Assembly: GCF_003073045.1 (NCBI RefSeq) | Contig: NC_037596.1 | Location: 10,413,950 to 10,477,949 of the forward strand | DNA from: Pomacea canaliculata | Taxonomy: Eukaryota; Mollusca; Gastropoda; Architaenioglossa; Ampullariidae | Direction of reading: 5' to 3' | DNA length: 64,000 nucleotides | In this document: piece by piece, positions 1 through 64,000 of the stretch | Numbering within the stretch: position 1 is the stretch's first letter | How the letters are laid out: the number at the start of each line of letters is the position of its first letter | Made by a program: the position numbers and the translations under genes | Notes under the pieces: model-generated | Databases searched by the model: none | Told to the model about the DNA's origin: nothing | Seen by the model: only the letters and a program-made list of their open reading frames with translations

Positions 1-2798
1 TGCTGGCTTGGCGTATAACACCATATAGCCCTTTTCTCTCATAATTTTATTTATTGTTTATTATTATGTCTCTCGGAAATCATTCTATTCTGTCTTCTGA
101 TAATCATGAACCCTACACAAGAAATCCTGTATTCAGGAGCATTAATGCCTGTGGCATACTTTTTATGTTGGATCCGCGTCCGCCACAGAGTGTTCTTGGC
201 GTTTTTTGAATGTCCTAATTTCTGGAAGTTTTCGAGTTTATTGTGATTGTGAAAATAAATTTTCATCACATAGTGACTGTGTTTCTGCAATTTTATTCAT
301 GTTGTCTCACGTGTGTGTTTGTATGGCACGTCTTTCCCCTTCTGCCAGTGAACGAGCCCGGGAGTAAAATTCAGGCAGACATTCAGCTGATGGTACAGTA
401 TTGAATCAAGCTCGGGCTTAAACCTTCACTGTATCAATGTAAGTTTTTCGAAAAACTGATCAGTTCCAGTTAAATGGCTATGCTTCAGTTAGTTTACTAT
501 TATCAGCAAACTCTTCAATTAAGATGCTTGTCCGTGAGCTAGCTTTTTTTTTTTTACAAGATGAAGCAATATCAGAGTACATCTTGTGGCTGGTAAGAGC
601 CGCTGGAAAAGTTCATATACCTTATAATTAAAAATAAAACTAGTGAAAAAGTATTCTCCGGGTATCGTCCTTATGCAAGAAGCTTTATATGTTAGTCTTG
701 TAATTAGCACAGATGAAAAATAAAAATTGTTAGAAATGCAAGGTACACAAAGAAACGTGAGTGACACAATGAACAAAAAGTCTTCCAAAGACCGTGTGGC
801 TACTGACAAATGATACCCGTTATTTATGAGTAATCGGTCAGGTACACAAATTGCCGATGCTGGTTCTGAGCGATTTCAACATTGCACTAACAGCTCACAG
901 ATGTAGTACAACTCTCAGGTCCTGCTTGTATTAATATTCAAACAGGGTTGATCGAGGCTTTAACTTATTTCTTAAATTTAATTTTCAACTTTTAGTTTTC
1001 TTTTTCTCTTTTTGTATTGCGTGTAGGTGTGGTTTAAATCAGTTATATTTCCGTAAATTAATCTGCCTGTTCTCACCATCCCTACTGCTGCTAGTGTGTC
1101 CCAAAGTGATGTCTGATGTCGTTAACAGTATGACAAAGAAGCGACATGATAGCCAGAAATCTTTGCCAGCGCTGTCTGTAATGTCATGATGACTGTGACT
1201 TTGGTTCACTCACTGATCTGAAATAATGTAGACAGATTCTGGCTGGTTCTGTTTGAAGCCACCTACCCGCCATATTGAAACTCGTACAACGAAGCTGACT
1301 CAGTATTTTGAATGTCCTGCTCTCGTATTGTATTTTTTCGCACACTCTCAGTGCTTCATGCTTTTTATTTTCGTGAAGTGTTTTATTCTGGCTTAGCCTG
1401 CTATCCAAGCTGAGAATGTAGGTTTCCATTTGTTTCTGTTCCACGCCAGAATTTATGATATTGGGAGTGGTAACATGGCTGTTCACAACACAGTGTGAGC
1501 ACGGTCTATCAAGAGGTTTTACAAATTTGGGCTTATCAAATAAGTTCAAATGATATCCAGGATATGAAAACTTTAACCAATTCTTATATTTAATGTCTTT
1601 TAATCACAATATGGGGGAAGTTAGAAGCTACACAGTAACGGATAAATCAGTGTAGGGATGAATGGATGCATAAGGAAGCTGAAGTAAGTTACATTTACTG
1701 TAAGAAAAGTTACGAAATAACAAGTTCAATGTCGATAGTCATCAGTCATCAAGATGGAGGATACTTTTGTATAGACATGTTTCTTCCTGTTTCGTTACTT
1801 CTACTGCTGCAGTATCAATCAATCCATTCATCCATAAATTTAAATAAAGAAGATATACTCCAAAACTGTATATTATTTTTTTTATTTACGCAATACCAAC
1901 AATCAATGAAGCGATCAGCCATAAAAGATCTACTGCAATGCCCTGAAGAAAATTTTACAGTATTTTTTTTTCTTCTGCAAAGCAAAAGGTAATTTTATTT
2001 ATAAAAAATCGTAGATGAACTAAACCATTTCCTCTATAGGAAATCATTAAATGGCTCATTAAATGGCAATACTTTTACCCTAAATTGACCATCATCGTAG
2101 CTATGTCGGATCTGTGATTATGTTTTAAAGTTTTGTATATGACTTTTGTGTAAAATTGCCATTCACATTTTTTAAACATTATCATTTTCCTGAACGAACT
2201 GGGCGTTCTTGTACTGACTATATAGTAGTAACTGCAAAGGAACACCACTAAAAAACATAATTACAAAAAATTGTCCACATTGAATTTGCTAATATGTATA
2301 TTTATTGTTTTCCCTTCTTCCTACATCTTGCTCGTAAAATAATAACCCACCACTTAGCATCTTTTAGAAAGACCTCTTAACATGTCTTCCAATAAAGTCT
2401 GTAAAAAAGTCGTAAAAGATAAAATTATTCCAGATAAGAAAGTAACAATGCATACATGCAGAAAATGACTAAAAAGTAAATATAAAAATGAAAGGATAAG
2501 TAACATTTTTAAAACATAGAAGCCATAGACTTGGCACGTTTTAATCTTGATAAAATGTGAAAACTTGGTTCGTCTTACATAGTTTTAATGTACTGCTTAT
2601 ATTTTACAGATTTCCCAAGAATCGTTTCATACCTGACAATTCCACAATTTGAGTCACGATTTTTTTTAAACAAAAAAAAGGTTTACAGAATGAGTGAATT
2701 ATATTTAACAAAATCTCATCAATCAGTGGCAAGTCTGTTTTGAATTAAAAATCTCCTGCTACTTTCTTAGATAGAGTGAGAGTTAGCAACTTCCTCCG
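1..2798. other. 3' flank of A1, no supported gene
   Basis: AT-rich sequence with scattered short reading frames, the longest being 121 codons on the minus strand at 1184-1549. It has no recognisable domain and no splice context linking it to the cluster. Minus-strand ATTAAA-like sites lie a few hundred bases below the A1 stop, but none stands out as the polyadenylation signal. Confidence 0.5.
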
Positions 2799-3007
2799 TC
2801 AGGTAGAGTAAACTTGCTTGATTGTGCTATACTCTGTAGCTTCGTGTTTGGGTGCTGGAAACTGTCGCCTGTTGTCAAACCTGAGTGACATGTAAGTCAG
2901 GCCATCCTGGTTTGTCCACCTGTCCTTATTCACCTCAGTACCACTAGAGCGAGTGGACGCAGACGTCCTACACCATCCATCCCCCAAACCTCGAATAATG
3001 AAGGGCG
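2799..3007 (-). CDS. A1 last exon: inhibitory cytoplasmic tail
   Basis: Terminal coding exon of A1. The acceptor follows ...atatttcag and phase 1 is completed by the G from the TM exon. It encodes 69 residues, including RGLGDGW near the start and a stop right after QVYST. The ITIM LTYMSL is at 2883-2900 and the ITSM TEYSTI at 2820-2837. The exon is clearly homologous to the A4 last exon (shared RGLG-GW, NQDGL, YSTxK), which supports it as real coding sequence rather than a chance reading frame. Confidence 0.85.
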
Positions 3008-6000
3008 CTGAAATATGTTATTCGTTTCTCAACATTAAATTTAATTTAATTTTCTTAGTGTGTTTTCAATAAACATAATTTAAAAATCGAACTTAAAATA
3101 TAATTTGAGCTGTAAACGTCTGCGCCCAAAACCTTTCTCAAAAACTCACGATAAGCTGTAACTTATTTTAAAAGGAGTTCAGACTTTAAAGTGACTCAGA
3201 GGCCACTGTGTAATAATTTGTTAAACTCAGAGGGCTTCAGCTAATATGTGTCATAGAAATTAACTTGAAATGAAGCTACTTTGTATGAAATTACTACTGT
3301 CAGGAAGCAATTCTATTTGTAAATGTTTGTTTACTCGTTTCGCTGAAAGCGCGTATTTGACACAAGGATAAAAGGGTTACACTGGACATAGCAGCGGGTA
3401 GATATATAAATAAATTTGCAGTCATTGATGGTTAATAGTTAAAGAGATTTCGGATTTTATGGTAAATATTAGTCTGAAGTGAAGAGAAACATAACAGAGT
3501 TTGAGCTTTTTTGTTACAGTAGTATTTAAAGAAAAATGGCATAGCTCAGCACAAGGAACTTTTCTCAGTTGAAATAAAACTGTATTCATCATTAGCATCA
3601 TCATTATTATCGTCTTTGTTGCCTTCCTTCTCGCTAAAAAAATATAGATATATATATATGCTGTGAAATGTCTGTCTCTTTTGCTTCTTTCTTCCCTCAC
3701 TCAATACTTTGGTCGCTAGCATCGAGTTCTCTCTCTCTCACACACATACACACAAGCATGCACATGCACTGCACGCTCTTGTGACTGAATACAAGTGTAT
3801 GTGATGAAGCATACAATGGATTATTTATAAGGAAATCTGATTTTGATAATACGGCCCTCAATTTAGTGAACCTCTAATTTTTTAGATTTTTTTCCCGACA
3901 ACTTTTTCAGTCGTGAAGGAAGTTTTAATAGAAGCACAACAGTTGCAATTTCGCTTTCCACTTTCCTTCAAAGCTTGTTCAGAATTGTTTAATCTTCAAT
4001 TCTCATATATGTTCCTGTCATTTGTTTTTTTTTTAAGGAAATATTCTAATTCAAAAGACATTCAAAAATATGTTTAGTTTTGATTTTTGTGCAGTTTAGT
4101 AAAAACAAAACTGCATTTACTACCTCTTTCAGTGCAAGTGCACAAATGTGAAAGTTAATCTAAAATTCAAACGATAAAAAAGTATGCCAGGGTAGCAGAA
4201 TTTAAAAAGGTGCTACCTTATATCTCTAAAAAGTTTTTGCTGAAGATATGGTGGTTTGAAAGACACAAAAACCAAGCATTGTCTTCGAACTATTGTTGTA
4301 AATGCATACTTTGAAATAACTAAACAATTGCCCTTTCAGACACACCATGGAAAATGATAGTGAGATTACTCATCTGCCACACAAGCAGTCTTACTGTGTG
4401 AAAGCAACCGTTGAATAGCATACTATACAAACACGCCAACGTACAATCTAAGATGCTTACAAAAGTAGTTCAAAAATTTGTTAAGATGATTGTTATGTTA
4501 ACACACCCTGCCTAGTTATACATGGAATAGAAGCATTATAGTAACAGTCTTCAGTGTAATATTTTTTGTATTTGTTATATTTATTTCAAATCCATAAATA
4601 AACAATAAGATAATAATCACAGACAAATAATATATGACTGGAAAACGGACAACACTATTCCCCTACAAAAATGGCGCTCGGTGCACACAAAAGTTCATCA
4701 AGGTTGTAATATTTCTCGTACAAGCAACAGGATATTAGCAGCTGATCCCGTAAATATTATAATTACAGAATATAAAAACTGATTACAATGTACTTGAGAA
4801 CTGAGGTGAAAAATTATCCAATGTTAGTTCTGCTGAGAGGCGAGAATAAATGTTTAAAATTGCAGCCGATAGAAAGTAAGAAAAGATATTACTAAACAAT
4901 AAAATAATAAAAATGTGTCGAAATGAGTAGTTATGCTTACCTGTGGGTTATTTTTCGCACAATTTGAAAAGATTTTTAAAATGGCGTTTCGATCGAGCAG
5001 TAGTAAGACTCTGGTTTGTCATAGCTAATACTTTGTATGTGACACCTGTTTAAAGGGATTATTTTAGAATATTCAGGTTCCCCCCTCCTTTCATCAACTA
5101 AACCCACTTGTAAAGTGTGAATCACTCAGATCTTGAAAGACCTTTCTATCAAATTAGTATAACCATGCCAGAATACTCGGGGTAACACCGTAACATAATT
5201 CATGGTTTTTTTTATTTTGTACCAGAATAATAATAAGAGTTCTGAACTTAGTGTCTTAAAAGATGGAGCTGATAACCATATCTATTACAGGTGGGTCAAT
5301 TCGTCAAAGTGACTAAGGAATATAATGATCTGCCACATCATCAGAGAAGACAACACACCTTAGCACTTTACTAAAGTTGTCCTTTTCGAGAATCTACCCT
5401 GCAACTCGCCTAAAATTTTCAGGATAAAAATCATCATGAACTTTTTAAACCACACTGTTTGGCGAAATATACGGTTGTCTTATGTCTTCTGATTAATTTA
5501 GTTATCTGTCACTAAGCGACAACACAAACACAGAAACAAAACAAACACAAAATAAATGCTTAACATTTCATATATTATTTAGTTTCAATAATTATAATAA
5601 ATACCTTTTCCTTTTTTCCTTCGCTTGATGACGACAACAATAATTACGACAGCTGAGATGAAAAGGATGACACCAATAACTCCACCAGCGACAGCCGCCA
5701 TGTTGGTGCGTGAACCCTTAGGGTCGTCGACTGATAACAAGTCGACTGATAACAAAGAGGGAGAAAATAACTCAGTTTGGTCCATTTTCAGAATTCTGCG
5801 TTGTATAAAGAAAGTATGTGACCATGCCCTCTGAAGTTAGAAGATCGTTAGTAAAAATGTTGTCTTATCGCGACTCGATGCAAAAAATTAAGAAGAAATG
5901 TTTTGATGAGAACGAGGATGCAGAGGCAAATGATCCGTAAGACTAAATAATAAGAACACAAGAGATACGCAAAAAGTTTCTAAGTCAAAGTTTTCACTCA

Positions 6001-9000
6001 AATACACCTATAAAAATGAACATTTCTATTTAACATTCTTGAGACAATTTATATGACCGCATGCCCTCATAACCCTTATAAATATAAATCTTTGTTGTCA
6101 CATTTTTTAAATGCTCACCATGCCTGATCTCAACAGTGAAGTTTTCATCGCCGACTTCATTGATAATCTGCACCTTGAGGGATCCAGCTGGTATATCAGA
6201 GGGAATGATGAAGATCGTCAGCACACACCTGGACAGGTAGCGGGTCTGTACATCAACCTTACAGGTGAAATTCGTCATCGGCTTAATATTCACGTTAGCA
6301 GCTTCACTGCTATTAGTAGTTAGTCGTGTAAGCCATACACCCCAGTCACGTGGTATGGGGTTAGAAATGACCTCGAAGGTCAGCTCCATTGGTTTGGTAG
6401 AAAGGTTGAGCACCTCGAGATGCCTGGATGAAATGTTCCTCGGCTTGCCTGTTAATGACACAGAGAAAGAGAGAAAAGCACACATAATACACCCACACAT
6501 AATCGTATTTACATGTATAAACATGTATAAACATGTATAAACACATATTCGTGTTTACATGCACACACGGGTAGATTAAAATCTGTGCAGGTATATATGT
6601 CAAAACACTGTTTTCTTCAAAATTCGGTCACAACATTCTCAAAGATCTTTTCTTTAATGTGCTTGTCTATATTTGATTGCAATCACGCGTATCTGCACAT
6701 TGAAAAAATTTAAATAAATATGTTTTAGTGTATTACATAACATAAAAACTAATTCACGGAGTTTTGATGTTGAGTCCCGGGAAATTTTCTGTAGTGTTTA
6801 CTCTTTACAGTCCAAAATTTCTGAGGTTTGGCCGCCGAAAAGGCATAAGTTTTTAATCCCACATGTTAATTGTTAAAAGTATTATAGCATGGACGATTAA
6901 AGGGAATAGCATAAAGTTTTGGACGATAGACAAGGCCCACACAGAACTACTTGTGTTTAAAATCTTTCAGTCCTCCACTTACACTGAACATCAAGGCTGA
7001 GGCTGACCAGTGTGGTCACGGTCCACTGACTGGAGCAGTTGTTTCTTGTAGAACATGTGTAAGAGGCTGTGTCTTCACATCGAGCGGCGATCGTGTGGTT
7101 GATGGACTGATTTCTCTGGAAGACTACACCGTTCTTACATAAAGTCACCTGTTGGATGTGTTTCCCATTTGACTGGCACCTGAAATGTACTTGGTCTGTC
7201 TCTCTGACTGTCTGGCTGCCATGCTTACTGTTTATTGAAAAGACTGCATCTGTGTCAGTTTCTGAAACAAAGTTTATAAACGTGAACATAACAAACAGGT
7301 CAATGGATGTTCACATTTTGGGATGTAGTAGCCGAACCCTACTGTCAGTTTTAACTTTACAGTGAAACTTTTCCGCTAATTGTGAAAATTTCTCTAAAGA
7401 AAACGCACCACAAAGGAAAATAATTTATTTATTCCAGAGGGTTTCTTGATATTTTTCTTCACATATCTCATGCTTTAATGTGTGAACTATCCCGAAAAAC
7501 CACAAATACTTTTTCATGCTTCTATGGGTTTTAATGATTTCTTAGTCGTTTTGTTATAGAGCTTCTTGTTTATTTTTAAATTAATTCTGTTTTAATTCTG
7601 TTTTTACCTCCACTTAGCATAAAATCAGCTTGGTAAACATTCCCTGAAAGCATTTATTGATTCCTTTAAAATCTCTGTTAAGAAAAAAATCAATGGAAAT
7701 AATTTTTCTTATATTCTTTATCTCAAAAAGTGAAGGCCAAAGAATTTCACATTTACCAGCAGGAATTAATTTGTTGTTCGTTGTAAAGATGACAGGGTAG
7801 CTTCGACCGCCTGGTGAGACAGTGACAAACAAGCTGTTGTTGACTTCTGGTGAAAGTCTTGTGTTGAAATAACAGGAACCTGACACCTTCACTTCACTCT
7901 CAGTGATCTTGTTACTGGTGGGTAACGTCGTCATGGTGACAGTTTCTAAGCTTTCGTTCTAAAACAATATTGTGAAGAATGTTTTTGTATTTATAAAGAC
8001 ACCTTCCCTGTAAATGGAATAGCAACAGATAAAATTGAATACATATACTGACACATCATCATCAGCAGCAGCAGTAGAATTGCTGTTATTATGTATGTTG
8101 TTTAAAGAGCTTTAATTCTTATTTTGGGGTTAAGCTCTATCTAAACTTTATTATTATTTATCATCACACAAGATGGATTTTAAGAAGAACATGTGTGAAA
8201 AATATTAGAAAAATATGGCTTGCACTCACATTATGCTCTGTACAACAACATTGAAACCGGCAAATAGAAAATAATTTGCTATTTGTTAGCTCTCACCTTA
8301 TCCCTCACTACAAGCAGGTGACACTTGTAGATTCTACGTGACGAGTAGACGCTTCCGATGACACAGGACACATTTACAGACAGAGTAGTTTCAACTCCTT
8401 CACATGACACATTCTCTGGTGAATCTGTTAAATGCCACACTTCAGTAACTTTAAATATTCCTAACGCAGATGTAAAAAATAAAGTAGAGAGAAAAAATAA
8501 CCATGCACACACACACACACACGTGTGAATGAGAGAAGAAAAATTGTTTGTCTCTCCCTCCCTCTCTCCCTCCCTCCCTCTCCCTCCCTCTCTCCCTCCC
8601 CCTCTCCCTCTCTCCCTCTCATATATTTTATATATAAGTAGATAAACTATTGTTTAATTTATAGTTGTGGATAAAGAATACGTACTGACAAAAAATATAG
8701 CCACTGACGTAAACGAAGAATACTAGAACACTTAGTTGAGTAAATATGTCAAATACATAATCTATCGAATAAAAACTACTCACACACGTAGTTCAGAGTA
8801 CAGTTAGCTGATCCGATGCTGTAAGTGTTGTTTATAAGAACACATTCCAGACTGCCGTTGACTAGCTCAATATTCTCGTGTATCTTCGTGTTGTTCTCAG
8901 CGTTGACGGTTATTCTTTTACTGTGAGCTCCTGTTACAGTTGCCTCGAATATCTCGCTGAATGGCGCCGAGACTAACATGGTACAGCTGCTTTGCGTGCA

Positions 9001-9530
9001 TTCTGCAAACCTGTGAGACTGATTTTGATGCCAGTGTAGTCTCCATTGTATGTCTCCGTCACCTGTGCAGGTGATAAACGTTTTCTGACCAGCCACTACT
9101 TCCACGAGGCCTTCATTGACACACTGCTCAATTTTTACTTCTGTAAAAAATGAAGCAGAAATAATGCTAGTATTCTACCATGTGCCTCTAGTGTCTCTCT
9201 CGCTCTCTCCTTCTTTTCCTCCTCTCTCTCTCTCTCACGACACATACCATCATTTACCCACTATTTGTTTCCACATACATAGCATGCGTACACTACATAA
9301 TAAAATACAAACGCTAATAAATACATACCACACATAAATACATATAGTTATTGATGCATTATTTTATAAAAAGTAAGCAGTCAGTGACATTTTTTTAACA
9401 AAATCCTGACGGAAAGTATTTCGCCATTAATTTCTTAAGAAGTCTACACTTGATCACCTCTAGCCACGGCCGGACACAACTGAAGAAGTAAAGCTGTCCA
9501 CAAAGTCCATACTCCGATGTTCCAGAACAT
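2799..9530 (-). CDS. A1: four-domain Ig-like receptor with ITIM/ITSM tail (567 aa)
   Basis: Predicted type I membrane receptor of inhibitory type. Coding exons, 5' to 3': 9458-9530 (signal peptide, starts MFWNIGVW), 8784-9140 (D1, six Cys), 8297-8424 and 7757-7958 (the two halves of D2), 6983-7261 (D3, with the Ig hallmark CEDTASYTC), 6119-6448 (D4, ends NEVGDENFTVEI), 5605-5730 (TM), 2799-3007 (tail). All have GT donors and AG acceptors; introns are phase 1 except phase 0 inside D2; total 1704 nt. TM is about residues 468-491, followed by KRRKK. The tail has an ITIM at Tyr537 and an ITSM at Tyr558. Known: such motifs recruit SH2 phosphatases (SHP type) in vertebrate receptors. Inferred: an inhibitory immune receptor of blood cells; the ligand is unknown. 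If the TM intron is retained, the protein ends GIYYNY. Confidence 0.85.
2820..2837 (-). other. ITSM motif TEYSTI in A1 tail
   Basis: Six codons match the switch-motif consensus TxYxx(V/I) exactly and are followed by Lys. The tyrosine is 21 residues after the ITIM tyrosine, a spacing compatible with tandem SH2 binding in vertebrate receptors. Confidence 0.75.
2883..2900 (-). other. ITIM motif LTYMSL in A1 tail
   Basis: Six codons match the inhibitory consensus (S/I/V/L)xYxx(I/V/L) exactly and are followed by Arg-Phe. CD33-related Siglec tails have the same style: an L-x-Y-x-x-L motif, then a T-E-Y-S motif about 20 residues further on. Confidence 0.75.
3008..5604 (-). other. Long last intron of A1
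   Basis: Separates the TM exon from the tail exon and holds the decayed micro-exon. From about 4860 upward it is homologous to 13130 onward, which marks one edge of the tandem duplication. The stretch 3010-4850 holds a CA/CT-rich patch near 3730-3770 and nothing else that I recognise. Confidence 0.6.
5046..5097 (-). pseudogene. Decayed copy of the family A 54-nt tail micro-exon in A1
   Basis: On the minus strand an acceptor-like ...gtgggtttag is followed by 52 nt ending in AACAG and a GTGTCA donor. The 3' half aligns with the 54-nt exons of A3 and A4, where it encodes (Y/F)YxxPWDTG-type sequence. Here two bases are missing: joining it after the TM exon moves the tail exon into a frame that soon meets a stop. 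A1 is only in frame if this exon is skipped, so I read it as a dead cassette. Confidence 0.5.
5726..5755. repeat. 15-bp tandem duplication at the A1 TM-exon acceptor
   Basis: Two exact copies of gtcgactgataacaa lie side by side. Each contains the splice acceptor (minus strand, ttatcag), giving exon starts at 5730 or 5745, both in frame. The longer form adds five residues (VDLLS). A2 has one copy at the equivalent place. Confidence 0.85.
8540..8622. repeat. Polypyrimidine CT/CCCT tract with adjacent (CA)n
   Basis: Low-complexity (ctccctc)n-like tract in the intron between D1 and D2 of A1, about 20 bases after a (CA)n run at 8506-8522. A2 lacks an equivalent expansion. Confidence 0.9.
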
Positions 9531-12500
9531 TCTTACAAATCTTTGAGTATTCAAAAGACGTTGTGCCAAGACTTGTCTCTCCGTATCCAGACGTAGCACA
9601 CAAACTGGTTTCATTTTGATGCCATTTTAATCAATTATCCACGACTGAAACATTTTCACTCCATTAAGGATGGAAACCGAAAAAAGTAAGGTGTCTATGC
9701 AATATTCATCTAAACATCAGGACTTGTGTCACCCACGATGTTGTAGTGTAGCACAGTTCAGATGTGTGTCAGATAACTAGTAAGAGTTTCCTTATATCTA
9801 ACCAGCGGCGGCGGGTATAAGGATGTCAAATACCTCTATAATAATTAATGAAGCGCAGTCCCACCATCCCGCAAGTACGTTTCAGATACGATAATACATC
9901 TTCTATCTCTGTTTCTCCTTTTTTTTTTTTTTTGATTATTTCTTAATAACTATAAAATTGAAAATGATAACTAGATATCTAGCTTGTGTTTCACACGCCT
10001 AAAAATATATAATCTGATTTTTATACCTCTTAAAGCTGAATCATTTACGGAGTATATTAAGGGGGAAAAGAAACTAAATAATGAAAGGTGTATGTGTGTA
10101 TGTTGTGACGAATTTAAAATGTTTTTATTTGAGCCAATTTTTTCGAAATATAGAACATCTCATTGAATGTGTAGATATTAGTATTTATAATTTATAATTT
10201 TTAGAGTTTATAAGTGGTTATTGTCATGTGCCCAAACGGTTACAAACGATTCGACAGCTGAACAGACATCACAGCACACAGTTAACAACTCATGCAGCAC
10301 CGTTCATTTTAGGCAGCAGCCAAAAGCAAAATCTTGTGAAGAATGAGCACTTTGTGCACCAATACTAAATACAACACTAATAATCAACAGTATTTTATAA
10401 TTTAAACGGTGGAACTTGCCTAACCGTTAGATTATTTAGTTTTTTCTGGGGTTGATTCATGATACTACTAGAAATATAAATTCACATTCGACAAAATGTG
10501 TTCTAATAAGGGGGACCTGTAAGTGGCTTAGCTTATCGAGGGATTTTATAGTCACCCGAAAGTTCAGGCCTTGGCGTGTTTCCTCGTCACACGTGGCTGG
10601 CCGATATGGTGGGAATCGCTCACTTCCGGCAAGGGACGCTACACACTTTCGGTAACATCAGTTAAGTCCCCTGAGAATGGGAGAATTGGCGAGACCCTAA
10701 CAAAGCACTCGACTCAGTTCGTTTTAAATTATGAAAACTTTTACTCGTGATAAGGACATTATGAAACCTTGTCTTCCTGGTTTCTCAACACCATATTTAG
10801 AAAGAGCAGAAACCGTGAGAACATTTTCATAAAGCAAGGGTTTATTTAAAACGGTTTCAATGAGAAAAAAACAAAAAAAAATTAAAGTAATTCAAAGTAG
10901 CTATTTTTAGACAAAAGTCACAGTCTCCTGATTGGTTTACTCGATGATTTCATTAAATTTAAATTTCAACGACAGAAGTCCGCCCCACCCCAATTACCTC
11001 CAGCACAGTTCAAAATCAAAGCTAGAGCAGTCTAGTAACTTTTCACAAGCCTGGAAAAAGAAGTATTGTGAGTGTCACACAAACTGTTAAGTATAGACAC
11101 CTTAATTATCACCTAACAGTTTTATCATCATCAATAATATTAACACACCGTAGGCTGTTATCATATAAACTTTTGAGATCTCCATCGTCAATGTCGAGCA
11201 GTTATTTCAGACCGTCAAGCTTATATTCACAATAAACATTAACAGAAGAACTAAGGATTTCGTCCTCACAAAAATACTCGAAGATGGTGTAAACTCAGCT
11301 AATTCACCAAACATGGATCAATGGGTGCACAGATTTTGAAGCTTATTTTCGGACATCTCACTGTTGAGTTCTGTTGTGTTCTGTTGTGTTCTGTTGTGTT
11401 CTGTTAGTGGGAAAGAGGAAGTGGATCACGGGAGCAACTGTAGCAAGACTTCCCGCAAGTCAGATGCTCAGTACAGGAAGTTTATTTTAACTGGTAAATA
11501 ATCTTTGATAACTTTTGTTAGTTGTATTGCACTTATGTTTCGTACCAATTTTTTTTCGTTTTTTTTATTACCCAAATGCTCAGTACATGTATCCCCTAAC
11601 AACTATGTTCGCACTGTACAAAACTATTTGAAATCCATAGTATATATAGCCTATTCTGTCATTCGCTCATTTTTCTATGTAAGCCTCCACTGGAAAAAAT
11701 AACAAAGAAATAAATGATAAAATGTAATGAGAAGCGATATACAGGATAAGAATATAGCAGCAATATAGAGATGAGTGGATAAACAAAAACATAAGATGTA
11801 TATCTACGAAATAACTCCTGACTTAAATCAATTGCTACACAACAATAAAGAGAGATTTGAAAGACACATCCTAGTGACAAGAAACCTGTGCATTTATTCT
11901 AAAAAAAGAAAATATAACAGTTGCTTACAGAGATAATACTATAGAATGTCTCTCCATCTGTTTGGCATGCGCATTCATTCAAACACAATAAAAACAGATC
12001 GTTTTACTTTTGTGGCGGCTTCCCCGCCCAGTTTGATATCAATATATTTAACAAAAGAAGATTTGTAAGTTCTCAACACAAAGTAATGAACATATAATAT
12101 AAGTATAAGTATAACATAATTAACAAAATTTATCCAACCATCAGTTGAATGAGTTTCTCTTATTAGAGATTTAGCACAATTCACAGAATGTCTTCCCCCA
12201 ACAGTCAAATGCTCTTCACCTAAAATGATCAAGGTATAAATTGTTCATCCGCCTGTTGCTCTGTTATCAATGGCTGTCCAGCGTCTCGGCAGAGGTACTA
12301 ACAGCTCTACCAACATCCGGGTGCTCTCAAATCCGGGTGCAGCAAATAGTAACCAGCTCCCAGGCTGTCCTCGGCATTTTGATATCATGTACTGCTTACA
12401 TTCAGATGAACAAGGTAATAAATAATTCAGGACAACTGTAGTACAAAATTGCAAAGTTCTATAAAAGTTAACAGCGTTAAGGAAGAAGAACCTCATATTA

Positions 12501-13534
12501 ACCTATCCTTTGCTGACATTATATTGGTAAGCATGTCTAACCGAAACAGTCGACATTTTACCTAGCACTCCATAAGATCTTAGAAGAAACACAAAATAGA
12601 CACTTAACTGTTAAGAAAAAGAAAAAAAAATGAAAGAAAAAGTAATGAAGTGTTCAGCTTAATCTAATGATAATATGGTTTACATATATTCACACGCTGA
12701 TCCACGTAACTTGTAGGCGTAGTTCTACCTTATTTTTCTCAGTCTGATGAGAATTAAGAATGTAGTAGAATATATGCCAAGCTCAAGCACTCCAAAAAAA
12801 ATTATTTAATAACTGTAACTTTGGAAGGTGAGTTGCTTACTAATGCATTAGAACATTTAAACTTAACTCCACTTTTTGCGCGGTTGAGATATTTTAAATA
12901 CAGGTATCTTTTCTTACCTTTAACAGCTCTTGATCCTCCTTCTCTCACGAATTTGGTGTTTGTCATTAGCTGAAAACTATTGCTAGAAAATGCTTCAAAA
13001 CTGTAAAAAAATATGATTTTTTAACACTCAACAGCATCAAACGCTGGCTCGTTGCTTCATCAATTATGTGTGTTGATCATCAAAACAATACATGCAAACG
13101 CCACGAGTCGGAAATAACTGTTCAAAATGACAGCCAATAGTTCGAGAAAGTATGAAAAGATATTACTAAATAGCAGGTGTCGAAATGGGTAGTGATGCTT
13201 ACCTACTACTCAGTTTTGCACAACTTTTCTTGAAAAGAAGCAAACTATAATGGCGTTCCCGTAGACCAGTAGTAAGACGCTGGTTTGTATGAGCACTTTA
13301 CTAAAATTGTCCCTTTCGATAATCAATCCTTCAACTCACCTAAAATTTGCAGGATAAAAATCATCCTGAACTTTTTGAACCACGTTTGACGAAACATACG
13401 GTTGTCTTATGTCTTCTGATTAATTTAATTATATCTGTCACGAAGCGACAACACAGACACAGACAAAAACACTCAAACACAATAAATGCTTAACATTTCA
13501 TATATTACTTAGTTTCAGTAATTATAATAAATAC
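9531..13534. other. A1 upstream flank and right end of duplicated unit
   Basis: No supported gene. About 9760-9890 aligns with 17780-17900 upstream of A2 and may be a shared promoter region. About 10440-11900 aligns with 19730-22250. A (ctgttgtgtt)n minisatellite of about three 10-bp units lies at 11371-11400. About 12590-13110 aligns with 23215-23670, including a degenerate copy of an A3-type tail exon near 12922-13010. A GC-richer patch at 12240-12420 has no match in the other unit and is unidentified. Confidence 0.6.
12917..13009 (-). pseudogene. Degenerate copy of an A3-type tail exon (3' of A2)
   Basis: The minus strand reads, after an acceptor-like ttttttacag, a stretch encoding FEAFSSNSFQLM and onward to ...SRAVKG before a GTAAG donor. 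It aligns with the A3 exon at 23490-23576. Relative to the A2 TM exon (phase 1) the join is out of frame by one base, so it cannot supply A2 with a tail without an additional change. Confidence 0.45.
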
Positions 13535-16500
13535 CTTTCCTTTTTTTCCATCGCTTGATTACGGCAAGAATAATTACGACAGCGTCGATGAAAAGGATGA
13601 CACCAATAATTCCACCAGTGACAGCCGCCATGTTGGTGCGTGAACCGTTAGGGTCGTCGACTGATAACAAAGAGCGAGAAAATAACCCAATTCGTCTTTC
13701 ATCTCAGAATTGTTCTTTGTTTAAACAAAGTATGTGACCATGTCCTCTGAATTAAGGAAAAGACCGTTAATGTAAATGTTGTCTTACCACAATTCGATAT
13801 AAAAAAATTTATGATGAAATGTTTTGATGAGAACCAGGATGCAGAAGCAAGGGATCACCAAGACTAATGAGAACACTAACGACACGCAAGAAGTTTCTAA
13901 GGCAAGCTTTTCACTCAAATACACTCATAAAAATGTACATTTCTGTTTACCGTTTTTAATACAATTTATATGAACGCATTCCCTCGTATCCCTTATAAAT
14001 CTTTGTTATCGCATTTTAAAGGCTCACCATGTTTGATCTCAACAGTGAAGTTTTCATCGCCAACTTCATTGATAATCTGCACCTTGAGGGATCCACTTGG
14101 GATCTCAGAGGGAATAATAAAGATGGTCAGCACACACCTGGACAGGTAGCGGCTCTGTACATCAACCTTACAGGTGATACTCGTCATCGGCTTAAGATTC
14201 TCATTAGGAGCTTCACTGCTATTAGTAGTTAGTCGTGTAAGCCATACACCCCAGTCACGTGGTATGGGATTAGCAATGACCTCGAAGGTCAGCTCCAATG
14301 GTTTGGTAGAAAGGTTGACCACCTCAACATGCCTGGCTGAAATATTCCTAGGCTTGCCTGTTAATGACACAGAGAAAGAGAGAGAAAGCACACATAATAC
14401 ACCCACACATATTCGTATTTACATATATGCATACGTACATACACCTGTAGATACATATCTATGCAGGCATATATGTCAAAACATTGTTTTTCTTTTTTTA
14501 AAAAGCTGTCACAATATTCGTGACGATCTTTTATTTAATGTGCTTGTCCGTATTTGTTTGAAAGCACGCCTATCTGCATATTGAAAAAAAATATATTTTT
14601 AGTTTACTACATAACAAAAAAAGTAAGTCATTGCGCTTTGATGTTGAGCCCCGGTAATTTTTCTCTAGAGCGTTTACTCTTTACAGTCCAGAATTTTTGA
14701 GGGTTGGCCTTCGAAAATGTGTAATATTTTAATAACAGATGTTAATTATTAAAAGTATTATAGCATGGACGATTAAACGGAATGAATAGCATAAAGCCTT
14801 GGACGACAGAAAAAAACCCACATAGAACTACTTCTGCTTAAAATCTTTCAGTCCTCCACTTACACTGAACATCAAGGCTGAGGCTGACCAGTGTGGTCAC
14901 GGTCCACTGACTGGAGCAGTTGTTTCTTGTAGAACATGTGTAAGAGGCTGTGTCTTCACAGCGAGCAGCGATCGTGTGGCTGATGGACTGATTTCTCTGG
15001 AAGACTACACCGTTCTTACATAAAGTCACCTGTGGTCTGTCTTTCCCATTTGACTGGCACCTGAAGTGTACTTGGTCTGTCTCTCTGACTGTCTGGCTGT
15101 CATGCTTACTGTTTATTGTAAACACTGCAACTGCGTCAGTTTCTGAAATTTATTTTATAAATAAGAAAACAGCAAACAGATTAATAGGTGTTCACATTTT
15201 TGAACCATGCCATCGTTTTTTGCCTTTACAGAGATATGTTTCTCTGTGTGAGCTAATGAAAACGCCTCACAAAGTAAGCTACAAAATAAATTTATCCGAG
15301 AGGGTTTGTTTATATTTTTCCTTGCGTATCTCATGCTTCAATGTGTGAACTATCCCTAAAGAAAAAAGTCATAAAAACAACAACTAGCAACTTTCATGCT
15401 TCTGTGGGTTTTAATGGTTTCTTACTCTGTTAAATTGCTTCTTGTTTATTTTTAAATTAATTCTTACTTAAGTAAGCTATGTCCACGACCTCCACATAAC
15501 ATAAAATCACCTTGGTAAACATTCTCTGAAAGCATTTATTGATTCCTTTTAAAAACTCTGTTAATAAAATGAATCAATGGAGATTATTTTCTTTATCATC
15601 TTTATCTCAAAGTGAAGGTAACAGAATTTCACATTTACCAGCAGGAATCAATTTATCTGTTCTAAAGATGACAGGGTAGCTCCGACCGCCTGGTGAGACA
15701 GTGACAAACAAGCTGTTGTTGACTTCTGGTGGAAGTCTTGTGTTGAAATAACAAGAACCTGACACCTTTACCTCACTGTCGGTGATCCTGATAGTAGTGG
15801 GTGACGTCGTCATGGTGACAGTTTCCAAGCTTTCGTTCTAAAAAAAATATTTTGAAGAATGTTCTTTTACTTATAAAGAGACCATCACTGTAAAATGAAT
15901 AGCACAAATAAAACTGCACATATTTACTGACACATCATCATCATTTTCATCATCATCATCATCATTGCTGTTTTTATGTCTATTTTTCAAGAGCTTTGGT
16001 GGCAGGCTTAAGCTTTATCTAAAGAAACTTTGTTATTATTTATATCAAACCAAATGGATTTTACGAAGAACATGTGTAAAAGGTATGAGAAAAATATAGT
16101 TTTTACTCACATTATGCTCTGTACAAGAACATTGAAACCGGCGAGTTCAAAATAATCTGCTAATTGTAATCTCTTACCTTATCCCTCGCTACAAGCAGGT
16201 GACACTTGTAGATTCTACGTGACGAGTAGACACTTCCGATACGGGACACAGGTACACATTGGGTTTTTACAGACAGTGAATTCAACTCCGTGGTGGTTCA
16301 ATGACACATTCTCTGGTGATCTGTTTATAACACGTTTTCAGTTTGTTAACTTTTAGAAATCCTAACACAGATGTAAAGATTCAAAAACAGAAAAAATAAG
16401 AAGCATACATACACACACGTATTCGTGACAGGAGAATAATTGTTTGAATGTTGTTTTATTTTACTTTCTGTCCACCAGATCTTCACTGCATGACACTTGA

Positions 16501-17567
16501 CATTTCCAGGTTTTGTCTTTTTTTTTTTTAAGTCTCAGTCTACTTCTGTACTTTGTGCTTTTTCGACTTGTTAGCAAGGTTTTAATCCCACTACTCATTT
16601 CTTTCATCCGATACTCTACATTTAAGCAGAGAATGTTTTCTTTTGTGGTCTGTCACTTTCTGTGTCACTCTCACTTAGACACAAACTGTCTCTCTCTCAC
16701 TGTCTCTCACATAAATACACACATTCGCAAATAAAAATATATATAAATATATTATAGATCAGTAACTAGACATACTACAATTGAATTAATGGTGGAGGAT
16801 AAAGAATACGCATCAACAAAAATATAGTCACACACTTAAACAAAGATTAATATCACACGTAGCTGGGTAAATATATTAAATACATAATCTAACAAATAAG
16901 AATACTTACAAACGTAGTTAAGAGTACATTTAGCTGATCCGATGCTGTAAGTGTTGTTTATAAGAACACATTCAAGACTGCCGTTGACTAGCAGAATATT
17001 CTCGTGTATCTTCGTGTTCTCAGCATTGATGGTGATTCTTTTACTGTGAGCTCCTGTTACACTTGCCTCGAATATCTCGCTGAATGGCGCCGAGACTAAC
17101 ATGGTACAGCTTCTTTGAGTGCATGCTGCAAACCTGAGAGTCTGGTTTTGATGCCAGTGTATTCTCCACTGTATGTCTCCGTCACCTGTGCAGGTGATAA
17201 ACGTTCTCTGACCAGCCACTACTTCCACGAGGCCGTCATTGACACACTGCTCAATTTTTACATCTGTAATAGGTAAAACAGAGATAAGCCTGCCAGCCCT
17301 GAATACATGTAATGCAAACCCAATATAAAAATAATGTAGACACGTAATTTGCAGACATATACATAGCCCTTAATGAACGATTACATAAACATTAAGAAAT
17401 CAGTTATCTATTTCTTTTTTTAAATCCTCCAATAAAGTATTTCTCCATAAATTTGTTTAGAAGTTTACACCTGTTTACACCTAGTTACCTTTAGCCACGG
17501 TTGGACACAAATGAACAAGTAAAATTCCAGTTATCCACAGAGTCCACATTCGGGTGTTCTGAATCAT
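13535..17567 (-). pseudogene. A2: broken paralogue of A1 (nonsense codon in D2, no tail found)
   Basis: Exons, 5' to 3': 17489-17567 (signal peptide, starts MIQNTRMW), 16910-17263 (D1), 16178-16320 and 15639-15837 (D2), 14864-15142 (D3), 14028-14357 (D4), 13535-13660 (TM). Splice sites and phases match A1, and D1, D3 and D4 are about 90% identical to A1 at the protein level. The first D2 exon is rearranged by several indels (net +15 nt) and reads an in-frame TGA at 16298-16300. Skipping both D2 exons would restore the frame (phase 1 to phase 1). No ITIM-type tail exon is visible downstream. The TM helix has an Asp (LFIDAVV) where A1 has Ser. It is either a recent pseudogene or a gene that makes a receptor lacking D2. 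Confidence 0.8.
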
Positions 17568-18034
17568 TTTTTCATATCCTTAAGTAATCTGCACTTGGGT
17601 GTCCAGAAAATGCGTAGAAACATTCTTACAAATCCTTGAATATTCAAAAAATGCTTCGCTTTCATGCCAAGTGTTAAGCCATAAGCATTTTAACTCCAGT
17701 AAGAATGGAAACAGAAGAAAAGCAATGATTTTGAGCAGCAGGATTTATATCAATCACGATCTTGTAGTGTAGTACATGTCAGATTGAAAGAGATAACTGG
17801 CAAGAGCTTCCTTGTATCTTATCTGCTGTGGCGGGTAAAAGGATGCCAAACCCTTCTATGGTAATTAGTGAAGCGCAGTTTCACCATTCTATAAGAATGT
17901 TTAGTTACGACGATTAAAGCCTCCTTTTTTCAGATCTTTACTAACCACTAAAATCTTTCTCTTGTGGTGCACACACCTAAAAAAAAACCGAAATCTGATT
18001 TTCATACGTCTTAAACCTGAGTTTTTACTGAGTA
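17568..18034. promoter_or_regulatory. A2 upstream flank, conserved with A1
   Basis: About 17780-17900 is alignable to 9770-9880 upstream of A1 (shared stretch ending in aagcgcagt, with an ATAACT/AGAG/CTTCCTT-like core). Conservation of the flank may reflect only the shared duplication. I see no certain TATA box or initiator. Confidence 0.35.
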
Positions 18035-18865
18035 CAGTGGAACCTCGGTTAGCGAACGCCTCGGATAGCGAATATTTCGGTTAACGAACAAAAATTTTGT
18101 TAAAAGTTTGTCTCGGATAGCGAACAAAATTTCGATAACGAACAGCACATAATCACACTGACCGACCAGCATGTCATCATTCGCGCTCCAGACACATTAC
18201 GATCAGTCGTTCCTTATCTGTGCGCATCCACTCTCTATTTTAGTGATTTTTGTGCTTTATTTTAATAAGATAATCCTCAATCATGGCTCCAAAAAGATTA
18301 AGTGCAATTAATAGTAGTGAGGTAATTCACAAGAAGCGGCCAACACATGAATTGTAAAAGAAATGATTTCAAAGTATGAAGGTGGCATGCGTCTGTCGGA
18401 TATGTGATGTCGTATTACTGAAGTGTTTTACAAAAAGGCAGAAGGAACAGACACTGGACAAGTTTTTTTCCTTTCACCTCAAAGCTACAGAAAAGGGAAG
18501 TCACCCCCGATTTTGCAATGTCCCGTGTGCTCATGGAGGGGGAATCAGTAATTCCACCCCTTCCTCCCCACACCTCCATCCACCCACGCCGTCAAGATGG
18601 CAAGTTTTCTGATGTTTTAATGCTTTCGTTAATGTTTTTATGTTTATTTAATTCCATTTATATTGCATTATAACTGTTCTCATTAAAACACATGCCTATA
18701 CATGAATACCCTGTAACTTTCCAAATATTAGCGAGTCAACAGGGCTGGGAACCGAAATTAAATCTATTTCCTTTATTCTTATGAAAAAATTGTTTCGATA
18801 ACGAACATTTCGGATAACGAACAGCTTTCCAGAACGGATTAAGTTCGTTAACCGAGGTTCCACTG
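18035..18865. mobile_element. Non-autonomous Tigger/pogo-type DNA transposon
   Basis: An 831-bp element bounded by inverted repeats starting cagtggaacctcggtta, 23 bp with one mismatch, with a TA duplicated at each end. Inside, plus-strand remnants of a transposase are visible: a MAPKRL start at 18283, a CENP-B-like helix piece (SKYEGGMRLSD, about 18370-18402) and a C-terminal QTLDKFF motif. Stops and frameshifts separate them, so it codes for nothing intact. The homologous position in the other duplicated unit (near 10053) is empty. Confidence 0.9.
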
Positions 18866-19597
18866 TATATCAATTTGAAGAAAAGATTGAATAATGAAAG
18901 GTGCGAGGAGGGGGCAATTCAAATGAAACCAACCCAATTATCCTTTATTATGTTACACTTTACATTAGTAATTCATAGTGCCCAGTATGTCTACTAACCA
19001 GGCAAATATCGTCGAATATTTGAGTGTTTTACATGATTTACATAGTTTATGTGACCATCGTTAAAAACAAAATTACGATGAGACGGTTTGACAAAAAAAC
19101 TAATCTGAAGGCCTTTCGTTTAGGACATTTTATCTATGTGTCTATTAACTTGACAACTATTAGGACTGGTTTTTATGTTCATACCTTATTATTATACTGA
19201 CGTAATTGTTTTCTTACTGAATTATTTAAATTGATTTTCTTTTATTCATTTTTAATAACTGATTTTCTTTTTTTTAATTCATTACAACATTGAATCCAGG
19301 TGTTAACGAGAATTACTAGATCATGAACTGTTCTTTTGAGGCGTCACACCCCATTGAATGTGTAGATAATGGTAATTATAATAGTCACATTTAATAAGCA
19401 CATTTGTTCATGAGTTCAAACGAGTACGGAAGTATAAACAAACTGAAACCTTAACAGTTCAGCAAGCAGTTACAATACCATTCATGTTTTCCAGCATCAC
19501 AGAGTGAAATCTTTGAGAAGAATGCTCACTTTTGCACTAGTATGTCATCAATGATGTTTTGGTATTTAATCGGTGGAACTTTCATAACAGTTAAATT

Positions 19598-19731
19598 GTT
19601 GTTTTGCTGTTTTGGGTTTTTTTGTTTGTTTGTTGTTTGTTTGCTGTTGTTGTTTTTTTGTTGTTGTTGTTGGGTTTTTTTGTTGTTTTGTTTTGTTTTG
19701 TTTTTTTGTGTTTTGGTTTAGTTTTTTTTGG
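19598..19731. repeat. T/G-only low-complexity tract
   Basis: About 130 bases almost purely of T and G, built from GTT, GTTT and long T runs. The homologous place in the other unit (near 10435-10450) has only a short T run, so this expanded after the duplication. Confidence 0.9.
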
Positions 19732-21009
19732 TATTGATCCATAATACTACTAGACTGGAGACAAACCCCATTTTACAAAATGGTGTGGAGTCTGAACATA
19801 CGGGTCTCTAGTAAAGGATTTCTCTGCAACACATCCACTCTAGAAAGTCACATATTCGACAAACTGGATTCTGTGGTCAACCGGAAGTTCATGCGTTGGA
19901 GTGGTTTCCTCCTCACACGTGGCTGGCCCATATCGCGAGCATCGTTCACTTCCCTGCAAGGGACGGTACACACTTTCCGTGACCATCAGTGAAGCCCCCT
20001 GAGAATCGGAACACTCGACTAATTTTGTTTTAAATTATGAAAACTTTTCCTCGTGATAAGGACATAGTGAAACCTTTGTTTTTCCGATTTTTCATCACCA
20101 TGTTTAGAAGAAGAAGAAACCGTGAGACATTTTCATAAAACAAAACGTGCTTCTTAAAGGTTAATTTAAAACGATGTAAATGAGAAAAACACAAAGGGAG
20201 TCATTCAAAGAAAGTATTTTTAGACAAAAGTCACAGTCTCTTCATGGGTTTACTCAATGTACGAAATTAAAATCTGAAGTTTGTGAAAATGTTTACTAAA
20301 TTTTTGAACTGCCTTGGCTTGACACATTCGAACATTCATATTACTGCATCGGAGACAACAGTCTCAAAGAAAGTCGCTTACTGGCTGTTAATATAATTCA
20401 CACTCCACTTCACCCTGATTTACTTTTATCAGCTTGGACTATATGTGCGTTATTCCAACTCTACAATAATTCAACAGCAGACTCTTTGTCTTCCGACTGC
20501 ACCACAGGGCATGTTTTAATGCAAAGCTACTGAAGCTCAGTAACTTATTACTAGTAAAAAGAAGTATTGTGAAGGTACCACAAACTGAAAGAATAGACAC
20601 CTATTCTCGTAACAGTTTTATTATAATCAGTAATATTCCCTCCCCAAGTGTTATTGCCATCTTGAAAATTTTAAAATCTCCATCATTTATTTTTTTAATC
20701 CCAAGCAGTTATTTCAGACAGCCATGCTTATATATATAAAGTAAGAATTAATAAATGAGATTACGATTTTATCCTCCCATAAATGCTTTGCACTCTGATT
20801 AATTAAATCAGAGATTTCATGATAACACTGGTTAGAGTATATCGATGAAGATGAGTGATGCTTTCGTTCCCAGAATCTACAAGAAGGATCGCTAAGACTT
20901 CATTCGCCAGTAAACGCTATGTGAGTGTGATTACAGCTTTAAAGTGAAAACAAAATGACCCACGAAGGCGGGGTAGTCAAACTCAGCTTAAGTCACTAAA
21001 CATGGATCC

Positions 21010-21408
21010 ATGTGTGCACAGATGTTGAAGCTCATTCTCGCACATCTCACTGTCCTGTTCTATTACTGGAGCAGAGGAAGTGGTTCAACTGTAGCTAGCC
21101 TGTACTTGGCTATTTCTCGCACGTGCAGATGCTCATCTGCACTGAACCGGAAGAAGAGCGACCCCGTCATCTCGCCATCTTCCATGTTTCATTCAAGTTC
21201 ACGTGCTTCGGAAGTCTCGGAATTCATTGTAGAGTGGATTGCTGTTCCCATGGTGACACATCTTTGTGAACAGACTTTTAAGCTCTTCAAAGCGGGAAAA
21301 GTGTCTGAGGTGTTGTCAGTCTGGTCATCATGCGATCCTTCCTTAGTAGACATATCCTATGATCATAAAAAATTCGTTTTGAGTTACTTAATCGAAGTTG
21401 TTCTGTAG
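21010..21408 (+). CDS. Unrecognised 132-codon reading frame
   Basis: Open from MCAQMLKL to a double stop TAGTAG. The N-terminus is hydrophobic (LILAHLTVLFYYW) and could be a signal anchor; the rest is Ser-rich and polar. The first about 15 codons are also open in the other duplicated unit near 11313, but that copy then collapses into a minisatellite and the rest is absent. I recognise no family. It may be a chance frame. Confidence 0.15.
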   Translation: MCAQMLKLILAHLTVLFYYWSRGSGSTVASLYLAISRTCRCSSALNRKKSDPVISPSSMFHSSSRASEVSEFIVEWIAVPMVTHLCEQTFKLFKAGKVSEVLSVWSSCDPSLVDISYDHKKFVLSYLIEVVL

Positions 21409-22493
21409 TAGGTACTAGTAAAACGTCATTGTTAACGTTTGGTGATATTATTAATGTACTGTGGTAGATTCAGGATAATATAGGATGAGGTAGATTTACA
21501 TGGGCTTTGAACATGTGGTAGAGACATTTAACAATATTATATACTAGGTACCAAAACACGATTACATAAAATGCAAAACTGCACGTACAAACACAGACGG
21601 ATACAATTAAATGTAGCTCCACCCTGTTACTTCCTTCTCCTCTACAAAACATGCGCGGGCACACACACACATGCACACCAACGTACCCTTACGCACTCTC
21701 AGATACATACTCGGACTGACCTCTCCTTGACACGACACCACAGACTTATGTTTCAAGACTATGTCTGGACTTTGCACTACACCCCAGGCTGGCTTTCTCG
21801 TATCTGTAAATAACAAACATGAACAGAGCTTAAAAGTCACGTGAAGTTTATTTTAACTGGCAAATAATCTTTGATCACTGTTGTTAGCTATATTGCATTT
21901 ATTTTTCGTTCGATTTTTTTCTTTTTAATTACCCCGAATGCTCAGTACATGTATCCCTTAACAAGTATTTTTGCACAGTACAAAACTATTTCAAAACTAT
22001 AGTCTATAGTTTCTTCTGTGTTAAATAAACAACAAGGAAATAAATTATGACAAGCTATGAGAATCAATAAGAAGAGCAAGATTAAAATAGAAATAAAGAG
22101 GAGGCTGCTTATACAGATTACTCATCGAGAAAAATATGACATAGTTATTGAATAATTTGCTGACTTAAATCAATTGATGTACATCAATAAAGATATATTT
22201 GAAATACAGATCATAGCAACAATAAACCTGTACTACTATTCATAAAAACCCCGATAGTTGCTTAAAAAGAGATAATGATAAAGAAATGAATCATTGCGGA
22301 CTTCTTGTACTAAAGCTTGACTATCAGAGTACTAAAAAATTGAAAAGATCAAAAAGTTGAAAGCGCAAGTTTAACAAATTATAAAACCAATTTTTACGAT
22401 TAAGGGCCACAAACATACTTTGAGTAAATTTTTTTACAGTTGTCAAAAGATTTTCATGGTGACGTTTAATTAAAGCAAAATAATTCTACACAC

Positions 22494-22547
22494 CTGTGTC
22501 CCAAGGAATTTCATAAAATATTTCTTCCCTCGGGTTCTGCTGGTTTT
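22494..22547 (-). CDS. A3 54-nt tail micro-exon (PWDT type)
   Basis: Phase-1 cassette between ...tttctag and GTGTGT, encoding NQQNPREEIFYEIPWDTG. It has the same length, phase and C-terminal PWDTG as the A4 exon at 40973-41026. The single tyrosine (FYEIP) may be a phosphorylation site, but it is not an ITIM. Confidence 0.65.
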
Positions 22548-25500
22548 CTAGAAACGAAAAATAAACATAAATAAAGGCATTTGCAAGAACTTTTGTACAA
22601 ACTGTGGAATGTACTGTTAAAGGGATACTAACCCTTAAATACATATGCTTGCAGGATTCATAGAATGTTGTCACAAGATGCTGAAGATGTTGCACTTTCC
22701 TGCCACATGAGACTAGTGAAGTGCAAATTGCTGTTGAATATTTACGCGTTTCCTAGTTTCCGAAGATTAACGATCATACCTCCAAACAACCCGAGAGTAA
22801 GAAGTTCCGGAAGTGACGTCATCACATACAAAAAAAAAAAAACAAAACTGTGGAGGTTTCGTTGTCTTTAACGATCGTTTCTGCAAAAGATGTTTCCTCC
22901 GAAGAAGAGCCAAAATTCAAAGTAGTTTGCATATTCGAACTACTAGAGTAGTAATTCTGACTCACTTTCACTTTAAAATTACTCAATATTTAAAAACCCA
23001 GTGGAGTGCAAAAATTGTTACTAATGACTAGGTAAAAGTCAGTGTAAGATATTATTTATCCAAAGCTGGCTGAAGAACCTCTTAGTTTTTGAGACACACG
23101 CCTACAAACTTCACCATACACAAAAAGATGTAAACAACACAAACGTCAGGATAGTGTATTCACTTCTTTACCTTGAATTCCAAAGTAACAAAAAATGTAC
23201 ACATTACTATTAAGAAAAAAGAGAAAATGAAAGAAAATGTAATAATGTGTTCAGCCTAATCTAATGATAATATAATGTACACATATTCACACGCTGATCA
23301 ACGTAACTTCTAGATGTAGCTCTACCTGATTTTCTCACTCTGATGAGTGTGTAGTAGGCACTTTGCAAAATACATCATTTAATTTCCTTAACTTTTGAAA
23401 GTAAGCTGCTTACTAATTTATAAGAAGATTTAAACTTTACTCCACTTTCTGCGCGGCTGATGTATTCAAATACAGGTGTCACTTCTTACCGTTAACAGCT
23501 GTTGATCTTCCGTCTCTCACGAATTCAGTCTTTGTCATTAGCTCACAAATGCTATTAGAGATTGCTTCGAACGAGACTGTGTCCATTTTTTCTTAACTTT
23601 CAACAATTCCGGCCGACTGTTCCAGCAAGCATGTGCATTGATCCTCATAACAATCAATGCAAACGCAAAAATATTTTATTTATCCCAAAATAGTGTCGTG
23701 TCTTTATCATAACGTTTCTCTATAATTATCTTTAAGGACTGTCCATCCGTGGAAGACCAACTTCAGTGTACATGAAACCCATGATTGGTAATGTACGAGT
23801 GTATGTGTTGTCGTGCGACTGCATCCAAGAAACTTTGACTCGCACGACTGTCGTCATCATGGTAACCCCTTCATTAAAAAGTAAAACTAAGGCTCCCATA
23901 ACTTTTTCTGCAAACGACTAGGGGATCTTGCATTTGTACTAAATGAAGTATTCAATGGAGTTACAGCCAGTCAAAATAACAGTAAACAATATTTCTAACA
24001 AGTAATATTTTAATTAATGTCATTTATTAGTGTGCATACCTGGGTTAGTATCCCTTGAGTATCTTTGAAGAGTACACAAAACAAGTAAAACGAAAAAGCA
24101 GTAAAACATTTTAAAAGAATAACTTTTCATATTTTTATGTCTACGTATTTGTTTGTACGGACACTTTCTGTCGTGTTAAAGAGTTTACATTATTCTACAT
24201 GTTAATTATAAACACGAACTAAATTTAGGCTCCTGTCATTGGTACATTCCTTAAATATAACGACACCTTTTTAGAAATTCATATTTTTCTTCCATGTTTC
24301 TTATATTCTTACCTCCTTTAGCTCCTAGAGCACCATGTGGTTGTATCGTCGCTGTCTCCCCGGATGACTGGTGCTGTGATCTTTGAAGTGCTATAATACC
24401 AATGTTATGCAAAAGGAAATATTATGTATAATTACTGACTGATAAACCGATCAATGTTCAAACAGTAAAGATTTTTAAGCTTTGCAACTCCAGTTCAGTC
24501 TTGTCCCATGAAAAATGAAAGTTGTGTTCTTTGAAGAAACAACAGAACATAAATACTAGCAGTAGCAGTTATAATTAATCTGCCAAAAAGCTTAGTCGAT
24601 GAGCTTGTGCAATAAGTAATTAAAGAAGTTTCACAATTATACCCGTTACAACCTTACCTCTTCTTTTTTTCTTTTTGATAAAGTGATGGAGATGAATAGC
24701 CACGACTGAGATGAGAACACCAGCAGCACAAACAAACACCGTGGAACTCGTCACTATGATGATCTTTTTTGAATTGAAAGCAGTTGTTTCTCTGGTCTGA
24801 TCTTTAGAAAACAATGGGCAACGACTTAGAAATAAAGCAGAACACAGTGAAGTAATATATGTGTGTGTTTGTGTGTGTATTTTTTAAAATACATCTGATC
24901 ACATCGACAATATTCATTCCCAACAATTTTGCTTGCAATATTCATTTCTATTCCATGAATGCCGTGGATTATATTTATTTTAATTACGTTCAAAGATGTT
25001 AGGAATGACTTAATATGAGAGAAACAAAATCTACTGAATAGAAATGGTTGTGCTATGCAGTTGTAGACATCGTTGTAATTTGAGAGTAGATGAAATGTTT
25101 TAGCGAGTTAAACTACTAACATTCGATGTACTCATAGTAGACTAGATTAGTAAATTTCCAAGCTCACCATCGGTATTTTCCTGTTTGCTTGTAGGAAACA
25201 TTACCACGTGACTCCCTCTACCAGGCGAGACAGACACAAAGTAGAAAGAGTTGTGATCTTCTGCTGGGAGCGAGATGTTAAACTGACAGAAGCCAGACAC
25301 CTTCACGTCATCTTCTGCTATCTTATCGCTCGTCGTAAACGTCGTCATGTCCGCAGTCTGAAGACTTCCGTTCTTTGATTAAAAGGTAAAAGGAAAAAAA
25401 AAACACTTAGAGAAAATTAAAGGCCTAGACAAAATATGAATGACATTATAAGGCAACCAAAGGTTACAATTTAACATAGAGATAAACAAATAAAGGTATG

Positions 25501-27312
25501 TTGTTGTTAGTTCGCTTTCTTGGTTAGGTTTGACTGACTTACCTGTTTGCTTAGTTGGCTGGTCTTAAAACAGAATCCTTTCAATAAAACTGCCTTTCAT
25601 GGGATATCTATTTGGTTTTTTTTATTATTATTATTGCTTACCTTTGCTGAAAGAAACAACTCACACCTGTAGATTCTTCTTGATGAGTAGATGCGTCCAA
25701 TATGACATAACACACTGACAGATATTGAAGTTTTTTCCCCTCGGCATGACACATTCTCTGCAGGATCTGTTTCACAACAAATTATATATATAAAGTGTCA
25801 TCTTTGAGGAAATCGAAATCACAATTACACAGCATGTGTCATTTCCACCCTTGCATTCGAGACGCTTGTACTGCAAACAGTATTATTCTAGAGCAACAGC
25901 AACTACTCAGCATGAATCACAAGAAAAATATTTTGTATTTTGACATTATATATCGTAATTTTGAAGGGCAAACGATTGGTAAAGCATGAGAAGTATTTTA
26001 GATATATATATATATATCTTCAAAAGCAATTGCTAACCCCTAAGAATTTATTTTTCAAAAAATGACTGCCGTTAACTTATTCTGCCTGAAAAAACTATCA
26101 TTTACTATTATCTATCCTAGCGAGGAAAAGCACCATTAGAAGTTATCCATGTTGTTGGTGTTGTATGAAATGAAATGGTTTAAGAAACAATATAATTATA
26201 AACGTAATATACTTTTTTCTCTTTACGCGAAAATTTTACTTTCGTTTTGGGTTTTCTATAACGGCGAGCTTTTCTAGACCTAGAAACAAGAGCCACAAAC
26301 ACTTTCACGCACGCAGAAAGAAAATCTCAACTGTTAATGTCATTAAAAAAAAAAAATGTCAAAGAAAAAATATGATGCCTTACAGATAAAGTTGAGACCG
26401 CAGCTAATGATGTTTTGTTTGCCACACTGCAGACTTCCGTTGACTGTCTGGACCAGCTTATCTCTCATTGTGTTGTTCACAAGACTGACTGACACGGTGG
26501 TCCTCTCTTCATCACATAAAGTTAACAGGTACACATTCCTTAATGTAGTCGTGTTGGACTTCGTACCCGCTTGGCAGACTCCTAGCAGTGTGGTTCCTGT
26601 TACATCTGCCATTACAATCCTCCACTCCAGCCCTTCCTGGTGGACTCCACCACTGCATGTGAACGTTGTCACGTGACCATCCAACACGTCTGTGATGTTG
26701 TCCTTACCACATGGAGTAAGACTCAGACCTGAAAGAAAGAAAGAAAAAAATGTATGGAGTATTTCAATATTAAGCATACCAAGGTAAAAGCACTGCATTC
26801 TGCGTGGATTTGAGGTGAAAGGACAATTATTTTACATAGATTTCTATATTCACAGCTGGAGAAACAGGTAATCATTATTCACTTTAATGAGAAATATAAA
26901 TGTATATGGAGTGTGGTGCGTGCAACTCCTTTCCAATATCCCAAAATGTATTTCAATCATTCACCACATACACTGTCAGTGTGACAATCTAATGAAAAGC
27001 AATAAAAAGTTATCATTAACCTGAGAAAAAGCCTATATATGCTTTTATTTTCATATCTTATAACTGTTTCGAAATTAAATAAATAAATCATCTCTTTTAG
27101 GCTTGATTTGTTTTTCGTCAGAACGTTAACAGCGCAAATACTTTTCAAAAGACGTAAAAGAAGTTTTCTATTTACGAAAACAAATACTTGACTAAATTTG
27201 TCTTGAACACTTCATTAATAAATTTCAATGAGTACTTTCAAAAGTTTGTGTGAATACTACCTTTTACAATAAGCAGATCAACACTTAGAAGATAAATCCG
27301 CAATATCCACAT
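22494..27312 (-). CDS. A3: short two-domain Ig-like receptor, 3' end unresolved
   Basis: Exons, 5' to 3': 27261-27312 (signal peptide, starts MWILRIYL), 26384-26728 (D1, six Cys, starts GLSLTPCGKD), 25642-25766 and 25168-25372 (D2; YSSRRIYRC and KVSGFCQF), 24658-24801 (TM, then KKKKRR), then tail cassettes 24313-24390, 23490-23576 and 22494-22547. Every intron from D2 onward is phase 1, so the order reads through without a stop: 1090 nt, 363 codons so far. D3 and D4 are absent; only about 370 bp separate D2 from the TM exon. The 22494-22547 cassette ends EIFYEIPWDTG and is homologous to an A4 exon. The last exon with a stop was not found. The 24313-24390 and 23490-23576 cassettes rest on splice sites alone, and the second could instead be a first exon, because an ATG lies ten bases upstream at 23586. 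Confidence 0.7.
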
Positions 27313-27689
27313 GACAAACGGACACTGATTAACTGACAGCTTACTCGATGTCCTCTAGGAAGTTGCAATCACATCTGTGATTTCAAGTCAAAAGGTAAAA
27401 ACAATAGTGACAGATACCTCAAACTATATCATCAAAAACTATGCTAAGCGTATGCCCTCCTGTTCGATACAGTAAGTGAAACCATTATCTTCCATGTTGG
27501 TAACCGTCATTGACGTATGTAGCGGTACGTTTGTGAACTTCAGATTGTAGTCTACTTTCCTCGAAAACTAACCGAAAGTGAGAAGTCCCGCCTCACAGCA
27601 TATAAACTGTTCCTTGAGGAAAAAATGTCGGAACTTACAGCTCATGAAAAGGTTAAAAAAAAAAAAGTGTAAGGTTATAGTCTTATGAC

Positions 27690-27880
27690 TATGAAGAAAG
27701 TGCAGCAATTGCAACTTGGAAGTTCGTCTCCCTCCTTCAGCACTTTTGGTGTAGTGTTCACAAGATTGATGGCCGCAGTGGTCCGCTCGTCAACACATAA
27801 TCTGAAAGTGTTCACATCCCTTAGTGTACACAGTTTAATCCATGCACTCGACTGGCATATGCTACTCTCACACAGACTGT
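27690..27880 (-). pseudogene. Relic D1 exon upstream of A3
   Basis: A minus-strand frame contains LCTLRDVNTFRLCVDERTTA and LVNTT, closely resembling A3 D1 (TTLRNVYLLTLCDEERTTVS, LVNNT). The 5' half with the first cysteines is not recognisable, no donor is kept at the 3' end, and a signal exon is missing. It is best read as the remains of another family A gene between A3 and B1. Confidence 0.6.
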
Positions 27881-28463
27881 ATGTCCTTCTTGTGTGAAAT
27901 CGAAAATTAGTGTCATAGATCGATATCATAATTTATGCAATTGAAAAGAAGAATGATTTACGATAATAAGCAAAAAAAGCTAGCGAAACTCAGTTACGTT
28001 AAGTTGCGTTAGATTTTCATGTGTCTGGCTCACTATTCAAAATGTTTGCAAGGGCTTCTGTGTCTATCAGCGTTAAGAGTCGTGATGGCAATGAGAAGGC
28101 ATCAATTCAAGCTGATATCGGATAAATACGGGAGACAACTCTTCAGTTCGAAAGACAGCTACCTTAAGTGGTCATGTCCCTTAGAGACACCTTGCTGTTC
28201 TCCAGCCTCTCGCGTATTTTGGATCTGCAAAGAGGGCTTGCTTCGTACATAAAGTTATAGATTTAGTAACATCGCTTTTAATGTAAACTGTGCATGTTCC
28301 TGTTTGTCTTTTTTATATTTTTGTCTGCACTATGCTCGCACAAGTGGAACGCAATTCATCTGTGCATTCGAGCTCACACACAATCACACATCTATTTGAA
28401 TATTGTTTGTGTTTGCACTCTTTGTCCTTGTATCTTACTTAATTGCTGTCGCTTATTGGTTCG

Positions 28464-28510
<47 letters not shown>

Positions 28511-30987
28511 CGTGCGGGCATGCGTGCGCGCGTTCTTTTTTTCTTTATACTCGATATCGACATTTCGACTGGCATCTACAAAATCGATTGTAGGGGTTGA
28601 CTGTAGGAAAATACAATTGTTTAAGAAAGACCTGAATTACCTTTTATCGAGTTATACACCACTGACATTTTTTTAATCGATTATTTCCATGGAGACGAAA
28701 AACATAAGAGACACTAAACAAAAGGTTTTGGACCTTCTGTAGCCGTAGTTTCTTTTCCTTTGCTCAACACACGCATTGTCTTGTTTTTCTTATTCAGTTT
28801 TTTTTAAGCTGAGCCATTTCCATTCATTTAGATGTAGATGTTTATTGTTCAACGTGTGTAATCAAGACTTGTAGTTATGTGTCGGTTATTTCTTCTGTGA
28901 GAACGAGTGGTTATGGGCAAGCTCAGCGATTTACAGAAAAAGTAGATACACACAGAAAGACAGACAAGGACGCACACAACATAATATAGAATGTCATGCG
29001 AGATAAAAAATATATATATATATATGTCTTGCTCATTTATTCCTTGATACATTTTCACTACCTCACTAATCATACTACTATGACTTTGCAATATACCTTT
29101 TTTTACATTTCTTTGTGTCCTTCATTCTTTCCTCTTTTCCTTCTTCTGTTCTTGTCTCTAACTTATAAACGCGCATCTCAGTTCTAAGCCCATTTTACAA
29201 TCCCAAAAGTTCTTGAGACCGATGCTGATCAATAAGTGGCTGCCAATAAACTTGACAGCGCAGTCAAGTGCAGCACAATCCCACGACCGTCGCGTGACGT
29301 CAACATTCGCCACCATGCTACCTGTCCTTGTGTCCTTAAAGTGAACTTGCTTTTGCATGTGTGTTAACATGTGTATATATATATATATGGTCATTAAATA
29401 ATTTAGTTTATTTATATCTTTGTAGTTACTTTACAGTGTGAGCCTTTGTATTTTTGGGGGGATGAGGGAACTGTCACAGAGCTCATGCGAATGTTTGATT
29501 TTATTTAAGTTGTTACATGGCACATAATTTATTATAGTATAAGTCATTGATGTACGAAACCTTGCAATATGACTACAGCTCACTCTACCTAATATAGCAC
29601 ACATCACTATGGTCATTTTAACTGTAGACATAACTTGCCTGTAATTATTTTTACGCAAAAAAAGTTGCAAAATTCACTAATGGGTGTTCTCCATCGTGAC
29701 AGAACCTACATGGTGATTACAAAAGCATATTTTAGTTCAGTTGTGGTTATACATGCCGACTTTCTGTTTAATAGTGGTTGAAAATGTTAATAATAATGCT
29801 AACAACAATAGTTTCCAAACTTTAATAAAGACAAAAAAGACAAAAAGTAAATAAAGTCTTCTTTTTTTTATCTACTACATGGTTTCACACTTAAGAAAAT
29901 TTTTTAATCTGTTTGCCATCGTGACTGCATGTGCGCTTGAGTAAAGAACTCGACTCATTCCCTGTTCGTCATCATACTTCCTTCCTTTAAGGAATCTTAA
30001 ACTTCCGCAAACGTTTCTGAAACATTCTTTGTCAGCCAGCAACATGAAAGTAAATTGGTGGTTTTCTTGCAAGAGAACTAAAAATGGTATTCAGAAAACA
30101 ATTAAAGATTTCGGTTAGATTAAGTTGAAGTATTGTTTGTTATCCATAAAAGACAATTTCTCTAGAATGTTTTTCCTAGTTTTGGTAAAAATGTTATGCT
30201 TTTCATCCCTAGTATGCATGCACTATGCGACTTAAAATACACACACACACAAACACACGTACGTGGGTGAAAATTGATCTCTGCCTTTATTTTATACACA
30301 CACACACACATACAAAAAAATTAAATATCTAGCAAATTTAAGGATTTTTCCTAAATTATTCGTCTTTGTTGATCTTTGCTTTTTTCCGGGTATTCTATTC
30401 CTTGCCTGTTGAAAAGTCTTTTAACTTTCTGCAGTGTATCAGCCGATGTGGGTTTGTTTACAATCTCCATTTTTCGTTGCTATGTGAGAGAGTGTTCTTC
30501 CCATTTGTGGGAGTGATCATTATGTGAAATTTATAAAATATTAATAAAATTAAATTAAAATAAAATAAAATAAATACAAAAATTAATAAAATATTATAAA
30601 ATTTACAGTTGTAAATCTTATTAGTTGATTTATATGGTATTATTGGCCAGATTTAAGCCACAATGCAGCTTAAAGTGAAGCATGAACAGTTTCATTAAAT
30701 GCAAGGGACGTGTTTTTTGTAATTGTAAAATAATTGTTTTTGAAGAATTATTGTCAAGACATTTTCTGATTAAGTGATTATAGTTCTAAACTTGTAAAAT
30801 AATCTGTTTATATTAATGAAGTAAAAATGTAGTAAATTTAAAGTTGTATACAGTGAGAAAACTATTTTAATACTCTATGCATATTAACTGCGCTGTACAT
30901 ATCGGAACTTTCTACATTTTGGGAAAATCCCAGCGTTGGAATTTGAATATTTCAGATGTTAGTACAAAAACAACAACAAAATCCGAA
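27881..30987. other. Divergent spacer between A3 and B1
   Basis: Intergenic stretch that should hold the promoters of both A3 (minus) and B1 (plus). It contains a (GT)n-(GA)n run at 28464-28508, TA-rich patches near 29010-29030 and 29376-29390, and (CA)n runs near 30240 and 30300. No coding exon is supported. Confidence 0.5.
28464..28508. repeat. Compound (GT)n(GA)n microsatellite
   Basis: About six GT units run directly into about 17 GA units, in the A3/B1 divergent spacer. Confidence 0.95.
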
Positions 30988-33900
30988 ATGAACGCTCTTC
31001 TCGCCTTTATCATTACCTTTTTCAGTTCTTTATCATCAGGTTGGTGTTATATATATATATAAAATATTACGATAGAAACAGAAAATAATTGTAATTTTAC
31101 TAAAAGCAACACATATATATATATCTCTTGCTTTTTTCTGTGCATTTTGCATTATTTTTGAACAATAGCATGGGGTTTTGTTGGGTATTAAACAAGTAAG
31201 TTTAAAGAAAGAAGCGAAAAGGAATCTGGTTGTCGTTAAGTTAGCATGTGGTGATTGTTGTCTGATAAATTGTCTATTGATTTAAATTAAAAGTATAAAA
31301 CGAAAGTAGCATAAATTAAAATTTATTTGGTAAACCAGTTACAGTTGATGTATTGACATACAATGAGAAAGAGATGGAGATTAGTTGTTTATGTTCGTGG
31401 TAACAGTAAGCACAAATTATATTAAAATCGAAAGAGCACTGCTTGGTTCTATGCATAGTTTGCAAACTTTTTTAATGGACATTGACTGCCACCTTTTCAT
31501 TCCTTCACTTTGTAAACCTAATTATCAAGACATGATATATTTATATTGATCAACATGTTGACTTACAAATTTTGAGAAAGAAATAATATATTACAATATC
31601 ATTCCAAAGTACTTCTTTAAACCATAACTGCACTTTAAAGACCCAGCTAGAGCATTATGTATTCACAATATCAGGAAGCTTGTTACCAGAAAGACTAGTT
31701 GATATACACTGTATACCAGTCCCCAATCACCTCAGTTTGGCAGCTTGCCTATAAAACCTTGGACTCTGCCTGTGTAAGAGGGGAAACGAAAGGTTGTACT
31801 GTCCATTGCACTCAGTATACCTCACTAGCTTAGACAGCATTCTGATATGAATTTAGCTCCTTAGACTGTGAGAACGTGGTAACTTGCTGGCGAATGGTTT
31901 CAAAATAGAAACAGTTACACCAAGCTTTATTTTTTTTATTCAGTCTTATTTCCCAGCCTGCAGAGCTTGGATTCATAGTGGGGCCTTCTACTACCCCACT
32001 AGTTTTGCAGGCTGGGTTAGTACGCGAAATAAAAATTTCAAAGCTTCAGCCAGTATTGATTCATGTACAGACAAGTTTGTTTGATGACTAGATTTCCTAG
32101 AACACGACATCAGATAGTTGCAGATTTCCTGCTTCTACTTTTTTCTGTGGACAGTTTTCCTCTGTATTTCAATAATGTTGAATGAATGTTTAGTGTTAAG
32201 ACTTCAACAGTCATAGTATGCAAATTTCTTAAAATACAGGCAGAACATTATTTTGCAGATACAAATGTCAGCTTTGAAAATGTGAAGCAGCTACATCAAA
32301 TATCAGTAAATAATAATCTAAAGTTGGATAGAACTAGATATTATTACAGCTTCACACACACACACTTTCACTCTAACTTTCACTTTTACTTTTACACCCC
32401 CCAGTCTTCCTGTGCTTCCAGCCCAGATTCTGATTTCCTGAGCTAGCTCCCAGCAGTCGCATACCTGTCTTCAATCAATGCATGAGTAATTGTTTAACTG
32501 CTAACAATGGAAACTCGGTTTTTCCCTCTGGCACTGTTGCTATGTGCACTGTACTTGGCACCGGCAAACCAAAAGGAAGGAATATGAAGTGAAATGGGGT
32601 GAATTGGATTACATAGCTGCCCTGAGATTTTGCATTATTTTACTGCTTGACATAAAAAGGTTGCTTAATCAACCAAGTGACTGTTCTCAAGTTTTACAGT
32701 TTTACATTAATTTTTTTTAATTCAACATGCTGTAAAATTAACAATAATCATATGCTTAGTTCTTTAAACACCTCTCTGATTTATCTGTTGCAAATTTGAC
32801 AGTATTTTTATGAGTATGTAAACTGGCCACTAGGCACATTTTGTTTTACTCAGCTTTAGCGCACATTTGTGTGTGTATGTGCTGTGAGGTTTTTAACACA
32901 AGCAATGTTCATATGACAAAATACAGCATTTGCAGGCATACATACATATACAGATGCACACACACACAAACACAAACATTCATTTTTTTTCTCGTTTAGT
33001 TCATTTCTCTGTCTCCCCCACTCTCTCTCTCTCTGTCTCTCATGGTGTCATTTTCACTCTGGTTATTTCTGTTATGCTTCCTAAAGGGCACAACATATTA
33101 TCTTTTTTAATATCATGATTTGCTGTTACTTACACATTTTCTGGTTTTGTATCTTTAACATCTCTGGTTATGAGCCTAAGCTATAAGATGCAGTTTAGTT
33201 TTGTCCTTTGTTTCATCAACAATGCACAAAAAATTACTATAATTGTGTTTACTATTGCAGTTTTTCCATTTGGAATAAAGTTTGAATGTCCAGATTATTT
33301 TCATGACGGAGAAAATATTATAACCTGCAAGATCAACAGAACTGCAATTGAAGAAGCTGCCTGCTATTCTTTATATCAGGCAGTAACATTTGATCGAACG
33401 ATTAAATTTCAGCCAACGGTTGCTGCATGTCTGTCAGACAACTATGATCCTGGTGCAAAGTGCAGCCCTTTAAGTAAACATGTTCCAGGAAAGTGTTGGT
33501 GTAATGATTCAATTGGAGAGATCTTCACATACAAATTTTCCTACATTGCCAACAGAACACTTGATGCAGGGGGGAAACTTGAGTGCAAGCTTTGCATTTT
33601 ACCAAGGAATTATCTGGAAGTATTTGTTAGTGAAGGATGCATGAATATGAAATTTGGTAAGTAATTTTGCCAATTACTTATAGAATTATCTGTAGAAAAA
33701 GCAAATACAATGTTCCAAATTTTTTAACTGTTCTTATTTTTTAATATGCAAACTAAATTGTTAACTCAGATCTAGTTATATTTAAATTCTGACTTCGATG
33801 TATGTGCATTTTAGTGCATTTTCACTTTTCAGTTGTTGTAAGCCTTATAGCAGATGGTCTTCTTGTAGACTCTGTTCTGTGGTCACACATATGAGATAGT

Positions 33901-36900
33901 GTGTACAATAGCAACTATTCGCATAAATTATAATCAACTCTGGCATGTGGGTAGGTGGGCGGATATGGGACATGCATGCTAAAATACTCAGAGCCACATG
34001 TGACAGGAGAATGAAAAAGATAATAGACTGGAACATGTAATTAGCATATAACTTATCTTTCATTTTTTCTTTTTCTTTTTTTTTTCCAGCCAGTCATGAG
34101 TCAAACATTACTCATCAGCAGTCTTCTTTTTCGTCTTCGGCGGGCAAACAGGATAACACTGTGACTATAGTTGCATGTGTACTTACAGTCACAATTGTAG
34201 CAGCTGTAGTAATAGCTGTTTTCATTTTCATGAAGAAACGTCGCAGTAAGTACAGGGGTTTTTTTTTTTTCTTTTTTTTTTTTTTAACTTCTTAGTTGCT
34301 TTTATTTATTTTTATTTTTTGGTACATAGCTGGAACATGCTGAAATTATATTTAATTTTTCAACAGAATTTCAATGATTTTATCTTGTCTAATATTGTAT
34401 TTTAATAATGTCACTGATGTACACCATCCATTAATAGTTTAGATTTGCAGTCTTTTGGTTATGGTCTTCCTTTGGATGTAGTTCAGATTTTTGTTCCCCA
34501 TTTGTAGGCACGCAAATTGTATTCATATAACTCAAATTCACAAGTCTTTTTCTAATAAAGAGTGTTTTTGTCCTAAGCCATAGTATCCATGCAAACGCCT
34601 GTGACACAGTCACTGATTCATTCATTCTTACATGAACTATATCTTCAAAATATCTTGATTAACATTCTCAAATATTTGATAAGCTGTATCAAACTGTAGA
34701 GATGATTGGCCATGTCTTTGCTATAGACATATAAACATTCTCATGCACCTTACCATATTCATTAATTGTGATTATTAATGATATATGTGCAGAATTTTTA
34801 GAAGGAGCATGCTAAAACCTATAACTTAAATTCGATGAAATTTAATACTACATCTGGAAAAATGACAACAGCTTTGGATTGTTAAGTTTTTCCCCCAAAT
34901 GTAAATGGCATAAATTACTCATTAATACTTCAAAATGCACAATGACATTCCTTATACCCAACCAAATTTACAAAGTTTGCTGCAATGATTTACACAGCTA
35001 TATTAAACTGCAGCACTGTTTTTCTACAGACCTGATGGACTGATTTAGCTCTAATGGTTCTTAAAGCCAGTGATAATTATGATGATATTTTTATAAACAA
35101 AATATTTACACTCAAAGTAATAATGTTTGATGAGAGGAAGGCTGATAGAAGTCACTTAAGAGGACACATTCTGGTTTGCCTATTATTTGCCCAGCTAATC
35201 TTTAAGTAAAATATATGCTGGCAATGTGGCTCTCAAATATACACTGTGTGTCACTTGCTGTTTGTAAACTTTACTGTATATACAACAATTATGATTTATT
35301 TCATTGAACAAGAAAAATTGTCATTATCATATTTTTGTTATATATTTAGTAGCAAAATGAGAAATAGTTTTACATTTTTTCTTTTATTTCTTTTTCAGAT
35401 TCCCGCAGAAAGAGGTATGAGTATTTTTTCTCTCTGTTTCTTTCTGTTTAGTTCTCAGTTTTATAACAATAGTGATAGTTTAAAACTGCTTGTCCTTTAT
35501 CATGGATGTTCTGGGAGCAATACACTGATAAAGACCTGTGAAGGAAGAACAGTTCAAGATGAAGAAAGAAGTGAAATTCTTAGAACACATAAATACAATT
35601 GATGTATGACTGAGATAGTACCAGGCAAAGGGAGAAAGAGCCCTGCCTTATTAAATGTATATGTCGGTAGGTCGCTGCGGACTGCTTATGATTCGAATCA
35701 TACGAGAGACATTTGGGTGCCCACTTTTCTCACCCCAGTCTTTGAAATAAAATACACCTATCACTTCAAGGATTATTTTTATTTGCTACCTCCGTGGTAA
35801 ATACTTTTAGTATCTGATGGTCTCTTTTTTCCTACCATCTCTGCCTTCCTCTCTTTCTGAGGTGAAAAAAGCAATGCCCACACTTTTCACTCGACACCTA
35901 CAGCAGAGGGAGTAATTACTTAAGTGGCTTTATATAGACGGTTGTTCAGTTGAGGCAAGGGCGTGATACCTCCACAGTAACAGTGTATAGTCTGTAATAG
36001 TTTGTACTCACAACTCAAGATGGTTGTTGCTTGAAATGGACATTTCGGGGGCGCAGCGTTTAAAGTACGTGGCACCAAGGCAGCGAGGACCGATTGTTCT
36101 GAGCTTCGATGTCGTCTTAGCTCAGTTTATTCCTTCTTACTCTTCGAGTCGCATATGGCGCACGATGTCGTCTTGGGGACCTTTATTCTTCTGCACGTGG
36201 TAGACGTTTACAGAGTCGGCTGCTGTGTCTTATAGTTGCTGGCTCTGTGTAAAATACCATTAACCCCTTCACTTCCCACCCCGTCACGCGATTTTCAAAA
36301 ACATGACTAATTGCGGCAACGGCACGTTAAGTAGGAGTCATACAGCGAGTCACGAGCTGTGACTTTGTCGAGTGTCATTACTTCGCTTCCCTGTTCATGA
36401 AGATAGACATAGGTATATGTCAGCTGCATATCTTATCTTTTGGTGTCAACGTGATTTGTGATCATACATGGTATGTCAAGCGTGTACTTGTCCTTTGTTC
36501 TGTTGGCCGCTTGACTTCGATTTTCAGGGGCGAGTCAGGTCTTAACAAGTCAGCTGAATGTCATTAAACTCACTGCATGGAGAGGGTGTATATAAATAAC
36601 CTGCTGATGGCTCCAAGCTTTAGAAACTGTTTAGATGGAGGCATAAATGTGGGAGACAAGGTCTCTTCCCTGTAAGATCCTTTCACCCCACCCCTCCTTT
36701 TTTTATACCTCCTGTTTAAAGCAACAAAAGACAGTGCCTCTAGATTCAAGAAGAAAACGGACTCAGTGGGCAAAGACTTTTTTATTTGCACAGACTTCTT
36801 TAAATATGTACTTTTCCAGTGAAAAGGCAATGTTTCAAATAGATTAAAACTGGTAAATGTTTCTGTCCAAGTTTCTATAGCGTACTGGGTAAATTGAGTG

Positions 36901-37633
36901 TTTTCCATGTGAACTTTGTGTGTTTCTTATGGATCTGTTACTTTCTTTGATATGTGTGTGTGTTAACGTGTTGGATTGACATATCGTTAAGATAAGTCTA
37001 GGGGTTTTATTATCTCTGCAGAGTGTGCTATTGGCATTGCTGGCAAACAATATATCATAATTTATGTATCCCAACCTCATGAACGGATGTGTTTTTATTA
37101 TTGTTTTTTGTTTTGTTATGTTATGTTTTGTTTTGTTTTTGTCTTCCCTATACGGACTTCAAAACTCTCCCATTTTTTCTGCAAATAAACTTAGACCCGA
37201 ATTTAGCCAGCTCTGTATCTAAAGAAGAATTTTGAAATATAAGACGGCAAGCAATATTTCATTATCATCAAAGCATATTATCTTTTGACTCACTAGTTTC
37301 GTATTTATTTAGACGTATTTGATATTTTTATATTGTCATCAAATTATCACCGCTCACAAACTTGTGTAGACGTTTGCCTTCTGTGTGTCATGAATAACAT
37401 CTTCTGTTGGTCCTATCACAGAATGATGTGTCCTTTCTATATGAATGTATACCTTTCGCTCTACAGTACGACCTACTCATACATTCCTCCCTTTCTGGTT
37501 CATGAAATTCTGACTGTTTTTCCACAGGAATCCTGAAATATTTACGACACATAATGAGGCCGAACAGGACGTGCCAATGATAAATACTGAGGAAAGACAA
37601 CAAAGCGGCAAGCCAAACCGGAACGGAAAATAA
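30988..37633 (+). CDS. B1: small cysteine-rich membrane receptor (241 aa)
   Basis: Exons: 30988-31039 (signal peptide, starts MNALLAF), 33261-33656 (ectodomain), 34090-34245 (stalk and TM), 35399-35414 (16-nt micro-exon), 37528-37633 (tail, stop TAA). Phases 1, 1, 1, 2 fit and the total is 726 nt. The ectodomain starts FECPDYF and has ten cysteines, including LECKLCILP, with NRT sequons. TM is about residues 173-197, then KKRR. The tail (NSRRKRNPEIF... to ...NRNGK) has no tyrosine. The domain is unnamed to me. Its CP/ITC start and its cluster of late cysteines recall family A D1, so it may be a divergent Ig-like fold. Function unknown; it may pair with another signalling subunit or act as a decoy. 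Confidence 0.8.
31040..33260 (+). other. B1 intron 1
   Basis: A 2.2-kb intron with a nested inverted repeat at 31952-32016, a (CA)n/(CT)n patch at 32345-32400 and another around 32955-33040. No further exon is needed to keep the frame. Confidence 0.6.
31952..32016. repeat. Nested perfect inverted repeat (hairpin)
   Basis: Outer arms cccagcctgca (31952-31962) and tgcaggctggg (32006-32016) enclose inner arms tagtgggg (31976-31983) and ccccacta (31994-32001). Both arm pairs are perfect. It could fold as one interrupted hairpin on either strand. Confidence 0.75.
34246..35398 (+). other. B1 intron 3
   Basis: T-run at its 5' end, otherwise AT-rich and featureless. It ends in a strong polypyrimidine tract before the 16-nt exon at 35399. 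Confidence 0.55.
35415..37527 (+). other. B1 intron 4
   Basis: A 2.1-kb intron that follows the micro-exon donor GTATGAG. A GC-richer island around 35990-36250 may be an old repeat; I could not identify it. A TTTTG-rich patch lies near 37100-37140. Confidence 0.45.
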
Positions 37634-38569
37634 GTCATGGTTAATGGCATGCTTCAAAGGTTTTTTTTAAGGCAAAACCTTAATCGACATAAATTGCAAG
37701 AACTGAAAATTTGTTATTTCGCAAAAGGCAGCTTTTGTTATATCTCTTTGCTTATTCTAGTACAAGTGATGTTCAGTCAGTCATGTTGTTTAATCCAGCT
37801 TGTAACTCTACTTCATATTTTTTTAAATCGACATCTCGTCTAAGATAACTTTTTGACTTTGTTCTGTAGGCCTCAACATAAACAGATTTTCTTCGCATTG
37901 TAAACTATACCAGACTCTTATTTAATCAGGTTTAACAAGGAAATAAGTTGTCCACAATGTGATTTAGTTTCGCTGGAACAGAATCGAATCTGTTGGTGCA
38001 GCTTGTCGCTACACTTTTACAATTTCTATAAGAGGAAGTTACAAAGGAAATATTCCGATCGCAATTAGTGCATTATTAAAATGCTTCCTTCAGCTAGTTT
38101 TGAACCATTGCCATTATTTGACTAGTTTGCAGAGATTTGGTATTAAATCCTTCTGTTCCATTGCCCCCTCTTCTTTTCTGTAGTTTTACATATTTAGAGA
38201 GAATCTCGTTCTGTCCTAAAAACAAATCTCATGAAGTGTTACAAAAGTTTGCTGTATTTCATGTATTTGCAACAATTAGCTTCTTATCCGCATCATGACC
38301 TTTTGTCACCGCGATACAGCCTTAGTTGTTCGCGTAAAGCTCCAACCAACCATCCGCATATTTTATATTTAGTTTTGGCTTTGCTTGTTGTGGGCAGGTT
38401 CTTAAAGGTCTATTCGGGTGCAAAAGTTTATTAGATGAAGGTCATTACAGAATAGCATTTCCACTAATCCGGGTGACTATCCCCTTATCCTCTTCTGCTG
38501 TCGATAATATAAAAATAATTCCATGCGCTAAAGGCCAGACCCAGCTTCATGTCTGTACATAAGCGCCTA

Positions 38570-38645
38570 ATAATAAGAATAATAATATGTTGAACGTGTA
38601 TAGCGCTTTTTCCCAGCCATTAAAGGCGGGCTCAAAGCGCATACT
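38570..38645. repeat. Candidate dispersed repeat with 'agcgc' ends
   Basis: The segment has an AAT-rich start followed by gtatagcgctttttccc and ends ctcaaagcgcata. This style of short repeat is common in invertebrate genomes. The fragment aagcgcattgagct near 54207 looks similar. Assignment to a named family is not possible here. Confidence 0.35.
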
Positions 38646-39910
38646 AAAAAAATACACAGATATAATTAGAACAGAGAACATTAGTAGAATCACTGTAGAT
38701 GTGTTTTGGTGCCCTTTGAGACGGTAACGTCGGGTCCATTGCTGTTTTCATACAGATGATTAACATATACAGTGTAATTTCATTTCTCTCACTCTGGGCA
38801 TAATGATGATTGTAGGCGTGTCTTAAAAACGGAATGTGGACGGCATTCGCTCAGATTTATGAGAAATAGCATCTAAGCTGAACGCAGTTATATTATGAAC
38901 AATTTTGTCACCCTACTAGACCTTTAACAGTCATGCCCCTGTTTGCTTTTGTTTGTTTGTTTTTTTAATTTCACAAGGTTCATAATAACTTAACTGTTCA
39001 GTGAGGTTGCCTGTAGGGTCCTTTCCTTTTCTGTATACCAACTGAACAGCAAGACTACCATCGTGATTGCCCTATGACTTTTTTAATAAGCAACTTGCTT
39101 TGTGTGACACAAGAAAGTGTTGTTGTGACAACTCGCTTTTTATTTACTGGTGTAGACAACAATTTAATGATGTTCCACGATAGCACACAACAGTCACTTG
39201 GGAACACAAGTTAGTCATACACTTGCAAGTTAAGACATCTTATTGAGTAGTCTTTTTAGAGATGCAGGTCCATTAGTCAATGTAGCTCTGCACATTGAGA
39301 GTGTCCTGTACATAGGTTAACTGCGATTTTACATAATCAAGTAGCTAACACTTATTTTTTGTTGCTGTTAACACGTTCTAATCAGAATCTGCATTATGTC
39401 CTTGCCATAATAGTGCCGGGCTCTTTCGACAGAATTTAAATCAACCTTACCAAGCACAAAGTAACAGAAGAAAAGACATTGGACATTTTTGACCCGCAAA
39501 GAAAGTAAACTGTCTAATAAAAATATATGTTACGAAAAATCAGTCGCGATCAAACGATATTAAGACGTTTATTGAAAAACAAAGTGGTTGCAGTAGCTTG
39601 ACGATGTGTTACTAATGAACAAAGACCCACAAATGAGACCCGAGAATGAAGACCAAGAAATAGTTTGCAAGATGTGTCAGCAACGAGTCTGTAAACTCCT
39701 ATACACTACCGGCCTTCATCATTATCAGCCACATGATACAATTACAGCTCTTCGTAGAAAGTTTATGTAGAAGATTTATTTTAGAACCGCCACTTGTTGG
39801 GAGTGTGTAAAGAAAAGATTTGTATATTTTAACAGTTCACGGATTTTTAATGACTCTTTATGGATGCTTCTCCCATAGGATGTGTTCACGTGGCAGTCGT
39901 GGATTGAGAG

Positions 39911-39937
39911 CGTGTGTGTGTGTGTGTGTGTGTGTGT
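39911..39937. repeat. (GT)n microsatellite
   Basis: About 13 uninterrupted GT units. Confidence 0.95.
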
Positions 39938-40203
39938 TAATAAGGACATTTTGTTATGTCTGTATAAGATGGTTATTGCATCAATTTTTTTATTTACCTA
40001 GTGCTTTAATAGTGCAATAACTAGATAAGCATTTTGCATTCAATTTAATGTACATACAAATTATAAATAGATATTAGTATGTGCTACTTTAATGTTTTAA
40101 TATACCATGTGCGATTAACGCGCTCACATATCAGAATTTTACAAACTTATCAGATGTCGTATCATCCAGAAATATTATATTTACCTAAAGAAAAAGCTAA
40201 ACT

Positions 40204-40209
40204 TTTATT
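40204..40209 (-). terminator. Candidate polyadenylation signal of A4
   Basis: AATAAA on the minus strand about 240 bases beyond the A4 stop codon. Confidence 0.45.
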
Positions 40210-40449
40210 TGTGATTGTGCAAAATTAAAGTCAGCTTGTGTATCACCAAGTTCTGCGTGATTCCTTTGTATTCCTAGTCCGTGTGTCTGTATTTATCTGT
40301 GTGCATTAGCCATCTTTAGCTACTCTTTTGCTCTCGGTCGCACCGGCATTTCATGCAGCAATACTTGTCAGGAGGAATATCTTGAATCATTACTCAAGAT
40401 GATGTGGTTGAGTGGACACGAAACTCATTAGTACTGGTACTTTAATCCA

Positions 40450-43400
40450 TCAAGAAGGATGAACTTGGGGTTGTATCACTTTCACTGTGCTATACTTAGT
40501 AGGTTCGTGTGGCTGGGAGATGTACTGTTCCCTGTCGTTAAAACTAGGCGACACGTAAAGTAAACCATCTTGGTTCCTCCATCTGCCTGTATCCACTGCG
40601 CCATCAGGAGAGCAGGGGGCTGTCCTCCATCCGGGCCCTAGGCCTCGAACTGTGAGGGGCACTGCAATTAATAAATTTAATTGTCATAAATTATATTCGG
40701 TATGTTCTGTTTAGCCCTTTTCTGCTTCATACCGAAACACATTAAGTGAAATTAACTTCAGTTTCTAAGTTCATTTCCTGTGCTGCTTTGATGAACTGCT
40801 ATAGACGGTCACATTTAAACTACAGCAGACTGATTGTGAATAGCTTGACAAACGCAGGTCACTTCGATGACCGCATACTATATAACTATATTCTATTTCA
40901 GCAAGAATTAACGTGATTCCATTTAAATCTTTTTGTTGTAGTTATTTTTTTAAAGTCCATTTTACACTGTACCTGTGTCCCAGGGATTCTGGTAAATGGT
41001 GTCACTTGTATTCTCCAACTTGCAATCTATACAAGAAAAAAATGAGTAAAGAAACGTATATTTTGTACTTTAAAAAACAGTACAAGTACAGAATTTTGCC
41101 CATCACATCTTCATGCATTTATCCGTTACAACTAGGTGAAATGTTTTATGCTGCTTCGGGGAGAAGATGTAGACTGACATTTCTGGAGTCAAAGGATACA
41201 ATGAAGCAGATTTAAGAACAAAATATATATTTTTCTAATCGATGTATGATAATCAGTACTGGTTTTTTAATCACAGGCGTTTTAGTTTGTTTTCGAGCAA
41301 ACTGATTATAATTATATTATGATAATAACCAAGGGCTCCATTCTAGAATAGAGACACGTGTCCTGTTAAAAACTACGAGTACATGTACATAATATCCTGG
41401 CCAAAAGTGTTGTTAAGGGTTAAAAGCGTACAAGTAATTGTAAGATAGTTTAATAATGTTCCGTACTTTCGTTTCCTTTAGTAAATTGACAACTTTTTAA
41501 CATCTGCATTGTATCTCACTTTCAGTTTGTGCCCAAGTGAAATGAATTGTTGGGTAAAAATAGGTGGTCTACATTGTATATTTACTTTGTATCTTTACCA
41601 ATTCAATATAAAATGTTTATTTCTCTCTGTTGAAAACTCAGTATTAAAAGATAAAAACGGGATTATAACATTCTTACTGTTGTACAATAAGTCAAACAGT
41701 ATGTTTTATTTATATCTTCACACTTTCTATGTCTCTTTCGGCGTTTATACCAAAAACTATTCGTAATATAAGTTGGTGGAGTAAGCCCTCTGTGCATTTT
41801 AGCTGTTTTCCCCACCATCCTAGCTAGTCTTTGATTCAAGTGTACATCTAAGATACGATGTTATGTGAATAATAAAGTACGTTTATTTCCTTAGTTAATG
41901 CTGATTTTGGTTTTCATTTAGAGAAATAGTTTTCAAATAGACTTTTGTCTGATAAAGATGTTCTTGTTATTAAGCTGCTATAAATACGTGGATACGAGAC
42001 CTGACCTTTTCCCGATTTTCTCCGTCTGTTGACGACAAAGAGAACGAGGACTGTTAAGATGATCAACAGAAAGGCACCGATAACTCCTCCAGTGACAGAT
42101 TTGGTGAGTGGCTCATCAGGAATGTGCACTGTTTAAAAACATTTCAGTGTGATCAGTTGAGCAAACATTCTTCTGCGCATTAGCAAAGGAACTGGGTATC
42201 CAGTAGTGGATAATCAACTAAATGCTCTTTAAGTGGATTTGTGAATAGGATGATGAGGATGAAAAGGAGAAATAATAATGATACAACAGGTAAAATACTA
42301 TGAGTGAACCTGCTCACTAAAGCTTACAATTATTCAATTTTCTATTTTAAAACTCATGTAATATATAGGCTCTAACATTTCTTTAAAATATTACCAAATT
42401 CATAATTTTTTTACATGTACAGTTAATATCATGTATACTTTTTGAAGTAAACTAAAATAATGACCGACTTGTTCTTGTATACCATCCATCAAAGAATCTT
42501 TCCATCCCCTTAATTCCCCCAGACATATGAGTATTTACATACTAAGATTTTGAATTTGAGTTGCATTACATCTGCGCCTATATTTATCATAACACGCTAA
42601 TCTAATAATGATTATACTCAAAACATGTAAAATCTAGTCCCTAGATATAATTATCACAATGTGCTTATCAGAGATCACAAACTCACTCGAGGTCACATCC
42701 ACGGTGAAGTTTTCATCGCCAACCTCATTGATCACCTGTATTTTGTATGAGCCAGTCGACTGTAAAGTGATGTTGAAAATATTAAGGATACACTGGAACA
42801 CGTATCGGCGTGTTTGGTCAGGTGTACAGGTAACATTCATTACCAAACCGTTAGGGTGAACATGATATACTTTGTTTAGTGGTCCAGCAAACCACACGTT
42901 ATACTTATAAGGTGCAGGGTAGGAGATGAGTTCAAAGGTCACCTCCGCTGTCATGTTATCAATGTTGACGTTACCAAGGTAATTGGAAGAATGATGCCTA
43001 GGCTTACCTGTCACATATACGACAAAATACAAAGGATAAGTAAAGGCACAGTAACACTCACTTTTCACTAAAACACAAAGGTCATGACCCCTTAATGTTT
43101 TTGTTTGCAACTTCAAAAGATTATTGATAGATAATATTTATAGAAAACAGTTATGGGGTGGACAAAATGTTGCTCTACTTAAATATATTACATTTGACAT
43201 CCAAGCTGACGTTTAGAGAGGTTGTAGCTGATGATGGACTGAAGGATTTATTCCCCAAGAAGCACATGTACATGGTTGTGTCTTCACAGCGAGCGATGAA
43301 AGTGTAGTTGACGACCGACGAGTTGCTCGTTATAACAGTGTTGTTGTCGCCATTACTGATTGACATCTCTGATGGTGGTAGGCCATCGGCTTCACATCTG

Positions 43401-46044
43401 AGGTTCACATAGTCTCCCTCCATAACAGTTTCATTTTTCTCACGATTGTTTATCAAAAACGATATCTTGTTAAAGTCTCCTGAAAAAATATAAATGGTCT
43501 TGTAAATGAAAATTTGTACATGTTATCCTTTCTGCAAAAGATATCTTTTTTAAAAAAATCTAGATCTGAATATGAAATGTTTATGACCAGAAAAATCTTT
43601 ATCACCAGTGATCCCTTTGTCAATGCTCTCCAACTTCAAAAGGAAGTGCCGACCGCCTGGTGAGACAGAAACATAGAACCTGTAGCCTCCTGCCTCTGAT
43701 GGTAGTGGTGTGTTGAACTGACAGGATCCTGACACTTTCACTTCACTCTTGGTGATCTTGTCAGTAGTTGGTGATGTCACCATAGTCACACTTTCCAATA
43801 TTTCTTTTTCTGTCTGAAATAAATATATTCCTATTAATACGAACAAATATCCCAGCATATATTTACCAAAGGCATTATCAATTTACATAATGAGCATCAG
43901 CTCTTCTTTTTTTTTTCTTTTGAATTTTGATTTTGGATTTAGCAGATATTTTATTTGCCTTATGAAAGGCCAGCAATGGATACTTTGTAAAACGCTTATT
44001 ATTAGTTAACCTGCTTACTATTTTCTTACGAAAAGACATCGAATGGTGGACTTTCTAAGCTGCTTTACATTAATGAAGAGATTTATATTAATGGAGATTC
44101 ATTACATCGTCACACATCAGATATCAATTCATAAAAATTTTTGAGCTTTCGCGTGTTTACAAATTTGCAGTAATTTGTTTTAAACACTATTCATGTTCAT
44201 ATCGAGTCATAAACAAAAGTGTTAAATCTTCGTAGCAAAGTTATCATTAATCTGTTCTAATATCTAAACAAATATCTAACGCAAGTTGTCAAAATATCCT
44301 ACTAAGCATAAAATTAAACAAGCATTTCCATGCTATCAAAAATAAAATACTTAAATGTTATAACACTTACTCCATTTTTAAATCGAAGCAGGTGACACAT
44401 GTAAATGTTGCGAGATGAATAGACAGCGCCAACAACACATGACAACGATTTGTTTACCTCCTGACATGACACGTTCTCTGGCGGAGCTGTTTCGAAAGAA
44501 AGGTACACTAGACCAAAACTATTATAAGAAATAAAAAGATTAAAAGAATAAGGTAGACAGCTACTGAAAAGTACTGTTGTCATGATGATAGAAAGCATGT
44601 ATTATTTTATTTGTTCAGGAAATTTTTTAAAAGTCAAGGATCAATCTTTTTAATCTCTTTTTTATTTTCAATAGCTATTTCTTTCCCAATTGACTATCTC
44701 AAAATTCATTTGTAACCTCGAGATAAAGTAGGAACAACAATTGCATGTATTTTAATTTTAACGAAAATTTATCTTCACATGATAAAAGGGGAACAAAAAA
44801 ATCGTGTTTGTCTGAGAGATAATAAATGTGAACTTTTCTACATTCATTTATTTCTAACATAATCATTCTTTAATATACAGGCGTGCACTTATCTTCAGCA
44901 AATCGCTTGACTTGAAAGTACAAAAAAAAAAAAAAAAAAAAAAAAAAACAACCTTAAGTATCTTATCTTATTAAACATTCATATCAGTCAGATCTGAGAA
45001 AACCAGTCGACCTATGAGCATATATTAAGCAACTTTAATCAGTTAATTCTTATTCCATATTTCAAGAACCAGGTTCGACATGCTTGTGCCACTCATTATT
45101 CGGAAAGCAAGAAAAGGCAGACTACTTACACACATAGTTAAGTCCACATACAACAGGGCTTTCCTTTGTCTTTGGAGTACACAGCAGAGTGCCATTCACA
45201 ATCTGAACCTTGTTATATATCAGTGTACTGTTCACAGCATTGATGGTCAATGTAGGATGAGAGTCTTGAACACTTGCTGTAAATGTTTTCTCAAAAGCAT
45301 CAGATGGATTGCAGGCATTTCCGTCACAGGATGCTAACAGCACTTGAGTCGCTACATTGTCCACATTTAACCTCCACTCTATCTGTCCTCCATTCATGCA
45401 GACAAACTGAGTTTTCTGTCCAGCTGTTACGTCACTAACTCCGTCCCTTCCGCATGGTGTGAGGGTTACACCTGTACATTAACAACGGTTACATATAAAC
45501 CACATGCGGGTAAATTATGTAACTCGTAGCAACTGAAGACTAGGTAACCAAACTTCTTGATGCCTTAATATCGTAGATGCAAATGTTAGAAGAAGGTGTG
45601 AGGGAAGACACAATATTTTGAATGTACGTGTGCTTGTGAAACCTCTACAGCCCTTGGTCTTCGGACTTATATGTTGTAAATATGTGTCTACACATTAATG
45701 CACACGAGCACAACACACACACACACACACACATTGACAGGCACAATCACACATTCTCTGTGTAATCTATGATGTATATAGTACATCTTAATATGCTCTG
45801 CAGCGACTAGCAATTATCACGAAAAAGCTTAATAAATATACATTCACGACATGAAGAAGAGAGCTATAAAAAAAACTCCACGTAATCAACTTGTACACAG
45901 AAATATCTCCCACGCGTGAAAAAAAAACTAACCTACTTTTAAAATTACTTTGAAGACTTGGAAAAGTAATTCACCTGCAACAGATGATATAACATAAAGA
46001 AGAATGAAAGTTCCAGCTGTCCATGTTAGGCACGTTCCTGACAT
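40450..46044 (-). CDS. A4: four-domain Ig-like receptor with ITSM tail (577 aa)
   Basis: Exons, 5' to 3': 45975-46044 (signal peptide, starts MSGTCLTW), 45130-45471 (D1, six Cys, starts GVTLTPCGRD), 44371-44486 and 43606-43813 (D2), 43192-43479 (D3; RCEDTTMYMC), 42687-43007 (D4; ends NEVGDENFTVDV), 42006-42128 (TM, then NRRRKSGKG), 40973-41026 (micro-exon), 40450-40661 (tail). Total 1734 nt, all phases consistent. The micro-exon adds Tyr501 in TIYQNPWDTG; YQN fits the Grb2-type SH2 consensus. In the tail Tyr543 sits in LLYVSP, where Pro replaces the ITIM aliphatic residue, and Tyr564 in the ITSM TKYSTV. As in A1 the two tyrosines are 21 residues apart. Inferred role: regulatory immune receptor, with signalling weaker than or different from A1. 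Confidence 0.87.
40483..40500 (-). other. ITSM motif TKYSTV in A4 tail
   Basis: Exact match to TxYxx(V/I), at the position of TEYSTI in A1. The partner motif at 40546-40563 reads LLYVSP and no longer fits the ITIM consensus. Confidence 0.7.
40973..41026 (-). CDS. A4 54-nt tail micro-exon (PWDT type)
   Basis: Phase-1 cassette between ...cttgtatag and GTACAG, encoding CKLENTSDTIYQNPWDT plus split end codons. It is homologous to 22494-22547 in A3. Confidence 0.75.
44922..44948. repeat. Poly(A) tract in A4 intron
   Basis: A run of 27 A within the intron between D1 and D2. The aligned A5 intron near 51040 has none. Confidence 0.9.
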
Positions 46045-47234
46045 GTCACGTGTCACAGATCCTCCGTCTGATGAGAAGTCCTCGTCGTAACAAACGGTAA
46101 CAAAGGTCCACTATGCATAATCGACGAATTTAAGGAGATACTAACATGAAACTATGTGGCTGCAACACTTGAAGACCACATTCATATTAAAGCTAATTTC
46201 TGAAACTTCTGAATTGAGAGGTTTACTTGTTAGTGACCTTTCGGTGATTCAGGACATGCCTGACTTTTATGATGGAGACTGAGAGCTGTACAGAGGATTC
46301 ATCGTACATGCTACTCATTATCCTTAATAAACTGTTCTTTGCAAGCTTGCTGCACCCATACCTCAAAATTTGAATGTCTATGTCAAAAATGAAAGAAATA
46401 TCTTCCTGTTTGCTACTTAAATAGCGAGGAACTAAACGGAGAAACCTTGCTGTTGACATGAATCAGTCTGTTCCTAGGGGTCTTCAAACGTCTGCAAAGC
46501 GCTGAGAATTAGTAGTGGAAACATGTAGCAGTTTACTACCAGCTGTGTGTGTGTGTGTGTGTTGGTATATGCATGCATGTGTTTGTGTGTCTGTTTATGC
46601 CTGTGTGTGTATGTGTGTTTGTTTGCGCGCATGCTTGCGCGAGGTATTCAGGTTTCAAACCTGAGATAGCTGGCTTTTCATAGATTGTATGAATTTCTTA
46701 TTCAAACACAAAAAAATTAAAAAAAAACGAACAGCCTTTACTGACACTCTAGTGTTGAATAGTACACGATCGCTGTCGGTCCGAAGCAATATAAACTTCT
46801 TCAAACTGCGACTTATTTTAAAAGGCAACATGTCATCATGTCACCAGACGCACCTTAAAATCTGACAATTTTTATTCTAATTAATGCACGTTCGTAAGAC
46901 AAAACAAAAAATCGTTGTGATAGCCTGGCAGCTTGGAGGGCCTTATACACACAGTGCATATAAACTGCAACACTTTATCGAGTTCACCCAGTTTGAACGC
47001 CAGACTATTTAGACTTAGTGGATTACACGAAAGGAGCAAAGGTCACACTCATCGAGTTCACTTTCAACCAACCCGAAAAGCTTTAGAGCATTGTAACATA
47101 TTTTTCTGAAAGTTTGATTGGACTTTAATCTTACGAAGCACTTTTTGTAGTGCTTTATAATAATTATTGTAAGAGTTTATCAAGAAGTAGGCATAACAAC
47201 ACAGACATAAAATTACATGTGTACCATTGTCTCC
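46045..47234 (-). other. Spacer between A5 and A4
   Basis: Only 1.2 kb, so it must hold both the A5 3' end and the A4 promoter. About 46450-46510 aligns with 52605-52670 upstream of A5 (shared gaatcagtct and ggtcttca), a possible promoter element. A (GT)n run lies at 46543-46561. No tail exon for A5 is present. Confidence 0.6.
47124..47129 (-). terminator. Candidate polyadenylation signal of A5
   Basis: ATTAAA on the minus strand about 105 bases beyond the A5 stop codon. Confidence 0.4.
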
Positions 47235-50200
47235 TCACTTGTTGATAACGATAAATATAAGAACTGATAAGGTGAAAATGACAGCACCAGTACTTCCACC
47301 ATAGACAGCGACATAGTTCATTCTTTGCTCATCGGGATCGTGAGCTGTTTAAAATAAATATAATAATATAAATAATAAACGCAAAAAAGAAATTCAAACT
47401 TTCTTGTCTAAATTAGTATATAATACTAAACTAACCAAAGTTCGTAAATATCGATTAGAAAATAAATACTGCTCTAATAATTTTTTTTTTTATAATTCTT
47501 GGACATTCGTCTATGATAATTGTTCAGGTTCGTGAAACATTTATTTAGTATTAAAAGAAATATAATAAATAAATAATAAATTAAGGAATAATTTGGTGGA
47601 ATGATTCTAATAGGTTCAGAGATTACAGAAATTCCACTTGCCATATATGTCTTCTCAGAAATGCGATTGCAGATACTAGGGTCATTATCAAAAGGGAAAT
47701 GCTAAACTGGCAAATGTTAAACAAAGAAATAATTCAAATGGTCCGAAGAAATGGAATGTAATATTAGATTGGTAAGATTAATGGTATTTGTTAGCCAAAG
47801 CGAAATGTGTCGACTGTACACTCTATATTCATGTCATAAAGAGTTAATGACAGCAATTTTCTGGGGGGGGGGTTGTTAATTATTTATGTCTGTGTTCACC
47901 CTGCTGTGGTCAACAGGTAAACAATCTAAACTTTAAATTGTAGCTCAGAGATGCACTCCTTTACTCAAATATTAATCACTCACCAGAAATAACATCCACA
48001 GTGAAGTTCTCATCGCCAAGCTCATTGATGACTTGTATCTTGTATGAGCCTCCTGAATGAGAAGTTCTGTTGAAAACTTTTAGAGAGCACGAGGTCAAAT
48101 AGCGGTGCCTTTCATTTGGTCGACAGGTGACTACCGCTGCTGAATCCTCAACATCGACAATAGAAGCTTCTTTTGTTGGTCCTTTAAACCACACTTTGTA
48201 CCGATGTGGTGCAGGGTAAGCGATGACCTCAAAGGTCATCTCAACAGTTTTGTTAGCCATCCCAAAGTCGCCAAGATACAAGGGAGAACTATGTCTAGGC
48301 TTACCTGTTACAGACACAGCAAACTACACACGGATAATATTTCCACATCAACGCTTACATATCAACTTTTGATTTAAAACACAAGGTTAATTTTTTTTGT
48401 CCGAAAGTTTGAGTGTTAATATGGTTAATATGTGCGGCTGCATTTAATCGTACATGCTTATGTGTGTGAATATATATGTGTGTGTGTGTGTGTGTGTGCC
48501 CGATAGTAACAACTCACTAAAATCAATCTCAAAGATGCAACTGCAAAAAAACTAAAGATAGATAATACTTAATGAAAACTGCGACTTTTCTGCAAAAATG
48601 CTCTTTTATATCAGTACTTTACATTTGACATCCAAGCTGACGTTGAGAGAGGTTGTAGTTGTTGACGGACTTGAAAACGTATTCCACGAGAAGCACGTGT
48701 ACGTGTCCGTGTCTTTACAGCCAGCGATGAAACTGTGGTCGACGACAGACGAGTTGCTCCGGATAACAATGTTGTTGTCGCTGTTACTGATGGACATCTC
48801 TGATGGTGGTGAGCCATCGGCTTCACATCTGAGGTCCACATGGTCTCCCTCCATGACAGTTTCATTTTTCTCACGATCGTTTATCAAAAAAGATATCTTG
48901 TTGATGTCCCCTAAACAATGCAAATCTTTAAATTCACAAATAAGAATCGTGTTATTACATTATTCATTCATCCACCCTTCCATACAAGAAACTAGCAAGC
49001 TCACCTAGAAATTACAAGAAAACGAAAAAGAGTATAGCGTAGATTACCAGAGGTGCAGACTACGCTTTTTATATTACCGGTTGTGTATTTGGAATACTTG
49101 TGATACGGGAATAAAGCTCTTTTACCTAAATAGACACACAGTACGTGCATCTGAGGCAGGTTTATGATAATGAGGTTTGCCGAGGAACGAAGGACTTTAG
49201 AAGGATGGGTAGACCGAGATATGGTGGCAGGGGAGGAGCCACACATGAACCCATGACATACCCCAGGCAGTCTGTAATCTACCCCGGGCTTAGGCACTGG
49301 AGCGTGTGAACGATATGAGCTGGCTGTACTTTGTTGGTAATGCAGTGTGAACAGTCAGTGAGTAATAAAACACTTAACCACCTTAGGTCCCTAAGACGTT
49401 CTAAGATTAACAGTAGAGCCATGTGCGAGCTTTTTAAATATATTTCTACTCTTTCTTTGCTTCTCTGTTTTCTCTCTTTCTCCCTCCCTTTCTCTCTCTC
49501 ATGCGTGTGTATGTCCATGTGTTTGTGTGCGCGCGTGCATTTTTTTGTCTACACTATGCACTCTTGTCAGTTGCGTAAAGCCTGAAAAGGAATCAGTGAG
49601 AAAAATAATCGAGGGATTAAATAAACATTACATTTTGATATTTTTTGCACCATGTTAAGAGAATAAAGATCTTCAGAAATTCAGAGGACGCTGCGTCTTC
49701 ACTTGATGGAGTCAAGGTAAAACAAAGATTCATCCTTCTGTAACACGATACCTAACGTAATGCTTGACTACAAACATGTTGCCAGTCAGAAGTGGACATA
49801 CGTGTTTGCTAAAAACATTTTTCATGCATATAACATTATTTTTGTCAACAACCCAGTCTCTTCTTTCAGTAACACCTACTAGGTCTCTCAAAAATAGCGA
49901 TGTGTTTACTTACTCGTATGTTCGCTGATATTGTGATCTATAAATATGATAGGCCAATAAATCTTTTTTCCCGTTTTTCATTCATAACATTCATGTTTTC
50001 CAGTCTGCAAAAAGAAAAAAATCGAGATCTGAATGTGAAAAGTTTATGACCAGTAAAATCTTTACCACCAGTGATCCCTTTCTCAATGCTGCGAAACTTC
50101 AAAAGGAAGTGCCGACCGCCAGGTGAGACAGAAACATAAAACCTATAGCCGCCCTCTGATGGTACTGGTGTTTTGAACTGACAGATTCCTGACACTTTCA

Positions 50201-52018
50201 CTTCAGTCCTGGTGATCTTGTCAGTAGTTGGTGATGTCACCATAGTCACACTTTCCACTATTTCTTTTTCTGTCTGAAATAAATTCATATTGATGATAAT
50301 AAATTATAAAACAGATGTTTGAAGAAGCCACTGCCAAAAATAATACGCAGCAAGACACAGTGTTCTAAGTTCTTTTGGTTAAATCAGATTTTGTAATTGC
50401 GTTACTCTAATTTGATTATACTGATCTGTTTACTAATCTGCAGTAATTTGTTTTCAAGCATTATTTGTATTTATAGTGAGGTACAGTCACAAAATTACAG
50501 GAAGCTTAGCTATAGTACTATTCACAAAACTGTTGAATCTCCGTAGCAAAGTTGTCATTTCTCTGTCTTAATATCTAAGCTAACCTCTAATGACGATTGT
50601 AAACAATGTTCTACTAAAAATATGAAACAAAATCTTTCCATGGTGTTAAAATAAAATTCTCAAATTTGTTATAACTCACTCCAGTCTTGAATCGAAGCAA
50701 GTGACACATGTAAATGTTGCGAGATGAATAGACAGCGCCAACAACACATGACAACGATTTGTTTACCGCCTGACATGACACGTTCTCTGGCAGAGCTGTT
50801 TCAAAACAGAGATGTACTAGACCAAAAATATTCGATGTAATAGAAGAATAAAATGAGTAAGGTTGATGACTGCTTAAAAGTGTCTATGTAGGAAATTATT
50901 GTGATTATGTTTGATTTTGTTTTCCTAATTGACTATTCATTTATTTCCAGCACAATGGTTTTTAAACCTTCGGGGGTGTAGTGTTCTTTGGTGACTTCAA
51001 AATCTTTTTGTACAAGCAAATCACTTAATTTGAAAGTGAAGAACTGATATAATTAGCTTATTAAACATTCATGTCAGTCAGATCTGAGAAAACCAGTCGA
51101 CCTATGAGCATATATTAAGCAGCTTTAATCAGTTATCTCTTATTCCATATCTCAAGAACTAGTTTCGACATGCTTGTGCCACTCATTATTCGGAAAGCAA
51201 GAAAAGGCAGATTACTTACACACATAGTTGAGTCCACATACAACAGAGCTTTCCTTTGTCTTTGGAGTACACAGCAGAGTGCCGTTCACAATCTGAACCT
51301 TGTTATATATCAGAGTACTGTTCACAGCATTAATGGTCAATGTAGGATGTGCGTCTTGAACACTTGCTGTAAATGTTTTCTGTAAAAAATCAGCTTGATT
51401 GCAAGCATTTCCGTCACAGGATGCTAACAGCAAGGGAGTCGCTGCATTGTTCACAATTAACCTCCACTCTACCTGTCCTCCATTCATGCAGACAAACTGA
51501 GTTTTCTGTCCAGCTGTTACATCACTGACTCCGTCCTTTCCACATGGTGTGAGGGTTACACCTGTACATTAACAACGGTTACAGACGGGTAATTATGTAA
51601 CCGAGTGCAACTAAGACTAGTTAAATGAAGTCTCTCATAGGGCTTAAATGTTGTAAATGATCAATCCAAAGGTTATAAAGATCGAAGAATAATAACGATA
51701 ATTATTATGCACTCTTTGCATAATCTACGATGCATAGTATAATACTAATGTATTCTTCATAGACTTGTGAATTTTTTGGAAAAGTCCACAGTAAATACAC
51801 ACCCCTGGCAGTTTTAACTAATAAGAATGTTTTTTTAAGAAAAACTCTAAGTAGTTAACTAACACACGATAAACTTTTTTATTAACCAATTACATTGGAT
51901 CTTCAGGAATACTCAAAGCATTATTGAACTTTAAAAAATATAATTCACCTATGACAGATGACTCAACAACCAAAAGAATAAAAGTGCCAGATGTCCATAT
52001 TAAGCACATTCTTGACAT
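47235..52018 (-). CDS. A5: tailless four-domain Ig-like receptor (about 484 aa)
   Basis: Exons, 5' to 3': 51949-52018 (signal peptide, starts MSRMCLIW), 51220-51561 (D1), 50680-50795 and 50066-50273 (D2), 48623-48910 (D3), 47984-48304 (D4), 47235-47344 (TM and stop). Phases match A4 and the total is 1455 nt. The first D2 donor choice is firm; the second could be three bases shorter (50069). The last exon encodes AHDPDEQRMNYV, a TM helix of about residues 460-482, then Asn-Lys and TGA. No cytoplasmic signalling segment is left, and only 1.2 kb separates the stop from A4. An upstream in-frame ATG at 52087 exists, but the start at 52018 matches A4 and gives a normal signal peptide. Inferred role: decoy, ligand or co-receptor counterpart of A4. 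Confidence 0.87.
48475..48498. repeat. (TG)n microsatellite in A5 intron
   Basis: About 11 TG units between D3 and D4. Confidence 0.9.
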
Positions 52019-54239
52019 GTCATGAGTCAGAAGTCCTCCGTCTTCCGACAAGTCTTCGTCATAACAAACAGCAGCAAAGGTAAACAATATGTAATCAAGG
52101 AACCTAAAAAGAATTCTAGCATGAAGCTATGTGACTGTAACCACGACAGTGTTGATGGTAACCTGAACCACGAAAGTAAGTTTGGTCAAGCGGATATGAA
52201 TGTTTTGTGATGTTGTTTTGTTGTTGCGCTTCCATATAGAGCTGCTTCTAACAGTTCTCTATGATAAATAAAACCTTATCATATCTTATTTCCTGAACAC
52301 AGGAGATTCCTTGTCAGTGATATGTGTGCTCCGTGAATTTGGAGCTTAGAGATTTATACATTAGCGTATAGGACCATATGTACGTGTGGGACAGGAAAAA
52401 AAACGCAAAATGTTCTACTTCCATCAATAGGACGAACATCTGCACAAGTATCTCAAGTCCACAACAACTAACTGTACTCAATGGTCTTGAGTTGAAAACT
52501 TTGCGCAGCCTAATCCCAGAATTACTCTGACGGAACTGAAACAAAGTCTTTTCCGCTTTTGTTACTAAGATGATAATGCAGGTGTGTGGGAAAATCCTGC
52601 TGTTGTTAGGAATCAGTCTACTCCTAAAGGTCTTCAGACTTGTCCAGGTCGCTAAATACTAGGGGACACTAACGATGTACTAATTAAGGTTGCTTTACTT
52701 GTAAGACATAAAACTTGCTGTCCAGTCAAAACTACAACGGTTTTTCAGAGGCCATATTTGTGTTAAGATAGTAGATATTTACTTAAATACCATGAACTTT
52801 AATGTTTCGTAAGTTATTGTTGCTTCGACAAAACTAGCAAAAGTAAAATTAAAAAAATACCACGATGCAAATCTCTTAATTTTCTTGTTGACAGCCGTTT
52901 ACAGATTTGTGAATACCTGAGCTCCTTCTCTGGAAACCTAGAGAGAGATTCCTTTGATATTTTAAACCGACTTCATTTTATTCATCATAGAATCGACGAT
53001 GGCTAACATGTCCTGGTGATATGGCTTCGACATAAAGATTAACTTAGGAGAAAGAGAGAAAACTTCAGAGAGAAAAGTGAAGAAATATAACTCCAACCCA
53101 CTTATTCGCCATATCCGTGTTGCGTCCCTTCTTGAATTCCGATTTACTTGCGGACATTTATTCAACTCTCTTTCGCTCCCCTTAACAATGAGCAGTTTTT
53201 CTTTCTATTATAATAATTATTGTATTTGTTTTATTTTTCAAAGTTGCAACAATTTTGCTTCCCTCTTTCTTTCTGATTCATTCAGTCATACCTACTCAAT
53301 TCTTTCTCTCTTGTTCTCCCTACCCTACCCCACCCAGTCTTAATCTCTCTCTAAGCAAAAACAAAACAATAATATCGTATTCAACCGTTGTGTGACAAGG
53401 CAAGTATTTAAATAGGAGTATTCAGTTTTTGTTTGAGATCCTAACGTTTCGAATGTTAAAAGATCGAAAAACACGACTGGCTTTGAGAGTTTCCTACTCT
53501 GTACTTATCTTGAGATACCTATGTTACATCTATTCTAATACTTATAAGCGCGCGCGCGCGTGTGTGTGTGAAAGTAATTAGGTGTGGAAGTGCGCATGTA
53601 CCAAGATAGTATGAATATCTTTGTAACGGTATTCATGGTTTTTATCTAAGCGGTGTGTAAAAAGTACCATCTTACTTATGTGCGAAATTCTTGTTAGATA
53701 AAATAGTACTCTCGCATTAAAGCTTGAACCAGTTTATGACCTGCTATAACTGCCACATGACCTATGAATCACCAAGTCAGACTGTGTGTCACAGGGATCG
53801 TTAAATCAAGTGCTCGTACACTCAGCCTGTTTCTTTGGTATTTATATTTACAACCACAGACAAGCAATTATGAGTTATGACTTTGTAAGTGGAGGAGCGA
53901 ATACTCTAACGTGTGTGTGTGTGCGTGCGTGCGTGCGTAAGCGCGCGCTTGTGTGTGTGTGTGTGTGTGTACATTAAACGCGTGTCTTTTTAAAGATAAA
54001 AATGTCCTTTCACCATAGACGATCTTTCTTTCTACCTCTTTCGGAAACACCAAGTGAAATGAGTTTACCCTGACTGCTAGTTCCTCCACCTTCTCGTCTC
54101 TGTGTTCTTTCCTTTTCGTAGCAATCTTAACTCTATATGTGTGTTTGTATGCTTGCGTGATTAAGATGACCTTATCTGTCAATACCTACTGCAGTTTACG
54201 TCTTAAAGCGCATTGAGCTTGCCTTCATGTAAATAAATC

Positions 54240-54272
<33 letters not shown>

Positions 54273-55981
54273 TAAATTTTACTCTTTCTCTGATTTCAAA
54301 GTTTGGAATTCTCCGCCCCTTCTATCAGACTTGTGTTCAAGATTTAGCTGCAAATTTACTATCTTTGTAATAATCACGTGTAATCAGCAAACTTTTTATG
54401 CATATTAAATTTCAACCCTGTTCTGTTTTTTTTATAGTTTGTCTGCTGTTGTTTTTTAGGAGGGGGGGTGTCATTTTTGTAACTGATATTGCTGCATAAG
54501 TTTTACTTGTCTGCTTTTTTATGATAAACTGTCAGTTTGTTTGGAGTCCTATGAGCACAGGGCTTTGCGTTCGCCCCCACACTGAAAATGAGCTTTTAAA
54601 ATTCATTTTGTTAGTGTTTGTGATAATGTGAATTTAGAAATAATCTAATTATTTCACGAATTTTTGTCACACTCTTGTAACAAAAATTATATCCTCAACA
54701 TCAAAAACGTTCATGTAAATGCATTGATATTGTCGACTAATTTATTTAACACTTTAACTCTGATATATGCATAAATGCCTAAAGCGTTCTCGTGTAAGCT
54801 AACACATAAGAACATCGGCGATCAAGCTTGAATGTCGCATATCAGTTCGACGTCTTATTTGCTGTCCCAAAACTTGTTCAGGGTGGAGATAAGATATCGA
54901 TCTCTCAGCCAGGTAGCCTTTTGTGCACTAGAACAAATCTCTCGTGGGCATTGCACAACAACGCGCGGTAGTGAACTCCTATACCTTACAGCATGTGTAG
55001 AAGTGTTCATGTTAATGTGTCTTTTCTCAGTTTTCAATAATTTCTGAAGGTGAATCATGTTTATGTTGCATTATTTACTTCAAGAATTCAGTCAGAAAAT
55101 TGCTGTAGAGGATTATAATTCCTAAAAACCTTCTATTGTACTATGAATATATTAACAGCGACATGTGTGAAACATTATAAGTAAACAAACGATTCACATG
55201 GCTTTAAAAAAGAGACTTATCCTGGTATTGAGCATTGCACAAATGTAAGATGACGTCTCACAGTGTCAAAACACACACACACACAAGCAAACACACACAA
55301 GCAAACACACGCATGCACGCACACACACAAAGAAAGAAATCACACCCTTTACTTTTTAAAAAGCTGCTCTTTAACTCCTTAAATAAGTTAAACTACTTAT
55401 TTGTATCTTTACTTTAGGTTTGACGTAGATTATTTCTAGCCAGATATTTTTTAAAGCACGAGGCAAGTAACCATAACAAACAGAAGCAGACAGACGTCAA
55501 CATTGTCTACTTTGTTGATAACCCGTTTCTATGGAGACAGGTTCTCTCCCTTCCCTAAGAAAAAAAAATTAGCCCTAATCTAAGTTTCTGCTTTCGTTTG
55601 TAGAAATCAGCACACAGTTGCTTCCATAGTTGAAAAAGAAGAAAATGTCGTACAATGTTAAGCTGAAGTGCTTGACTAAAGTGTGTACGGTAAACAGGTA
55701 GATGTCACGTGCAAGTCTAATCATGTTGTTTGCGTCCCTTTAGCGTTTAGATTCCCGCACGCTAAATGATTTACTTTTTCTTTTGAATTTTATAAAACAA
55801 TTATAAAATGATTCTTTTATTCACAAGAAAATCAACCAAAGTATCATTACAAATACTGAAATAATCATTTTTACGGAACTTATAGCTTTTTGTTTAAGAA
55901 AGATTCGATGGGAGAGTGTGACCTAGTTTCCCAGAAATCGAGTTTAGCGTCGAACGAAAAGTTCATCAACAGACCACAAAC
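52019..55981. other. Divergent spacer between A5 and B2
   Basis: Should contain promoters of A5 (minus) and B2 (plus). It holds the conserved A4/A5 upstream block near 52605-52670, GT/GC-rich runs at 53550-53570 and 53911-53970, a (GAC)n run at 54241-54271 and a CA-rich patch at 55268-55325. No exon is supported. Confidence 0.55.
54241..54271. repeat. (GAC)n trinucleotide repeat
   Basis: About ten uninterrupted units, directly after a segment resembling the end of a dispersed repeat (aagcgcattgagct). Confidence 0.95.
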
Positions 55982-58900
55982 ATGAGTGTTCTTCTAGTCC
56001 TGTCCATAGTCATTTTCATCAGTTGTTTTCCAGCAGGTTGGAGTTCTCTTTTACCTACTACACACAGAAAGATATGGTGTAATATATATGTTAGAAGCAG
56101 AAATCATATCGCGTGCACACACAGTAATAACATTAATGTTGTTTATAATAACATGGTATTGTACCTGTGGTACAGGTGAGGCTTTCAGGAAGTGATCAGC
56201 CATTGTAACCACACTAACCATTATAGTTTTGGTCATCCTGCGGTGTTTCTTAATGTTGATGTCGGTTTTAACACAGTTAAAATCAGCTTACCCTTAGCTA
56301 CATGTGCATGCATGCATGTAAACACGAGGAACCGATTTCTTCGAAAACGAATCATGGAATATATGCCAAAATAAATTTTTCTTAAGCCTGTATTCGTGCA
56401 CAAGGCCCATGTAAGCATGCTAATTGTCATTACACCTGCCCAAGGTGAATGATAAAACATTCCTCAGTGGCCTAGAATAGCTGACTGTATTGACCTGTGG
56501 TGTGCTAGAGATCATAATTCACATTGGCTGTGTTTGTGTGTTGGTGAGGCCTTGGTTACAATATGTATACAATAGAACACTTTGGCACAGTGACAATTAT
56601 TGAATCAGCTGCACCTGCTAGACACCGCTCTGATATGGTATTGCTGTGATAAATATGCTGAGAAACTAAGATCTCATGTGACAATCAAGCACCTCAGCAT
56701 CTCTGCCACATTTTTGCTACAAGATATATGCTAACAAATCCCCAAACCCAATAATAATAATCACTTTTTAAACTTAAAGTCCTCTATAGAGAAAAGTTCA
56801 TTTGTTCACATCAGTCTAGGTTTTCATAACTATGACATTGAAATGGGTTGGTAAAGATATCAAATTAGTAAATTACAAAACATTTCCTGTATCCTGAACA
56901 GGTAGAGTCAGTCCTGTACTATTAATACTGTACCTAGTGTAACTGCCCAATCAAAGGTCATCATTGATAGTAGTAAGTTCATATCATCCACCTTAGGATC
57001 TTAACCCAGGACTAAAGTATTGGAAAGTACCTATCAGTTATACAATGGTTTAGGAAGATGCTCGATCAGCTTTTTGGGGGGAAGGGGACAAACTCTATGC
57101 TGACAGTGAGCAAAGCAACACAGCATTTTTGAGGGAGAAGGCTGCCCTCTTTATCCCCCGGGTTCCTATGCCACTGGTATATCTATATATTTTTTTTTTT
57201 CAGTCGGAGAGTTACGCTTAACTATCAACATTAATAGCAGGGAGAGGTGTAGTTGAGGGCACAGAGCCAAAAACACTCTTAAATATAAGGATTAGCATTT
57301 ATAGCCTACACAGACACCTGCAGGCTGGTTTGTTGTTTGTTTGTTTTTTTGTCAGTTTTGTTTTGTTTTTCCTTTTGGAATACTGGTTTGTAAGAGACCA
57401 GAGACCATATTATTATTGATCAACTAATGCTGGACTCTCTATGCCACAAATTAGCTATCGAGAAATTAGACTGGCACTCTTTCTCCTGCTTTTTCTGGTC
57501 TCAAAGCTTGTTAGAGGTGTAATGTTACAAACAGAAGGGTAGTTCCTGGATGTGAGAAGCTATCAAATCACTCTTAAAGGTTTTCACTAGAGATAAATAG
57601 CAGTTATAAGGAAGTATGGGCATAAACAGTTTTAGATACTTTAAGTGTGCAGTTTTTCAGTGAGTCAAGAATGTATAGTAGCCAAGAAGGTGACGATAAC
57701 TGTGTACCAAGATCTGTGATTTCTTCATTTATTTATTTTTCAGCTGATGCATTTGGAGTGGAACTGGAATGTCCGGACTTCTTTCGCAACGGGGAGAACA
57801 CTGTTACCTGCAGAATCAATAAAACAGCAATCAGAGAAGCACATTGTTTCTCAATGTACAAATCAGTAACTTTTGACTGGACCCTAAATGACCGCACAAC
57901 AGTTGCATGTCTGTCTCCAGATTATGATCCAGATGCACAGTGCACTACTCAGAATGACCCAGGGAGTTGCAGGTGTCAGGAGTCAAATGGAGAGATTCTC
58001 ACCTATAAATTTTTTTTCCTGGCTAACAGGACACTGGATGAAGGGGGACAACTTGAGTGTAAACTCTGCATTTTGCCAGAAAATCCTCTGCCTATTAATA
58101 TTAGTAGGGGCTGTCGAAATATCAGCTTTGGTGAGTAACACATCTGTTTTCACACACAAATATCAGTAGATCAAAGGTGAAAGTGCTGGATTAATCCCAT
58201 AATTTTAATAATGTTTTGTAATATCTCCATTACTCTATAGTTATAGTTTATATTTCATTACTTGATCTAGTCATATATATCAAGTTGGAGCCTTCATCGT
58301 AAAATTATTTTTAAGATTCAGTAAATTAAAATAATGGTTGGATTCTAACACAATTTACTGTGATTTCCTTGTGTGACAGGAGGTGAAAATGCTCGCTCTC
58401 TCTTTTCAGATGTAAGATTCCCAGCGTGTGCCTCAACCACAACTTTATGATTGCTGTTCTCAATAGTTTTATTAGGAAGTTGTTGTTGATGTGCACTTTT
58501 TCTGTTTTTCTTATTTCACAGTATTACAGCAATACAAATATCAATAACCAAGCTTACACAAATATATGAAACAAAAAGTATGCAACACAACAACTCCAAC
58601 AGTCACAGAAAGAAATGAATAACCTCTTTTTTCACTTCCTTTCCTCCCTGTACACTTTCCTGCATGAAATACACAAATTAAAGTATCATTACATGCAGGA
58701 AACTGCTACCATTGCACATTAGGTTCTTACACAAGTTCCACAGTACATCAAAAGAAGTAAGGTCCATATCTTTAAGTACAGCCCATGAAATTAAATCTTT
58801 TACATGTATTTTGTTTCAATAAATCATCTATTTTTATTTTGAATTGGACATTAAAGGTCACTTGTAGCTGACAGGTTCCACATGTTCTCTGACAACCTGA

Positions 58901-61900
58901 TACTGTAAAATTATTTTAACTTTGTACATATATGTTTTTTAAAATATATGTGTGTGTGTGTGTACATATATTAATATATATATATCCGTATTTGTGACCT
59001 ACTTTAGTCCAATTCAATTGATAATGGATGGTGTATTCTAGCATTATTGGCTTACTGCTTGGCTGTAGCAGGTGCAGATGTAACTAAAGAGACCAACATG
59101 GGACTAACAGTCTCTATTGCAGCGGACATATATGTAAATTGTAATTTGTGCTCTTAAGTTTGTGGAATTTCAGCACTTCTTTTTGCATGCCAGTTTTACA
59201 GCTACTTCCTGTTAAATCAGACCATGACAAACACCAGTAGCTTTTTAAAATTTACATATACCTTGTAAGAGCAAGAAGGATTAATTTTTTATTTTTTTGC
59301 TTTTGTTTTTTTGATCAGCTGATGACTCAGATACACCCAGAGGTGATCAGTCTAACATTGCAGCTGTAATTGCTGCAGTTGTAAGTGTGGCCATTATTGT
59401 CCTCGTTATCGTCATCATCTTTGTCATTACAAGAAAAAAGCATCATTGTCAACGTGAGTACACATTTCGTTCACATATTTATGTTTTATCCAATATTTGT
59501 ATTCATTCATATACCACTCACAAAAAGGGAAGAGCCAGTTCAGTTTTGGGGTATGAACTAGCAACAGTATTAGAATTACTTGTCCTTTTGCTCTTACAGC
59601 ATTTATCTGATATTTAAAAATGCTTAAAAAATCATTTTTTTAAATTTACTGAAAATGCAACTGCACTGGTGAATCAAACTTTCCACTGCACAAAGTGTTC
59701 ATTATGCATGTGCAATCCATGGGAAGTGTAAACATTGTTCACCAGTCGTGAGCTGCATCAGAGGGCATGGACAGTTCCGGTTCTGTTTGATTCTGGGGTG
59801 GAGATGACTACCCATATTTAGGAACAGAACTAGTGTACAACCATCTTATTTTGGCAGTTGTCCACCAAATGATGAAATTCAAACATTTTACCTCATGAAC
59901 AGTCCCCACACATGTAATGCAGTTGGTTTTTGCCATTTTTATCTGGCCCTTAACTGCGCTTTTAAATAGTATGGTTCTAAATGCTTCAACAAATCATATT
60001 AGATTAAAGCCATTTCAGCAATTATTTGAACAAAACTGCAGTTTTTTTCATAGTTTAAAAAATCATAGTGGAGACCTTTAATATCCTCCTTTCAAAAACA
60101 TAAATATTGTTAATTTTAAAGCAAATTTGTGATGACAGAAACCAAGTACAAAAATATAAAAGCAGCAGTAGGGATTAAAATTAAAATTCATATGGCTCTA
60201 GAATGTGCCAATATGAGAGTCAGTTTGGATGAAATCAACGTTATAAGGTATAGGAAGAGCAAAAATATCTATAAGTGATCTATACATGCAATTTATTAAT
60301 GTATTCCCTGTTAACATTCCTCTCATATGACACAATGGCTTTCCAAGCTGTAGATCTAAACTGTAACAACTCACAATCTACATCTATATAGAGGATGTAA
60401 AATACCAGAGCAAGGACCCAAGCCTACCACTAAAGCATTTTCTTGCTTATTTTACCTCTCGTTAATAAAGAATTGTAATTGTATACTGCTACACAGCTGT
60501 GAAACATGGACTCTGATGATATGGAGAAGACAATCCAGGCTTTTGAGACCAAGTGCCTAAGAAAGTTGCTCTAAATCTCATACAGGAAGCAAAAAACCAG
60601 TCAGCAATGTATAAAGCACAATTGCCACACTCATAGCACATCAGGAAACCCTTCTGGCAACAGTCAAGTAGTGCAAGTTAGTTTGGTTAGTACACGTGAC
60701 CTGACCTAAACATTTGTGAGCTGCTATCAATCAAGGGATTGATGATGATAATGAATGATTGATGATCTGTAAGTGCAAATTGTGCAGTAGGTTAGAGGAG
60801 ACTAAGGTGAGAAGTCTGGTGCAAGAAACCTTGAATCATTTGTAATGGGAGGGGAGATAATCATGGGCTGGCAGAGCTTGCAAGGGGAAGGACTTCACCT
60901 GCCATCTTCTTAAGTAGGATTGTGGGCCTGACACTATACTCACAAAGATGGCTGTGAGTAGCTTTCTCTGGTCACTCTGGCTAGAATAAATAAGAGAGTG
61001 GCTGGAGTGAGTGTGCATGCATGTGCATGACTATGGTCTTATATAGGGTGTTTCATAAAGTAAGCAGTTTTAAAAATGCAATAAATAAGCCAAAATCGAA
61101 GCAAAATTCTTATTTGATTTCATTCAAGATATACTTCAATTTAATCATAAAAAAATTATTTTCTCTGCACTTTCTCTGCAATAACTCTTCTGCAGACATC
61201 CCTTTTGATTTCACCAACTACCTGTTGAACTTTCCTCTTCAGATTGGCAATCATTTGAGCTTTGTTCACATAAACTTGTGACTTAACATATCCCCATAAA
61301 AGATGTGAGGTCACATGACCTCAGAAGCCATTCTTGATCAGTCTAAGCATATAAATCCCCATTTTTGTAATGAGTTTTTACAATATGAATGCAATGCTCG
61401 ATGCTGAACTGCTCCATGGATGCAAAATGGAAAAACGATAATTGATCTTCTAATCGGAGTGAAAATAGATAGCGAAAATGATAGGAACAGTGCTAACAAT
61501 CTTCAAACAAAAAAATCCTGCAAAATTAAAAAACTGCTTACTTTATATACACCCGTAATAAGATGCTTGTAAGCAGACTTTTTTATGACTTATTTGAAAC
61601 TGACATGGAGACAAAGATCTTGTGTCATTGCAAGCAGTCATTAATGCAGGACCTTTTTTGCTTTTACATACTGAGATAAAAAGCAATAGCAGGTAACAAG
61701 ACAGAGAAATGGTATTTGCTATAACATTTTTATTAGTTTGTTTCTATAAATTACTTGCCCGGATATCCACCATTGCATGGGTACTTTGTCTGGCAAACTC
61801 TTCAAGCTGTGGCTTTTTCTGTTCACTGTCAATCAACCCACTTTATCTGAGTCAAGCTCAATGACTAATTGACTTGCATGGCCACAGTATGGTAAGCTAG

Positions 61901-63818
61901 TGAAATACTAGTAGTCTTGCATTTGCTACATTTTTTATGTGCCCGGATGATGCCCATCTCCTGATAATGCGACACTTACAAGACTTGCTCATTCGCTCTT
62001 TACCCACTCTCTCCCTCCTCTCTCTGGCTTCCTATAACATTCTCTAGAGGACCTTCCTAAACTATGATGCTGCTCTGTGTCATAGACTTTTGTTATTTTG
62101 GGCTACTGGCAACATCTAATAATTGAGAAAATAAAAATTATCTGAGGCAACATGCACTATGTGTATGTCTATTTCCAAGGCCTAGCAGTAGGCTTATTCC
62201 TTTAAAATTTGGTGAGGATTTCACAAATGCTGATTCCTCTAGATTTCAGCCACATGCACACAAGCACACACAATATACATACACATATTGCTTTATTTAT
62301 AAGATTTATGTATAAATATATAAACACACATGCATATATTGAAAGTCATCTTAGATTTTTTTCTGTTGCAGTGCCGTGCAGGAAGAAAGGGTATGTAATT
62401 TTTCTTTCTCCTGTTTACTCACTCTGTCTGCTTTAACCATATTTGCTTGATGAACTTGTTTAGTAAATTCAGTAATCAATACACTGGTTTTTCACACAGT
62501 GTATTTATGACAACAGTTATGACTATAAACCAGCAGCAGATGGTCTTTTCTTTTTTTCCCTCCATTTCACTCCACTTTTCCCTCTCTCCTTTGTATTAAA
62601 GAGATGAACACTTACACATTTCAAATTTGAAGGATATAAAAAATATTTGAAATTTAATAATGCAGTCTTTTCTTCAAAAATGCAATGTACAGAAACCTAC
62701 TTGCAGCCCCTATCCCTTCTGTTTATTTATAATTACCTTGTTCTTGTAATGTTCTTTTTGAATGGATGCAATAACTAGCCATACCCTTTCCATAGAAAGA
62801 AAACAGAGAAATTCCAAAACTACAGAGCCTTAAGCCTAATCAGCCATCCAAGCAAATTCATGGTAGAAGTAATCCAGAATTGCTTCAACACCAGTACCAT
62901 GGAAGAACTGCTAGTAGAAAAACAGGCAGAGACACAATTGAAAAGATGTTGAACTGCTGCATCCTGATGGAAAAAAACATCTACATCAGCAGCTAGAACT
63001 CATTCCCAGCTTCATCAACTTAAAAAAGACATTTGACAAAATCTTGCACAGCAGGCTGTAGCACTTTGCTCTTGCAAAAATTCAACATTGCAGTCATCCC
63101 AAAGAGTGTGACTAGACTATAGTTTATACAAAGTATATGTTCATTAAATTTATTCATAAATAATACACAAACAAGATTGAATAGAACAACATTCTATACA
63201 TTAGTAATCAACCATAACAGGATAAGGGAACCCACATTACCAAAGTATTTAATTTGGTGTACCCACTATTTTAATGTCTTTCCCTTTGACTTGTTCTCTA
63301 CTAGATCCACTTATGGACATAACTCCTGTCTAAAATAGTAAAGTTCAGGTAAAAAACAATGAAAATTGAGAAAATTAAATAAATGTAATTAATGAAAATT
63401 AAGGGAAATATAAGCATACTGTCCTGGGGATTATTAGTCAAATATTTTTAAAATTCAAATAATTAAAATTATAAGACAGACAACTAATACACAGATGCCA
63501 ACACAAGCATCTTTGATTGGAATTAGGTATGCGCCATATTATTTTTGAGTTTGGGTTTAATAACTTTTTAGCTTAATTTTCATTATTAAATATCATTTGT
63601 TGTTTTTGAATTACATTGATTTTTATGTCTCTGTATGTAGGAAAGATAACAAAGGGCATGGAGACATATCTCACAAGGGAGAGAACGGCTTCACAGGTCA
63701 ACAGACAGGCTTGTTGGATACTACGGAGAACATACAGATGACCACGAATGAGGACTTGCATGCAAACAAACAACACGAAAAATGCTTAAATGGCAATGCT
63801 AAGAACATAGACCATTAA
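55982..63818 (+). CDS. B2: small cysteine-rich membrane receptor (257 aa)
   Basis: Paralogue of B1. Exons: 55982-56036 (signal peptide, starts MSVLLVLS), 57744-58130 (ectodomain), 59319-59453 (TM), 62372-62390 (19-nt micro-exon), 63641-63818 (tail, TAA). Phases 1, 1, 1, 2 match B1 exactly; total 774 nt. All ten ectodomain cysteines are shared with B1, as are YDPxAxC, ANRTLDxGGxLECKLCILP and TAI. TM is about residues 161-184, then TRKKHH. The tail (LPCRKKGKDNKGHGD... to ...KNIDH) has no tyrosine and little similarity to B1. Function unknown. An AATAAA lies 30 bases after the stop. Confidence 0.82.
56037..57743 (+). other. B2 intron 1
   Basis: A 1.7-kb intron; T-runs near 57188 and a TTTG patch near 57330-57370. 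Nothing coding is supported. Confidence 0.55.
58131..59318 (+). other. B2 intron 2
   Basis: A 1.2-kb intron with a (TG)n/(TA)n patch at 58945-58985 and no supported exon. Confidence 0.55.
60482..60720 (+). mobile_element. Relic 3' end of a non-LTR retrotransposon ORF2
   Basis: Translated pieces IQAFETKCLRKLL, ISYRKQKTSQ and QETLLATVK in two frames match the familiar C-terminal region of endonuclease/reverse-transcriptase proteins of RTE/jockey-like elements. An in-frame TAA and a frameshift show it is dead. It lies in the long third intron of B2. Confidence 0.75.
61046..61554 (-). mobile_element. Tc1/mariner (IS630)-type transposon relic with inverted repeats
   Basis: The ends are inverted repeats: gggtgtttcataaagtaagc at the left and, on the opposite strand, gggtgtatataaagtaagc at the right. 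About 61170-61300 on the minus strand encodes the end of a transposase: LLWGYVKSQVYVNKAQ, then LKRKVQQVV and a stop. The N-terminal and catalytic parts are absent, so it is a deletion derivative. It lies in the B2 intron before the micro-exon. Confidence 0.75.
62797..63110 (+). mobile_element. Relic reverse-transcriptase core of a non-LTR retrotransposon
   Basis: The plus strand reads QNYRALSLISHPSKFMVEVI, then EELLVEKQAE, a TGA, and in another frame LKKTFDK. This is the palm region typical of non-LTR reverse transcriptases, where an NYR-SLISHPSK block precedes an FKKAFD block. It is a separate insertion from the one at 60482, since the parts lie in the wrong order for one element. It lies in the last intron of B2. 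Confidence 0.75.
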
Positions 63819-63847
63819 ACAGCATCCATAGGGATAAGTAGCCGCTG

Positions 63848-63853
63848 AATAAA
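63848..63853 (+). terminator. Candidate polyadenylation signal of B2
   Basis: AATAAA, 30 bases after the B2 stop codon. Confidence 0.6.
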
Positions 63854-64000
63854 TGTAATTTCTGGTTACTTTGAGAGGTAATATGAAAAATAGGCCCAAC
63901 TAATACTATATTCCATATTATATTTTACCATAAACTCTGTATAGACTTGATACTAAAAAAGAAATGCAGTAATCAAAAGCAGTGTAACAGTTTTTATTAT

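Follow-up and report, generated by a model that had tools for sequence, protein, structure and literature searches.

An Ig-like receptor gene with a two-tyrosine tail exon

The window, by which we mean the whole 64,000-nucleotide stretch of DNA that was analysed, corresponds to C7:10413950-10477949 (chromosome 7) in the 440.16 Mb, 24-contig genome of Pomacea canaliculata. Its minus strand carries an Ig-like receptor gene, A1, along with further complete or partial copies designated A2, B, C and D:

2799..3007 (-), A1 cytoplasmic tail exon, with ITIM-type and ITSM-type motifs and a terminal stop
5605..5730 (-), A1 transmembrane (TM) exon, acceptor at 5730 or 5745, phase-1 donor at 5605
6119..6448 (-), A1 membrane-proximal Ig-like domain exon, ig3; seven-strand model of low confidence (pLDDT 58)
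6983..7261 (-), A1 Ig domain exon, ig2; Cys...DTAxYxC pattern, Pfam Ig_3 match at E 1.3e-4, below the cut-off
7757..7958 (-), A1 exon ig1b, joined to ig1a by a phase-0 intron
8297..8424 (-), A1 exon ig1a, an exon prediction
8784..9140 (-), A1 N-terminal domain exon, ig0, with a predicted V-type Ig fold
about 9459..9530 (-), probable A1 signal-peptide exon, placed through its resemblance to the A2 candidate, with approximate limits
13533..17567 (-), A2 paralogue, 87-92% identity in ig0, ig1b, ig2 and ig3
25181..27312 (-), B partial copy, in which only a signal candidate, ig0, ig1a and ig1b were found
40450..40661 (-), C tail exon, LLYVSP and TKYSTV, 21 apart, phase-1 acceptor
42004..46044 (-), C receptor exons: signal candidate, ig0, ig1a, ig1b, ig2, ig3 and TM
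47238..52018 (-), D receptor, whose TM exon reads FIVINK and then TGA

The A1 tail exon, read from 3007 to 2799, follows a CAG acceptor and translates as APFIIRGLGDGWCRTSASTRSSGTEVNKDRWTNQDGLTYMSLRFDNRRQFPAPKHEATEYSTIKQVYST before its stop. Within it, LTYMSL (tyrosine codon TAC) satisfies the ITIM consensus [SIVL]xYxx[ILV], TEYSTI (tyrosine codon TAT) satisfies the ITSM consensus TxYxx[VI], and the two tyrosines lie 21 residues apart; both consensuses are those given in PMC8631942. The donor of the TM exon at 5605 (GAAAAG/gtatttat) is in phase 1 and matches the phase of the tail acceptor, the borders of ig0, ig1a, ig1b, ig2, ig3 and TM are GT-AG with agreeing phases, and the frame obtained by joining the exons from ig0 onwards is open across TM and up to the stop in the tail. 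The 5605-3007 splice junction is a predicted one, and at the level of sequence we regard the tail exon as confirmed to be genuine. The original prediction had read an ITIM followed by an ITSM in one frame behind a splice site, and its motifs, order, frame and junction proved correct by consensus match and shared phase 1.

The N-terminal domain of A1 is predicted to be a V-type Ig. Against Pfam, the ectodomain gave matches below the cut-off only, and the ig3 model gave no Foldseek match at E<=0.001. The exon chain, the TM segment and the V-type model together predict that A1 is a type I membrane protein with recognition domains. Members of the PD-1/CD28 family have a single IgV ectodomain, and we rejected membership of that family for A1, which has more than one Ig-like domain (the ig0 model, the weak Pfam match of ig2 and additional extracellular exons).

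Related copies in the window

Receptor C has its TM donor at 42006 in phase 1, giving a TM-to-tail junction of the same phase as in A1. Its TKYSTV fits the ITSM consensus; LLYVSP, with Pro at +3, is not an ITIM. In A2 the TM exon donor is kept, and a tail exon was looked for and not found. The A2 TM helix (13533-13661 (-)) has an Asp (ILFIDAVV) at the position of a Ser in A1. With an Asp-bearing TM and no tail exon found, A2 is possibly a partner-dependent form, or a product of decay. Between A1 and A2, dN/dS is 0.22-0.50 in the Ig exons and 1.17 in the TM exon. D would have a short tail if unspliced, and a GTGAGG donor overlaps its TGA stop. Two plus-strand genes, at 33119-34250 (+) and 57626-59440 (+), interleave with the receptor cluster, each with a TM exon and a different Cys-rich extracellular exon.

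The tail exon is repeated along one chromosome

An ordered ITIM-then-ITSM pair at 15-30 residues arose in 0.0175% of 200,000 shuffles of the 69-residue A1 tail. All six frames of the whole window together hold three strict motif pairs; 60 simulated sequences of 64 kb averaged 0.3. Because three strict pairs occur in the raw window sequence, the motif pair alone is weak evidence, and the evidence beyond chance is the repetition of the tail exon itself, once more in the window (C) and at 51 distinct places across the genome. With the A1 tail as query, 17 places were found at E<=10, all 17 on C7; tail queries from other clusters returned 20/20, 19/19, 15/15 and 25/25 matches on the same contig. 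The five queries combined gave 96 matches, some of them weak when taken singly (E up to 3.07), which resolve into 51 distinct places, 51/51 on C7 between 0.25 and 30.9 Mb. This contig is one of 24, makes up 7% of the assembly and carries every tail place found. The reversed A1 tail, used as a control, matched one weak place, on C10, at E 3.07 and containing a stop.

Both motif tyrosines are conserved among paralogues

We read 35 of the 51 tails, all comparisons being among paralogues of one genome. The original prediction had been staked on conservation of the motif tyrosines, and among these paralogues it held: both are in frame in 30 of the 35 tails read, a count that includes L079 and L080, identical over the motifs. 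The other five are damaged or lack a tyrosine:

30.70 Mb (L072/L081), the two motifs out of frame with each other
1.37 Mb (L084), Ser in place of the second Tyr
0.36 and 0.25 Mb (L085 and L093), second motif in another frame; in L085 the Tyr of this motif is also changed to Phe
10.07 Mb (L094), a stop, with the first motif lost

At 0.25-1.4 Mb on C7, three copies (L084, L085 and L093) were read of five found, and in these the first motif is kept.

Spacing and consensus were counted over the 30 intact tails, leaving out the five failed ones. The tyrosines are 21 residues apart in 3, 23 in 16 and 24 in 11. At the first motif, 19 tails have a strict ITIM, 10 have Pro at +3 and one has Ala at +3; at the second, 20 fit TxYxx[VI] and 27 fit TxYxx[VIL]. 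Both motifs are strict in 17/30, A1 included. All four combinations of TAT and TAC occur across the two tyrosine codons, and in the first 17 tails the invariant columns are N28, G31, L32, Y34 and Y55 (numbered by the first row).

Of 16 tail pairs tested for dN/dS, two were undefined through saturation and 12 of the 14 defined fell below 0.6. The A1 tail and the neighbouring tail at 10.39 Mb, with a dS greater than 1, give 0.16, and the 27.1 and 27.5 Mb tails give 0.15; ten further pairs lie at 0.17-0.57, and two pairs that hardly differ in sequence reach 0.87 and 1.16. A scan of acceptors in 23 tails, for most of which the exon limit is ambiguous, favoured phase 0 in the copies at 12, 26, 27 and 30 Mb, as against phase 1 in A1 and C.

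Four tails at 9.9-10.2 Mb on C7 (L020, L021, L023 and L025) have extra tyrosines, in GDYQNI and EDYVQL, ahead of the conserved pair, and their first motif has Pro at +3. We take GDYQNI to be of the pYxN type. The Pro-at-+3 subfamilies, with GDYQNI and EDYVQL added in these four read tails, probably signal differently.

Tailed and apparently tail-less copies lie in tandem

The ig3 exon was found 30 times at E<=1.4e-9, 30/30 on C7, and the copies form a tandem cluster with homologous ectodomains, as paired receptors do. A same-strand tail exon lies 2.1-5.6 kb downstream of 15 of the 30. This number rests on a pairing limit of 8 kb downstream, at which the automated count was 16/30, less D, whose partner is the tail of C. 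No ig3 exon has a tail upstream on the same strand (0/30), and 3/30 have one on the other strand. The 15 linked tails include the damaged copy at 10.07 Mb and, at 10.216 Mb, an unread copy whose match contains a stop. In the other 15 copies no tail exon was recognised, a count in which a diverged tail could be missed. Three tail exons at 6.85-6.89 Mb are without ig3 and have V-type exons 6.1-8.4 kb upstream on the same strand. Three V-type exons related to ig0 form a small satellite group away from chromosome 7, at C1:31.716-31.730 Mb.

By sequence relationship, A1 belongs to a large family of predicted type I receptors arranged in tandem, and the mix of tailed and apparently tail-less copies resembles paired receptors. 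The picture of a single receptor with a vertebrate-style tail has therefore to be widened: the A1 tail is strict, as first described, but it belongs to a large family in which 10/30 tails are non-ITIM at the first motif.

A SHP-2-like phosphatase is encoded in the genome

Searches returned 46 SH2 matches across the genome. At C2:35.208-35.218 Mb lie exons for two SH2 domains and a phosphatase domain; the SH2 piece is closer to SHP-2 (E 3.4e-42) than to SHP-1 (E 2.4e-29), and the phosphatase piece is a PTP family match (receptor PTP epsilon at 6.3e-18, SHP-2 at 4.5e-17). Judged by these matches, a SHP-2 gene is encoded in the snail genome, which has the SHP-type tandem-SH2 phosphatase that goes with the ITIM/ITSM receptor class. 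A SHIP-like SH2 domain lies at C14:8.87 Mb (E 2.4e-12). Three SH2 exons (L026, L027 and L029), two of them adjacent, fall inside 5 kb at C13:17.768-17.773 Mb and are presumably Csk-like.

A model for the receptor family and its alternatives

We hypothesize a receptor plan of signal peptide, N-terminal V-type Ig, more Ig-like domains, one TM helix and a two-tyrosine tail exon. Ligand binding would cluster the receptors, and a Src-type kinase would phosphorylate the tyrosines of GLxYxxL and TEYxxI, whose fixed spacing of 21-24 residues would allow SHP-2 to dock head-to-tail with both of its SH2 domains. Docking would then open the phosphatase, which would damp an activating signal nearby, probably in haemocytes, while copies without a tail exon could serve as decoys or as partners that activate, on the pattern of the paired receptors of vertebrates. 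A paired-receptor-like family with SHP-2-recruiting, signal-damping tails is in our judgement the best explanation, and on balance a probable one. The original prediction of an inhibitory receptor system stands as far as motifs, paralogue conservation and a SHP-2 gene carry it; inhibition itself we infer, along with expression, phosphorylation, SHP-2 docking, cell type and ligand.

Recruitment of SHP-2 is the likeliest mechanism because the snail tails fit the geometry of bivalent docking. PMC8631942 places the ITIM and ITSM tyrosines 25 residues apart in both PD-1 and BTLA and proposes bivalent docking at this conserved distance, and according to PMC10231330 the activation of SHP-2 is governed by the length of the linker and by head-to-tail order. 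PMC10906256 gives Y340/Y358 of Siglec-3 and Y433/Y456 of Siglec-9 as the ITIM/ITSM tyrosines, the loss of which weakens inhibition. The snail spacings thus lie between those of Siglec-3 (18) and PD-1/BTLA (25), in line with the likeness to Siglec and PD-1 tails first noticed in A1.

SHP-2 is not inhibitory by default and can act positively; in the fly, corkscrew is SHP-2 as a positive signalling element. The tails could accordingly recruit SHP-2 to an activating or adhesive outcome instead of forming an inhibitory system, and the one phosphatase locus identified is SHP-2-like, with a second SHP possible among the 46 SH2 matches. We consider this unlikely, if a serious competitor, since an ITIM and ITSM at similar spacing occur in numerous inhibitory receptors that recruit SHP1/SHP2, according to PMC8631942, and since the 15/30 copies without a recognised tail are expected of paired systems. 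It is a good deal less likely that the phosphotyrosines dock mainly other SH2 proteins (SHIP-, Grb2-, Crk- or SAP-like), differing by subfamily. Pro at +3 in 10/30 first motifs, the four tails with added GDYQNI and EDYVQL and the SHIP-like SH2 domain in the genome would suit such docking, but 17 tails, that of A1 among them, match both consensuses strictly and have their tyrosines 21-24 residues apart.

YxxPhi is an endocytic and sorting motif that YMSL and YSTI also match, so the motifs might be sorting signals and not SH2 sites. To our knowledge, sorting signals have no need for Thr or Leu at -2 or for a fixed distance between a pair, both of which are kept in the snail tails, and Pro at +3 (10/30) would break YxxPhi at the first motif; we hold this reading to be improbable. 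Chance motifs, a pseudogene or a misjoined exon would accommodate the three pairs in the window against 0.3 expected and the damage in 5/35 read tails, but are very improbable given that one contig carries 51 homologous exons, that dN/dS stays below 0.6 in 12/14 pairs and that A1 and C share the phase-1 junction.

Comparison with known receptor systems

With SHP-2-recruiting, signal-damping tails as the preferred reading, the snail family suggests a molluscan counterpart of vertebrate immune checkpoint receptors, its function being presumed from sequence. We also entertain, at somewhat less than an even chance, a protostome 'leukocyte receptor complex': a chromosome-restricted Ig family of paired inhibitory and tail-less receptors, represented by at least 51 tail exons, which through bivalent ITIM/ITSM-SHP-2 docking might control self/non-self responses of haemocytes, its tail having converged on the vertebrate one or being a bilaterian relic. 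If true, checkpoint-type signalling, with ITIM and ITSM spaced to suit SHP-2, is not peculiar to vertebrates: a protostome would have a large gene family for it. It could then be asked directly whether inhibitory receptors let molluscan haemocytes spare self, and whether this tail was invented anew or inherited.

Botryllus FcoR (53 loci) and Hydractinia Alr are described in PMC12065747 as Ig-superfamily receptors of invertebrates whose tails are of ITIM type. These are allorecognition receptors of a tunicate and a cnidarian, and the term ITSM is absent from that paper; unlike the snail family, FcoR has a sushi domain and hemITAM forms. In oyster, CgSiglec-1 is linked to inhibitory and CgIgIT2 to ITAM signalling (PMC5877582, PMC11999971, both in excerpt). 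Those excerpts mention no ITIM in CgSiglec-1 itself, and they treat single bivalve genes, in contrast to the snail family, with no ITIM+ITSM family described. In the literature searched, partly available as text and with most subscription journals outside its coverage, we found no gastropod ITIM+ITSM family. Invertebrate ITIM receptors are thus already known from tunicates and cnidarians, and the addition here is a large snail family with ITIM+ITSM tails.

CD33-related Siglecs, PD-1 and BTLA have in common with the snail receptors an N-terminal V-type Ig, a single TM and an ITIM followed by an ITSM near the C-terminus, and SIRP-alpha and PECAM-1 are further vertebrate ITIM/ITSM receptors. The Siglec-9 spacing of 23 (Y433/Y456) is that of 16/30 snail tails; a CD33-related Siglec has a V-set domain bearing a conserved sialic-acid-binding Arg, and for this comparison the snail ectodomain was judged by its general V-type fold alone. 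At the Pfam level no specific ectodomain kinship with vertebrate ITIM/ITSM receptors was seen, and, unlike theirs, the snail tails were found on a single chromosome and 10/30 of their first motifs are non-ITIM. LILR, KIR and NITR are vertebrate paired receptor complexes, and they share with the snail family a tandem arrangement in which long-tailed members stand beside tail-less, or in the snail apparently tail-less, ones.
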